Assembly (NCBI GenBank): GCA_026419785.1
Contig: JAODTK010001444.1
Coordinates: 930,001-994,000 of the forward strand
DNA length: 64,000 bases
From: Sclerodactyla briareus
Lineage: Eukaryota > Echinodermata > Holothuroidea > Dendrochirotida > Sclerodactylidae
Direction: 5' to 3'
Shown here: in pieces, positions 1-64,000 of the stretch
Layout: the number at the start of each line of letters is the position of its first letter
How positions within the stretch are numbered: position 1 is the stretch's first letter
Notes under the pieces: generated by a model
Database searches by the model: none
Seen by the model: the letters and a program-made list of their open reading frames with translations, nothing else
Told to the model about the DNA's origin: nothing
Program-made: the position numbers and the translations under genes

Positions 1-200
1 GAAGCATGCCTATTTCCTGTGATCAGGGTACCTTAATGGCAGTAACTTACTCCTGGGGTTGTCAGGAAGCATGCCTGTTCCCTGTGACCAGGGGGTACCT
101 TAATGGCAGTAACTTACTCCTGGGGTTGTCAGGAAGCATGCCTATTTCCTGTGATCAGGGGGTACCTTAATGGCAGTAACTTACTCTATGGGGTTGTCAG
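1..200. repeat. ~66-bp tandem repeat, 3 copies, cut by window edge
   Basis: Three nearly identical units start at about 1, 66 and 133. Each begins GAAGCATGCC and ends GGGGTTGTCAG, and they are 65-68 bp long. Differences between copies are single substitutions (TATT versus TGTT) and a 1-2 base change in the G run. The array begins at base 1, so it probably continues to the left of the window. Confidence 0.95.
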
Positions 201-1290
201 TCTTCTGACGACAGGCAGTACTATGGCTGTAGCCCCACCCCCATGGGCTGGGGGAATATAGTTCAGGGTAAATGCTGGTTGGCTGCTCGACCAGGTCAAA
301 CGTGCAGTAATACATTATGGTACATGCCACACCTTTACAGACTTGTGTTAATATAACCTGTTAAGTGCCACAAAAGGTATATTGGACATCTACTAAGAAG
401 CTGGTTATAAATAGATAGGATGAGTAGTAACTGGGGGAGGGGAATGAAATAAGAGTCACTGCATTTCTTTCCATGTGCAAAATATTTGCAAAACAACCAA
501 GTATATTTTGGCATATTTTTTTTACATAATATAAATATAATGCTAAATGTTAGTGTGTGCTGCATTAGTAACAAACTGCAACCGCAGACCCAGGATATTG
601 GGTCCCACTTGTGTAAAATATACTGTGAAGAAGCGAATTGCTTTTTCATGCGAATCACTACTATGACTGCATTGCCCAGATAGGAACTCACCGTACTTAT
701 GATATTGTTCCTCTTCACCTGATGTCGGGGGAAGTGTAGAACTACTCAGGTAATCAAGTTGTTGTTAAAAGTTAAATCTGGCCTAAACTTCTATATATTT
801 ATATTAGCACAGATATCCTCCAAGCTATTACTATATAGGACTTCAAAACAAACTGCATAAATAATTACAAGCTATTTCATTCAAAAGTTAGTTCATCCCC
901 CCTCCAGAATTCAACAACGAACTAGAAAAACTAATGACGGTTCATAGTGTTATGCACTTGGTATTGGACAGCTGTGGAACCTCTCTCTCTGTCTGCACTA
1001 CTTGGGGAGCTCACAAGAAGTCACTGTCCACACAGATGGGGGGGGGCGAACTGCACTTCATTTTAGAGAGGTTTATATCCAGTATAGAAGATTGAAAAAC
1101 ATTCTTCAGATACTACTGTAACAATCACTGCCCAAGCTAGATTCTGATATAATTTTCAAATTTCGCTGAGCAACTTTCAGGGAGAAAACATGTGGTTACC
1201 ATTCACATATAATCTCCTCGCAGGACCCCTCAAGGAACTTTGACCTCAATTCCTGGACCAAACCACATGTAACACAAATGATTACCCTGA
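201..1290. other. AT-rich sequence, no gene recognised
   Basis: I see no convincing exon, RNA gene or repeat here, only a short G-run near 1037 and AT-rich low-complexity sequence. Short open frames at 335-718 (minus) and 486-683 (plus) overlap each other and resemble no known family. Confidence 0.6.
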
Positions 1291-1299
1291 CCAAAAAAC

Positions 1300-1850
1300 A
1301 TCCATGACAATCTCTGTAGCAGAAGTAGCATTTGATTTCGGAGTTCGGACAACTTTTTCACATTATTGCCCATTTATACCCTTTACAGACTTCTTGACCT
1401 GAAATTCCCACTACAAGTATTCATCATGACGAAACTGAGCAGCACATGGAAATCCAACTTTACTTGCAAGAGGAGTACATTTCACAGTTTACCACAACCT
1501 TCAATGACCTTAACCATAACCTTTGGGCTGTTGAAGGTCACCCAGCAGTCAATGAATATTATGTCCAACTTTGGTCAACATCCATCAAAGCGTGAGTGTT
1601 TAAGGGCCAAAAACATGCATTTGCAGTATTAGTCGCTTGAACAAAATTGCCTGTGCCCCTTTCAATTAACTCTCACCTTCAATTCCTAGAGGACGCAAGG
1701 TACCACTAGTCAACATGTATCATGTCCATCCGACCTAATCTGCAGGAGAAGTAGCATTCTGCAGTTTTTCCACATAATGGCCCATTGTGCCCCTTCAATG
1801 CTGTTTGACCTTTAATGATGACCCATAAGTCAATAAACATTGTAACAACT
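1300..1850 (+). repeat. dispersed repeat, two ~425-bp related units
   Basis: A segment at about 1316-1380 (GTAGCAGAAGTAGCATT, then CACATTATTGCCC) recurs at about 1740-1795 (GGAGAAGTAGCATT, then CACATAATGGCCCATTG). The TGGCCCATTGTGCCCCTT stretch also matches 30268-30290. This is therefore a member of the family whose tandem form lies at 30160-31110. It is non-coding as far as can be seen. Confidence 0.55.
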
Positions 1851-1930
1851 CAGGGAGGGGTGTGTAGCCCCTTGCCTGCGCCATTCCGCTCTCAACACCA
1901 AGACTATGACTGAAAATAAGAAAAAGTACA

Positions 1931-2004
1931 AGGTGCTGTAATTCATTATGTATAATTTTCGGTCAGGCCAGACCGAAAATTATACATAATGAATTACAGC
2001 ACCT
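1931..2004. repeat. perfect inverted repeat, 34-bp arms, 6-nt loop
   Basis: Bases 1931-1964 and 1971-2004 are exact reverse complements of each other, separated by the loop AGGCCA. The arm runs from AGGTGCTGTAATTC to TTTTCGGTC. Immediately after it, GACTGACCGAAACAGCACCTGGGACTG partly repeats the arm end, so the hairpin sits at the edge of a short duplication. It could be a miniature foldback transposon, a hairpin RNA source, or an inverted-join assembly artefact. Confidence 0.95.
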
Positions 2005-2029
2005 GGGACTGACCGAAACAGCACCTGGG

Positions 2030-2502
2030 ACTGATTATCAGTTCCCCCTCCCTGCTTCTTTTCCCCCTCCCCTGCTCATCCCCCCTGATAACTAATTCTC
2101 CTTCCCCCTACTCATCCCACCTGATCACCAATTTTCTTTCCCTGCTCATCCCACCTGATCACCAATTACCCCTCCCCTGATCATCCCACCTGATCACTGA
2201 TTCCCTCTCCCCCGCACCCTCACCCATTGCCGATTCCCCCACCCCTTGCTTATCCCACCTGATCACCAATTTTCTTTCCCTGCTCATCCCACCTGATCAC
2301 TAATTTCCCCTCTTCTGCTCATCCCACCTGATCACCAATTTCCCCCTCCCTCTCACTAATACTACCCAATTGCCAATACCCCTTCCTCCTGCTCATACCG
2401 CCTGATCACCAATTCCCTCTCCCTGCTCACCCCACTAGTCACTGATTCCCCCTACCCCTCACTAATACTACCCAATTGCCAATACCCCTTCCTCCTGCTC
2501 AG
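2030..2502. repeat. CT-rich minisatellite, ~30-36 bp units
   Basis: Units of the type CTGCTCATCCCACCTGATCA followed by CCAATTT and a C/T-rich spacer repeat about a dozen times with variable length. A longer block, CACTAATACTACCCAATTGC with its flanks, occurs twice (about 2353 and 2460), which shows a higher-order duplication. The strand is strongly biased: pyrimidine on plus, purine on minus. Confidence 0.9.
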
Positions 2503-2519
2503 AAACAGCAATTTCCATA

Positions 2520-2830
2520 TTTACAATGAACTTGGACCCTAGGGCCTAAATTGGGCTTTGGTAAGGGGAGATGCAGTTCAAGCACAATTATGTGTAGTTT
2601 CATAAAATGGGCAATATGGTATACAAGTGGGACAGTGGACCAAAATATCCTAACACCTCAAAAGGTATGGTTATTAGAACGTCACTATGACCGACTATCA
2701 TCATTGTGCATCAAAATTAGTAGGAGAAAGAATTTTTCTGCGATTCAAATTCGCTATTTTTCTAACCTTGTCAGCTTTGAACAAAACTCAGTGGAATGGG
2801 GACTGTGTTGGTCCTAAACAACACAGGGCT
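2520..2830 (+). repeat. dispersed repeat copy (family of 30.2-31.1 kb)
   Basis: This matches the 150-bp units at 30390-31110 in order: GGACC...TAGGGC, GAGATGCA, TTTCATAAAATGGGC, AAGTGG, GACCAAAAT, CCTGAACACC-like, AAGGTATGG, TTATTAGA, ATTATGACCGA-like, and AGTAGGAGA. An 88-codon open frame inside it is incidental. Confidence 0.6.
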
Positions 2831-5800
2831 CGCATTAGCTGGTATAGCATAGCAGTTTGAAGTCAACTGAGGCAAATTGCTATTGCAAAATATCATATGC
2901 ATAGCAATATTTGCAGTGCAACTTGTGAAGAGTTGTTGAGAATGGGCTAGTTAGAGAAAATGAATTGTACGAGAAACGGGCTATGCAAAATCAAATCAAT
3001 GCGATCCTGAAACAACATGAAGGTCATTTCAAGGTCAGAGAAGGTCAAATTTCTCTGACTTTGTTGTTTTTAAACGAAACATGGAAAATGTGGACTACAG
3101 TTGGTCCTGAAACAACAGATTGGTAACTTTGAAATAAAGTTATCAGAGGTCAGTTGAATGGACATAATTTTAATGTGCTTTGTCTAAACAAGGTCCTCGA
3201 AGGCCACTTCTGCGGAGACATACCCATTGGCAGTTTACCCGCCTGCACATGTCTAGTCCTGAAATTTTATAACTGAGCTTTGTTTCAACACTCCTCGGCT
3301 TTGTTAGCTTCCATATCGAGTTGACTGCTAGAGCTTAAAGATTTCAAGCCCGATGCTAATTATGAAGAGTCTACTTAAAGGTCCACTGTCACCTCAATTT
3401 TATTTCCCCATTTGACTTGTGAAACAGTACTTTGATTTCCTGCAGAGATCGAAATAACATAAGATTAAAAAATCTTTTTGTCACTGAATGTTGTCTTCTT
3501 CCAAACATTCTGAGAATGTCCCTGTGTATTATTTGGAACCAGCTTTCTTCTCAGTAACTCAACATTCAATACAGCAAAGCTTACACAAGGTCTGGCTTCA
3601 AATAATTAGATATTGTTTGGTTGAGTGGGCTAATGGAAATGGAATATTTTCATTATTGAAGCAAGCAGTCACGAATGCTGTCACTTGAATTCATTACGCC
3701 CCACTTTCAGAGTGATATTATTGCTTCGTGAAGATCTCAGCTCTGGTAGGCCAGACGTAATTGACACGAGTTTACTGCCCCAAACCTAGAAAAAAAAATG
3801 TTCATATAATAATGAAGCTCGCCCCTATGTTTACTTTGACTGTTTTATCTATGTCATAACCAGCTCAAAATAGCAGTGATCTCTAGTGATTAGTGTTCTC
3901 TTGAGCAGCAGAAATTTGCCAAAATCTCACTTTGTTTGGTTTGAGTTTGGGTTGGTTGAATTGCGGATTTCTCCTTTGAGGCAGTGCTGTTGTATTGATT
4001 GACTGTGTGTTGGTTTAACCCATCAAAGTCTGTGTCTGACTTTCTCTCCTGATCTCTGACAGCTAGCAGATACGCACAACGCCGTATTCGGAGAAGGTAA
4101 TTGAAAGCATCCATTATTATAATATCAAAGTGCCATGTGTAAATGCCATCGCCACGCTGCATGTTGATTTTGCACAACTCCCCATTTATTGACAGTATAG
4201 GGGCGGACCTTTGGGGGTGGTACGATAGATTGTACTTGAAGGGTGACTGGCTCCTCGTCTAATCCAACTCCTCCTCGTATCCCTGCATAACAATAACTGC
4301 GCAGCACTGCTAACAAAGACCTGCAGGACCAAGGTGTACCTGTTTGTCCCAACGATGCTTCATGATGGCCACCAATTGATAATTGGACCATTCTAGTACT
4401 TCTATTGAACCGGGCCATTGAATGATATCTTACCCAAATTATTCCTTAACTGTAGACTGATGTAATCATGATAAAAACTTGATAATGCTAATCCCCCTAT
4501 CAACCTCAATTTTGGTAATAGATTGCCTCGTCAATTGTGATCAATGCACTCGAAAGTGTGTCATACAATTCTCGTGAAACTCACTAGTAACCCAGCTCTT
4601 TCAATTTTTCCACCTAAATAACCTGAGTGAAATGCCACAGTTTGTAACTGAGTATTTGAAGTAAGCGATGTACATGTGAGTCACGTTGGATCTGACGATG
4701 ATGCACAGACTGACAACCATTTTGACGAGTGGGTGCTCTGGGGGGAGGGGGGGGATAGATAAGGTTCAGAGATCAGCCCCCACCTCAAGAGTGTTGAAAG
4801 AGTGGGACGTCAACTTTTGGTCTTATAAAAATATTGGCAATCATTTTGCATTCAGTCTAACATTTGGCAATTTCTCCAGTGATATTTGAGGAACCTAATG
4901 AAAAAATAGAAGCATAAACTCTGCAATAGGCTGATGACATTTTAACACTGTACAGCAGAATATATGATATATCATCAAAAATTCAGTTCACCCAGATGCC
5001 CTTTGTGGCTGTTTTCAATGTTTTATCTTGGCCTATCATGTTTGGCAACCCGCAACCAACGATGTTGATATTTAGTTATCTGGTTATACCTTTGAGTAGG
5101 CAGTTATGAGGCCCTTTTAGCAATTGAGGCAACAGATTCGATATGACTTAAAACTGTGCTGTGTCATTGGAACTCACAACTGTCAGTATATTTAAAGTCC
5201 AATGTCATGTAAAGTTGACTTTTGGTACTCTATATTAATATAGACGGTATTAAGGGAATGACACACCTAATAAATAAGTGAAGAATTGAAAAAGTTGAAC
5301 TTGATAAAACAGTCTAATTCTACAATCACAAGATGCAACTTGTGACATTACTGGGGGAACTGCAGTAACCCATGTTAGTACAAACTTATACTAAGACGAC
5401 TACTTCTCAAAACGTAGTAACAATCGAATAATAACTGACATCTGAAGAACTAATGATTAATGTTCTACTGAAAAGTGCTATCAGTCGTCATGACTTGGGC
5501 TCAAGTTGCTGGGTCCTAGCTGTCCTATCATTAATCCAGTATTTTCTGAAGTTTTTTTGGCATTGTAAAATCTGATTTGTCAGTCAAGTCTTAAACATCT
5601 AAGCGGAAATGAGGTAAATCATACGTGTTTTGTTTTTTTTTTCATTAAGATTTGTCATGATCGTCAAACAACTGCATGTTCACTGAAGAACTTCTCTTTC
5701 TACATTAACCAGTAATAAGTATGTCTGTACTTTTTTATTGATTGTACGTAACAGATGTTTCCCATCACTTCCCAGAGATGAAAGTCTAACATTTTATTCT

Positions 5801-6711
5801 CTTTTTTGTGAAATACAATAACCGAATCAGACATCCTCACTAATTACACAGTCTGGCTGCCACATTACTGTACCTTCAATGAGAATGTTATTAACATTAA
5901 TGCATAGGCAAAAAGAAAGATCTTATTCCATGGGTTTTTCAATCACTGTGTCTAGCCTGGAGGGTTTATACGACTGGGCAACAAGAGCTGACAGTGACTT
6001 TTGCGGCTTGGGAGCGACACAAAAACGTTTAGCTGTTCGCCATTTATGTATAGCGAGTCGGCTGATCTCAGTAAGTGACATACCCTGGGCTGCATGGAGC
6101 AATCATATTCTTTATTCCCACTAATTACCAATACTAGCATCACTCGTAGTTATGTGAATGATCATATACATAAAAAAACATGACAGAATATTGATACCAA
6201 ATTTAAAGCCCCTCCGTCTGAATCCCACCGGGGCTCTCGCGACAATTTCAATGGAGGGATTTCTGGAAGTAACACATAAACAATTGAACACCACGGGACG
6301 TAAGCCACTGTGAACAATTTGATAGGGGGGGAAATTGCGTGGTCTGCTGGAACGCAACAAAACAACCTTATGTGGTAAGGAGCATGTGATTTCTGCATAT
6401 TCTCCAGTGTGATTGCAGGAATTGCAGGCTCAACTCACGACTACAACACACGTGGTGCAGCAGCAGTTACCAGTGCTCAGTGGTTACGTTGACATGAACT
6501 GCCTTTTCAGCTTTTACTTTGAATTTGACATCTCTAGGTGCACCTGATCAGTCCACTACACATTCATATGTAATGCTACAGGTAGAAAAATCCAAACAAA
6601 AAAAACTAAACACAAATTCGATCTCAAATTTAAAATCACGTCCTGATATCATGAACTTTGTAGCGTCACAAGACTGGTGACCTAACCAACATTTCACTAA
6701 GAGTACAAGGC
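2831..6711. other. low-coding sequence, no gene recognised
   Basis: Nothing here is confidently a gene. A minus-strand open frame at 4125-4418 and a plus-strand segment at about 5968-6080 that ends in a good donor-like CA|GTAAGT were considered. Neither resembles a known protein nor has a partner exon. The rest is AT-rich sequence with scattered homopolymers. Confidence 0.5.
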
Positions 6712-8880
6712 AGGATCCTGTAGCTGGGACTCATCTCATGTCTTTAAGTGACTTAGCCAGATCTTCTAGCACCGAGGGCTAGGAATCATCTCATGTAATT
6801 GAGTGACTAGCAGAACTGGGTAGGGACCGAGGCTAGACTCATCATAATGAGTGGGTGAGCTTAGACCAGGAAAATTTCCCGCATGAATGCTAGGGACAGT
6901 CTGTTTCGATACGAGTATCTTGTTCTAAAATTAGAATCATTAGGTCCTTCGGATCTTGAAGAGGCTGAAAACAAGGCGGATCGCCCACAGTGGTTCTGCC
7001 TGGCTGCGCGGATTATTGATTTCTTCCATCAGTCACTATGCACCCAACTAGGCTAGGAACTCATCTCATGTAATTAAGTGACTTAGCTAGAATTATAGCA
7101 CTGAGAGATAGGACTTACTTATGTAGGTAAGGACTCTTAGCCAGAACTTGTAGGACTGAGGGCTGGGACTCCTTTTCCCATATGTAATGACGTGACTTAG
7201 CCAGAACCTGGTAGGAATGAGGGCAGGAACTCATCTTATGTAGTGGGGACTTCAAGCCAGAGAGAACTTGATAGCACTGAGGGTTAGGACTCCACCTCAT
7301 GTAGTTAAGTGACTTGCCACAGATCTTGAGCACTGAGGAATAGGATCGTCCCATGTAGTGGAGTGACTTTAAACCAAAACTTGTAACACTGAGGGCTAGG
7401 AACTCACTATTTTTTTTTGTAGTTAAGTGACTGAGCTAGATCTTGTGAGGGCTAGGACTCATTAAGTGAATCAGCCAGACTTGTAGACTGAGGGCTAGGA
7501 CTCATCCACATGTTAGTATGTGACTTAAACAGAAAACTTGTGTAGACTAGGCTAGGACTCTCTCAGGACTTAAGTGACTTAAACGGAACGTGTAGCACTA
7601 AGGGCTAGGACTCATCTCAGTTACTTAGTGACTTAGCCCAAACTTATAGGACTGAGGGCTTAGGACTCATACTCAGTGTTGAGTAACAGCCAGATCTAGG
7701 AGCCCTGAGGGCTAGGATCATCCCAGTAGTTGAGTGACTTAGCCAGAATTTGTAGCACTGAGGGCTAGGACTCATATCAGGGTAGGTAAGTGACTTAGCT
7801 AGATATGTAGTAGGGGGCTAGGACTCATTAAGTGACCAGCCAGAACTTGAGGACTGAGGGCTAGGACTATTCCCAGTAGTTAAGTGACTTAAACCCTTTA
7901 ACAGAACTGTAGCACTAAAAAGGCTAGGATCATCTCAGTACGTAAGTGACCCAAACCAGAACTTGTAGCACTGAGGGCTAGGACCCACTCATGTAGTTGG
8001 GTGACTTAGCCAGAACTTGTAGCACTGAGGGCTAGGAACTCATCTCATGTAGTTGAGTGACCTAAACAAAACTTGTAGCACTGAGGGCTAGGACTCTCTC
8101 ATGTAGTTTTGTAAGAACTCGCCAGGATCTTGGAGCATCTGAGGGACTAGGCTCATCATGTAGTTGAGTGACTTGAACAGAAACTTGTGTTTAGGCACAA
8201 GGCTAGGAACTTATCTTCATGTACCAGTGGACTTAGCAAAAACACTAGGACGAAGGGCTAGGATCGTCCATGTAGTTGGTGACTTATCCAGACGTATAGA
8301 CTGGAGGGCTAGGACTCACCTCATGTAGTTAAGTACTCAGCCAGCAGATCTGGAGCACTGAGGGCTTGGACTCACCCATGTAGTGCGTGACTTAGCCAGA
8401 ATTGTAGCACTGGGGGCTAGGACTCATTCACGTAGTTAAGTGACTAGCTAGAATCTTGTATAGCAGGGCTAGGACTCATTAAGTGACTCAGCCAGAACTT
8501 GTCAGGACTGGGGCTGGATCATCCCATTTAGTTAAGTGACTTAAACAGAATTGTAGCACTAAGGGATAGGACTCATCTCAGTACTTAGTGAATTAAAACA
8601 GAACTTGTAGCCATAAGGGCTGGACTCATCTCATGTAGTTGGATGACTTAGCCAGAGAACTTGTAGCCACGAGGGCTAGGACTATTCATTGTAGTCTAAG
8701 TTGAGGACTTAAACAAAAACGTGTAACACTGGGGCGAGGACTCATTCATGTAAGTAAGTAAATCAGCCAGATCCTTGGAGGCACTGAGGGCTAGGACTCA
8801 TCCCATGTAGTTGAGTGACTTGAACAGAACTTGTAGCACTGAGGGCTAGGACTCATCTCATGTAGGTAAGTGACTTAAAC
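6712..8880. repeat. ~56-bp minisatellite, roughly 38 copies
   Basis: The recurring unit contains TGTAGCACTGAGGGCTAGGA, CTCATCTCATGTAGTTAAGT and GACTTAGCCAGAACT. Copies differ mainly by one- to three-base deletions, for example a lost C in 'gactcat' or a missing 'atgtagtt'. The array is interrupted at about 6879-7049 by unrelated dispersed-repeat sequence and abuts a different 32-bp array on the right. No reading frame survives across units. Confidence 0.95.
6879..7049 (+). repeat. fragment of dispersed repeat inside the 56-bp array
   Basis: About 170 bp from the CCGCATGAATGCTAGGGA region to CAGTCACTATGCACCCAACT matches 12085-12262 closely and in the same orientation. Shared blocks are CATGAATGCTAGGGA, CTTGTTCTAAAATT, GGTCCTTC, ACAAGGC, ATCGCCC, ATTATTGAT and CAGTCACTATGCA. 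Array units resume immediately afterwards (AGGCTAGGAACTCATCTC). It is either an insertion into the array or an assembly join. Confidence 0.85.
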
Positions 8881-9071
8881 CCACCATTCAAACGATGACT
8901 TGTAATGCAGTCCAACCATTCAATCAAAGACTTGTAATGCAGTCCAACCATTCAATCAAAGACTTTTAATGCAGTTCAACCATTCAATCAAAGACTTGTA
9001 ATGCAGTCCAACCATTCAATCAAAGACTTGTAATGCAGTCCAACCATTCAATCAAAGACTTGTAATGCAGT
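8881..9071. repeat. 32-bp tandem repeat, 6 copies
   Basis: The unit is TCCAACCATTCAATCAAAGA plus CTTGTAATGCAG. The first copy is divergent (CAAACGATGACTTG) and the later ones are almost perfect. The homogeneity contrasts with the degenerate 56-bp array it directly abuts, suggesting a more recent expansion. Confidence 0.95.
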
Positions 9072-9386
9072 GGGGAGATTTCACTGGAAAATTTATTGAA
9101 ATTTGTGTGGTAGTTATTTGCACTCCCTGAAGAATCTCCACCAATCTCCCCGGATATGCCACATGCTTCCAACATATTAGTACAGCACCCCCTCGAACAA
9201 CAGCTTGTCATGGAAAACAAACAGACTTATATCAGTAGGATAAACCCCACACCGAAGCTTATCTCAGCCAAGTTTGATTTGATTTCTACGGGTTCAAGAA
9301 GCAACTAAGGCTCATCTAGGAACCCTGGCCGTATTGATCGTAGGATGAGCACCGGCAATAACTCGCCTCCTCTTCTCGACTATTGC

Positions 9387-9644
9387 TCAGATGATAACGA
9401 GGAAGGGGTGTAACCAATCCCAACCATCTCTCGGGACCGCCATTTCACGGTCCCCATCGAAGGGACTAACAGTGAACGCCCGGACCCGACCACTTTCTCG
9501 GAACCTGGCGGAGCGGATAGTAAGTTCAAGTTCAGCGGACTTGCTCACAGCCGCAGGACAAGTGTTATTGCAAATACCCGTAACAAATCCCAGTAACATC
9601 AGAAAATCCACTGTATCACAGCGAACCCATGAAGTGAAGACCAA
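9387..9644 (-). mobile_element. decayed repeat with open frame, pair of 25.7-25.93 kb
   Basis: About 200 bp is homologous to the opposite-strand copy at 25740-25930. Shared blocks include GGTCCCCATCGAAGG, CTCGGAACCTGG, TTGCTCACAG and TTATTGCAAATA. Read on the minus strand here and the plus strand there, the peptides align as well (GFVTGICN versus GFVTDICN; SPFDGD versus TSFDGD), so the sense strand is probably minus. I do not recognise the domain. A decayed retroelement or transposase coding segment is the likeliest origin. Confidence 0.45.
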
Positions 9645-12065
9645 GTTAAGGTGGTGTAAGCTGACATTATTTTGCCTGATACTAATAACCTAACACACTT
9701 CCTGCCCATCAACAATAAGAGTACAGCCACAGAAAGAATAGCATGTAATTGCAATATACAACAGCAAGGACCAAGATTTTGCTGATAAGCATAAATCCGG
9801 GGAATATGAGGTGACATTTATGAAAGACAATAACCCCTGAACCTGATAGTTTTCAACCCCTGACACCTGATATGTTTTCAACCTTCCTTCCACCAACGCT
9901 GGCTGGGTGGCATAATACTACAGCGTTGCCTACCACTGAGACGAATGGATCTGGGTGATGGATTGGTAGCTTCTGAGCATGGCTTAGCCAGGTCTGGAAT
10001 TGGCAGACATTTTGGAGACTGACATTTATGTGTTATACGGATGAGCACAGCGTACTGAGGTCACAATAAAACAACTTATAATTCCATTGAAAACGTTATA
10101 CAAAGCAAATACAGTCCATTGATTTTTGACAAATTAGCTTCATTGACAGCATTTTGATTTTGAAATTTGATTCCTGTAATTTGCTGACAGTAATTGTGAT
10201 GCCAAAACAGGGGCCAAAACCATGATGGCATGAAATCCGGGCCCAACTCTTATGTCAACCCCCATAAATTTGTTTTTTCACCCACTGAAGAATGTGTATC
10301 ATGCTCTGCCAACCCCCCCCCCCCCCCCCTCCTCTTCCTAACCCTCTGACTCCACAAGTAGTTGCGCCCTCATGTCGCAGTGTCTTCCGTCTAGATTGGC
10401 CATATATTTTCCGTAAAATATACGGTCTAGCATTCCCTGAGAAGGAATTAGACTAGCATAGGTTATTAATACTATGTTCCACTTCAGGTTCCACTTACAA
10501 CAGCTGTCATTTGCTGTGTAATACTGAGGTGACAAAGAAGACTCTGTACAATAATGCAACTAGTATACACTCATTTTTTGCAACTTTGTTTACAGGCAAA
10601 GGGAGGGGGGTATGGTACATGCAGAGAATCCACTTAGTGGGGATGGGTCAATTCAGAAACAATATATTACAAGTTTGAGAAAATTCCCTTTGTATCAATT
10701 GTACTTTAATGATATCAAAGTTTAGACAGGCACACCATAGCCATACTTAGCTAGATTTATAGTAAAAGATCCCAACTTTCTGTTTCATCTATTATCTGGA
10801 AAGGAAAAATTATCCTGCTCTTGGCATGCTTGTAACTTCATCTTGAGAATTGTTTACCACAACTTTCTACAGCATAGAATTGCAACTGCAGATCACCTCA
10901 ATTGTTACTTCAAAAAAACAAACAGGAAAGGATAACTTGTTTGGTATCTGAATCTTTATCTTGAGAACAATTGTCTCATCAAGTCTCAAATCCCAAGTTG
11001 CCACGGGGGGGGGGGGGGGTGCGTTTATGGATCCTTATATACACTTCCTTGTTATTTGATCTCTATAATCACATATAATTTGCAGGAATGCCTGAAATCT
11101 GATAACCTCTGACAAAAAAAACACGCAATAAGGACCAAGTACTTGTTATGGAAGACACGTGTACTGAGTATAATTGGGACTTGTTCGACTTGTCAGGCTT
11201 CCAAGCACATATTGTGTTCGAATAACATCGAAAAAGACCTCAACCTGTATGACGAACAACAGGGTACACTGGATTCACCTGAACATTGGGGACTTCTTGT
11301 GTTAAAGGGTTTGCAGAGAATTGACATCACCTGATCCAAAGTGATAGCGTTCTTCTTGGAGGACAGTTTTATGCAAAATTTGGAACTTAGTGCTGAAACT
11401 GCTGATCGAACTAGGTTATCGTGTTCGACTTGTCCCACGGTTTTCAGACTTGACTTCAGAAATATCTTTGACCTGGCCCCCAACAATAGGGTCCATGTAC
11501 TTGGCTTCATGGGAACACACCTACCTAATTTTAATTGAGTTTCGAGCAGCACCACGCAAATACACACATGCATGCTACCCAGACATAATTGCATGGATTC
11601 CTCTGCATTTGTTAAGGATCAACAAAACGAGCAGCAAAATTTCTATGGCAGTGTTGGCAGGGACCCCTAAATGGCAAAATTATTCAAACTTTTGCACCAC
11701 TTTCCGTGTTCAGACTGACAATTTTAAATGAACTTGAAGAGGCACATATTCAAATTGAGGCTTATTTTCAAATTGTGTATTGCAGTCTTTTTTTTAAATG
11801 TAGTTATCCGCAATTATTGTCACACTAATAATGGCTATGATAGTAGCAGTAAAATTTACAAACCTGATTGAATGTTGTCCCCACAATAACTGGGACTAAC
11901 TTCTGATAACGAAAAGAGGCAAACAAGAGGGCAATCCCCAGAGTTGCAGGATCTCATCAGCATGTGAACTATTCAGTCATTTCTACCTGCAAATATTCTG
12001 CAAGTTGCAAATAGACAAAATTTACCAAATTTTGTTGAAAATTTTGTATGTTTTGTTCTATGATA
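9645..12065. other. no gene recognised; C and G homopolymers
   Basis: This holds long C-runs (about 10313-10330) and a G-run (11005-11019). The GC-balanced stretch 11140-11700 has open frames on both strands (133 codons minus at 11193-11594, 113 codons plus at 11390-11731), but they overlap, resemble nothing known and lack splice sites in phase. The word TGTTCGACTTGTC occurs twice (about 11183 and 11421), hinting at an old internal duplication. Confidence 0.5.
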
Positions 12066-13190
12066 GAATGAAATTTCAGTAAATTTCCAGCATGAATGCT
12101 AGGGAACCTTTTGTTTTGATAACGTTTGTACCTTGTTCTAAAATTGGAACATTTTCGGTCCTTCTGATCTTGAATATACTGAAACAAGGCAATCGCCCCC
12201 AGTGTCTTCGCCTGGATGAGCTTTGATTATTGATGTCTTCCATTCAGTCACTATGCAACCAATTATGAAGCTTTCCATGTGTTTCTTCTAGATTTGGTGG
12301 TATTAGCAATTGACAGAAACAGCCTACAAATCAGGGACCAATTTCCATGAATTATTGGTGACCATGTCTTACCAAGAGTATCAAGTTCTGTGGAATGACT
12401 AAAATTGGCTAATTCATGCAAATCAAACGCAATACGCGACTTTCATTTTCCTGGAATCAAACAAAACTTGAAAAATTTGATAAATGAAGCAAATTATTCA
12501 CATTGAATAACCCCAATGACTTGAGTTTATGTGTAAAAAATTTGGGGGGACTTAAAAGAAGACCATACCGATTCAAGCTCTCATGAAAATCGAAACAAAC
12601 TTTGAAATTTGGAATAAATCATGCAAAATAGACACACTGAATTACTTCCAGTGACCTCCAGTCTTATGTTAAAAAATGTTGGAGAGTGAAGGTAAACATA
12701 CCTACCAAATTTTATGAATATCTGGTGAACTTACTTATTAATATTTTTTGTTTGTTTTTTATGAATTTCATGAATGAAATTATGCAATGCCAAATGACCT
12801 CCAGTGACCCTGAATCCATAATGAAAAGTTTCAGAGCTGAAGGTAAACCATACCCACCAGGTAACATGAAAATCCAACCAACTCAGGATTTAGTATAAAT
12901 TATGCAACTTTAAACACATCAAATCATTGTTAAAAAAATTGGGAACTGAAGGTAGATCATACTCACAAAGTTTCGTGAAAATCTGGCGACATTTTGCATT
13001 ACATTATGCAAATAAGACACTTATTAGGCAATTCATGCTGAAAATCTAATCATTCCATCTACACTTCATATCCTACACGTGTATGCATGTGCCCATGGAC
13101 AAATCACCATAGCACCCATTAGATCTGAGGAATCTAATGATCCGTAATCTTGCTAACGAGCCAAGACAACAAATGACATAAAATAGGCTA
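12066..13190 (+). repeat. dispersed repeat copy A (GACCTCCAGTGACC family)
   Basis: This matches copies at about 34500-35330 and 50280-51140 in the same order. It starts with CAAGGC/ATCGCC..CAGTGTCT, then CACTATGCAACCAATT, then AATCAGGGACCAATTTC, GACCATGTCT and AGAGTATCAAGTT. Next come internal ~110-bp modules carrying TGACCTCCAGTGACCCTGAA and GAAGGTAAACCATACC. The 3' end is CTGAAAATCTAATCA to GAATCTAATGATCCGTAATC and AAATAGGCTAATTA. It has no coding capacity and is probably a non-autonomous mobile element of unknown class. Confidence 0.75.
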
Positions 13191-15835
13191 ATTACCCTGT
13201 GCAATGTGTGTATGCATCAGACTGCTAAGTGTACTCAGCTGACCTTTGACATCACATCATATCATAACACTGCAATTGTTGGGGGATTAGTTCCCTAATA
13301 ACAATGATAGTATATAATTCTACATCCCTAAATGGAGGAAAAGAATATATCTTGTTGGTTTTTTTCATTTCTGTGATAAATATTTAGAATTTCTTTTGTA
13401 GTATTGTATGGCACTGCTATATTCCTTTTTTTTTGTTAACCTTTTTTTTTTGTTCACCTTGAGGAGCTAGCTGTGAAAAAACAGCACACAGTTTTAGCCT
13501 TTCGCAAAGCACAAATTGGAGTTAGCATACACTGCAATGCAAATCTTCTGAGGAATCTAATGATCTTAATTTCCAGCTGGTCCAAAATTCTGTAAATGAG
13601 CAGAGATCAGAATCGTACCCTGAAATTTTCCCAAAAAAGGCCACAATTCTATTTTTGATTCCCAGGTCACTGACCTGTAAATTCTAGGAAAAACAAGGGG
13701 TCAAGCTTTTAAGCCTGGATGAAAGAATTGAAAATATAAAATGGAAATTTCGTCAGCCTTTTTTGCAGCACTGGGACTTGTTATTAACCATCAACATGGC
13801 AATAGCAACTACCAGCAATTGTTAACTATATATGTAGGCTGTGTGTTTTACGTAGTCACTCTCCATGTAGGGGGATTATAAACAATCTACAGAACGTTAA
13901 TAATGATATCACAGCTGTCGGCATGGATGTTTACAGCTCTACGTTGTCGTCATGCTTGACATCCAATCCAACAAAATACACACAGGGAGTTGTTAAGATC
14001 ATACGAGTATTAGAGGGATATACAGAGAGTGTCATTATTGGCTGGTTTCTAGTTACTGAGAATCAATTGCTCACATGAAATGAGGTGGGCGTATGTGTAG
14101 CGTAATACTAACAGAGACAATGGAGGTCAGTTCGCAGTGTCATGTCCAAATGCTTTTCACCAGTCCTTCTGTTGGAGGGGGGATTAGAGTTGGATGGTCA
14201 TGGCATAGATTTCCTTCAAACTGACAGAGGACATGCAAAACCTCAAACCCAAGGATCTTGCATTGTTGAGCCCCCCCCCCCCCCAATAAACATTTATCAG
14301 GAACTAAGGGGGAAGGGGGGAAAGGAATTTCACTTATTTCTTTGTGAATAATACATTTCATCCTTCTGCTATCAAAATGCAAAATGGCAGAATTGACAGC
14401 CGTATGTCATAAAAGACAACCCTCAGATCGATACCCTTACTTCCCCTCCACACAATCATGTCAATAAGAATGGAAAGGATCTGACTACCTGTTAAATACT
14501 CTGAATTTTTGGTGTGAGGCTTCAACTTTTGTACTTTGAACAGTTAATCAAATCCATATACTCTTTCATGCATTTTCTTCACTAGGCCCACTACACCTCC
14601 ATGTGAAGCGTGTAGATTTTATTGCGATAACCATAAAGGAAACCGCAGTCACCTGAAATTCCTCACTGACAAACAAACAGGTTGTTTATAATAATATTGT
14701 CAAATTTGTTGCCTAATACCACAAACGACACACAGGGGGGAATATTAACGATTGTGTCAACAGCAATTCATAATTTTACCTAACAACCGCTATAAATGTG
14801 ACTGATCAATGCGACGTGGGAACAGTTATGATGACAGCAAATCCTCAATTCTCCTTACAATTATCTATGAATGTAACTAATCAATTATGAAAACAAGCGT
14901 GATGATATCAATTTAATAGTTCCTCGTGCAAACCAAATTCATTCAGGGTAAGTGTGGTGGATTTCTTGAACCCACGCAGGTGTAGTGAGTATAGTTCATA
15001 ACCCTGTATCTCAACTTCGATGTTTTAAATTCATTTTGTTTTTGGGTTGTCTATTAACTGAATCATCTGAGTTCAGTAATGCCCCAGAGGGGTATGTTTT
15101 CCCATAAGTGTAAAATGGAAAATATTCAACAATATTAAAAAATGCCCGCATCTATATTCTTCAAATATTCTGACTATTCAGATTTTCAAAATTGGTTTTC
15201 CAATACTCGCATTTGCACAGTCTTCTGCTCGCCTCTCCTCAATGGCAAAGAGATATCGCATATTAGTAGATCTGTCTCAATCTCATGCGGCATTGAATAA
15301 TCAAAGTCAATTTTTTTTTTGGGGAAGTATGTTCTGACATAGTCTCAGAGTTAATTTGCCCACTAGCACTAACCCCACTGACTTACACTGTAGTGTTTTT
15401 CGTTGTCACATGTATTGTCACACACAGGCTGATATGATAGCCACGAAGCAGGGACACCTCACCGTACACAGAATCAATAAATGGAACGATAACATGAATA
15501 AAATGCATGATGTCACATTGGCATCTGATCCTAGCAACCACTGACATAAGGTAATCTTACCAATCACCATTGTGTCAGCAGTAATCTATCGATTCATCCA
15601 GAGCACGCCAGGTACAGTCAGTAGACAGACTGCCCAAACAGAACCGAGGAGACAAGTTAAATGGGTCAGAGGCCTAATGTATACTGAGCAGTACTACTGC
15701 TATACAGCGCCTTCCCACTCAAAACAATCCATATAGAAACTGGACATGTGTGGGCGGCTAAACCGCCAAAGTGCATTCCCCGCAGAAACAGCCTTTATGG
15801 ACCTCATTCAGAGGGAGCACAACAAGTTATATCGA
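13191..15835. other. no gene recognised
   Basis: AT-rich sequence with T-runs near 13430-13450 and a C-run near 14270. GAGGAATCTAATGATC at about 13551 repeats the 3' part of the dispersed repeat (13128). I see no exon with plausible splice sites and a recognisable product. Confidence 0.5.
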
Positions 15836-16440
15836 TTTGACCTCCAGTGACTTTTAAATGCCCTACCAACGGCGTTGTTCAGGTCCAACTGTAGTCCACA
15901 TTCCCAAAGTTTCGTTTAAATATGACAAAAAATTGCATGCTATTGGCAACCTTTTGACCTCCGTGACATGAAATGACCTCCATGTTGTTAAGGATTAACA
16001 ACATCCACATCCACCAAATTTTATTCAAATCCGACAAGTTAGAAAAATTGTGAGTAAAACAACACAAATTTGACCTCCGGTAACCTTGAAATCACCGGAG
16101 GCGATGATGGTTATTAAGGATTTATATATCAAAAGAGTTAGGTCAATTCCAAATGAACTGCAAGGTTCTAATGAGAATGAGCCAAAGTTTTGTAAAATCC
16201 CACAAAATTGTGAGAACTCGACCTCTGGTGACAAGGAAATATTGCCATTTTTCCCGGGACCAACTGAAGTTACCACCCACCAGTTTCCTGAAATCTGTAC
16301 AGAGAAGAAAAATCATGAATATTTTGCAAATTTGACCTCCGGTAACCTTGAAATCACCGTCATGTCTTTCGGGACTAACTTTTGTCTCCACCTACCAAGT
16401 GCGTGTTGTAAATCATGAGAACTGCAAAATAGAGGCAGCA
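15836..16440 (+). repeat. 116-bp tandem modules with TTTGACCTCCGG motif
   Basis: The motif TTTGACCTCCRGTRACCTTG occurs at about 15836, 15952, 16069, 16216 and 16332. The spacing is 116, 116, 148 and 116 bp. The copies at 16069 and 16332 are nearly identical over more than 20 bases. Between motifs lie CCACCAAATTT and CAAATCCGACAAG-type spacers. Overlapping open frames on both strands are incidental to this composition. The module is related in wording to, but distinct from, the repeat at 12066-13190. Confidence 0.75.
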
Positions 16441-17704
16441 GGACAGGCCCCACTTCGAACTAATCCAGATTTGGACTAGGACGGATATGTGTACCAAGGT
16501 TCAGAACAATCGGATAAAGCGTTCAGAGAGTATGCGAACGGCTAGAGTTCCGGCGACAGCGGCTACACCCCCTAAAAACCATAATATCCCGGACACTTCC
16601 AGTGCCGCAGGGATATGACCCTCCCTGATCATGAGAATTTAGAAGATACTCCAACAATCCTGGAGTGTATAGTGCCTTGGTCAGGCAGGGTGGGGTGGGG
16701 GGGCGGTCAGTGGATATGAGTGTCTCACTTCAGTTGATTGGTTTTCAATAGGGTTCTCAATAGGGCGATAACTACATCAGAGACAAGTAAGGAATTCACA
16801 TCCATGACAGTCCTTAGAAATGAAGAGCAATATAGGCTGCACTTACTGAGAGTTGGTATCTGATATGCAGTACTTTTGAATGAAGTGTCAAAAGACTTTG
16901 TGATCTAATGTCTCCCTGACTATGTGGGTCTGCAGTTGGATGTCACATTCCACATTTATGTTACCTATGGTCTACCAGTAAATATGTAAGTCAACAGAAT
17001 GCCCCATTAATTCACCGATCCCACCAACTACACAGGCAGTGACGTGTTGTCACATCTAAAATTCCAGTGTTCACCATGGTTTCCTCCTTTCACACTTCGG
17101 ACTGACACCTAATATCAATAATGTCACCACTCACCAGTGATCGCCAGGAGAATTCACCTCAAGGAAAATTCATCTGGAATCTAATGTCACTGATGATTCA
17201 CTTATCAGATCTCACAGGCCTATACTCTAATGTCATATATGGAATTAATTGTTACCAAAGAATCTCTCAGGGAATTCATGACAGCAAGAGGAAAATCACA
17301 GTAATATACTAGCCTCATGAAAGGTCAGTGGAAGTGTGGAGCATGACGTTGAAGGTTACAAATCCTTCTGATTAGTATGTCAGGGAAATCAACAGAACCT
17401 ATAATGTTCAGGTCAATGAAATAGTGGAAACGAGGCAGACCCATTATTATGCAATGTTTTATAACATCACAGGGGAAAGAGAAAGACTGCTATGCAGTCG
17501 AATTACTTTTCGAAAACTCACAAGAATGGTGACCGTGATTTAGATGAAAAATTCACAAAATCCTTGAGAATGGAATAGATGTAAGAATTTATTGACCTTG
17601 AAGATAGAAAAAATACCTCACAACTTTTCACCTATCAGAGAAAAAAAAAAAATCAGCAATACTGTAAACTCAACAGCAGTATTTGAAAAAAAAAAAAAAA
17701 TTAT
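16441..17704. other. no gene recognised
   Basis: This begins with a tail-like segment (CACTTCGAACTAATCCAGAT and GATATGTGTACCAAGGTTCA) that reads like the end of the 116-bp repeat element. AT-rich sequence and two A-runs (17641-17652 and 17687-17700) follow. No exon is seen. Confidence 0.45.
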
Positions 17705-18015
17705 GGTATACTTGCTGAGCAGAGGATCGCACCTATTCAAGGCCCAGCAAGGGTGCAGACCTGGATACTGCCCCCATTGTCAGCTACGAATCCCTCACCA
17801 GATACTTGGAATAAGGCAATCCTCCTTTTTGCGTTACCTTAATGTGGGGTGAGGGTAATCACACGGCAACATGCAAAATGCCTACCCCTCATTCGTCCCT
17901 GCTCCAATCCTTGTGGTGCTGAGGTTCTTTTTCAAGGTCTTTTGGCATGACCCGACCGGGGAATCGAACCCTGGTCTCCCGGGTGAAAGCTGATGCTCTA
18001 CCAACTGTTACTGTA
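17705..18015 (-). mobile_element. tRNA-derived SINE, copy 1
   Basis: On the minus strand the element starts with a tRNA-like head. GTTGGTAGAGCATC resembles an A box, and GGTTCGATTCC near 17960-17975 matches a pol III B box. It then runs about 310 bp to a T/A-rich end at 17690-17704. A second copy in the same orientation is at 41422-41785, sharing CTTTCACCCGGGAGAC, the head and the tail segment GAGCAGAGGAT. The cloverleaf is incomplete, so this is not a functional tRNA gene. Confidence 0.8.
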
Positions 18016-18986
18016 ACCTGGTAAATCCCAACATGGCCATTGCACAGTTGTCCATTTGCATATTTTTGACCAAAAGGGTGACTCTTGACCATGCACTGTT
18101 TATTCACTATTGGTGGTAGCAGTGATTTACTAGAGAACTGTTTTCTCTTTTTCTTCCTGATAGCTCAACTAATACTGACTAATTCAGAAAACGATTATGG
18201 AGGATAATTCTCCTGACCATTAAACTGTTAGAGGCCCTCCGAGAAACAGCAATTACTCAAGATACCCATAACTGTCATCCTCAATGAGGCCAGCCAATCA
18301 ACACCAACCACTGTAGGACTAGTATTGACAGTAAAACCAGACCTACAGTACACACAGTGATACAACAGGAAAGGTGAAAATTAGGATACTGCAACCATAC
18401 ATGAATAGGAACACCATGAGCCGTGAAGCAGCCTGGGATATGTTTCCATGGAATTGTCTAATGGATTGAACCAGGGCTATTAATAAATTATTGAACTTTG
18501 TACAGCAACATCTCTGCATCCATACATATCTGATATTTGTTTGTGTTATGGAGGAAGTAACGAAGCTCCTCACAGATGGCTGTCACTCCATTCAAATATG
18601 GTAGCGAGTTCACCTCACAGTGTGGAATCTGTCACGTACCACCCAAGGATCAACACACCTTAGGATTTGGGGGCTTCCAAGCAGTAATTAGCAATTTCTT
18701 GTGTGGGCAGTAGAAGGTAATGTATGGGGGGGGGGGGGGGGGGAGGTCTCCATTACACCTGGGTGTGGGGAAGGGAAGGGGTGAGGGGGAAGGGGCAGAG
18801 AAAAGGCAAAAGTGAAGAATGACCGAATCCCCCCCCCCTCTCCACCCTAAATTAGAATCTCCCTTTATGCCTGCACAAACTTGGTATGAGATGTACCAAT
18901 CTGCCATTTAACTCATATTTCATGTTCCTAAGCAAGAATGGGGCTTTACGCCATATTAGAAATGAACCAAAGAATGTAAAACTCAC
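18016..18986 (-). other. sequence downstream of PKC exon, probably intron
   Basis: If the PKC gene continues to the left, this is intron sequence beginning at the GTGAGT donor (18986-18981). It includes an 18-nt G-run (18726-18743) and purine-rich sequence, but no V3-hinge or kinase exon that I can recognise. Confidence 0.5.
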
Positions 18987-19212
18987 ACTAATACAGAGTC
19001 CAGTTATGATGCTGGCATCCTCTCCTATGGCGGGAACATTGTAGAACTCGCCCTCCTCCTGGCTGAGCAACTTGAACCAGCCCTCGACTGGGGACTTCTT
19101 CAGCTCCGATATGCCAAAGGACATGGACCCCATGAAGTCATTACGAGAGGTCCGGTCCCAGTCCCAGACCTCGATCAGTAGACGCCTGTTCTTGTCGCTC
19201 TCCTTCAGTGGG
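18987..19212 (-). CDS. conventional protein kinase C, second C2-domain exon
   Basis: This is an internal exon of a calcium-dependent PKC, a Ser/Thr kinase brought to membranes by Ca2+/phosphatidylserine binding through its C2 domain and by diacylglycerol through C1. The minus-strand frame is intact for 75 codons after one leading base. It contains [55 protein letters not shown]; the DWD and RND residues belong to the Ca2+-binding loop of the C2 family. Residue for residue it is closest to PKC beta from memory of the family. An acceptor CACACAG precedes 19212 (phase 2, completing a TT|C Phe codon) and a consensus GTGAGT donor follows 18987. The last ~12 residues (after NVPA) are not conserved, so the true donor could lie slightly earlier. 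Confidence 0.93.
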
Positions 19213-19709
19213 CTGTGTGAGGAACATTCAAGAAAATTGCAACCATCCCTCACTGCCCCTACAAATATAAATAGCCCCAAAGATATGGGTGATCCATTTT
19301 ATTTTTCATTTGCCATCCATCAACCTTGGAGCTACATTCACCCTCAAAGTTCCCCTATGATATGCAAGCAGACTGCATTTGCCTGGAGACGATGGAGTTA
19401 CCTGCGAGTCCGACAATCAATATCTCTAGGGCGAGAGGGGTGGTTCAGGAGTTGCAGATAGGTGAGCCCCTCCGTAGCAAAACAACACTCGAGAATATTG
19501 CCTGTGACTAGAAGGCTTAAGATACTTCAATTTTCTATAATCAATTGCAGCAACTATACACTTGGCCAAATTCCCTTTGGCACAGAGGGTAATCATGTGC
19601 TAAAGGCACAAATGGGATTTTTGGGGCAATGTCATTAGGCAAAGAACAATTTGGCGCTACATTTCACCTGTATTATATGGTAACTGGTCCACTAGCTGGA
19701 AGATTATTA

Positions 19710-22700
19710 CCAATGTATCAGTGCACTCAACCCCCAACCATGTAGTGAAACCTATCAGAGGTGTCCACTACAAGGTATCAGTGCACTCAACCCTCAACCA
19801 TGTAGTGAAACCTATCAGAGGTGTCCACTACCAAGGTATCAGGGCAATCAACCCCCAACCATGTAGTGAAAACTATCAGAGGTGTCCACTACCAAGGTAT
19901 CAAGGTGGGCACCCAACAACAACCCCCACCAATTAGAAAACCTCTCTCACAGAAGTATCCACTAACAAGGTATCAGTGCACTCCACCCGCAACAATGTAG
20001 TAAAAAACCTATCAAGGTGTCCACTACCAAGGATCAGTGCACTCAACCCCCAACCATTAAGTAAAACCTATCAGATGTGTCCACTACAAGGTATCAGGGC
20101 ACTCACCACCCCCAACCAGTAGTAAAACCCATCAGAGGTGTCCACTACCAAGATCAGGGCACTCAACGCCCCAACCCTGTAGTAAAACCTATCAGAGGCG
20201 TCCACTACCCAAGCATGACCACTCAACCCCCCAAACAATGTAGTGAAACCTATCACAGGTGTCCACTACAGTTCAGTGCACTCAACCACCCCACCCATTT
20301 AGTGAACCTATCAGAGGTGTCCACTACCAAGGTATCAGGGCACTCAAGGACCCCCAACCATGTAATGAATCTTATCAGAGGACAGGAAGTATCCACTACT
20401 AACCAAGTTATCAGAGCACTCAACCCCCACCATGTTAGTAAAACCTATCAGAGGTGTCCACCACCAAGGTATCAGTTCAGCGACTCAACCCCCCAACCCC
20501 CAACCACGTAGTGAAACCTATCAGAGTGTGAACTACCACGGATCAGTTACTCAAACCCCCAACCATGTAGTGAAAAACCTAATCAGAGGTGTCCACTAAC
20601 CAAGTGTATCAGGGCACTCACCTCCCAACCATTAATTGAAATGTAAAAATCTATCAGAGGACAGAAGTACCACACCAATGTATCATGCACTCCCTCAGCG
20701 CCCCAACCATGTCGTGAAACCTATCAGAGGTGAACTACCAAGTATCAGTGCACTCAACACCCCAACCAGGTAGTGAAACTATTAGAGTTGTCCACTACCC
20801 AAAGGTAATCAGGGCCTCAACCCCCACCATGTACTGAAATCATCAGAGGACAGAAGTTCCACTACCAATGTATCAGAGCACCACACCCCAACCCTGTGTC
20901 AAACCTTATCATAGTTGTCACTTACCAAGGTCTCATTGCACTCAACCCCCATCCATTAGGAAACCTATCAAGGTGAGAACTACCAAGGTATCAGTGCGCT
21001 CAACCCCCCAACCATGTAGTGGCAACCTACAAGGTGCCCACTACCAAGGTATCAAGGGATCAGGTCAACTCAACCCCCAACCATGTAATTAAATCTATCA
21101 GGGACCGAAGTATCCCGACTACCAAGGTAATCAGCGCACTCAACCCCCAACCATGTAGTAAAACCTATCAGAGGTGTGAACTACCAAGGTAATCATGCAC
21201 TCAACCCCCAACCATGTATTGAAACCTATCCGACGGTGGTGAACTACCAAGGTATCAATCTAGTCACTGGTCAGGGTTTCCCTCAACCATGTAGTGAAAC
21301 CGACAGAGGGTCCACTACTACCAAGGTAAATCAGTGCACTCAACACCAAAACCATGTAATTGAAACCTATCAGAAGGTGTTCCACTACCAAGGTATCAGG
21401 CACTCAACACCCGAACCTGTAGTGAAACCTATCAAGGTGTCCACACCAAGGTATCAGGGCATTCAACCCCCAACCATGTAGTGAAACCATCAGAAGGTGT
21501 CCACTACTACCAAGGATCAGTGCACGCAAGCCCCCCAACCAGTATGAAAGCTATCGAGGTGTCCACTACTACCAAGTTCATGCACATCACTCCCCAACCA
21601 GTATAAACCTATCAAGGTGTCCACTACACAAGGTAATCAGGGCACGAACCCCCACCATGTGTCGTAAAACTATCGGAGGTGTCCATACCCAGGTTCTTGC
21701 ACTCAACCCCCAACCATGAATGAAACCTATCAAGTGTCCTACTACCAAGGTATCAGTGCACTCAATCCCCAACCATGTAGTGAACCTATCGAGGTGTCTA
21801 CACCAATGGTATCATTGACTCAACTCAAAACCCCCAACCATTAGTACAACCTATCAGAGGTCGCACTACCAAGGTACAGTGCACTCAACCAAAACACCCC
21901 CAACCATGGTAGTGAAACCTTATCAAGGTGTCTCACTACCAAAGTTCATGGCACTCAACACCCAACCATGTAGTAAAACCTATCAGAGGTGTCCACTCCA
22001 ATGTATCGGGGGCACTCAACGCAACCCGCCAACCCTTGTAGTGAAAACTATCAGAGGTGTCCACTACCAAGGTATCCAGGGCCCCCTCAACAAAAACAAA
22101 GCCCCCAAACATTAATGAAATCTATCCAGAGGACAGGAGTATCCACTACCCAAGGTTATCAGAGCACTTCAACGCAAAACCCCCAACCATGTAGTAAAAC
22201 CTATCAGAGGCGTCCACTACCAGGTATCAGTGCACTCCACCCCCCACCATGTAGTGAAAACTATCAAGGGTTTTTTTGGGTGAAACTACCAGTATCAGTG
22301 CCTCACCACCAACCATGTATTGAACCTATCAGGTGTCCACTTTCCAAGGTATCAGTCACTTCACAACCCCCAACCATGTAGTGAAAACTATCAGAGGTGT
22401 CCACTACCAAGGTAATCAGGGCACTCAACCCCCCACCATGTAGTGAAACCTATCATAAGTGTGGACTACCAAGGTATCAGTGCACTCAATCCCCAACCAT
22501 AGTAAAACCTATCAGAGGTGTCAAATACCAAGGTATCAGGGCACTCAACCCCCACCATGTAGTGAAAACTATCGGAGTGTTCCCCACCAAGGTTCAGGGG
22601 CACTCAACCCCCAACCATGGTAATGAAATCTAGCAGAGGACAGGAGTAATCCCTACCAAGGTATCAGATGCACTCAACCCCCAACCATTAGTAAAACTTC

Positions 22701-24510
22701 GAGGTTTCCACTACCAAGGTTCAGGTGCACTCAAAAAACCCCCACTCATGTAGTGAACACCTATCAAGGTTTGACTCCCATGTATCACAGTGCACTCAAC
22801 CCCCAACCATGTAGTGAAACCTATCAGTGTCACTTCCAAGGTTATAGTCCCTCCAACCCGCAACCAGTAGTGAACCGATCAAGGTGCCACTACCAGGTAT
22901 CAGGGCACTCAACCCTCAACCATGTAGTAAAACCTATCAGAGGTGTCCACTCCAAGGTCTCAGTGCAACTCAACCCCCAACCATGTAGTGAACCTATCAG
23001 GTGTCCAATACCACGGTATCATGCACTCAACCCCCAACCATGTTGTGAAACCTATCAGAGGTTCCACTACCACGGTATCAGGGCACTCAAACCCACCCCG
23101 CAACCAGGTAATGAAATCTTATCAAAGGACAGAAGGTAAATCCACTAATACCAGGTATCGAGCACCACCCCCAACCATGTCGTGAAACCTATCAGAGGTT
23201 GAACTACCAAGTAGCAGTGCACTTCAACCCCCAACCATGTAGTGAATATCAGAGGTTTGAACTAACCAAAGTATCTAGTGCCCTCATCCCGCCACCATTT
23301 CTGGAAAGCTAATCGAAGGTTTCCCACTACTAACAAGGTATCAGTGCACTCCACCCCCCACCATGTAGTGACACCTATCAGAGGTGTCCCATACAAGGTA
23401 TCAGAGGCACTCAAAACCCCTAACCATGTAATGAAATCTATCAGAGGACTGGAGTATCACTACAAGGTACAGAGAATCAAAACCCCCAACCATTAGTAAA
23501 ACTATCATAGGTGTCCACTACCAAGGTATCAGGGCAGGGGCACTCAACCCCCAACCATGTAAGTGAAACCTATCGAGGTGTGAACTACCAAGTATCCATG
23601 CACTCAATCAACCCCACTCATTAGTTGAAACCTATCAGGTGGTCTCACACAAGATCAGTGCACTCACCCGCAACCATTGTGTGAACCTATCAGAGGTTGT
23701 CTCACTACCAAGGTACCAGGCACTCAACCCGCAACCATGTATTGAACCGATCAGAGGTTTCCACTACCAAGTATCAAGTGCACTACCCCCAACCATGTAG
23801 TGAAACCTATCAGGTGTCCACACCAAGGTAACAGTGCACTCAACCCCCAACCAGTAGTGAAACTATAGAGGTGTCCATACCAAGTATCGAGGGCACTCAA
23901 AAAGCCCCTAACCATGGTAATGAACTCTAATCAGAGGACAGAAGTTCCACTACCACGGTACAAGCACTCACCACCCCCAACCATGTAGTGAAACCCTAGC
24001 AAGTTTTAACTAACAAGGTATCATGCCTCAACCCCCAACCAGTAGTGAACCTATCAGAGGTGTGACACTACCAAGTAGTCAAGTGCACTCCACCCGCAAC
24101 CATGTGTGAAAGCTATCGAGGTGTCCACTACTTACCAAGGTTATACATGGACTCCCCCAACCATGTAGTGAAACCTTCAGAGGTGTCCTACTACCAAGGT
24201 ATCAGTGCACTCAAACCCCCAACCATGTAGTGGAACCTATCGGAGGTGTCCACTACCAAGGATCAGGGCACTCAACAACCCGAACCAATTTGAAAGCTAT
24301 CAGAGGTGTCCACTACCCAGTATCAGGCACTCATACCCCCCCACCATGTAGTAAAACCTATCCAATGTGTCCATACCAAGGAATCAGGACACTCAACAAC
24401 CCACAACCATGTAGCAAACCTACAGAGGTTGCCACTACCCCGATGTATCAGGGCACTCAACCCACAAAACATAGTGAAATCTATCAGAGTTTGTTTCACT
24501 GAAACTACCT
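19710..24510. repeat. ~61-bp minisatellite, about 78 copies, in PKC intron
   Basis: The unit contains CAGTGCACTCAACCCCCAAC, CATGTAGTGAAACCTATCAG and AGGTGTCCACTACCAAGGTA. A variant with AATGAAATCTATCAGAGGAC recurs at about 20364, 20640, 20835, 21088, 22113, 22621, 23110, 23425 and 23922, giving a higher-order pattern. Copies differ mostly by small deletions. On the transcribed minus strand the unit carries GGTTGGGGGTTGAG, a G-rich word every ~61 nt. Translations of this array look like repetitive Pro/Cys/Tyr proteins but shift frame constantly, so it is not coding. Confidence 0.97.
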
Positions 24511-24545
24511 GTTAGCTACATTAGTAGTTAATTATAAACCGTCCC

Positions 24546-24578
<33 letters not shown>

Positions 24579-24598
24579 ACCCCCCCCCCCCCCCCCCT
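24546..24598. repeat. near-uninterrupted C-run of about 50 nt
   Basis: A run of C with a single A near 24579 directly follows the minisatellite and a short AT spacer. On the PKC-sense strand this is poly-G. Its exact length is unreliable because homopolymers are error-prone in any assembly. Confidence 0.9.
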
Positions 24599-25334
24599 CC
24601 TGCCCGGCAGTGGATCATTGTAAAAGTTGACATACTGCTCATCATATTGATGACATTCTCCAGCTGCATACAGCAATCAATCAATTAATCACTACCAACG
24701 ACGCCGCACATTTCTCGTCTATGTTAGCGTTCAAACTTTGTTACGTTGCTTCAGACTGGAGGTTGTACTTATCGTAACTATGACGAAAGCATATCAATGA
24801 GCAATACATTGCAAGGTACAACTGGTTCCAGACTATTTTAAAGCCGAAGAGTTTCAATAGGTTCCTCACTGTGTGTTATTTTATTTTGACCTCCAATGGC
24901 TTCAGCATTTTTCACCAACTTTCATTCACGTCACATTATGGAGTTTTGTTCAGCCTAATGAACCTTGCCATTATTTTTTGAATGATTTTCCCCACTCTCA
25001 CAATAGTTACATGTATATACAACTTTCCGTATTCAACCTTTTATTATTTTCTCCACACGGTAGATGAAAGGTTGAGCTAGCTCACTCAAACCAATTGATG
25101 CTGGATGGGTAAATTCCTCAAGGGTTAGGTTTTCGATCAATCTCCTGATGCTGAATAATTAACCAACATTCTGGCTAATGATACAGAGGCAATGGAGTGC
25201 CCGATGTTCAACGGCATGTGGGTGCATTACGGTAACAAGATGTGTATGATTAGGAATTATATGTATTGAGCTTTGTTTTGATACATCAATGATATAAATT
25301 GACCACCTCAATGACCCTCAAATAACCTTCTAAC

Positions 25335-25397
25335 CTTTGTGCCATCATTGTCGAAAGTGAAGATATTTAGTCCAGAATCCAAACCCGCAAGCAGCAC
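25335..25397 (-). CDS. possible exon, WD-repeat-like peptide (uncertain)
   Basis: A 63-bp open segment on the minus strand encodes VLLAGLDSGLNIFTFDNDGT plus K. It is preceded by a pyrimidine-rich tract and CTCCCAG (acceptor) and followed by AAAG|GTTAGA (weak donor). LAGxDSGxNIF resembles a beta-propeller strand, loosely like the start of an Elongator ELP2-type WD repeat. It lies inside the PKC intron on the same strand. It cannot be a PKC cassette exon, because the PKC phase would meet a stop within it. It could be a nested gene, a retained fragment or chance. Confidence 0.3.
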
Positions 25398-25559
25398 CTG
25401 GGAGCAAAAGGAATTGAGGGTGAACATAGATAAGACAAAGGTGTGTTCCCTGAGCCATATCTCAATTCCCGTATAGACTTTTCCGTGGATGTGCTGCCAA
25501 GCAGAGCATTAAAGCTTTAGCTGTCATTGTTCTCACACTGGATCCACAATAAATTCTTC

Positions 25560-26060
25560 TGGAAAATCCTGGTAGGTCAGCCACGACCCTATCTCGGCCC
25601 TAACTTCCCCCCTAGGGCGGAAGAATGGTAGAAGTGGTATCAGTGACCCTTTGTACTCAAATAAATTTCCGATTTTGGAATCCCGCAGTCCAACCGGACG
25701 TTTTTTCCCTAGTGGCTGTACTTGGCAGTTGCGATGGCTAGATTTGGGCTATCTGGGGTAACTGGGTTTTGTTACTGATATTTGCAATAAGTCCTTTTTG
25801 TCATCTGTGAGCAATCACATTGAAGTTCCACTCCTCCAGGTTCCGAGGTGAAAAGTGGGGGTCCTTGGGCGTGTCACTGACATCCTTCGATGGGGACGTA
25901 ATGCGATCCCGGGAGCTGGTTTTGGATAGCCTCCCTCCCTCGATATATGTTCAGCACTACTCAGAAGAGAAGACGTTTTCAACTCCAATCAACTACGGGC
26001 CAGGTTCCGATATGAGCCTCAATTTAACTTTTCTTAATATTCGTAATCATTAAATAATTA
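25560..26060 (+). mobile_element. decayed repeat element, pair of 9.39-9.64 kb
   Basis: 25740-25930 is the opposite-strand homologue of the repeat at 9400-9600. The plus-strand reading contains GFVTDICN, SSRFRGEKWGSLGVSLTSFD and then GDVMRSRELVLDS. The upstream stretch reads FFWKIL and VGQPRP in other frames, so the coding is broken by frameshifts. Family not identified; decayed retroelement is only the most likely class. Confidence 0.4.
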
Positions 26061-28364
26061 ATTTTATTCTGTAGCAAATCTGTGGGGTTCTAGTATGATT
26101 GCTGAAGAGCCAGTCGTACCCGCGGTGGAAATGGATGGTCATCACATTGGGCATATCTTAGACTGTTTGCTACTTCATGAACAGTACGATGGAGTGGATG
26201 TGCCACTGACACAACTAGAGCCAGGGTTGAGGTCCGGGACGGAACAAAATCAAGAAACTGCCTGTCCGCCACAATCAAGATCCTGTCATCACAAGCTTGC
26301 AGGGGCTCATCTTACCCCACCCCCTCCCCCCCCCCCCCCCCCGCATGTTCCCATCCAGTGATTATTGTACGATGGATCGTAAGACATTTTTAAAAATAAA
26401 AAATAAAGATAAACAACAGTTCCACATTGAGGTGGGTCTGTGGCCAGATAACAGAGAAACCCAAGAGGGACTAGACGACCTTTTACTGAGACGCGCAACT
26501 TCCCACCTGGGTCAAGTCTATTGGGGAGCATACCGGCCGGTCTGGACCTAGATCAATGGAGTAGGGCATAATCCGTACTGACTACGGTGATAGTTTGTTG
26601 GAACAATCACCCCGTTGGGGACAAGAAAAGAGCTGCCTCTAGTATGATTTTAAAAGACCCTCAAGGACAAGTCCTGGATTCCACTGCATGAGAACATTTC
26701 AGCAATGCTTCCTACCAAAATTACTCATTACTCATTAGTATACTGATACAAAGCCTCCAGAACATCCAACAAAAAAGAATGATCTAATAGACAGGGGCGC
26801 ATGGTGACAACCTAATCACCTTTAGTGTTGGATCACACACACCTCCCTACCATTGGCACTTCTTTCAGTTTCTGAGGCCTGCTATGGTTTTATAGATATT
26901 TACTAAATCTAGGGCTAATTTCCCTCTGCTTGACGTTTCTGGCAATTTTTTCCCTACTCAGACTGTGGCTAACTTATGCACCAGAATGATTTCCCTCCTC
27001 CAAATTCCGGAACAAAAGTCGGATCCCATAAGCCATTTGAAGGCCATGCACCTCGGGGGACGGGACATCGTGTCAACAGTTTCCAGGCACAGAATTGCAA
27101 TGCAACATATGGCAAATTTTGCAATGGGAAAACAGATCCCATCCATTTGTAACATGGTTTATTGCATGATGCATGTATCTCCAGCGATTCAACTCCAGGT
27201 TCTTTTATTGTTATTGAATTCTCGATGAGACTTGCATGTCCAGACTCTTTTTCTGATGCTCCTACTCCAAAAGACTGGTTAGAATGTGTGGAATGGTTTC
27301 AAGTCCACTATTAATCAACCAACTTTGCTTTAGTTCTTGTCTCCAAACACCTATGAATATTTGGGTTTGAGAAACTTGTCTTAATCTTTGTCAGAAACAG
27401 AGGTGGTCCTCACTATCAGCCAGAATTTGTTAGGCTTATTTTTGTCAATACCGAGGGATCATTAGGCACCAGATTAGGTAGGATGGACGCAAGTCTATTA
27501 TCACCGATACTTCATCAGACAGACATAGGTCTCATTATCACTGTACATTCAGCAGACAGATATTGGTCTCATTATCCCTGATACCTTTTAATGATGTTTG
27601 CCTACAAACATCCTAGGTAACCCTGATAATAACCCTTTCTTATTGTTTTGTCAAGAAAGGGACCCCCCTCCTGATGTATGTTTGAAAGAACCTAGGTATA
27701 TATATGTTGGGGTATAACTTGTTGTTTATGGGTAAAATGATGACATTGTAATCTTTGCCATGATTGTGGGCGGGGGATTTTCTCATTTTTTTTTTGGACT
27801 GCCTCAGGCGCATACGAGAGATTCGTCGGGGAGGGGGGGGGGAGAAGGGGGATATGTCAGAAAGAACCAAGAACCCAAGGGAGTGCACACTCCATGTTTG
27901 GGCCTCACACCCCCCCGATTGGCGAATAAGTACAATTATGGGCCCCTGGACATCATCTGCTGCAATTTTGCTAAATAACACCTGCAAAACCTCTATGAAC
28001 TGCCAAAAAAAAACAGTTTCTGTGTTGAAAATTTCATGATCACTCGGGTCATGTGGGGGGGGGGGGTGGCTGCCTCAAGTTACAACTAACTGTTGAAAGA
28101 TTTTGAGTACCTGGGCTTCTTAGAAGACGCCGCTCAGATAAACAACACCTGAGGTTTTGAACCAGGAGTTTGGTCACTGCCGGCAGGAGTTTCTATGTTT
28201 TCGGCACCTCACCACCACCATGGCAAAAAATATTCCATCATTAACGACAAGCTGAACCACTTTATTGGGCCAATTCATGTATGTTAGAACAGCCCAGGGC
28301 CTCTGAAGGTGTAGGTTCTCCGGGCAAATGTTAAAAATCATGTTTTTATTATTAAGAATGACAT
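26061..28364. other. intronic sequence, no gene recognised
   Basis: This contains C-runs (about 26328-26342), a G-run near 27832 and another near 28056. GC-balanced open frames at 26095-26361 and 26965-27228 overlap antisense frames and have no family resemblance. They may belong to the same decayed element as 25560-26060. Confidence 0.4.
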
Positions 28365-28370
28365 TCTTAC

Positions 28371-28530
28371 AAGCTGAAAGTCTTTCATTCCATGTTGATG
28401 AAGGCTCTTCTTGTCGTCTTGGCTTTCTTTAGTTGATCCCTCTGGATCTGGAATCAGTTTAATTAATTTCACAGGAGGGCTCTGAAAGCTCCGTTGGGGG
28501 TCCATTGGAATTATATTTTTGCAGATTTTA
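28371..28530 (-). CDS. conventional protein kinase C, first C2-domain exon, frame broken
   Basis: The minus strand reads CKNIIPMDP, then in shifted frames segments matching NGLS, VKL, KLIPDPE, KKAKTTRRAFIN and WNE, and ends with a split TT| Phe codon before GTAAGA. This is the C2 stretch that in PKC alpha/beta reads IPMDPNGLSDPYVK to LNPxWNETFxF. The exon is 160 bp against about 156 in vertebrate genes. About five small insertions (an extra C in GACCCCC, an extra G before CTTTCAG, an extra base before GTGAAATT, an extra ATT, an extra AG after TGGAATGA) disrupt the frame. The acceptor TTTCAAG before 28530 is less certain. Because local identity stays high and the neighbouring exon is intact, sequencing error is more likely than a pseudogene. 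Confidence 0.8.
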
Positions 28531-30155
28531 CTTGAAAGGCAAAAGACACCATGGAACTTTTAGCATGAACATTTCAGTGGGAAGAGTAGTGCAAATGAAT
28601 TTCTCTAACCCTCAGTGAGTAGAACTGTATCTAGTGAGATGCTCTTCCTAATACAATGGACTGTACACATGAGTTTATTCAAGAATTTCCAAGGCAATTC
28701 AAACCTCAACTGCATTTCACCCAATCATAATGCATGGAAATAAGACTACAGTTACAATCATCTGCTGATGTCTACACACTAGGACCATTAGAGTTCAGAG
28801 CTATTATAGAAAACTAGAGCACTTATGGCGTCATAGTTCAAACCATACAAATTGAACTGAGAAACCTGTGAACGAGGGGAAAAAATCCTTGCGGCGCCCA
28901 TTCTAATGTGTTGTAGAAGCAGTCATTCTGTAATTTTTTCACAAGTGTCCATTAGGTCTTTTAACTTACCTTCGATTGTGACATATCTATGTCAGGGAGA
29001 CCGCCACGTTCAATGAACAATGTATCACAAGTTTGCTCAACATCCAAGAGTGACAATTGGGGGCCGAAAAGGTGATTGTAGATGAATGGACAGACAAACA
29101 GCAGATAGTTAGAGTACAAGGGAGAGAATGGCATGCAGATCAACAAGTGTGGCGGGGTGGGGCGTTAACAAGTTTTTGCCATAATATTTTGAGAAAACTT
29201 TGGAAATATTCTTCTCTCAATACTCAACACATAATCATCTTTAGAGAAATTGAGAGAAACCTGTTAAAAATGTTCATTACCCCTGTATTTGTGGGAAGCT
29301 ACGGAAGACTATATCATTTTTCAGAACTACTGTGATCAAGCAATCGAACAACCATCTACTGGAATTTCCACTATTTAGGCAGGCTTCATTTGAATAACAG
29401 ATCGAGAGGAATCCATATAGGGAGGCAGATCATTTCCAGGAGTCTCCTCTCTGTTCAGCATATCCGCAAACTACTACTGCCAAGTAAATGCAGCAAAACG
29501 CTCTGAGGAATAAACTGAAGCAGCATACAGGGGGGTGGGACTTAGTAGACAGTAGGAAAGAGAAACTTTGGCAGGAACTATGAACAGGTAAGCATTACAA
29601 AACCAACCATATCACATCGGATATGTCACAGTGAGGGGCTAGTTGTCCTATCATGCTTTGAAACTGAAACTAAAAAGTTTTTCATTTGAACAAGGTTCCG
29701 TCTGTTAGGACATGACGATCACAATGAATGCCTACTTCAGCAAATAACGACAGAAAGATATGGTAAAACAAACACACAACACATACAACATTAACTTTAT
29801 AATATATTCAAGTAGGACTGGGAATACAATAGTGGGAACTGTGCATAGACTGCATACAGGGAATAAAAAGACACATTTTGACATCACTGGTCAGGAGCTG
29901 ACTGGCTGAGAAATTGGGGCTGGGCATTTGGCCCCTGGTACAAAGGCTACAATGTATACTCCCCAGGTACAGTACACAACAGTGGGACTTTGTAATGGTT
30001 CCATTCAGCCCTTGGAATATTCAAGAAAATATAAAGGATCAATGAATTGAGAATGAATGCCATATTTGATTACTCATCTACAGGAAGAAAATTCAGTTCG
30101 CAATTACAGAATCAAATAATTCTATTCTTGGAGAAAACGGGGATCAGTCCACAAA
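28531..30155. other. no exon recognised; upstream PKC intron if gene continues
   Basis: I looked on the minus strand for the C1 zinc-finger exons (HxxC...CxxC pattern) and did not find them. AAAACTAGAGCAC around 28812 recurs at 30161, marking the start of a dispersed repeat. Otherwise featureless. Confidence 0.45.
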
Positions 30156-30159
30156 TTAA

Positions 30160-31110
30160 AAACTAGAGCACCAATGGTGCTGTAGCTCAAACGCTCAAAT
30201 GTACCATACAATTGTAAATTATTGATAAATGTTCAAGATCACGCGGCCAGGAGGCGTTTCAGCTCTCAAACCAGTGGCCTATTGTGCCCCTTTACAACTT
30301 TTGACCATGCATGGCCCAAAGAGGTCTTAGCAGTCCATAAATATTCCACATAATGGGCCGCGGGCCCACAGTGACTCTGGGCCTTGGGTCCTAAATCCCT
30401 GACCACCCTGGAGGTACAGCTATTAGACCATCATTATGACCGAACATCAGCACTGTGCAACAGACAGGAATTGTAGGAGGACAAATTTTGCATTATTTCA
30501 TATATTCGGGCCTAGGGCTCAAAATTCCCAAACACTCCAATGGCCCTCGACCCAAAGACCATTACATGTAACTTCGAAGAACATCAATTGAATCTTGTGG
30601 GAGGAGATGCATTTCAAGTATTATTGTTGGTGAAATTTCATAAAATGGGCCCCTCAGACCCAAGTGGACCGTGTGCGACCAAAATTCCTGAACACCCTGA
30701 AGGTATGGGTAATAGACCACATTGACCAAACATCAGCATTGCAACAAAGTTTGTAAGAGATACAAGATTTGCAGTATTTCATATAATGGGCCCTAGGGCC
30801 CAAAGTAGGGCCATGGACCAAAATTTCCCGAACACCCCTATGGCCTCTACCCAAGGACCATTACATGTAACTTCGAAGAACATCAATTGAATCTTGTGGG
30901 AGTAGATGCATTTCAAGTATTATTGTGTGAAATTTCATAAAATGGGCCCTTGGGCCCAAGTGGGAACTTGGACCTAAATTCCTGAACATCCCGAAGGAAC
31001 GGCGTAGACCACATTATGACCGAACATCAGCACTGTGACACCCCAAAATTCGTAGGAGGAGATACATTTTGAAATTTTACACATACTGGCCTATACGCTA
31101 GGATGAATGG
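30160..31110 (+). repeat. ~150-bp units arranged as ~300-bp dimers
   Basis: The word CATTACATGTAACTTCGAAG with its flanks appears at 30563 and 30861, about 298 bp apart. The half-unit words ATTATGACCGAACATCAGCA and TTTCATAAAATGGGCCC, and GAACACC/GAACATCC followed by GAAGG, alternate every ~150 bp. The upstream part (TGGCCTATTGTGCCCCTT) links it to 1300-1850, and 2520-2830 is an isolated dimer-like copy. Confidence 0.8.
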
Positions 31111-31333
31111 ATGGATTGGATGGATGCGTAGTTCTCGTATCATCAGTACAATAGTTACCACAGTAGGGGTAGCGTCAAGGCTGGAAAGGAGAACATGAAA
31201 TGAAGGCGGAATGTACGCCAAGTCCTCTGTGTAACAATGCCCTGGAGGAGAGCAGCTCACAAATTATCCCCAAAAGTTGAAATCTCTGAACAGGAAGGAA
31301 ACATATTTTTGTGATCGATAGACTTATTTAAAG

Positions 31334-31429
31334 GTGAACATTTTGGAAGCACCACTGTGATGCCAAAGCCTCCAGTAGAAATCGCAGGAGCCCAGATGCG
31401 CAAAGGCGGTGGTGCAGGTCCCATCTGGG
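31334..31429 (+). CDS. possible coding exon 1 of a small unknown gene
   Basis: The open plus-strand reading includes MPKPPVEIAGAQMRKGGG and then AGPIW, with an ATG at 31360. It ends at a consensus donor TGGG|GTGAGT in phase 1. Upstream, TTTAAAG could be an acceptor if the protein starts earlier; otherwise the ATG could be the start. The next candidate exon at 31956 is in matching phase, the pair giving a Glu codon G|AA. I do not recognise the protein. Confidence 0.35.
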
Positions 31430-31955
31430 GTGAGTTGAATATGAGAAATAGATGGATTGGGAACTTTGAGTACCCTGTAACATGCCATGGAGGAGAAACT
31501 GAGGGGGGAGGGTGGCCACAATTTGCGGCACTTACACAAGCTGCACCATAACTTTCTGTAAATAGTTGTATGTTAGGCAGTCTGGTGCAATATATCACAT
31601 GTGCATGTATACAAGTGGGTACGTGCTGTATCAAAGTCTGGCCTCCTGAACTTTGGATACTTGTACCCAAACAGAAGCACGGTCTGGAGGAATCCACTTG
31701 CCCACTGATTGAAGGGAAACTGCAAGGAGTGAATTATTAAAGGGCTAATATATCAGCTGGAGAAAAACTGAATGCCGTCAGTCCAAACACAAAGTTATTA
31801 CAACTTTTCGGTTATGAGTCGTTACAGTCCTTCGTGCAGGTTTATTGCACAAGATCGAAAAGCTTCCATCATGCAATAATGAAAGATGTCCTACTTGCAC
31901 AACCCTGCAAACAATTTATGTTTTCTATTGAAATTCCACATTATTTTCACTTCAG

Positions 31956-32086
31956 AAAGCATTCAGTCTTGGGAAGGCTCGCTGAGTGGGTTGGTCGGTG
32001 GTGATGGTTACTTTGGAGAGAAAGACAAAGACTTCTGTATGCTAAATGTTGACTTATTCAAGAGAATAGCAGAAATAAAACAATGA
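31956..32086 (+). CDS. possible terminal exon of the same small unknown gene
   Basis: A good acceptor (TTATTTTCACTTCAG) precedes 31956. The open frame then encodes SIQSWEGSLSGLVGGDGYFG followed by EKDKDFCMLNVDLFKRIAEI, KQ and a TGA stop. Its phase (two bases to complete a codon) fits the exon ending at 31429. An AATAAA overlaps the last codons and another lies near 32740. The joined product from the ATG at 31360 would be about 66 residues. Composition is protein-like (glycine turn, acidic-basic helix) but no family is recognised. Confidence 0.35.
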
Positions 32087-33110
32087 AATACCTTAACTTC
32101 CAGGGTTGCCAGTGAGACGTCATGCAATATGACACATGGGGATCTCCCCATTTCTCTGCAAACTTTGAAAGCCAATAACTCCACATAGATAACATCGTAT
32201 CGAAATGGGGTTTGGACCTATGAAAAAGTTCCATCCCAAGATAACCCTGGTGTATCTGAGCCTGCAGTTGCTCCTTTAACTATCGGACACAATGATATCA
32301 ATCCAGCAAACAACCCCTTTGGTCCAATGCTCAACACAAACTATGGACACAATGCAACTCAAGACACATAGGACTAATCTCCTTTAGATTTTTAGAATTG
32401 CCTATAGACCTTAGAGAATAGACAGATGCACAACTAGTTTTCATTGCCACAAATCTCAAATTCTGGGATCCATTGTGATTCCTGATTCAGCTGTGCAAAG
32501 AGTGACAAAATTGGTGTTGGAGGATGTGAAATAGATACATTTATTCATGTTCCCCTATAGCTCAATATCCCCATTGACACATACTGAAAATGGTCTAGAC
32601 TGCACATGATTAGTGTGACATAGACTGATCAATCTCTGTTACTGCAGTAATTCAATCAAAAGTCCTTGGCATTATTATAAAAGTTCCATTCTTTAAAGGA
32701 AAGGGTGCATTATTATCCCCATCTGTTTTTCTAGCCTATGCAATAAAATGGGAGAGAACCCAAGAGTGGGTTTCAGGGAAAACATGCCATAACTGCAAGA
32801 ACTCTGCAAAAAAGACAAACTGTGAATGAACTTCCAGTGACCCTGAATTGACCTCCAGTGACCCTGAATCGATATTGAAGAGTTCAAAACTACAGGTAAA
32901 CCATACCTACCAATAGTTGCACAAAAAAATGTGAAAAACTGTTTGTGTTCACCCAATACATACAAATTGTAAAGAGTAGTGTACTGTTTCGCCAGAAATC
33001 CTGCTGCTAACAAAGGTGAACACACACACTAACAATTCGCGAGTGCTCTCTTGCCGAGACAGAAAAGAAAGACGTGGCGTGTTGTTGGATGGACTCAGAT
33101 ACTTCACAAC
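32087..33110. other. no gene recognised; small dispersed-repeat fragment
   Basis: 32830-32915 carries GACCTCCAGTGACCCTGAAT and CAGGTAAACCATACCTACCA, a short fragment of the 12066-13190 family. The rest is AT-rich and featureless. Confidence 0.5.
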
Positions 33111-33119
33111 ATGGACTTC

Positions 33120-33420
33120 GGTAGGACTAGAACTGATCGTTACCATACAGTTGTATGGTAAGTACTATAACTGATCATTGACCATAGAGGCGCATGGTAG
33201 TAATAACTATAAATGGATTCTTGACCCCAGTTCTAGGTGAGGACTAAACTTAATCCTCGACCAACTGATCTTGACCATGCAGTTGTAGTCGTTCCATAAC
33301 TGATTTGGACTATCCATTCTATGGTACCTAATTTTGACCAACTGATCAAGTTCTATAACTGATTTGACTATCGGTTTCTACAGTAGGACTATAGTTCTAG
33401 TAGGGAGATATAAATGATTC
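33120..33420. repeat. degenerate ~50-60 bp tandem repeat
   Basis: Words such as CCATACAGTTGTATGGTA, ACTATAACTGATCATTGACC, CAACTGATC and TTCTATAACTGATTTGACTA recur about five times with drift. The first contains a short palindrome (CCATACA..TGTATGG). No coding. Confidence 0.7.
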
Positions 33421-34495
33421 CCAGGACAACGAATATAGAAGATCCCTGTGGAGTTGTGCACGGATGCCACATCACAGCCACTGTTGAAAATTCCCTTCAC
33501 TAAGTTAAGCCAGTTCATAAATAGTGACCATTATTCCGAGACAGTCTCAGTTAAAAAAGTAGCCTACACTTGTTTGTTCAGAATAACTGCCCCTTTCTTC
33601 ATGCACTAAAACATTGCCTTAATCTATCTACCCCTGCTGAGGCATGGCTGTATATCCCCTCAATCATTAACACATGGTGGGTTGTTGCCTGTTTTACATG
33701 AGTTTTTCCGGTCAAATCGTCGGAAGATTTTGTTATGATCTTCCAACTGTGAGTGGGCCCTGACAGAGAGGGTGATCAAACACAAGAGAATTAAGTAATT
33801 ATTAAATTTGCTATTAAGCCGGTCGTACACTTTTTTTCATCTTGAAAAAAAAAAAATTCCCCCACCACCAGGCCTTCACCCTGACACCCCCCCCCCAAAA
33901 AAAAACAAGTAGCAGCAGATAGTAGATATCTAGGTTTGAACAGGCCCACTACATCAGAAGGATTATACTTTTGCTGAGAGGACATATCTTTGATGCAGGC
34001 TGTGATTCAATCCGGCATCTCTTTTTTTATTCTGGTGACAGAACCCGCAGAGGTGGGGAATTGCTTGCTGGCATCAGGCGCGTGGACAATTCATGGGCCA
34101 GGCTGAAAAAAAGGGGGGAGAGAGAAAGAATGGCCCATCACCTGGTGACTAACGGTAAGACTTACTAATATGAACATCTCCCTGGGAGATTGCATCATCA
34201 GCATGTGGAAAATAGATAGGAAGATTGAGGGTCTTCTATGAATTTTATAGCATCAAATTGATATAAACAAAAATAAGCCATGTAAGCCTGCTTCCTGCGT
34301 CTTCAAATAGACATCCATGACACAGGCGAGCTATGAGAGTAACTAATGGCCATGATGGCGGGAGAGACATTTACCAAACACACACACACTTGGCTGTGAA
34401 TGGTTGTCTAGGCAGGGTATTTGACAATCTCTATCATCTCTGTGGGCCAACACAAAAAGTATAAGGATATGATTATTGGTGGCTCATGGAGCACT
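33421..34495. other. no gene recognised
   Basis: AT-rich sequence with an A-run (33846-33856) next to a C/A-run around 33888-33904. Nothing else stands out. Confidence 0.5.
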
Positions 34496-35330
34496 CCGCG
34501 GCCACCCAAAAACACAAGGCGATCGCGCCCAGTGTATCGCCTGGTTGCCGCGGGCGATCAGTGTTTCCATCTAATAGTCACATGCAACCAGTTCCAAGGA
34601 AGTAATGTGTTGCTTTAAGATTTTGGTTATAGCATTTAACCCACACTATTAATCAGTGATCAATTTCAAATTCGTCGGACTGATAATGGACAAGGGTACG
34701 AAGAGTGAGAAGTATAAGTTTGTGGAATGTGCTAAGATGCCGGAATTATTGCAAAATAGACACCAATATTCAACTTCCGATTGACGCATTTGTCATTTCA
34801 CATATCTCAGGACACCACTTAATACATGGGATTCAACCAATTGAACATTTGCATGAATTTTGAACAATTTTACACACTGCATAACCGCCAGTGACTTGAG
34901 TCAATTGTTAGCTGTAACATTTGGGGAATAAAACTAAGGTAGACAATACCAATCAAGCGCAGGAAATCAACCATTTGAAATGTGGGAAAACCCATGCGAA
35001 ATAGACACACTGAATGACCTCCAGTGTTCTCAACCCTATGTGAAGAATACAATTTTATATAGTGAATAATCCACAAGAGTGATCTAGCACAGAAAAGGAG
35101 TGGTTAATGAGGGAATGAAAAAATGAATTGAAACCGTGAATTTCGCATAAAGTATGTCAAATTAGACAACCCAATTAGCATATTTGACGCTTGATGTGAA
35201 ATCTAGTCAGTACATCTACTTCATTATCCCGCCATTATGTTGCCAACCCCAAGTCACCATAGCACTACGGTTCATCTGTAATCTTGCTAAGAGCCTGAAC
35301 AAGATTACCTAAATAGGCTAAGTCCTTACC
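34496..35330 (+). repeat. dispersed repeat copy B (GACCTCCAGTGACC family)
   Basis: It begins AAGGCGATCGCGCCCAGTGT with ATCGCCTGGTTG, proceeds through TCACATGCAACCAGTT, AATCAGTGATCAATTTC and AGTATAAGTTTGTGG, and ends with GAAATCTAGTCAGTAC to AAATAGGCTAAGT. It is shorter than copy A because internal modules are fewer. It lies directly upstream of the 595-bp array, whose right end carries a related terminus. Confidence 0.75.
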
Positions 35331-35379
35331 TAACCAGACACAGCCTGGCGGTAGCCGCCAATTGGATATCCCCACTTTG

Positions 35380-38300
35380 CAAAACCGAGTTCGTATTTTT
35401 TTTTGCGTAATCCTTAAATAAGCACTTTATTCAAGACTCCTTTGACCTGCAACCACATGACCACCCGAAAGAGGTCAAATTGAGGTCGGGGTCACCCACC
35501 ATGCAGGTCAACAATTATATCACAATGGTGAACCTTTCGGCCTTCACAGATATTCCCATTCTCGGGGATTACGGCCAGGAAAGGGAAACAGTTTTTGACC
35601 CCTACGTGACTGAAATGACCTTTAATGACATGGCCAGTTTTATGAAATTGTAACTCTATGTGATACATCCACTCCGAGAGCATTTTGCATTCTGATACAC
35701 GCCCAGTGCTATTGCAAAAAAGTATTATACATAGTTTTTGACCCCTACGTGACTTTAAATGACCTCCAATTGACATAGCGGTTCTTATAAAAATTGTTAC
35801 TTTCCATGTGATGCATCCACTCCTAGAACATATTGCATTCCAATGAAAATGCCTAATGTATTGCGAAGAAAAAGCTATTAAATTAAACTTTGACCCTTGT
35901 AACTGAACAAAGTACGTCGATCGAAGCAGCAGGAGTTGGTTCCTCCATTAAACACACAAAGGTCTATCACATACCTTAAATGACCAGTTTCTATTTTATG
36001 GCCCGTAACTCCTTAAATAAAATAAGCACATTTTATTCCAAGACTCAACCTGACAGAGGTCAAATTGAGGTCAGGGGTCACCCACACATGCAGGTCAAAC
36101 AATTATATCCATGGTGAAGCACCTTTAGCCTTCACAGAATTATCTCGGATTACGGCCAGAAAAACAGTTTTTGACCCCTTAAGTGACCTTGAATGACCAT
36201 TTAATTGACATGGCTAGCCGTTGGTATGAAAATTGTTAACTCTCCTGTGTTTGATTTTTTAACAAAAACATCCACTTCCGGAGAGCATTTGCATTCCGAT
36301 GAAAACGCCCAATGTTATTGCTTAAAAAGTATTAAAATCAGTTTTGGACCCTACGTGACCGTAAGACCTCCAATGACATGGCGGGGTTCTTATAAAAATT
36401 GTTACTTTCCATGCTGATGCATTCCACTCCTAGAGCATATTTGCAGTCCAATTGACAGCCTAAGGGTTATGCCGAAAAAGCTTGTAAATTAAACTTTGAC
36501 CCTTGTAACTACCAAAGTATGCGTACGATCGAAGCAGGAGACTTGGTTTCCAGCCTAAAGATCTCAAAGGTCTATCACATCCCAAAATGGACCAGTTCCT
36601 ATTTTTTTTGCCCGTAAACTCCTTAAATAAGCACCATTATTCAAGGACTCAACCTGACAGAGGTCAAAATTGAGGAAGAGTCACACCCATGCAGGTCAAC
36701 AAGATATCACAATGGTGAAACCTTCCAGCCTCACAGGGGATATTCAAGTCTTCGATTATGGCCAGAGAACAGTTTGTGACCCCTAAGTGACCTTGAATGA
36801 CCTTTAATGACATGGAAGTATTTATAAAAATTGTAAAACTCTCCATGTGATACATCCCACTCCTGGGCATTTTGCACTTGATGAACATGCCCAGTGCTAT
36901 TGCCAAAAAGTCTAAAATCAGGTTTTGACCCATACGTGACCATTGATGACTCCACCCTGAATGGCGGTTTTAAAAAAGCAGGTTAACTCTCCATGGATGC
37001 ATCCATCTAGAGATATTGCATTCCAGAGGAACACGCAAAATGTTATTGCAAGAAAAAAAAAAGATATTAATTAAAACTTTGACCCTTGTAAATACCAAAG
37101 TAAGTGTCGATCGAAGCGGAGTTGGTCCAGCTAAGCACACAAAGGTCTATCACATATCCAAAAATAATCAGTTTCTATTTTTTTGCCCGTAACTCATAAA
37201 TAGCACATTTTCAAGAGTCAACCTGGTCACCAGCAATGACCCACCCGACAAGAGTGTCAAATTGAGGTCAGAGGGGTAACACACATGCAAGTCAACCAAT
37301 TATATCACAAGGTGAAACCTTCCAGCCTTCACAGTAATTCAAGTCTTCCGATTATCGCCAGACCGAGAAACAGTTTTTGACCCCTTAATGACCTTGGATG
37401 ACATTCAATTACAGTGACAGTGTTATTGAAATTGTAAACTCTCCATGTGATACATTCCAACTTCCAGGGAGCATTTGTTTCGATGAACACGCCCAGTGCT
37501 ATTGCCGAATAAGTACCAAAATCAGTTTTGGACCTCAAATGGACCTTCAATGACCTCGGATACATGACCAGTTTATAAAAAATGTAACCCTAGATGGGTA
37601 CACCCTGTCATGAAATATAAACCACTTCAGGAAAGGTCACTGGAGTTGTTGCAGGAACAACATACTATTTGGCAGTTATTGCCCATGAGTGACCTTGAAT
37701 GACCTTTGATTGACATGATGGTTTTTATGGAAAATGTCTCCACCATGAGGATTCAACCAATGTCCTGAATTTCAACCTGCCAAGCAATGTCGTGTAAGTT
37801 GTCTCCAAAAATACTAGTTTTCTGTCCAAAAGTGACCTTGAAGGACCGTGTGAACATGTCAGTTTTTATGAAAAATGTTACTCTCGATGAGCTGCACGCA
37901 GCTACAGATTTAGTGTCTCCCAAAGTATACTGCCGATGCTATTGCCAAAAAGTATCACAACCAACCTTTGACCCCTCGTAAATTGAGAAACCGAGTGCCC
38001 GATTGAAGCGGGTTTGTTTCGTCTATTCAGCCACACAGAGCTCTTGCCAGATATCCAAATTTTTACAGAAATTGACAGTTGTAATTTTCTTTGCCCTATT
38101 TAATCGGAAAAATAACACATTCATCAACAATTTGACTTGATCTTTTGACCTCATATTCAGGGGTCGTTTGACCTGCTGATTTTAACAATTCACCATGGAC
38201 AAATCATACGAAATTCTAACTGCATTCTTAATCAAATGACAACTTTGGACCTCTATATCACTCACACACAAAGGTCACATGGGGTCAAATTATAATTCAT

Positions 38301-38650
38301 TTCGATCGGAAGGACCTTTGAAGATCCGAAAATGGCCAGAAAATTCTGATTCGCCAGAAAAAACATGGAAAACAGGTCAAATTGAGGTCAAAGGTCACAC
38401 GAGATGGAGGTCAACGAGTGAATCACAATGGTGCAACCTCCCAGCCTCGGCAGACATTTGCTTCCAAGTATGGCCAAAATAGTAGTTTACTAATTTAGTT
38501 ACCGATTTTACGCTTGAAAATCTAATCAGTTCATTACCTCCTATCCGTCATCTAGTGCAAACCAAGTCACCAAGCACCTACGGTTCATTTGTATTCTTGC
38601 TCACGCTCCTAAACAATAAATTATATAACATAGGGCTGATACAATTAAAC
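35380..38650 (+). repeat. ~595-bp tandem array, about 4-5 copies
   Basis: The anchor GAGGTCAAATTGAGG with CATGCAGGTCAA and ATCACAATGGTGAA recurs at about 35470, 36057, 36657, 37255 and, after a double interval, 38373. Each unit holds two related halves with TTTTGACCCCTACGTGACC and TGATGCATCCACTCC-type text, followed by GACCCTTGTAACT, CGATCGAAGC, CACAAAGGTCTATCACAT and CCGTAACTCCTTAAATA. The end (about 38510-38640) carries TGAAAATCTAATCAGTTC and TCACCAAGCACCTACGG, the same terminus as copies A and B. No frame survives. Confidence 0.9.
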
Positions 38651-38760
38651 TTTTACTTAATTAGTGGACTTGCGTGCCCAAAATCTAATCAGATCGTGAT
38701 TCACCAAACCCCGTGTCCCTGAAAATTTCGTGCAATTGCAATGCCGTTTCGAAAGCTATC

Positions 38761-38915
38761 CTGCCTCACGAGGAAGGTGACCACACACACACCACCACAC
38801 CCACTAACCACACACAGACAACACAAACACACACACACACAAAACACAACACACCACCACACACACACAACACCGAGACACACACACATGACACACACAA
38901 AACACGCATAGTGAC
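38761..38915. repeat. CA-rich microsatellite
   Basis: Interrupted (CA)n with ACC, AAC and GAC variants spans about 150 bp. An open frame across it is pure His/Thr-rich low complexity and is not a gene. Confidence 0.95.
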
Positions 38916-40635
38916 CACTAAGTCTCCTCCCAAATTTCAGTGGGCCGAAACAAAAAAGCCCAATCAGGCCCAGTGGGAGAAGGGAAGGGAGTTGGGCACC
39001 ATGCCTTGTTCAGTCCATATTTACAGCTAACATTTTTTGTTAGGACATGGAGTAGGTGGGTCAAGTTGGAAAGTAGGCCCGGGGACGTCTGTCTGCCGGA
39101 CCCATGGGAAGAGAGGTCTACGGGAGGGGGGTTGGTGTGCCTCTCCTTCTGCCCGAAAATTGCCAATTTAAAAAGTATCTTCTCAGATGCAAAATGTTGC
39201 AATATAGAGCTGTTTGGTCAATGATGATATGGCCCCCTCCCAATTCACTCCTTTCTTCCTGTCATATTTTCCTTTTTTCTCCTCACTTTTTTTTTTATTA
39301 ACACTCGGGTCATGGAGCCTAGGGATGGTTAGCTATTGCCACTGAACCGACCTAGCAGGTTCACGAAGCGATATTGAAATGGACGAAACAAAAAAGCAAA
39401 ACTCCACGGTTTAAGTTTCAAAACACTGAGTACGGTTAGTGGCAGGGCTTTGCCAGGATTAAATTACTGGACGTCCATGATGCTGGGGGTTATTCTATCT
39501 AAGCGGAGCATCACCAACGGTTGGCGCGGAGGGTTCCCAAAAATCTAGAATTTTAGGCCCCTCAGGATGGCCGGAAACATCAATTCCCAGGTCACCTAAG
39601 TTGCATCTTATCCTGTGTCTTTCATATTTATATTGTGGCTACTTGTTTCAATCTGGAGGAGGAAAAATCTTGAATAAAAAAATAGCTCTGAAAGTTTGAT
39701 GTCATTTCTCCCCGATGTGAGCAAAATAAACACTGTGTCCTGAAACCCCAGGGGGGTCAACCACAGAGTTATGATACGAAACAATGACAACAATTTCGTT
39801 AGTTCAGTCCTTGCTGCAGGTGACTACTCCAGTCTTGATTCACGAGCTGATTCATTGCTACTCAAAGTCCCACAAGTGATGCTATTAAATGGGAATAATA
39901 TTCAAAATGAAATTATGACAACAAATCCGCCGGTGTTCCGTGTTTGAACTAGATGATACAGATACAATCCAAGCAGCCCCCTCCCCCGATTTGCCACAGG
40001 TCGCCCCCCTTACTAGTACCTCCAAAAACAAAAATTTGCCAAAATAATTTTCAGGGTGGACATAGCTTCCCCATATTCCGCTCATTGTTTTTGATATATT
40101 GGCAGGAAAACACGTGAGATTTTCGTGATTTTAGATCCTGAAAAACCAAGAAAACAAGTTTGAAAAAAAAGAGCCATCCTAACACACTGTTTGCATAGGC
40201 AAAATGAGGCTATACCGGCAAATTGGGGTTTTCGGCGAAATTTTGGATCGGAATTTCATGTGTTTCGGATAATTTCAGGATGTGTTGGATAAATCATAGG
40301 ATGTTGTATTAGCGATCATTACAACAGGAAATGGACTGTTCCTCTTTGGAAAAGGCAGTGCCCGCGACATGGTTTGAATGGTTGGACACAGTACGTAGAG
40401 ACCCTGGTATTGGGGGTTATTGATTCCTCTCGATTTTTTTTCTTTCAATTTTTGTTTTTTTTTTTTTTTCACGGAGCGTCGCAAGGTAGCCCGGGTTCAG
40501 TATGTGCAGTAGGCGGCGTTCATTTGACCCCGTTGGTCCCGGCTTACTAAGGAAACCAGCTATTGCATTGTAAAGCTTAGAGAATACTCGAGAGATGGAA
40601 GGAAGGGAGAGAGGGAGTGGAACCTTCAAGATGGC
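38916..40635. other. no gene recognised
   Basis: The stretch just after the microsatellite (38935-39220) is GC-balanced with opposing open frames but no recognisable product. A long T-run lies near 40456-40471. Nothing else supported. Confidence 0.5.
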
Positions 40636-40639
40636 ACAT

Positions 40640-41125
40640 GAGCAATAAGATGCATGTCTGACAGGGGACATCAGGGCTTGTGGTGTAACTAGTGGCCTGT
40701 CACTGGAATATTCATAAGTAAAAGGAAATGAGTAAACAATTGCTCAGTAGCACAGGGAGCAAATAGGACGCTTGTGGAAGTGCACTATTTACCAGACACT
40801 CAGGACTTTAAAGGTAACGTAGTACAGGGGTATGCCTACTATGAATATTCTACATAGGAGGAAAGGGAGTTAACAAGTTGTCAGTAACACATGGCAATAA
40901 GATGCATGTCTGATAGCACAAGTTTATAACGGAAACAATCAGGACTATTATGATGAGAAAATGTCATGATGCACTTGCCTACTATGCAATTCATATGAAG
41001 GAGGCAAGTAAAGTAACAATTGTTTGGAAACATCAGAACTGTGTTGCGTCTAGTAAGGGGTGCCTGTTATAATATTCATAGAAAGGGAGTTAAACAATTG
41101 TGAGAAACATGGCAGTAAGATGTAT
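40640..41125. repeat. degenerate ~140-bp tandem repeat
   Basis: GAATATTCATA...GGAAATGAGTAAACAATTG at about 40707 recurs at 40845, 40987 and 41071, and GCAATAAGATGCATGTCTGA at about 40640 recurs at 40894 and (drifted) 41110. The spacing is 84-142 bp, so units have lost internal sequence. Confidence 0.75.
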
Positions 41126-41421
41126 GACACCCAAGAAGAAAAACACGAACAGTCAAAAATGTGAGTAGGCAAACACACAAAACAATGTTCATATTCTGGG
41201 TTCCATGGAACATGCCATGTGCGATGAAAAAAAAGATGAGATGTGCATTGACAGCATGTGTTTTGCCAAAACAAATTAGAAGCCCCAATGACCGATAGCT
41301 GTTTTCATACCACAAATGACTACAAAAAATGGTTGTGCCCGGGCTGTTGTTTGTGTTGTGCTCTATGTGCGGATAAACTATGCGCAACAGAAAAGAGTGC
41401 AAAACAAATCTCTTTTTTTAA

Positions 41422-41785
41422 GGTACACTTGACAGAGCAGAGGATTCAATCCTATTCAAGGGCTCAGCGGGGTGCAGAACATGGATACCTGTACACACAG
41501 ACATGTATTGAGCAAGCTGCAAATCTTCACCAGGTACACGGAAAGAAAAGGCAATGAGGACGGGGAAATTCTTTGGCAGTACCTTAAACTGTGGGGGGGG
41601 GGGGATGATCACACAGACGCAACTTGCAAAATTGCTACCCCTCGTTTGTCCTGCTTCAATCCCCGGTGCTGGGCCCCCCAGCGAAAAAGGCCAGGCAGGT
41701 CCATTTTCAGGTTTGGTATGACCCAACTGGGAATTGAACCAACAGTCTCCCGGGTGAAAGGCCGACGCTTTGCCAATGTGTGCCA
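41422..41785 (-). mobile_element. tRNA-derived SINE, copy 2
   Basis: Homologous over its length to 17705-18015 and in the same orientation. The minus-strand head includes GGCAAAGCGTCGG and CTTTCACCCGGGAGAC, with GGTTCAATTCC in place of the B-box GGTTCGATTCC. The tail at 41413-41421 on this strand reads TTAAAAAAAG, a short A-tail expected of a retroposed SINE. It has a G-run (41592-41604) and an internal insertion relative to copy 1. Confidence 0.8.
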
Positions 41786-43045
41786 CCAATCAGTTAACCA
41801 TACCACAAACGTAATCGGGACTAGCGTGTTAGCCGCTTTCGTGTTCTCGTGGCCAATTCACGGGACGATATAGATGCAAGTGTTAGTATGCCTATCCATT
41901 ATCAATAACTAGTGTATACTACTTGTTGAGAATATTTGCATACATGGGTTCTCTAGTAAAATCAACATGGTCCCCACTATACATCTCTGCATAAACATTA
42001 TAGCACACTTGTGAGTTCGGGACAAGGTAACACTTACAATAGCTATTAATAAGTTCTCTTAATTTTGTCCATCAGAAGTAATGGTATACAGTGATGAAGA
42101 CTGATAGAATAAACTGTTTAAAATTCAACTTGACTCATGAAATATTATCAAACTAATGCAGTGCCCATGAACACATATGAACTGTGAAAAATGTATTCAG
42201 ATGTTTTGATTGTCAGGTGCAATAAGTGGGATATGGAGGGATATGCTCGATGAAATATTTGCCGGTAAACAATTTCATGAGTAGTGGCACGCCACACCCC
42301 GCCATGGCCCAATTTTGCTCATTACTACCGAGAAGAAACACACAAACACTCTATGACAGACAATCATGGGCATGTCGAAGCAGATGACACAGGCGGTGTG
42401 AATACTTGATTAATGAGCTTCAACTGATTTCAGTCAATTAATAATTTTGTTCTCTCCTTCAGATGCAGGCGATTGAAAGTTTTTATCAAAAGCCACTAAT
42501 ATATTCCCATTGATTTTAAGTGAATGCTGGCCGAGGGAGAGGCTCATGATAGCAACAAGGTGTTGAACTTTGGTATTAATAGTGGGCCTTTATCAGATGA
42601 AATGCTCCTCCACACGGGTGAATTCAGTAAAACCATGAGTGGAGGACAAAAAGCCTATAGAAGAGTTCGTGCCCAACTCAAGCGAGTCTCTCATCAAGGG
42701 AACCGAAAGCACTTGTGTAATCATCGGAATGGGATAGTTGATTGTACCCCAGCAGAAGAATGAGAAGTAGTTGTATTGAGTTCCAGTGATAGGGGAAATT
42801 AAACGAACCTACTAGAGCTTGGGCTACTATGGGCAGTTGCAGTTATTATTATAATGTAACTCTTAAGGTTAAAGTAAGACTCTGAAAGTAATTGTTCATT
42901 GATTGACTAGGGGGAATAAATAAAAATTTCACAGTTTTTTGAATACTGGTTTGGTAGATATTAGTTTTCATTAGAGCAATCTTGTTGTTTTTTTACAAAT
43001 TTGTCTCAGGTACTATCTTCGAGAAGAAAAATATTCTGACATTAA
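41786..43045. other. no gene recognised
   Basis: A 79-codon plus-strand open frame at 42524-42763 (HTGEFSKTMSGGQKAYRRVR and more) has ordinary protein-like composition, but no splice sites or family that I recognise. The remainder is AT-rich. Confidence 0.45.
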
Positions 43046-43344
43046 TTCACAAAACTTACTGGTTGTGAATCGTGAACTACGAATAACTTACCCCCCACCC
43101 ATATGACTTTGCACCCCACCCCGCGCTTGAACATCTGGCAATCTTTTACAGTCGTCCGGGCTGGAAACAACCCTATCGTTCTTCTTATCTATTTTTTAGG
43201 CAAGAGGCAAATCCAAGGGAAATGGGGGCGAAGGCCCGCAATCCGACAAAGGAGGACGCCCCGTGATGGCCAGGGAAGTGGGACGGTAGGGTGGGTACGT
43301 AAGTATTCGTAGTTCACAGATTCACAAACAGTACGTTTTGTGAA
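43046..43344. repeat. 46-bp inverted repeat at left edge of GC block
   Basis: Bases 43046-43091 (starting TTCACAAAACTTACTGGTTG) and 43299-43344 (ending GTACGTTTTGTGAA) are reverse complements with only a few mismatches. They enclose 207 bp. Within the enclosed part lies the ~100-bp sequence shared in inverted orientation with 48565-48660. The arrangement resembles a MITE-like element nested in, or forming, the end of a larger one. Confidence 0.85.
43085..43189 (+). repeat. left member of ~100-bp inverted pair
   Basis: It is homologous, in reverse orientation, to 48565-48660. Shared blocks in order are AACTTA, CCCATATG, CTTTGCACCCCACCCCG, CTGGCAATCTTT, GTCCGGG and CAACCCTATCGT, followed by CTT/CTCTTAT. 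A further partial copy in the same orientation (CTTCACTTACTCAAATTACC and on) lies at 43348-43390. Confidence 0.85.
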
Positions 43345-44039
43345 ATATACTTCACTTACTCAAATTACCCATATTGCACTTCTTTGCCCAGACTAAGCAC
43401 AGGGCACTGGAGGCGGGGTCCGTGCTCACGAAACAGGGTTGTTGGTCGGTTTTGTAGATTGCAGAGCAGCCCTAGTGCGGCTAGCGAGACTGTGTGGAGA
43501 AGCAGCATGTGTGAAAATCGAACGTCGTGTGGTAAAGCCCACAGACGCTCGCATACGCCTCGCGAAGAAGCGTTAGCTCGGGAGACGAGAGGGCCGACTG
43601 GTTCGAAGCAGGACCGCGGTGCAATGGGTAGTGCACATTGTGAACCCGGAGAGGAAACCTTGGCTCAGAGATATGCGGCTTGCGAGGGCTCTACATCCCA
43701 CGGAGATGAGAAAGCTTCGATACCGGAGAGAAAAGCTGACCACATAGGAAGAAGAGTTGAGTGCGTTTGACCACGACCTTCGTTTTCCCCCTACCAGTGC
43801 CCGTGTCCGCACCGGACGGCCCAACCTGACGCCTCCAACCGTGGATTAATCCGACGGTGCAGAGTAACCTCTCGCGTGTGAAAACCCGACCCCTGACCGC
43901 CGTGGGTCCGACCCACCTCCTCGAAGAGCTGGAACCTGGCTTCGGCTGTCGAAAGAATAGGTGCGCGGCTGCTACCGCAGGCTGGGAGTGCCAATCTGGC
44001 CCGGGAGGGCCTAAAGAGCCGGATCACGGGTGAGCCCAC

Positions 44040-44900
44040 CCACGCTCGTGAGAGGTCGATCTGGCGCAGGAGGGCGAAGAGTCGGGCCACTGTCTGGAGA
44101 GTCTTCAGCCCCGATCCCTCTGCGCGGTAGGGCCGACATCACACAGGATGGATGGAGAGTCCGCTACGGCTATGGAGCTTCGGAATGAACCAATCCCAGG
44201 GGATCGAGGCTCAGGGGAGCTGGCAGGAAGAGTGGGACCATGCTCTTGAAGAGTCGCAGCCCTCGAACTCGTTCCTCGGCTCGGTAGAGCTGATTCTCCC
44301 CCAGGAGGCGGAATAGTCTGACCAGTGCTCTGTTTATCGTCAGGTCCCTACTCCTCGGCTCGGTCGGGCCGATCTCACACAGGAGGGGGCATGAGATCGG
44401 GCTCCGGGGCTATGCAAGCCCGGGATGAGCGAAGCACTGCACAGGGGAGCTGGCTTCGGATGGCGTGAAGAGTCGGTCGGCGGCTCCAGAGAGACGGGAA
44501 ATTCGAACCGCGGCTCGGGAGGGTCAATCTGGCTCAGGAGAGTCGGAGAAGTGGGATGAAGGCTCCGGAGGTCGGTAGTGCTAACCCTCGGCCCGGGAGC
44601 CCGTCTGGCCCAGGCGGCTGATAGAGTCAGACCACTGAACTGACTAACCGGGAAGCCGAGCCCTCGGCCGGAGAGCCCATCTAAATCAGGAGGGCCGAAT
44701 AAGTCCGACCACAGCTCGAGGTTCGGAAGAGGGTGACACACGGCTCGAGACGACCGACAGAGAACGGTTCACAACGGCTTCTGTAGAGCCTACCCACGGC
44801 TCCTGAGGGCAGACCCGGTTCGGGAAGCCGAAGAGACGTTCACAACACCGCTCTGGAGGGCAGACCCGCTCTTGAGTCTCTATTTAGACCAGTCCCGGCT
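44040..44900. repeat. degenerate ~78-bp tandem repeat in GC block
   Basis: A module of the form GATCTGGCNCAGGAGGGC followed by GAAGAGTCGGGCC, then CGGCTCGG, recurs with heavy drift at about 44059, 44130, 44212, 44291, 44371, 44440, 44526, 44604 and 44679. The spacing is about 70-86 bp. Weaker echoes (GAGGGCAGACCCG twice, 44803 and 44858) extend it to about 44900. Confidence 0.7.
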
Positions 44901-44989
44901 ATGAACACGGAACGCCCCACCTCCGTGGCACTCCGCTGTCCGCGGGGTCAGGCCTAGCCCCCGTCTGTAACAGGGCTTGTCTGAGGGAG

Positions 44990-45321
44990 CACGGCTACCT
45001 CGGGGTATGCCGGTTGCTCCGTAATGGGGCCGACGGTTTGTCTCTCAGCGGACAGGTCGGGGCGGTCGAGCGAACGTGCTGACCTTCAGGGAAAACGTGT
45101 CCCGACGTGAAGGTGATGACTTGCGTTGTATAAGCCATGGGGTCCACGGAGTAGCCGGCAGAGACTGCTGCAGAGATCACGGCTACCACAACCTCGGGGT
45201 GAGCCGGTTTCTCGTACACGGGCCGTATGGTTCTGTCTCTCAGCGGACAGGTCGAGTCGATCGAGCGACAACGTGCTGGCCTTCGGGGAAAGCGCGTGCG
45301 ACTTGAAGGTGATAACGCGCC
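44990..45321. repeat. direct duplication, ~188-bp offset, in GC block
   Basis: 44991-45130 and 45179-45321 share CACGGCTAC, CTCGGGGT, TGTCTCTCAGCGGACAGGTC, TCGAGCGA, AACGTGCTG, CCTTC, GGGAAA and TGAAGGTGAT. About 75-80% of positions agree by eye. Confidence 0.85.
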
Positions 45322-46984
45322 AAGAAAGTATAGTGTCCACGAGTAGAACGCAGAAGAGCGTACCGAAATCCACTCGTCAGATAACGAGGACGCGCGAGAC
45401 TGACTACTAGTCAAGTAACAACAAGGCTAGACGTAGTCAGCCAGCCGAATTCCGGCAGTCCTATGTCGGCCGTTTCCTCCTGTCCGGTGAGTCCCCCCCG
45501 CTATCCTTCAGTAAACTGTCTATGTAGGCGAGCCCTCTAAGCCTCGGCTACGGAGGTAGCGAGAGTGGGCCGGGTAAGAACCCAAGGGAGGTAGCCAACT
45601 GCTCGTCTCTCCCACGGAAGCATTACGCTTGGAAGCCCGACCCTGACCGGAATAACGGCCCCTGGTCCTCGACTGGCAAACGGCTGTACTGTTTTCGCTA
45701 GATAGTGGAGCCTGCAACTCCGCCCCGTTGGCCCTCCGCCCTTGGAGGGGGGGGCAAGCTAGATATGAGTCCAGTGCCTCGAACACCTAGTAGTCTTGCC
45801 AGCATCAGTGGCCTCTTGCCGATCCACCGCTGATCTCTCTTTGGAGAGATACCGACTCTGGCAGGGGTGGCGCCCTGGGCGGCCGCAGCAACCCCGCCGC
45901 TGACCCGAGCGGCTCCCCTGTCTGGCGAGGAGGCTTAGACGGTCCTGACGTAGACTGGTGGTGAATACCTCCTTCCCAGTCGCTCCTCCATGGACCTTAA
46001 TCTTGTTTCTTTTCAGTCCCGCGAATCCGCACTCTTCGAAATATCCCTCGAGGAGGCCCCTCCCGCGTGATGGCTGACTGAAGCCAACTCTACCGAACGG
46101 GCTGGTCACCATGCCCGGTCGATGTCCGCCTGCCACCTTAAGTCCCCCTTAGCTCAAGGTCTGACAGACTGGCCAAGGGATGAGAGGGCCCCACCTAATC
46201 AACGAACGCGATAGAGTCACTTGTCTAGCGACATCGTAGCGGCTGTCCCGAACGTAGTAACGATGTCGGAGAGGACCGAGAACAGTCTCTGGCGATGCGG
46301 GACCTTACCACGTCCCTCGCCGAAAAAAGACCGCCAGCTCTAAGACCTCACTCTCGCCCTAGGTTATCGGGACAACGGCACCCTACCAGGAATGGCTGTC
46401 CATCCGACCCCAACCCCGATGACTACCGGCGGGTAATAACCTCGCCGCTCCTGGGCATAGAACACACGGCTACTGCTCCACTTGAGTCGCATGTGCCGAC
46501 AAGAGAGACTCCCTGCGCTACGGCAGTTTCGGATTGACTGCCTCGTACTCCGGAGACCTCCCGAGCGCATCCGGTAATCGTGGAGCGCTTGTCGCTTCCT
46601 CCCCTCTTTGCCCGGAAAACCCAACACTGGAAGTTCCTGAGGGCGCCGCGCCTAACCTGCCCCTACAAGGAGGCCAGGAGGGTCCAGGAGCGTCAAGCCT
46701 TACGGGCCCCGGAAACGTCCGGCCGCTCTAACTGTCTGAAAAAAACCGGCGAAACTGGTCTGTAACCTCGCCCCGCAGGGCTCGCATCTTGGCTATCCAA
46801 TTTAAACTTCTCTGCCTACCGCTAGCCGAACCGAGGCATAGACGCTTCCTGGAAGATGTTGACCCTGTATGCTGTGGCCTGTAGGGCTTGGAATCGATCC
46901 CCTGGTTCCCTGCGCTGGTCTGATGCCTAGCCGTACCGGCCTGCCGGATCCGCGGCCGTGGGACCGGTCCGCGAACCGCACTCG

Positions 46985-47215
46985 TCGGTAACCCTCCGGT
47001 GCCGTTTCGAGGTTAACCACACCCCGTCGGACCCGCTTGGCCGTCCGGCCCCGACCTTGCTTTTCGGGACCCCTCCGGGCCGTCCCGAGGTGTAACGACA
47101 CCCCCCCCCGTTTTCGGGCCGCGGCCGGGCCCGACTCTCTGTCGGGACCTCCGGGCCTTTTCGAGGTGTAACGGACCCCCGTTCGGGTCGGCGCCGAGGG
47201 ACGGACCCCAGAGCC
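46985..47215. repeat. ~77-bp repeat, three units, in GC block
   Basis: GGTAACCCTCCGGTGCCGTT, GGGACCCCTCCGGGCCGT and GGGACCTCCGGGCCTTTT start successive units at about 46987, 47068 and 47142. Each is followed by CGAGGTGTAACGRACMCC-like text and a TTCGGG/CGGCC-rich segment. The period is close to that of the 44.0-44.9 kb array although the sequence differs. Confidence 0.7.
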
Positions 47216-47549
47216 GCCTCCTCGACACTGCGATGAGCCACCTCAGCCCGCCCCGCCGGCTTTAGGGTCATGCTGACCCATAGCTCTATGCCTGTGGGAC
47301 TTACAAACGGTGCTAACGACCCCTTGCCCACGTCCCCCGGAAGGGGCCCAGCTCGGGAACGTCCTCTTCTTCGAGCGCCGTCATCTCACTGGGTCCTTCC
47401 TGCCGTCGGTAGGATTCTTCGTAGACAATGCGGTCGCCTCCAGCTTTCCTCGTCCCAGGTAGCGAATGCCGGAAGGTCCGGTCAGCCGCCACACCCTTCC
47501 CGTATCTGAGTACAGTCCCCCTCTTAACGGAACATATCCTTCAGGAGTA

Positions 47550-47995
47550 TACCTCCTCCCGAACGATATACAATAACAATATCACAATAGGAACACTTCC
47601 GACCTGATTTGTGATATGTCATAATACAGTGTATTGCCGTATAATATTAATACAAAATAAACACAGCCGATAACGCACGGTATACCATATAATTCCCCAA
47701 TAGGACCATTTCCGACGTGATTCGATATGTCATAATACTAGTGTTCTGTATACATAACTATACAATACAAATATCGCCGATAACACTATCACAAATAGGA
47801 CTCACTTCCGCCTGATAACGAAATGTCATAGTACGAGTGTATTGCAAGTATAAGAATATACAACATACAAACATCACCGATAACGAACGGTATACAATAC
47901 AATATCACAATAAAGGAATCACTTCCTACATGATAGCGAAATGTCATAAAACCGTAGTGTCTTTGCAGTAATAGACGAGACAAATACAAGTAATC
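47550..47995. repeat. AT-rich ~110-bp tandem repeat, four units
   Basis: Units begin at about 47555, 47667, 47770 and 47877. They contain CCGATAACGNACGGTATAC, ATCACAATAGGANNCACTTCC, TGATNNCGAAATGTCATAAT, GTGTATTGCAGTATA and CAATACAAA. The repeat lies between the GC block and the right-hand inverted sequence. Confidence 0.85.
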
Positions 47996-48564
47996 GGGCC
48001 GGTAACGAACTCACGAAAGACGAGTTAACTTAGACTCCTATCCAAGTTTTAACGAACAAAGTATCTCCCCTTCCCCCCTCTCACCGTTTGTGGTAACATT
48101 CCCCTAGCGCCGCGCGCGAGAGACAAACCCCCCGGGAGAAAGGGGACGGTAGAGAAGGTGAAACCCCCCAGGAAGGGAGGGAGGCAGGGAGGGGGTGGAG
48201 GGATGGGGGGGACTCAGCTAGGAAAGCACCGGACAACAGTCCAGCCCTACTGATCCTAACACAATAAGAGCCCACACACCCCTGTGTTAGGCTACTGGGC
48301 AGCCATGCACAGCCCTATGTGCTAGGAGCAGCCTAGGCTAAATATGAGTTTTTGTTTTTTTCTTACGCAAACGGTATCGAGCAGGGAAAAAAATCCAACC
48401 ATATTATGCAAACCGCTAAGGAACATACCTGATAGACGACGTCGAAGAAAATGCTCCGAGCGATGCGACTTTCGATTGAAAGCAGATGGGTGATTTTTCG
48501 GCGATGAAAAATCGATGAAATTCTTCAGCCAAGTGCTCATGAACTTAAAACGTTTAACTGGCAA

Positions 48565-48660
48565 AATAAGAGGACGATAGGGTTGCCACCCGGACTACTT
48601 AAAGATTGCCAGCTGTCGAATGGCGTCGGGGTGGGGTGCAAAGTGCATATGGGTTAAGTT
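48565..48660 (-). repeat. right member of ~100-bp inverted pair
   Basis: On the plus strand it reads AGGACGATAGGGTTGCCACC, then CGGACTACTT, GATTGCCAG, GGGGTGGGGTGCAAAG and CATATGGGTTAAGTT. It is the reverse complement, with mismatches and small gaps, of 43085-43189. The end word AGGGTTGCC(A) resembles ends of several cut-and-paste DNA transposons, which would imply that the terminus faces away from the GC block. Confidence 0.85.
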
Positions 48661-48671
48661 GAGTAAGTGAA

Positions 48672-48718
48672 ATAGATTGTGGTATTACAGCAGGTGGGGG
48701 ACACCATACCACAATCTA
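48672..48718. repeat. 14-bp perfect hairpin next to right inverted sequence
   Basis: ATAGATTGTGGTAT (48672-48685) pairs with ATACCACAATCTAT (48705-48718) across a 19-nt loop. A second, smaller hairpin (CCTAACACA/TGTGTTAGG) is at 48255-48291. Confidence 0.9.
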
Positions 48719-48720
48719 TA

Positions 48721-50277
48721 GGTTGTGATGGGCTTTGAGTGATTGATAGATTAAAAAAAAAAAATATGTGCCGAGGGGCGTCGAACTAGAGCCCTCTCTT
48801 GAGTCACCCGTCATATCAGGTTAAAATCCACCAGGCAATGGACGAATCCAACCCATCCCTCATCGCTATCGAGGTGTACAGGTCTATTTACACTACTTGT
48901 GGTGGGAGCTGCGGCCTCATGGACAATGTGGAGGTCCTTCGGAGGGGGTCAAATTGTTTCGCATAATTCAGGCGAATTTTCCATCGGGTTCAGAAACCCC
49001 CCCTCCCAATGACCCTTATGATCAATTATTTTTCTTCTGAGTTTTGCGCTGTTTTTTACAGCAAATATGTACAGCAAGGGTCTAGAGCCCATAAATTGGT
49101 GCCTTGTTTGCCAATCGGGAGGGTGAGGCCCTGATGAGGGCGCACCTCCCTCGGAATTCCGACCTCAAAAGCGTTTCATCAAACCATTCAATCATTCATC
49201 ATCATCATCAATCAACCCCCCCCCCATGACAAATCTGTGTACGCTATATACTGTCCATCACTAAGGACATGACTGAGTGTGTCATGGGAAATGAAAAATG
49301 CTCAAAGTTAGTTCAATTTGGGACATGAATCAGACATCCGAATTACTACTACTACTAACTCTGGAGTCAGAGTTTGTACTACTCATTATACTGGATCACT
49401 TCATCCTTGGAGTTGACTGTTTCAACAAAAGGTCCATACCAACTTTACAGACCATACTGGATATTTTCAGTCAATAGCACCACATAGCTAACCAATGATA
49501 TAGCCTATTGTACAACAGTGATAAGTGTCAAAGCAACCTTTTCAGGAACCAATGAAAATATAAATGACATTTTGCCGGTATTATGCTCTCTGATTGGCAA
49601 TAGAATGACCCTTATCCTAGTAAGGCACTTAAAAGAAATCTGTAAGTGTGAATACGGTTATAAGAGCTTGCCAATACTCATTTTTCTAATTCAGCATGTG
49701 TTCAAATTTGTGAGCGAACTCTCTGACACGTTTTTATTTCGTTTGATGTATGGATGCAAGATCATTGTCGCCGATAGGGGTGTTAAAAACCTAGCCCCAA
49801 TATGGCTTATCACAGAAGTCGCTGAACGAGAACGGACATTTAATCATTGTCCCCAATGAGGGCTGCTATCAACAGCCATGACAAGGCACTAATCAATAAA
49901 AGTTTGCTCACATAAAGTCGGTGTACTACTATACATAGAACAATGAGATTTTGGGGGGGCTATAGTACACTCAAGAGCAATGTTTACAAGGCCATATCTT
50001 TTTGGGGGAGGGTGGGAGAGGGACAAATCCTTGTTATCACAGAGCAGTAGGCCACCATTATCTGGCCGGTAGTGCATAGGAAATTTGAAGAATCATAGAA
50101 CACCTTCCCCCAGCTGCCAAAAAGAGATTTGCGCTGAATCCTCCCTCACTTGCACAACTGTGTCTGGCCACACTCATGATGAGAACAGAGTGGCTGTCAT
50201 CTTGGTGAAAAAGAAAATTAGGCATGGCTCCAGTGCCTAGCCTATCTTCTCCTACAACAATCCGAATTCCCCCCCCC
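48721..50277. other. no gene recognised; possible tRNA-like motif
   Basis: On the minus strand around 48775-48850, AGTTCGACGCC resembles a pol III B box, but no A box is clear and an A-run borders it at 48753-48764, so a degenerate SINE is possible. A 113-codon plus-strand open frame at 49518-49859 has no recognised similarity. TCATCATCATCA is a short microsatellite near 49195-49210. Confidence 0.45.
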
Positions 50278-51140
50278 CCACCATTGTCTCGCCTGGTTGC
50301 GCGATCTTGGTTTTCTCTATTAATCCCCATGCAAACAATTAACAAGGCATTCCCTTGTTTGCTCTCAGATTTTTGTATATCATTTAACAGAACAGCTTAC
50401 TAATCAGTGACCAATTTGGAATTCCTAAGAAACATTGACCATGTCTGCCAAAAGAGTATAAGTTTTGTGTAAAGTATGGACATGTGCATGCATGAAGCAA
50501 ATTATACACACGGAATAACCCCCCGCCCGTAACTCGAGTGCAACTGGAATTAAATTTTTGGGGCTAAAGTTAGACCATTACGCATCACGCTCAAAAAACT
50601 AACAACCTGGAAATTTGGACTAAACTATGCAAATGGACCCTGATGCCTCCAGTGCCTCTACGTCTAAGCTTTAAAAGTTGGAGAGTGGAAGGTACCATAA
50701 CCTACAAGTTTAATGACAATCTTGAGTTGGTTGTACAGCGCACTGAAACATGTTATGGTAGTGCGCTTTAAAGTTGTATTGTAATGTAAATCCGGCATAC
50801 TTCAAAATTACGTAAAAATTATGTAAATTAGACTGTTGAATGATCTCCAGTGACAGTGAATCCTTATATCAAAGTTTGGAACTAAAGGTAAACCATAACC
50901 CACCAGGTTTCATGAGAATCCAATCAAACCTGAAGATATTTGCCAAAATTTATGGGAATTTTACACATGGAATGACATCCCCTTGACCCCAATATCTATG
51001 TTAAAATTTTTTGGTACTGAAGGTAGACATAATCAACCAAGTTTTGGAAAAAATCCGACTAACTTTGAAATTTGGCATAAACTATGCATTATGCAACTGA
51101 TTAGCATATTTCAGGCTGAAATCTAATCATAATAGGCAGT
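50278..51140 (+). repeat. dispersed repeat copy C (GACCTCCAGTGACC family)
   Basis: It starts TGTCTCGCCTGGTTGCGCGA, then has AATCAGTGACCAATTTGGAA, GACCATGTCTGCC and AAGAGTATAAGTTTTGTG. Modules with GAAGGTANACCATAACC and CATGAGAATCCAATCAAACC follow, and it ends ATATTTCAGGCTGAAATCTA. The order matches copies A and B. Confidence 0.75.
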
Positions 51141-54100
51141 ACTACATTACATAAATCGTTGAGGGGGCCTGTGCTAGGGCCGCTGTATTTATGTAGCATA
51201 CATATTCAATTGGAATCCCCAATCGTTCTTATAGTCAGCCTACGGCATTTTTTTGTTTCTAAACTGTCAACAACTTCTCCAAGATCTTGTCAGCTATCAA
51301 ACCAAGGAAGTCCTGGAAGGCGCATCCCTATTGGCTTTTTATGCACATCAACTGCAATGAAATTCAAGCATTGATTGTTCAGATATTGATAAAACTTTTT
51401 TGTCCCCTTCCAAATTGAAAACTCTCCTATATACCAACCCTGCACTGTCCCTCCAGATGGCCCAATCCCTGAAACAAATTTGTTTCCCCCTCCCTTCAAA
51501 GAATTCATTGTCCGTGATCAAATTCCAATAAAGACAGGGTTAATTTGAGGGTAGAATTTTTTATACTACAGGCTGTGGGTACCTGAGTATAGTGGTAAAT
51601 CCTAGTACAGTAGGCTAAACTGCATAGCAAGTAGAAACTAGAGAAAAATCTGTCGCTAGAATAAAAGCAAACCATTCAGAATGCTGGTAAAAATATAACT
51701 GATGAGTTGTTCAAGTGGAGTTGCTGATGGTACTTTCTCTCCTCTTTGCCAGATTTGAGCACTTGCATTATGTGTACAGGTACATGTAACACGAGCGCAG
51801 TGAATGTTTTTTTTTTGGGAGTTAGTGCTATAGTGCTATCCTTTCTCTTCGTTTGGCATACAGAGCTTCCACTCTCTTACAGAGCTGATCAATTCTGTTG
51901 AGCTGTCTATGTAGTTATCTGGCGAGGGCTTATTGGTGCAACATTACAAAGCATCCACAAGGGAATGGAACTAATTTACACAGATTGCTAGTCATGCCAT
52001 TGATCGTTTGCCCAAAGGGGAACGCTGTTTTTGCATGGCTTGGTGATAAAGAATCCTAGACAAATTTTCTTTCGCCCCTACAACATATCACCCATCACCC
52101 TATCCCCTCCCTCATCAGCCTACAAGCTGGGAGATCTATATGTCTGGCAGATTCTTGACAAAGTATCAGTCAGTGACGCAAGCTGAAAGTGATGAAAACA
52201 AGGCAATTGCAGAAAAGACAGCTAATAAGGGAGCTATAAACTCCTTGGTGCGAGAGCGGCAATTACGAGGAAATATTCCCCTCCTCTTTTCCCCTTCCTC
52301 TGAGTCCCCCCCATATCCCTTCACTCAAACCACGTACACCTCTAGTCCTTTTTTGCGATGAAACGTTGACATTACTGAATACCTGCTGGCCTCTGCACAT
52401 CCTGGAGGGGGCCACCACTGACCAGTTTACTGTTCGAAGTCTTGTTCAATTGTAAAAACTTTCTTTAGAGAAAATTTTCAGACATGTTTGGATTGTCAAT
52501 TTGCTAAAGCAGCAAGCCCTTGACGTCACTCATTGTAACACACTAGGTTGAGCGGTACTGATGATTTGTGGAAAGCCCTGTAGTACCGTTGCCTTGGCAC
52601 TGGTATCGGTTCTGGTACTCGGTATTCACTTATGTCTAAAAAAAAATCAGGGATTGTAGGTGTTACTTGTTTATACTGTACAACACACACTGTGTATCCG
52701 CAGTTTATATCAACTTCAAGCTCTCCTTGCATACCTCCCCTCGTTGCTCTTTTTGCGGTCTTAATATAAAAATATTCTTGCTGAAATCTAACTTTTCGCA
52801 GTGGTTCAATTGTCCGCAGTTTTCATTGTTCACATACAGTGAATAATATTATACTCTGTTTACGCTACAAGCAAAACCAAAAACTCCCGCGACCACCATC
52901 TTATATATGACGCAATGCAATTACCACATGCTTGCAGGTCTTAATGAGAAGCCTTTATTTTTTGCGAAACTGGTATATGGTTGTTGGTACCCATGTACGC
53001 GAAAAATCTGACCGCCTACTAATCAGAGCACTGTAATTTTATCACATGCTTAACTAACGCAATGCACCACTCGCGCCCTGACTGCCGGAACATCGATCGC
53101 AGTCGCTGTCGCTGAACATTGTTGTATATTTGCAGAAAAGTCCCATGTGAGGGACATAAAAAAAAAAAGTTTGTTTTAGTTTGGCCTCAAATTTCGTAAA
53201 ATATTTACGGCAATTTGGATTGATTTAGCAATATCCTCAGGGCTGATGATGGGAATTCCACGCAAGTTTTTTTGGAACTTATAAATTTTCCCAGTGTTAA
53301 TGTATGAGTGAGTTTATTTTTCATTTGAAATGGAAAACTTCTGGTACTTAAAAAACAACCACGTAACTAACGTTGGTCAGTTGGTCCCGCAATACTTAAA
53401 TTAATGCGAATGATCATGCAGTCTTTGAAATTTGGTCAACATTTATTACTGACGATGATGAAACCAACGGTTATTTTCGAAAAAATTTTTTATGAAAAGA
53501 CACTTGTTAATGGGTGAATTTAATGCTGGAAACACGATGTGTGCGGCTGCACGAACGAAATTGACCACTATATACAAAACACCAGTGATTTTAGCCAGAG
53601 TACGGTATAGTACCTGGTGCCGTCGGGTTACTGCGAATACCGGTGCCGCGAGTAGCGGATAACGTGAAGTACCGGTAAACCGCAACCCTATAACCACAAC
53701 TCACTGTCTAACAGTTCATCAACAAAATCTGAGATATTTCAACGCAATAATCCCATCACTTTACCTTGAACTAACTTGAACAAGATGTGTACAGTGAAAC
53801 CATCAGGACATCAGAATTGTATTTTTGTGATAATTCGCACTGCATAATAACATGCAAACATTTTTTGCAGCAAGAATAGGATGAGAAGGTGGCCAGGCGA
53901 TGGATGTCAAAACTGCTTAATACTTAGTCAGCAAAGGGAGGAGGGCAATGTTTCCCATGGATAGAGAACTTGTAGCAGCGCTGTAGCCTCACACTAACTA
54001 TGCACATCCCTTCTCAAATAGCTGACAGCAAAGAGCCAAGATTGAGTGTTCCTAACTTCCTATTTGATATTATAACATGCCCTCCAAACCCCCATGAAGG

Positions 54101-54608
54101 TGCGTCATACTAACTGTGTCATGTCCATATATTGTTACCTATATGGCAGAGCAAATACTTGATGAATTATCACCCATACGCTTGATCCTTTCTGATTCTT
54201 CTGCATAGAAACTATTCAAGAAATGGGGACATGCCCCCACCCACTCCTAATATGCAAACCACCACTCTTGTGCAAGGGTACATCAGACTCCAACTTTGAG
54301 AGAATTAGACCCATTCACATTGGTGTAGCAAAATTTGTTGAATGTTTTTTTTTTTTGGCTTAATTGGGATATCATGTAATATCATTAACAAGTGATGAGG
54401 CAATTCAATTGAAGTGGGTCCATTGCATGGGAAAATCCACCCTGTTGAGACAGACTTCTGGTCGGTGTGAATGATTCTTTTTTGTGAAGGGTCAGTATAA
54501 ATCATTACTGATATTTCACCAAATCATCATTAATCATTCAATACATTAGACAATGATTGTGCTTTGATTCCCAGGGCGGACTCCGCAATACAGATTAGGC
54601 AGATTTCT
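51141..54608. other. no gene recognised
   Basis: A 73-codon plus-strand frame at 52140-52361 (SGRFLTKYQSVTQAESDENK and more) is protein-like at its start but resembles no known family and has no partner exon. T-runs occur near 51808 and 54341. Otherwise AT-rich and featureless. Confidence 0.45.
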
Positions 54609-57600
54609 AGCGGGGACACCGAGATAGATACCTAGTTGAGACACCTAGTGAGGCACCTGGTAGATCAGTGGAGGCACCTGGGTAGATAGATAGTGGAGAC
54701 ACCTAGGTAGATACCTAGTCGAGACACCTAGTGAAGGCACTGGTAGATCAGTGGAGGCACCTGGGTAGATAGCTAGTGGAGACACCTAGGTAGATACCTA
54801 GTCGAGACACCTAGTGAAGGCACTGGTAGATCAGTGGAGGCACCTGGGTAGATAGCTAGTGGAGAAACCTAGGTAGATACCTAGTCGAGACACCTAGTGA
54901 AGGCACCTGGTAGATCAGTGAGGCACCTGGGTAGATAGCTAGTGGAGACACCGAGGTAGATACCTAGTCGAGACACCTAGTGAAGGCCACCTGGTAGATC
55001 AGTGGAGGCACCTGGGTAGATAGCTAGTGGAGACACCGAGATAAATACCTAGTTGAGACACCTAGTGAGGCACCTGGTAGATCAGTGGAGGCACCTGGGT
55101 AGATAGATAGTGGAGACACCTAGGAAGATACCTAGTCAAGACATCTAGTGAAGGCACCTGGTAGATCAGTGGAGGCACCAGGGTAGATAGCTAGTGGAGA
55201 CACCTAGGTAGATACCTAGTTGAGACACCTAGTGAAGGCACCTGGTAGATCAGTGGAGGCACCTGGGTAGATAGCTAGTGGAGACACCGAGATAGATACC
55301 TAGTGAGACACCTATGAAGGCACCTGGTAATCAGTGGAGGCACCTGGGTAGATAGCTAGTGGAGACACATAGGTAGATACCTAGTCGAGACACCTAGTGA
55401 AGGCACCTGGTAGATCAGTGGAGCACCTGGGTAGATAGCTAGTGAGACACCTAGTGAAGGCAACCTGGTAGATAGCTAGTGGAGACACATAGGTAGATAC
55501 CTAGTCGAGACACCTAGTGAGGCACCTGGTAGATCAGTGGAGGCACATGGGTAGATAGCTAGTGGAGACACCTAGTAGATACCTAGTTGAGACACCTAGT
55601 GAAGGCACTGGTAGATCAGTGGAGCACCTGGGTAGATAGCTAGTGGAGACACCGAGATAGATACCTAGTTGAGACACCTAGTGAGGCACCTGGTAGATCA
55701 GTGGAGCACCTGGGTAGATAGCTCGTGGAGACACCTAGGTAGATACCTAGTCGAGACACCTAGTGAAGGCACCTGGTAGATCAGTGGAGGCACATGGGTA
55801 GATAGCTAGTGGAGACACTAGGTAGATACCTAGTCGAGACACCTAGTGAAGGCCACCTGGTAGATCAGTGGAGGCACCTGGTAGATAGCTAGTGGAGACA
55901 CCTAGGTAGATACCTAGTCGAGACACCTAGTGAAGGCACCTGGTAGATCAGTGGAGGCACCTGGTAGATAGCTAGTGGAGACACCTAGGTAGATACTAGT
56001 CGAGACACCTAGTGAAGGCCACCTGGTAGATCAGTGGAGGCACCTGGGTAGTAGCTAGTGGAGACACCGAGATAAATACCTAGTTGAGACACCTAGTGAG
56101 GCACCTGGTAGATCAGTGGAGGCACATGGGTAGATAGCTAGTGGAGACACCTAGGAAGATACCTAGTCAAGACATCTAGTGAAGGCACCTGGTAGATCAG
56201 TGAAGGCACCTGGTAGATCAGTGGAGGCACCTGGGTAGATAGCTAGTGGAGACACCGAGATAGATACCTAGTGAGACACCTAGTGAGGCACCTGGTAGAT
56301 CAGTGAAGGCACCTGGTAGATCAGTGGAGGCACCGGGGTAGATAGCTAGTGGAGACACCGAGATAGATACCTAGTTGAGGACACCTAGTGAAGGCACCTG
56401 GTAGATAGCTAGTGGAGACACCTAGGTAGATACCTAGTGGAGACACCTAGGTAGATACCTAGTCGAGACACTAGTGAAGGCACCTGTAGATCAGTGGAGG
56501 CACTGGTAGATAGCTAGTGGAGAAACCTAGGTAGATACCTAGTCAAGACACCTAGTGAAGGCACCTGGTAGATCAGTGGAGCACCTGGGTAGATAGCTAG
56601 TGGAGAAACCTAGGTAGATACCTAGTCGAGACACTAGTGAAGGCACCTGGTTAGATCAGTGGAGGCACCTGGGTAATAGCTAGTGGAGACACCTAGGTAG
56701 ATACCTAGTGGAGACACCTAGTGAAGGCACCTGGTAATCAGTGGAGGCACCTGGGTAGATAGCTAGTGGAGACACCGAGATAAATACCTAGTTGAGACAC
56801 CTAGTGAAGGCACCTGGTAGATCAGGGAGGCACCTGGGTAGTAGCTAGTGGAGACACCTAGGTAGATACTAGTCGAGACACCTAGTGAAGGCACTGGTAG
56901 ATCAGTGAAGGCACCTGGTAGATAGGGAGGCACATGGGTAGATAGCTAGTGGAGACACATAGGTAGATACCTAGTTGAGACACCTAGTGAAGGCACCTGT
57001 AGATCAGTGGAGCACCTGGGTAGATAGCTAGTGGAGACACCTAGGTAGATACCTAGTCGAGACACTAGTGAAGGCACCTGGTAGATCATGGAGGCACCTG
57101 GGTAGATAGCTAGTGGAGAAACCTAGGTAGATACCTAGTGGAGACACCTAGGTAGATACCTAGTGGAGACACCTAGGTAGATACCTAGTGGAGACACCTA
57201 GGTAGATACCTAGTGGAGACACCGAGATAAATACCTAGTTGAGACAACCTATTGAAGGCACCTGGTAATCAGTGGAGGCACATGGGTAGATAGCTAGTGG
57301 AGACCACCTAGGTAGATACCTAGTCAAGACACCTAGTGAAGGCACCTGGTAGATCAGTGGAGCACCTGGGTAGATAGCTAGTGGAGACACCTAGGTAGAT
57401 ACCTAGTTGAGACACTAGTGAAGGCACCTGGTAGATCAGTGGAAGGCACCTGGGTAGTAGCTAGTGGAGACACCGAGATAGATACCTAGTTGAGACACCT
57501 AGTGAAGGCAACCTGGTAGATCAGTGGAGGCACCTGGGTAGATAGCTAGTGGAGACACCTAGGTAGATACCTATTCGAGACACCTAGTGAAGGCAACCTG

Positions 57601-58945
57601 GTAGATCAGTGGAGGCACCTGGTAGATAGCTAGTGGAGACACCTAGGTAGATACCTAGTCAAGACACCTAGTGAAGGCAACCTGGTAGATCAGTGGAGGC
57701 ACCTGGGTAGATAGCTAGTGGAGACACCTAGGTAGATACCTAGTTGAGACACCTAGTGAAGGCACCTGGTAGATCAGTGGAGGCACATGGGTAGATAGCT
57801 AGTGGAGACACCGAGATAGATACCTAGTGAGACACCTAGTGAAGGCCACCTGGTAGATCAGTGGAGGCACCGGGGTAGATAGCTAGTGGAGACACCTAGG
57901 TAGATTCCTAGTCGAGACACCTAGTGAAGGCACCTGGTAATCAGTGGAGGCACCTGGGTAGATAGCTCGTGGAGACACCTAGGTCGATACCTAGTCGAGA
58001 CACCTAGTGAAGGCACCTGGTAATCAGTGGAGGCACATGGGTAGATAGCTAGTGGAGACCACCTAGGTAGATACCTAGTCGAGACAACCTAGTGAAGGCA
58101 CCTGGTAGATCGTGGAGGCACATGGGTAGATAGCTAGTGGAGACACCGAGATAAATACCTAGTTGAGACACCTAGTGAGGCACCTGGTAGATCAGTGGAG
58201 GCAACCTGGTAGATAGCTAGTGGAGAAACCTAGGTAGATACCTAGTCAAGACATCTAGTGAAGGCACCTGGTAGATCAGTGAAGGCACCTGGTTAGATCA
58301 GTGGAGGCACATGGGTAGATAGCTAGTGGAGAAACCTAGGTAGATACCTAGTTGAGACACCTAGTGAAGGCACCTGGTAGATCAGTGGAGGCACCGGGGT
58401 AGATAGCTAGTGGAGAAACCTAGGTAGATACCTAGTTGAGACACCTAGTGAAGGCACCTGGTAGATCAGTGGAGCACCTGGGTAGATAGCTAGTGGAGAC
58501 ACCTAGGTAGATACTAGTTGAGACTCCTAGTGAGGGCACCTGGTAGATCAGTGGAGGCACATGGGTAGATAGCTAGTGGAGACACCTAGGTAGATACCTA
58601 GTCGAGACACCTAGTGAAGGCACCTGGTAGATCAGTGAAGGCACCTGGTAGATCAGTGGAGGCACATGGGTAGATAGCTAGTGGAGACACCTAGTAGAGG
58701 CACCAGACCTGGATAGAGACTTAGTGAAGATCCTCGGTAGATACCAAGTGGAGACACCTAGTAGAGCACCTTGATAGATACCTAATGGGAACACGTCGTT
58801 GTAGTCACCTAGTAGAGGCACATGGGTAGCTACCGTGTGAAGATGGGTAGCTACCTAGTGAAGATACCTAGGTAGATACCAAGTGGAGACACCTAGTAGA
58901 GCACCTAGTAAAAAAAAACTAGGAAAACTAGGTAAAAATCTAGTG
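54609..58945. repeat. 84-bp minisatellite, about 50 copies
   Basis: The consensus unit runs GTAGATAGCTAGTGGAGACA, CCTAGGTAGATACCTAGTCG, AGACACCTAGTGAAGGCACC, TGGTAGATCAGTGGAGGCAC, CTGG. It is itself built of four related ~21-bp sub-units (GTAGAT..TAGTGGAGACACC). A variant containing CACCGAGATA recurs at intervals close to multiples of 84 bp (about 54618, 55035, 55288, 55651, 56068, 56256, 56358, 56772, 57212, 57471, 57808 and 58145), giving a higher-order structure. Units shorten into fragments at the right edge (58690-58945). TAG density leaves no long frame. Confidence 0.97.
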
Positions 58946-61900
58946 GGATTGCCAGTATAAAGCAGCAATGATGTTTCACAACGGTTTAAGAATAATTTAC
59001 ACAGCTGATCTAACCATATTAACAGTTATGCATTGGCTCCAATCCCCAGTAGGACTCATAACACCAAGTCATTTGTCACGCCATGCAACTTAATTAAAAA
59101 CCTTCGTGCAGGTAGAGCGGTGACAGTGGTTAGTATAATCCTGTATTGGGCACCACTCAAGCTCATATGGATTGTATAAAATGAAAGCTGGCAGGCAATA
59201 TCACTTTATATTAGGTGTTTCATATTCTAATGAAGCATATTTCAGGTAACTGGATTCCAGTAATGAGGGATGCACAGGATAAATATATATTTAGGTAAAG
59301 CTGAAACAATACTAGTAGATAGAAATAAGCATCTTCACTTGGTGAATGAGATAGAGGGGAGGGGGTTGGTATAGGGGGGGGGGGGGGGCAGTGCGTATCA
59401 CTACAATCCAAATCATGTTTATACAGTATCATCGAGGGGAAAACCAAAGAAAATTAGCAATAGGGAACTCTGGGAAAAAAGCATTCAACAGTTTACTTAC
59501 TGCAAAAGCCTTCCATTAAGCAGCCAATGACCAGGAGACATTAAATTACACTTTTAGCTCCTGGTCCAGTGGTTTTGGTGGAACCAGGAGCTGTTTTCCC
59601 AGGACCAGGAGCCATTTGTTAAAATTATGTTATGAATTGAGATTTTATGATGCGGTTTGATAGTACGAGTATGTATGTCAAAACATAACATTCACATTGC
59701 TCAAGTGTTATCGTTAATATAATGATAGTAATCCAGATGAATAAGCACTGAGCAGAAGGCCTACCCAGTGAACCACCATCTATGTCACTCACTGACATCA
59801 CCCCAATGTGCCACCCTATTTTCTGCAGGCAGTAGTAGTTGCATCACTTGCTGAATCTATTAATGACAAAGTGTTTTGTTTCTCTCTTTTGATTTACTCA
59901 CTGTGCAATTTGTTAGTGTTTTGGGATTGATCATTGCCCCCTTCCCTCCCATGGCCCCATACCTCCCCACCCCCTCGGCATCCCTCAAAGTACAAAAACC
60001 TAGTATCAGGCCTATCAATAATCAAACGAGTGGCTAAAGTAAGAAGAAATTCCCCAAACCAAAGGAGCCAAGCCAAATATACTGACCGTTTTCTGAGCGA
60101 TCCCCTTTTTTTTTTTCAGCAGTATTTGCTTTATTATGTTCAAACTGTTTTGTGGTGCACAGTATATCAACACAGCTCATTGAATATTCCCCAAAATACA
60201 CCTGGTGCCCTGTGAGAACAAGATCACTTGTTGAAAAAACCCCTAAGTGATTGGTGGTGATGATTTACTACGGAACTTTTTCTCATTGAAACAGGTTCAC
60301 ACATGCGAAGTGATAACTAAAAAGAAAGAAAGTAAGTATCGATTGCCAATGTGTGATCAAATCCCCAACACACTGTATTATAGTACTGTATTGTTGCTAA
60401 TGTGGACACTGGCACATGTTGGTCAATAAAACCAAAATATTCATGTATTAGCGACTGGAAAAGAGTAATTAAATATCACTTGTCTCTCTCATAGGCATGA
60501 TGCATGATCAATTTATTTTTGTTTCTGAAGTTTCAGATTCTATTCCATGAGCTATAATGTCATATTTAAAGATGTTTTAAGATTAGGAGTGAAAGGAGTT
60601 TAATTTAACGCTCGATCGCAAATTTGAGGTTGAAAAAAAAAGGTTATCATAAGTACAACACTGTGCCATAAGCAAACGTACAACATTAGGCTATACATAG
60701 CGATCTTCCGAAAATTTGGTGATCATAATTTCCTTTGATTGTAGGTTTTAGTATTTGGTTTGGCAAAAAACACCTTCAATCCTGCCTCATACCTTGTTTG
60801 TGAAGAATTTCATTAATTGTATGTGTTTTCGGGCAGTAGTACTTCAATTATTATGCTAATAATTTACTACTATAACTGAAAAAATTCCAAGGACATGATG
60901 GTTTTGCTGTCACAGCGCCGCGAGCACCGCATACATATACAGCCTGGTTCGCCATGCAGTAGTTTGGGAAATTTGCGTGGTTGCTGGGGCCTCACAGCAA
61001 CGGGCGATGAACAATTATTCTTTTGCACCCAACTGGAAGATGATCGAACTTGATTTGGATATTTATCAGAACACATAGAATGCAACCTTTCTTTTTTTTT
61101 TTTTTTTTCCGTGCACATGCAACTTTTCCTGTGAACCTCATCAGTGGTATTCATGTTTTCAATAGCGAAGCAATGAGTTTCAGTTGTAAAGTATAGTACG
61201 CACATCGTTTCCCATCACCTAAACTTAGAATCTCGTACATCGCCTGCTGCAACAGCTTTGTTAAGAAGCCATAGCAGCTTCCTTGTCCCCCGGGTACTCG
61301 ATTCTGCACCGTTATTAACCACGTGTGCCAGTGCCTATAGTTTTTGCAATATAGTGAGTGGAATGTACAGTATCATGGCATGATCGCAAACATCGTGCAG
61401 GATTGTTCATGTGCTACGATCGAGTCAGCATTATTTTCTGGTATGCAGTGATGCTCGGTTATCAATGAAAAAAAAAAAAAATTCAGGCTGCTTGGATTAC
61501 GGAACTCCGAGAGTAGATTATAACGATTAGAGTAATTTATAGTTTGCTATTCCGGATCATCTCAAATTCGACCAGGCGGCGGTGAAGGGGAAAATAAGGT
61601 GTCGCTGGGCATGCAAGAAAGGAAAGAAAGGAGCACACCAGGAGCAAAATTACCAGAACCATGTGGTAAAAATGCTGGCGCCCGGATATGGAAGCCTGGG
61701 TTTATTGACCGTGCATCAATAGGGTGCAGCTATTGTGCTGCATGCAGCTCAAACATATAAACCTCATCAATATATAGATGCAGGTGTCGGCCATAGGTTC
61801 CAAAACCCGTGGTTTAGAGGGAATATGTCTCGCAATAACACATGAAGTCATATGGACATCACCCCATATTACGTACTGATATACGGTAGCAATCGATTGT

Positions 61901-62793
61901 ATTGAAACAATTGTCAATCATGCAAACACGCCATTGCTTTTCACCAGGCAACAAGCATATTTCAACCATTAAAAATACTAATAAGTCAGTTCTGTGGGCC
62001 ATACTTACAGGGCACGTTACTTGATTCACTTGTGAACAATCCATAAGAAACCATTGCACCGAAAAGAACAAACATTGGAGGGTTGATTGGTGAAAATGAA
62101 AATTGATCCTCCTGGTGGTGTGGGTTGATCTGCTATTTACAGTGAGGGATCAGTATTTCCTCCTTCATTGACTTGAACCTTAGGTGAGTTCAAATAGGTC
62201 GGAGGCAGAGTAGGTGGTTGTCCAGGGACGTCTGAAATCCAAATCTCAAGCTTGTGGGGCTGGGATATAAATGTATTTTTCAATGTTTGACCTCAGATGA
62301 CCAAAATCCACCCCAAAAATTTCAAAATTCCCACCCCCCCCCTTTGAAACCTCTCACCACATACCCACAAACCGTCATCACACCTTGCGGAAAGATAGAA
62401 TCTTGGGAAAGGCAGGCAGGGTTACAATATGGTACATATTGAGCAATACTTTGCAAAATGTAGCGGAATCTGTTACAAATTTATAGAATGATGGGCCTAT
62501 GTTAACTAATGATTGCCACACACTGTTTTAACATGATCCAGGGCAGGTGCATGGAATGCCATCCAGCCTGATCTGCCAAGGGTCCTTACTGAATGCTTAC
62601 AGTTCACCAGCAGGCGGCAGGACTGATGCGCATTTGTAAACAGTGGCAATCACAAACAATTTATCAGCGGATGAGGGTGAGGCCATAACTCAGAGAGCAG
62701 TCGCTGCCTCTCTCGCCCAATCTCCCTCTAGCTAGCCTGTAATGATTATAACGAGCCCAGTGTTTACCAGTTTCACAGAGGATTCGACGGAAT
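58946..62793. other. no gene recognised; short repeats and CpG patches
   Basis: CCAGGAGC occurs as a short direct repeat at 59585-59612. G-runs (59376-59388) and T-runs (61091-61108) are present. 60895-61060 and 61220-61320 are relatively CpG-rich and could be regulatory or 5' exon sequence, but no coding or promoter element can be supported. A 111-codon minus frame at 60870-61205 runs through the T-run and looks incidental. Confidence 0.4.
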
Positions 62794-62998
62794 ATGGATG
62801 ACATTGAAATCGAAAGATGGAGGAGTAACCGCCTTATTGATTGGTATGTATGAAATTAGGAAATCCCCAGTCACGATGAAGGTCGGCGAAGGATTTGCGA
62901 CTTGGAGAAGACAAATTGACAAGATGAGAAGAGAGCAGCGAGTAGATTTTCAGGACCTTAGACGACATAACACTAAAAGGCTTCATAGTGAGTCCTGA
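62794..62998 (+). CDS. possible short coding exon, frame changes mid-way
   Basis: From an ATG at 62794 the plus strand reads MDDIEIERWRSNRLIDWYV, then a stop. A second frame over the following ~120 bases reads KSPVTMKVGEGFATWRRQID and KMRREQRVDFQDLRRHNTKR to a TGA at 62996. The two parts together look like one basic, helix-rich protein interrupted by a small indel around 62845-62860. Alternatively the GTATGT there (after GATTG) is a real donor and only the first 16 codons are coding. No family recognised. CpG-bearing sequence upstream would suit a 5' UTR. Confidence 0.3.
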
Positions 62999-64000
62999 CT
63001 GCTTGGACAAGACACAAGGACTAAATGGCAGAATGGTACCGCGCATTATGGGCACATAGGATTATGTCGCATGAATATCTCATTTTCACGAAAAATGTCT
63101 TATCTTGATCATGCAATAGGGTTCCTGTGCTCTTAATAAGAAAAGTACACACACATTTCAACGATAATCAGACTGAGCATTCTGATCTTTATTCAAACTC
63201 AGAAGGTTCTCAAGTTTGGACTCTGTTGACCTTTCCATGACCCAAAATAATGGCGCTCATGTAAGTGTTAGCGATAAGGAAAACATTTTGGAGGGAATTC
63301 CCTCCAATAATTTTGGGGGGGAGGGGATTCAAATCTAGGAGAGACCTTATCTTCCGGCCATTTTTCGCCAAAAATTTCTTCACAAGTGCAGGCGGCGACG
63401 AAAAATAACTATAAACTAAAAACTTCCATGGACTTGCCCTGTGGGTAACGACAGTATACTACGTCACGTACACTTAACTAATCATGCACTCTTAATAAGC
63501 CTATATATTGTGCTTGGTCGTGAGTTGAGACCTAAATACCCTGGGATCTGAAACTAGTTGCAAAACCTTACAGCACCGAAAAGTACCATATTCCCACCGA
63601 AAGGCCACATCGTTATCGGCAATTTTTTTTATGATCCGCATTTTTATGTTGTCATATGGTAAAATTGTATTTTGCAGGAAAAAATGTCCAAAATCTAAAA
63701 TAATTATTACCAAATTCTAGAGGTAGGACTATTCCTGTTGATTTATATCACTTTGTTACATGAGGCCCAGTTCAGCCTAAAAATAAAATCCAATATTGAG
63801 ACACATTCATGAATAATGTGCTTCAGACTATTAAATTGACCCATTTAAATGTCTTGTTCCATGTAAATGTTATGTGGAAAAAAAAAATCAGAGTGCATTT
63901 GTTTACTACGTTATTTTACAGTGATTTGCTACCAGAAGCACATGGTCATAACTAGGACGTTTGCCTGTGCCAGTTTGCGAAATGTTAAGGAGAAGCAGTA
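62999..64000. other. no gene recognised to window end
   Basis: AT-rich, with a G-run near 63315-63325 and A-runs. A 70-codon minus frame at 63501-63713 resembles nothing known. Confidence 0.5.

Follow-up and report, generated by a model that had tools for sequence, protein, structure and literature searches.

The block between positions 43046 and 48720 of the window (the 64,000-nucleotide stretch of Sclerodactyla briareus DNA analysed here) probably consists of two adjacent non-autonomous DNA transposons of a single family, a 301-bp MITE-like unit (43045-43345) and a 5.3-kb element (43350-48672), the longer of which appears to carry a non-coding, CpG-rich and internally repetitive cargo that is spacer-like and uneroded by CpG decay. 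We hold this paired reading with moderate confidence, as one joint judgement that covers neighbours and cargo together. A non-autonomous transposon fits best because the change in base composition coincides with inverted ends that match far above chance and with a small foldback unit at the left edge that has the same end, and of the origins proposed in a preliminary description of this DNA, the "large non-autonomous transposon-like element" is thus the one we retain.

The abrupt rise in GC and CpG within AT-rich DNA that had drawn attention to the block is clear. GC content reaches 0.519-0.627 in the five 1-kb windows spanning 43001-48000 and 0.491 in 48001-49000, against 0.336-0.481 in 55 1-kb windows from the rest of the 64 kb, a background that leaves out the six block windows (43001-49000) and 55001-58000. 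The latter interval is a minisatellite with a GC content of 0.504-0.507. At finer scale, GC lies between 0.56 and 0.71 per 250-bp window across 43501-47500, and the block is uneven, since 47501-48000 has 36-38% GC, yet a CpG observed/expected ratio of 1.37-1.56. Across the 23 250-bp windows of 43001-48750 this ratio is 0.63-1.56, compared with 0.389 over bases 1-42000; TpG+CpA observed/expected is 0.56-1.27 in the same 23 windows and at least 1.18 in seven of the nine flanking windows listed. The shift in GC and CpG begins and ends at the inverted ends of the block, where we identified the following features:

43045..43345, no strand: MITE-like foldback unit, 301 bp, arms of ~57 bp (arm match, fold, shuffles)
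43097..43188, plus strand: subterminal sequence, inverted twin of 48566-48654 (alignment, shuffles, BLAST)
43344..43381, plus strand: left terminal sequence of the long element (inverted match to 48641-48678)
43350..48672, no strand: candidate non-autonomous transposon, 5323 bp, TA-framed, borders inferred (outer inverted ends)
48566..48654, minus strand: right subterminal sequence, inverted copy of 43097-43188 (alignment, shuffles, BLAST)
48641..48678, minus strand: right terminal sequence of the long element (inverted match to 43344-43381)
48672..48719, no strand: hairpin across the right border, perfect 14-bp stem (stem and fold z)

Terminal inverted repeats, a trait of TIR transposons, are present at the borders as two pairs. 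The inverted ~100-bp pair previously placed at 43085-43189 and 48565-48660 is real, and those coordinates are right to within ~12 bases: 43097-43188 and 48566-48654 match in 80 of 96 columns, with 5 substitutions and 11 gap columns, giving a local score of 99, where 500 dinucleotide shuffles reached no more than 31, and a BLAST E value of 1e-14. The second pair, 43344-43381 and 48641-48678, matches in 34 of 39 columns (score 49, at most 27 in 500 shuffles). The extra hairpins reported at both edges are likewise present, with the left foldback arms (43043-43100 and 43289-43347) matching in 52 of 60 columns (score 74, at most 28 in 500 shuffles) and the right hairpin (48672-48685 with 48706-48719) paired at 14 of 14 positions (z -6.81, none of 200 shuffles as good). 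The 301-bp unit as a whole folds with a z of -7.21, matched by none of 100 shuffles, while 47072-47190 (z -1.92) and 48565-48660 (z -1.43) show no notable folding.

The 92 bp at the right end of the block recur, inverted, in the loop of the 301-bp unit (80 of 96 columns), which supports a single family, since MITEs have their ends in common with longer relatives. The left end of the long element is missing this 92-bp part beyond its 34/39-column match, and at the score used the end sequence was found in the 64-kb window only at the block's three ends. The earlier idea of a sequence "captured between two inverted mobile ends" came close, but the arrangement is better described as the two ends of one long element with a MITE-like unit of the same family beside it. 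By eye, TA adjoins every proposed border, including both sides of the 301-bp unit, a 2-bp match too short to count as a target-site duplication; no direct repeat of at least 6 bp joins the outer flanks 43000-43048 and 48676-48760. TTAA adjoins CCCATATG at the right end, where the inverted match with 43344-43381 runs outward beyond it; the left copies have ATTACCC and CACCC.

The interior had been described as several unrelated tandem repeats of 78, 188, 77 and 110 bp, which holds for their kind, as seen by autocorrelation, but overstates their degree: the repeats are few and degenerate, and Tandem Repeats Finder lists no array within 43046-48720. Using 6-mer autocorrelation, judged against the maximum of 30 shuffles, we detected offsets of 75 and 234 in 43600-44950, 196 in 44900-45450, 75 in 46880-47250, and 114, 211 and 327 in 47540-48050, and no offset above that maximum in 43380-43900, 45450-46900, 47250-47540 or 48050-48560. 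The cargo can be divided as follows:

43975..44858, no strand: degenerate ~78-bp array, 11 units (autocorrelation, unit alignment)
44997..45316, no strand: 194-197 bp repeat, two copies (BLAST, alignment, autocorrelation)
45450..46900, no strand: GC-rich core, no repeats or coding signal detected (autocorrelation, period-3, Pfam)
46985..47216, no strand: about three units of 76-79 bp (autocorrelation, unit alignment)
47560..47989, no strand: AT-rich, CpG-dense array, four units of 104-114 bp (autocorrelation, unit alignment)

Against 20 sets of shuffled units, the pooled match is 0.425 (shuffled at most 0.255) for the ~78-bp array, whose 11 units were located with a by-eye seed, 0.540 (at most 0.421) for the 76-79 bp units and 0.608 (at most 0.325) for the 104-114 bp units. 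The supposed 188-bp period is in fact the two-copy repeat of 194-197 bp (BLAST E 1.4e-25; 146 of 193 columns, 30 substitutions, 17 gaps). A "satellite seed", also proposed, finds no support, as the longest array has ~11 recognisable and strongly diverged units. Substitutions and gaps in the three arrays run at 0.459 and 0.116, 0.242 and 0.149, and 0.402 and 0.059; since the cargo repeats differ mainly by substitutions, whereas the ends differ by few substitutions and more gap columns, the ends look younger than the arrays. This suggests a recent insertion of older sequence, an age argument complicated by long-read noise: one of three host comparisons, a 61-bp array, is indel-rich (11.7% indels against 4.7% substitutions; 3.7% against 2.9% in a host 83-bp array), which makes both the end borders and the relative ages uncertain.

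The absence of a recognisable protein domain or rRNA, noted at the outset, was upheld by every search. None of the 44 ORFs of at least 60 aa in the block has a Pfam match above cut-off (one Bclt match, E 0.15 and 12.3 bits against a cut-off of 25, was dismissed), so that by Pfam the block has no transposase of its own, as in a non-autonomous TIR element. Frameshifts from sequencing noise could hide a transposase from this search; period-3 power is likewise without signal, exceeding the 99th percentile in none of 58 windows and the 95th in four, about the chance level. Rfam returned no rRNA or snRNA at gathering score in the 64-kb window and no rRNA in 42000-50000 even with E allowed up to 1, and a tRNA search found none. 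Two sub-threshold Rfam matches were dismissed, MIAT_exon5_2 in 42000-50000 (E 0.87, 19.1 bits against 75) and SCARNA6 outside the block at 49310-49392 (E 0.093, 17.6 bits against 68). Elsewhere in the window, a C2 exon of a protein kinase C gene lies on the minus strand at 19 kb, at lower coordinates than the block; a motif search for further exons returned this single C2 match, and six weak C1-like matches were judged by eye to be chance.

For the paired transposons to have moved, a transposase supplied from elsewhere would bind the common end sequence, mobilising the elements in trans, and would cut both ends so that the element inserts, perhaps at TA. The cargo may have been taken from a locus kept unmethylated or homogenised, an rDNA spacer for instance, or may have long belonged to the interior of the family's elements; in either case it would have arrived recently. 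A more specific version, which we regard as doubtful, is that the family disperses several kilobases of packaged ribosomal-spacer DNA, its CpGs undecayed, to chromosome arms beside its own MITEs; on this same tentative proposal the package would hold several distinct arrays, with a Pol I regulatory region perhaps among its contents, and would have arisen independently of Pokey and on a larger scale. If the cargo is rDNA spacer, the block would add a further and larger example of Pol I spacer sequence carried by a DNA transposon, and the dispersal of rDNA regulatory arrays by transposons and their exchange with the rDNA locus would become testable. If it is not, the non-autonomous element, with a MITE-like unit from its own family beside it, still holds an unusually large and CpG-preserved cargo that is useful for dating insertions against CpG decay.

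Ribosomal DNA spacers in general are GC- and CpG-rich series of unrelated sub-repeats, often homogenised. The block could on this basis be a displaced piece of host spacer (IGS/ETS) that repair or ectopic exchange had inserted, with the inverted mobile copies at its edges a coincidence or spacer residents; its GC- and CpG-rich, non-coding sequence, with several unrelated 75-200 bp sub-repeats in series and a repeat-free stretch, resembles such spacers. We nevertheless consider it unlikely, given the strongly diverged sub-repeats, the lack of rRNA in the searches above and the coincidence of inverted ends with the block borders. Somewhat less likely is that 43045-48719 forms one compound foldback element, enlarged at its left end by inverted duplication: each of the three end positions does form a hairpin (z values of -4.22, -3.24 and -6.81, the second matched by 2 of 200 shuffles), and foldback families such as Tetris have ends in common with MITEs (PMC4079207), but the outermost left and right sequences of the block do not match each other and no tandem array was reported inside the inverted ends.

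It is improbable that the block is a persistently unmethylated CpG island native to this site, such as a promoter region belonging to the protein kinase C gene. CpG is kept without TpG/CpA excess and the minus-strand orientation of the C2 exon could place the block upstream, but inverted repeats stand at its borders, CpG is also retained in the AT-rich array at 47.5-48.0 kb, and period-3 power gives no coding signal. Misassembly, or contamination joined to host DNA, is the most improbable origin of all; the indel-rich 61-bp array does suggest uncorrected long-read sequence in the window, but a chance join would not put matching inverted sequences at both edges. A bacterial or vector match, which the preliminary description had named as refuting its reading, did not appear when the block interior was compared by blastn with 72,556 plasmid records, nor did one 21-base repeat motif occur exactly in contigs of viruses or of bacteria and archaea, these collections being limited tests rather than animal genomes.

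The intergenic spacer of animal rDNA is GC- and CpG-rich and non-coding, with serial sub-repeats of ~75-200 bp. The block shares these properties and differs in its inverted ends, its strongly diverged sub-repeats and the lack of adjoining rRNA; Rfam matched neither 18S nor 28S beside it, although an internal piece of spacer would be without rRNA too. Among transposons, foldback elements (FB, TU, Tetris) have long inverted ends made of internal tandem repeats, whereas the ends here are ~40-100 bp and array-free. In Tetris/DAIBAM of Drosophila virilis, the ~220-bp repeats of Tetris are found within the inverted ends (PMC4079207), while in the block the repeats occupy the middle. Pokey and mPok of Daphnia are a piggyBac-superfamily DNA transposon and MITE relatives that share the family's site, with ~200-bp repeats of rDNA-spacer derivation inside the element and with 23% of mPok and 7% of Pokey copies lying in a TTAA that flanks another copy (PMC3849761). 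The abutting small and long units here are reminiscent of that adjacency. Pokey, however, has a transposase gene and targets TTAA (PMC3849761), whereas no transposase was found in the block, its border is without TTAA and its cargo is a candidate for rDNA origin. We rejected piggyBac membership because no TTAA lies directly outside the inverted ends; no piggyBac transposase was matched by Pfam, which would also be expected of a non-autonomous derivative. The papers on Pokey and on foldback elements are the nearest in the literature, which is no proof that such an element is unpublished; the block is unusual, but has precedents in Pokey/mPok and Tetris/DAIBAM.

The preliminary description had reported from sequence alone a GC- and CpG-rich block of ~5.7 kb at 43046-48720, and windowed measurements of GC and observed/expected (o/e) CpG confirm its presence: the block is real and of unusual composition. 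GC lies at 0.519-0.627 in each of the five 1-kb windows of 43001-48000, against a background of 0.336-0.481 in 55 1-kb windows that leave out 43001-49000 and the minisatellite at 55001-58000. Across 43001-48750, CpG o/e is 0.63-1.56 (23 windows of 250 bp) versus 0.389 over bases 1-42000. TpG+CpA o/e is 0.56-1.27 in the same 23 windows; in the flanks, 7 of 9 windows reach 1.18 or more. Since an AT-rich array at 47.5-48.0 kb is also CpG-high, the CpG richness does not merely follow from GC content. Two windows just past the block (48751-49250) have CpG o/e of 0.81 and 0.57; the CpG-richer stretch that adjoins it there (48750-49230) has an A-run on its left border and what looks, by eye, like the 3' end of a tRNA on the minus strand (no tRNA by ARAGORN), and is possibly a SINE inserted beside the block.

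The edges of the block contain several inverted or foldback sequences, with pair scores compared with the maximum from 500 shuffles:

43045-43345: foldback unit, 301 bp, MITE-like; fold z -7.21
43043-43100 / 43289-43347: inverted arms of the foldback unit; 52/60 columns match, score 74 versus 28
43097-43188 / 48566-48654: inverted copies of a 92-bp part; 80/96 columns match, 5 substitutions, 11 gap columns, score 99 versus 31
43344-43381 / 48641-48678: second inverted pair; 34/39 columns match, score 49 versus 27
43350-48672: candidate long element, 5323 bp

Hairpins at three end positions have z of -4.22, -3.24 and -6.81. Read from the outside inward, the right end presents first sequence in common with 43344-43381 and then a stretch that also occurs in the loop of the foldback, which makes the ends of the long block and of the foldback unit related; on its left side, the long block has the outer 38 bp only, without the 92-bp part. 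The simplest arrangement suggested by these alignments would be a 301-bp MITE-like element at 43045-43345 abutting a 5323-bp element at 43350-48672. TA stands beside the borders of both proposed elements, although a 2-bp word read by eye is weak evidence, and no direct repeat of at least 6 bp joins the outer flanks of the block. We retain as a rival a single compound foldback element spanning 43045-48719.

TRF detects no arrays within the block (43046-48720) because the copies are too divergent. Using 6-mer autocorrelation against 30 dinucleotide shuffles per segment, we found supported offsets of 75 and 234 bp in 43600-44950, 196 bp in 44900-45450, 75 bp in 46880-47250, and 114, 211 and 327 bp in 47540-48050, with none in 4 of the 8 block segments tested. 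As a control for unit alignment we used 20 sets of shuffled units: pooled match fractions were 0.425 for the ~78-bp array (11 units, located with a seed composed by eye; shuffled at most 0.255), 0.540 for the 76-79 bp array (3 units; at most 0.421) and 0.608 for the 104-114 bp array (4 units; at most 0.325), which supports the claim that the block is repetitive. Substitutions outnumber gaps in all three, and two 195-bp copies match in 146/193 columns. The block arrays are old and degenerate and do not form a fresh satellite.

That the block holds no protein domain or rRNA, as first described, was borne out by Rfam and Pfam scans. No Rfam family reached its gathering score anywhere in the 64-kb window (two matches at E ≤1 in 42000-50000 fell far under theirs), and ARAGORN found no tRNA. 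We scanned all 44 stop-to-stop ORFs of at least 60 aa overlapping 43340-48560; 43 had no Pfam family at E ≤1, and the match of the other, at E 0.15, was under the cut-off. Period-3 power in the block exceeds the window's 95th percentile in 4/58 windows and its 99th in 0/58; it is above the 99th percentile in an exon within 18852-19298 (minus strand), the sole gene piece recognised among two ORF sets scanned (10 and 39 ORFs). This exon codes for a segment of the C2 domain of a conventional protein kinase C, presumably resembling invertebrate forms; its PDB match is PKC beta (E 8.4e-29), and its presence identifies the host as an animal.

Searches for a foreign origin returned no match to the block interior in 72,556 plasmid records, no exact match to an end pattern in viral contigs, and none to a 21-base repeat motif in viral or in bacterial and archaeal contigs; as these collections are not animal genomes, they exclude only some contamination. 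Sequence quality was gauged from neighbouring arrays. In the 61-bp array at 19708-24489 (4.8 kb), deviations from the unit amount to 11.7% indels and 4.7% substitutions, a pattern that we read as uncorrected long-read noise; the 83-bp array at 54607-58704 (4.1 kb; GC 0.48-0.51, strong strand skew) has 3.7% and 2.9%. Such noise could explain the mainly-indel differences between end copies, and small differences and broken frames in the window may be errors. Elsewhere, TRF lists unlike arrays back to back, a degenerate 54-56 bp array (7462-8878) and a near-perfect 32-bp array (8883-9071, 95% matches), and, just past the 61-bp array, a 55-base run of nearly pure C (24543-24597, 92% matches).

Three clues bear on age: few substitutions between the ends, many between the repeats of the cargo (the CpG-rich interior of the long element), and intact CpGs amid CpG-depleted surroundings. 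Recent insertion of older, formerly CpG-protected sequence would account for all three, whereas a resident sequence kept unmethylated fits the last two only. On balance, we think the block is probably a non-autonomous DNA transposon that carries a large, CpG-rich cargo and adjoins a MITE-like unit of the same family. The cargo may derive from rDNA, a possibility of low probability both as transposon cargo within that reading and, at a similar level, as a displaced rDNA spacer fragment with no transposon role.

Since the block lacks the TTAA found at piggyBac borders and the tandem repeats that foldback elements carry within their inverted ends, we assign it to neither class, and its apparent likeness to Pokey and to foldback elements is one of outline. 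Pokey of Daphnia contains 200-bp repeats of rDNA-spacer origin and counts MITEs among its relatives; 7% of the Pokey copies, and 23% of those of mPok, sit in the TTAA that flanks another copy (PMC3849761).
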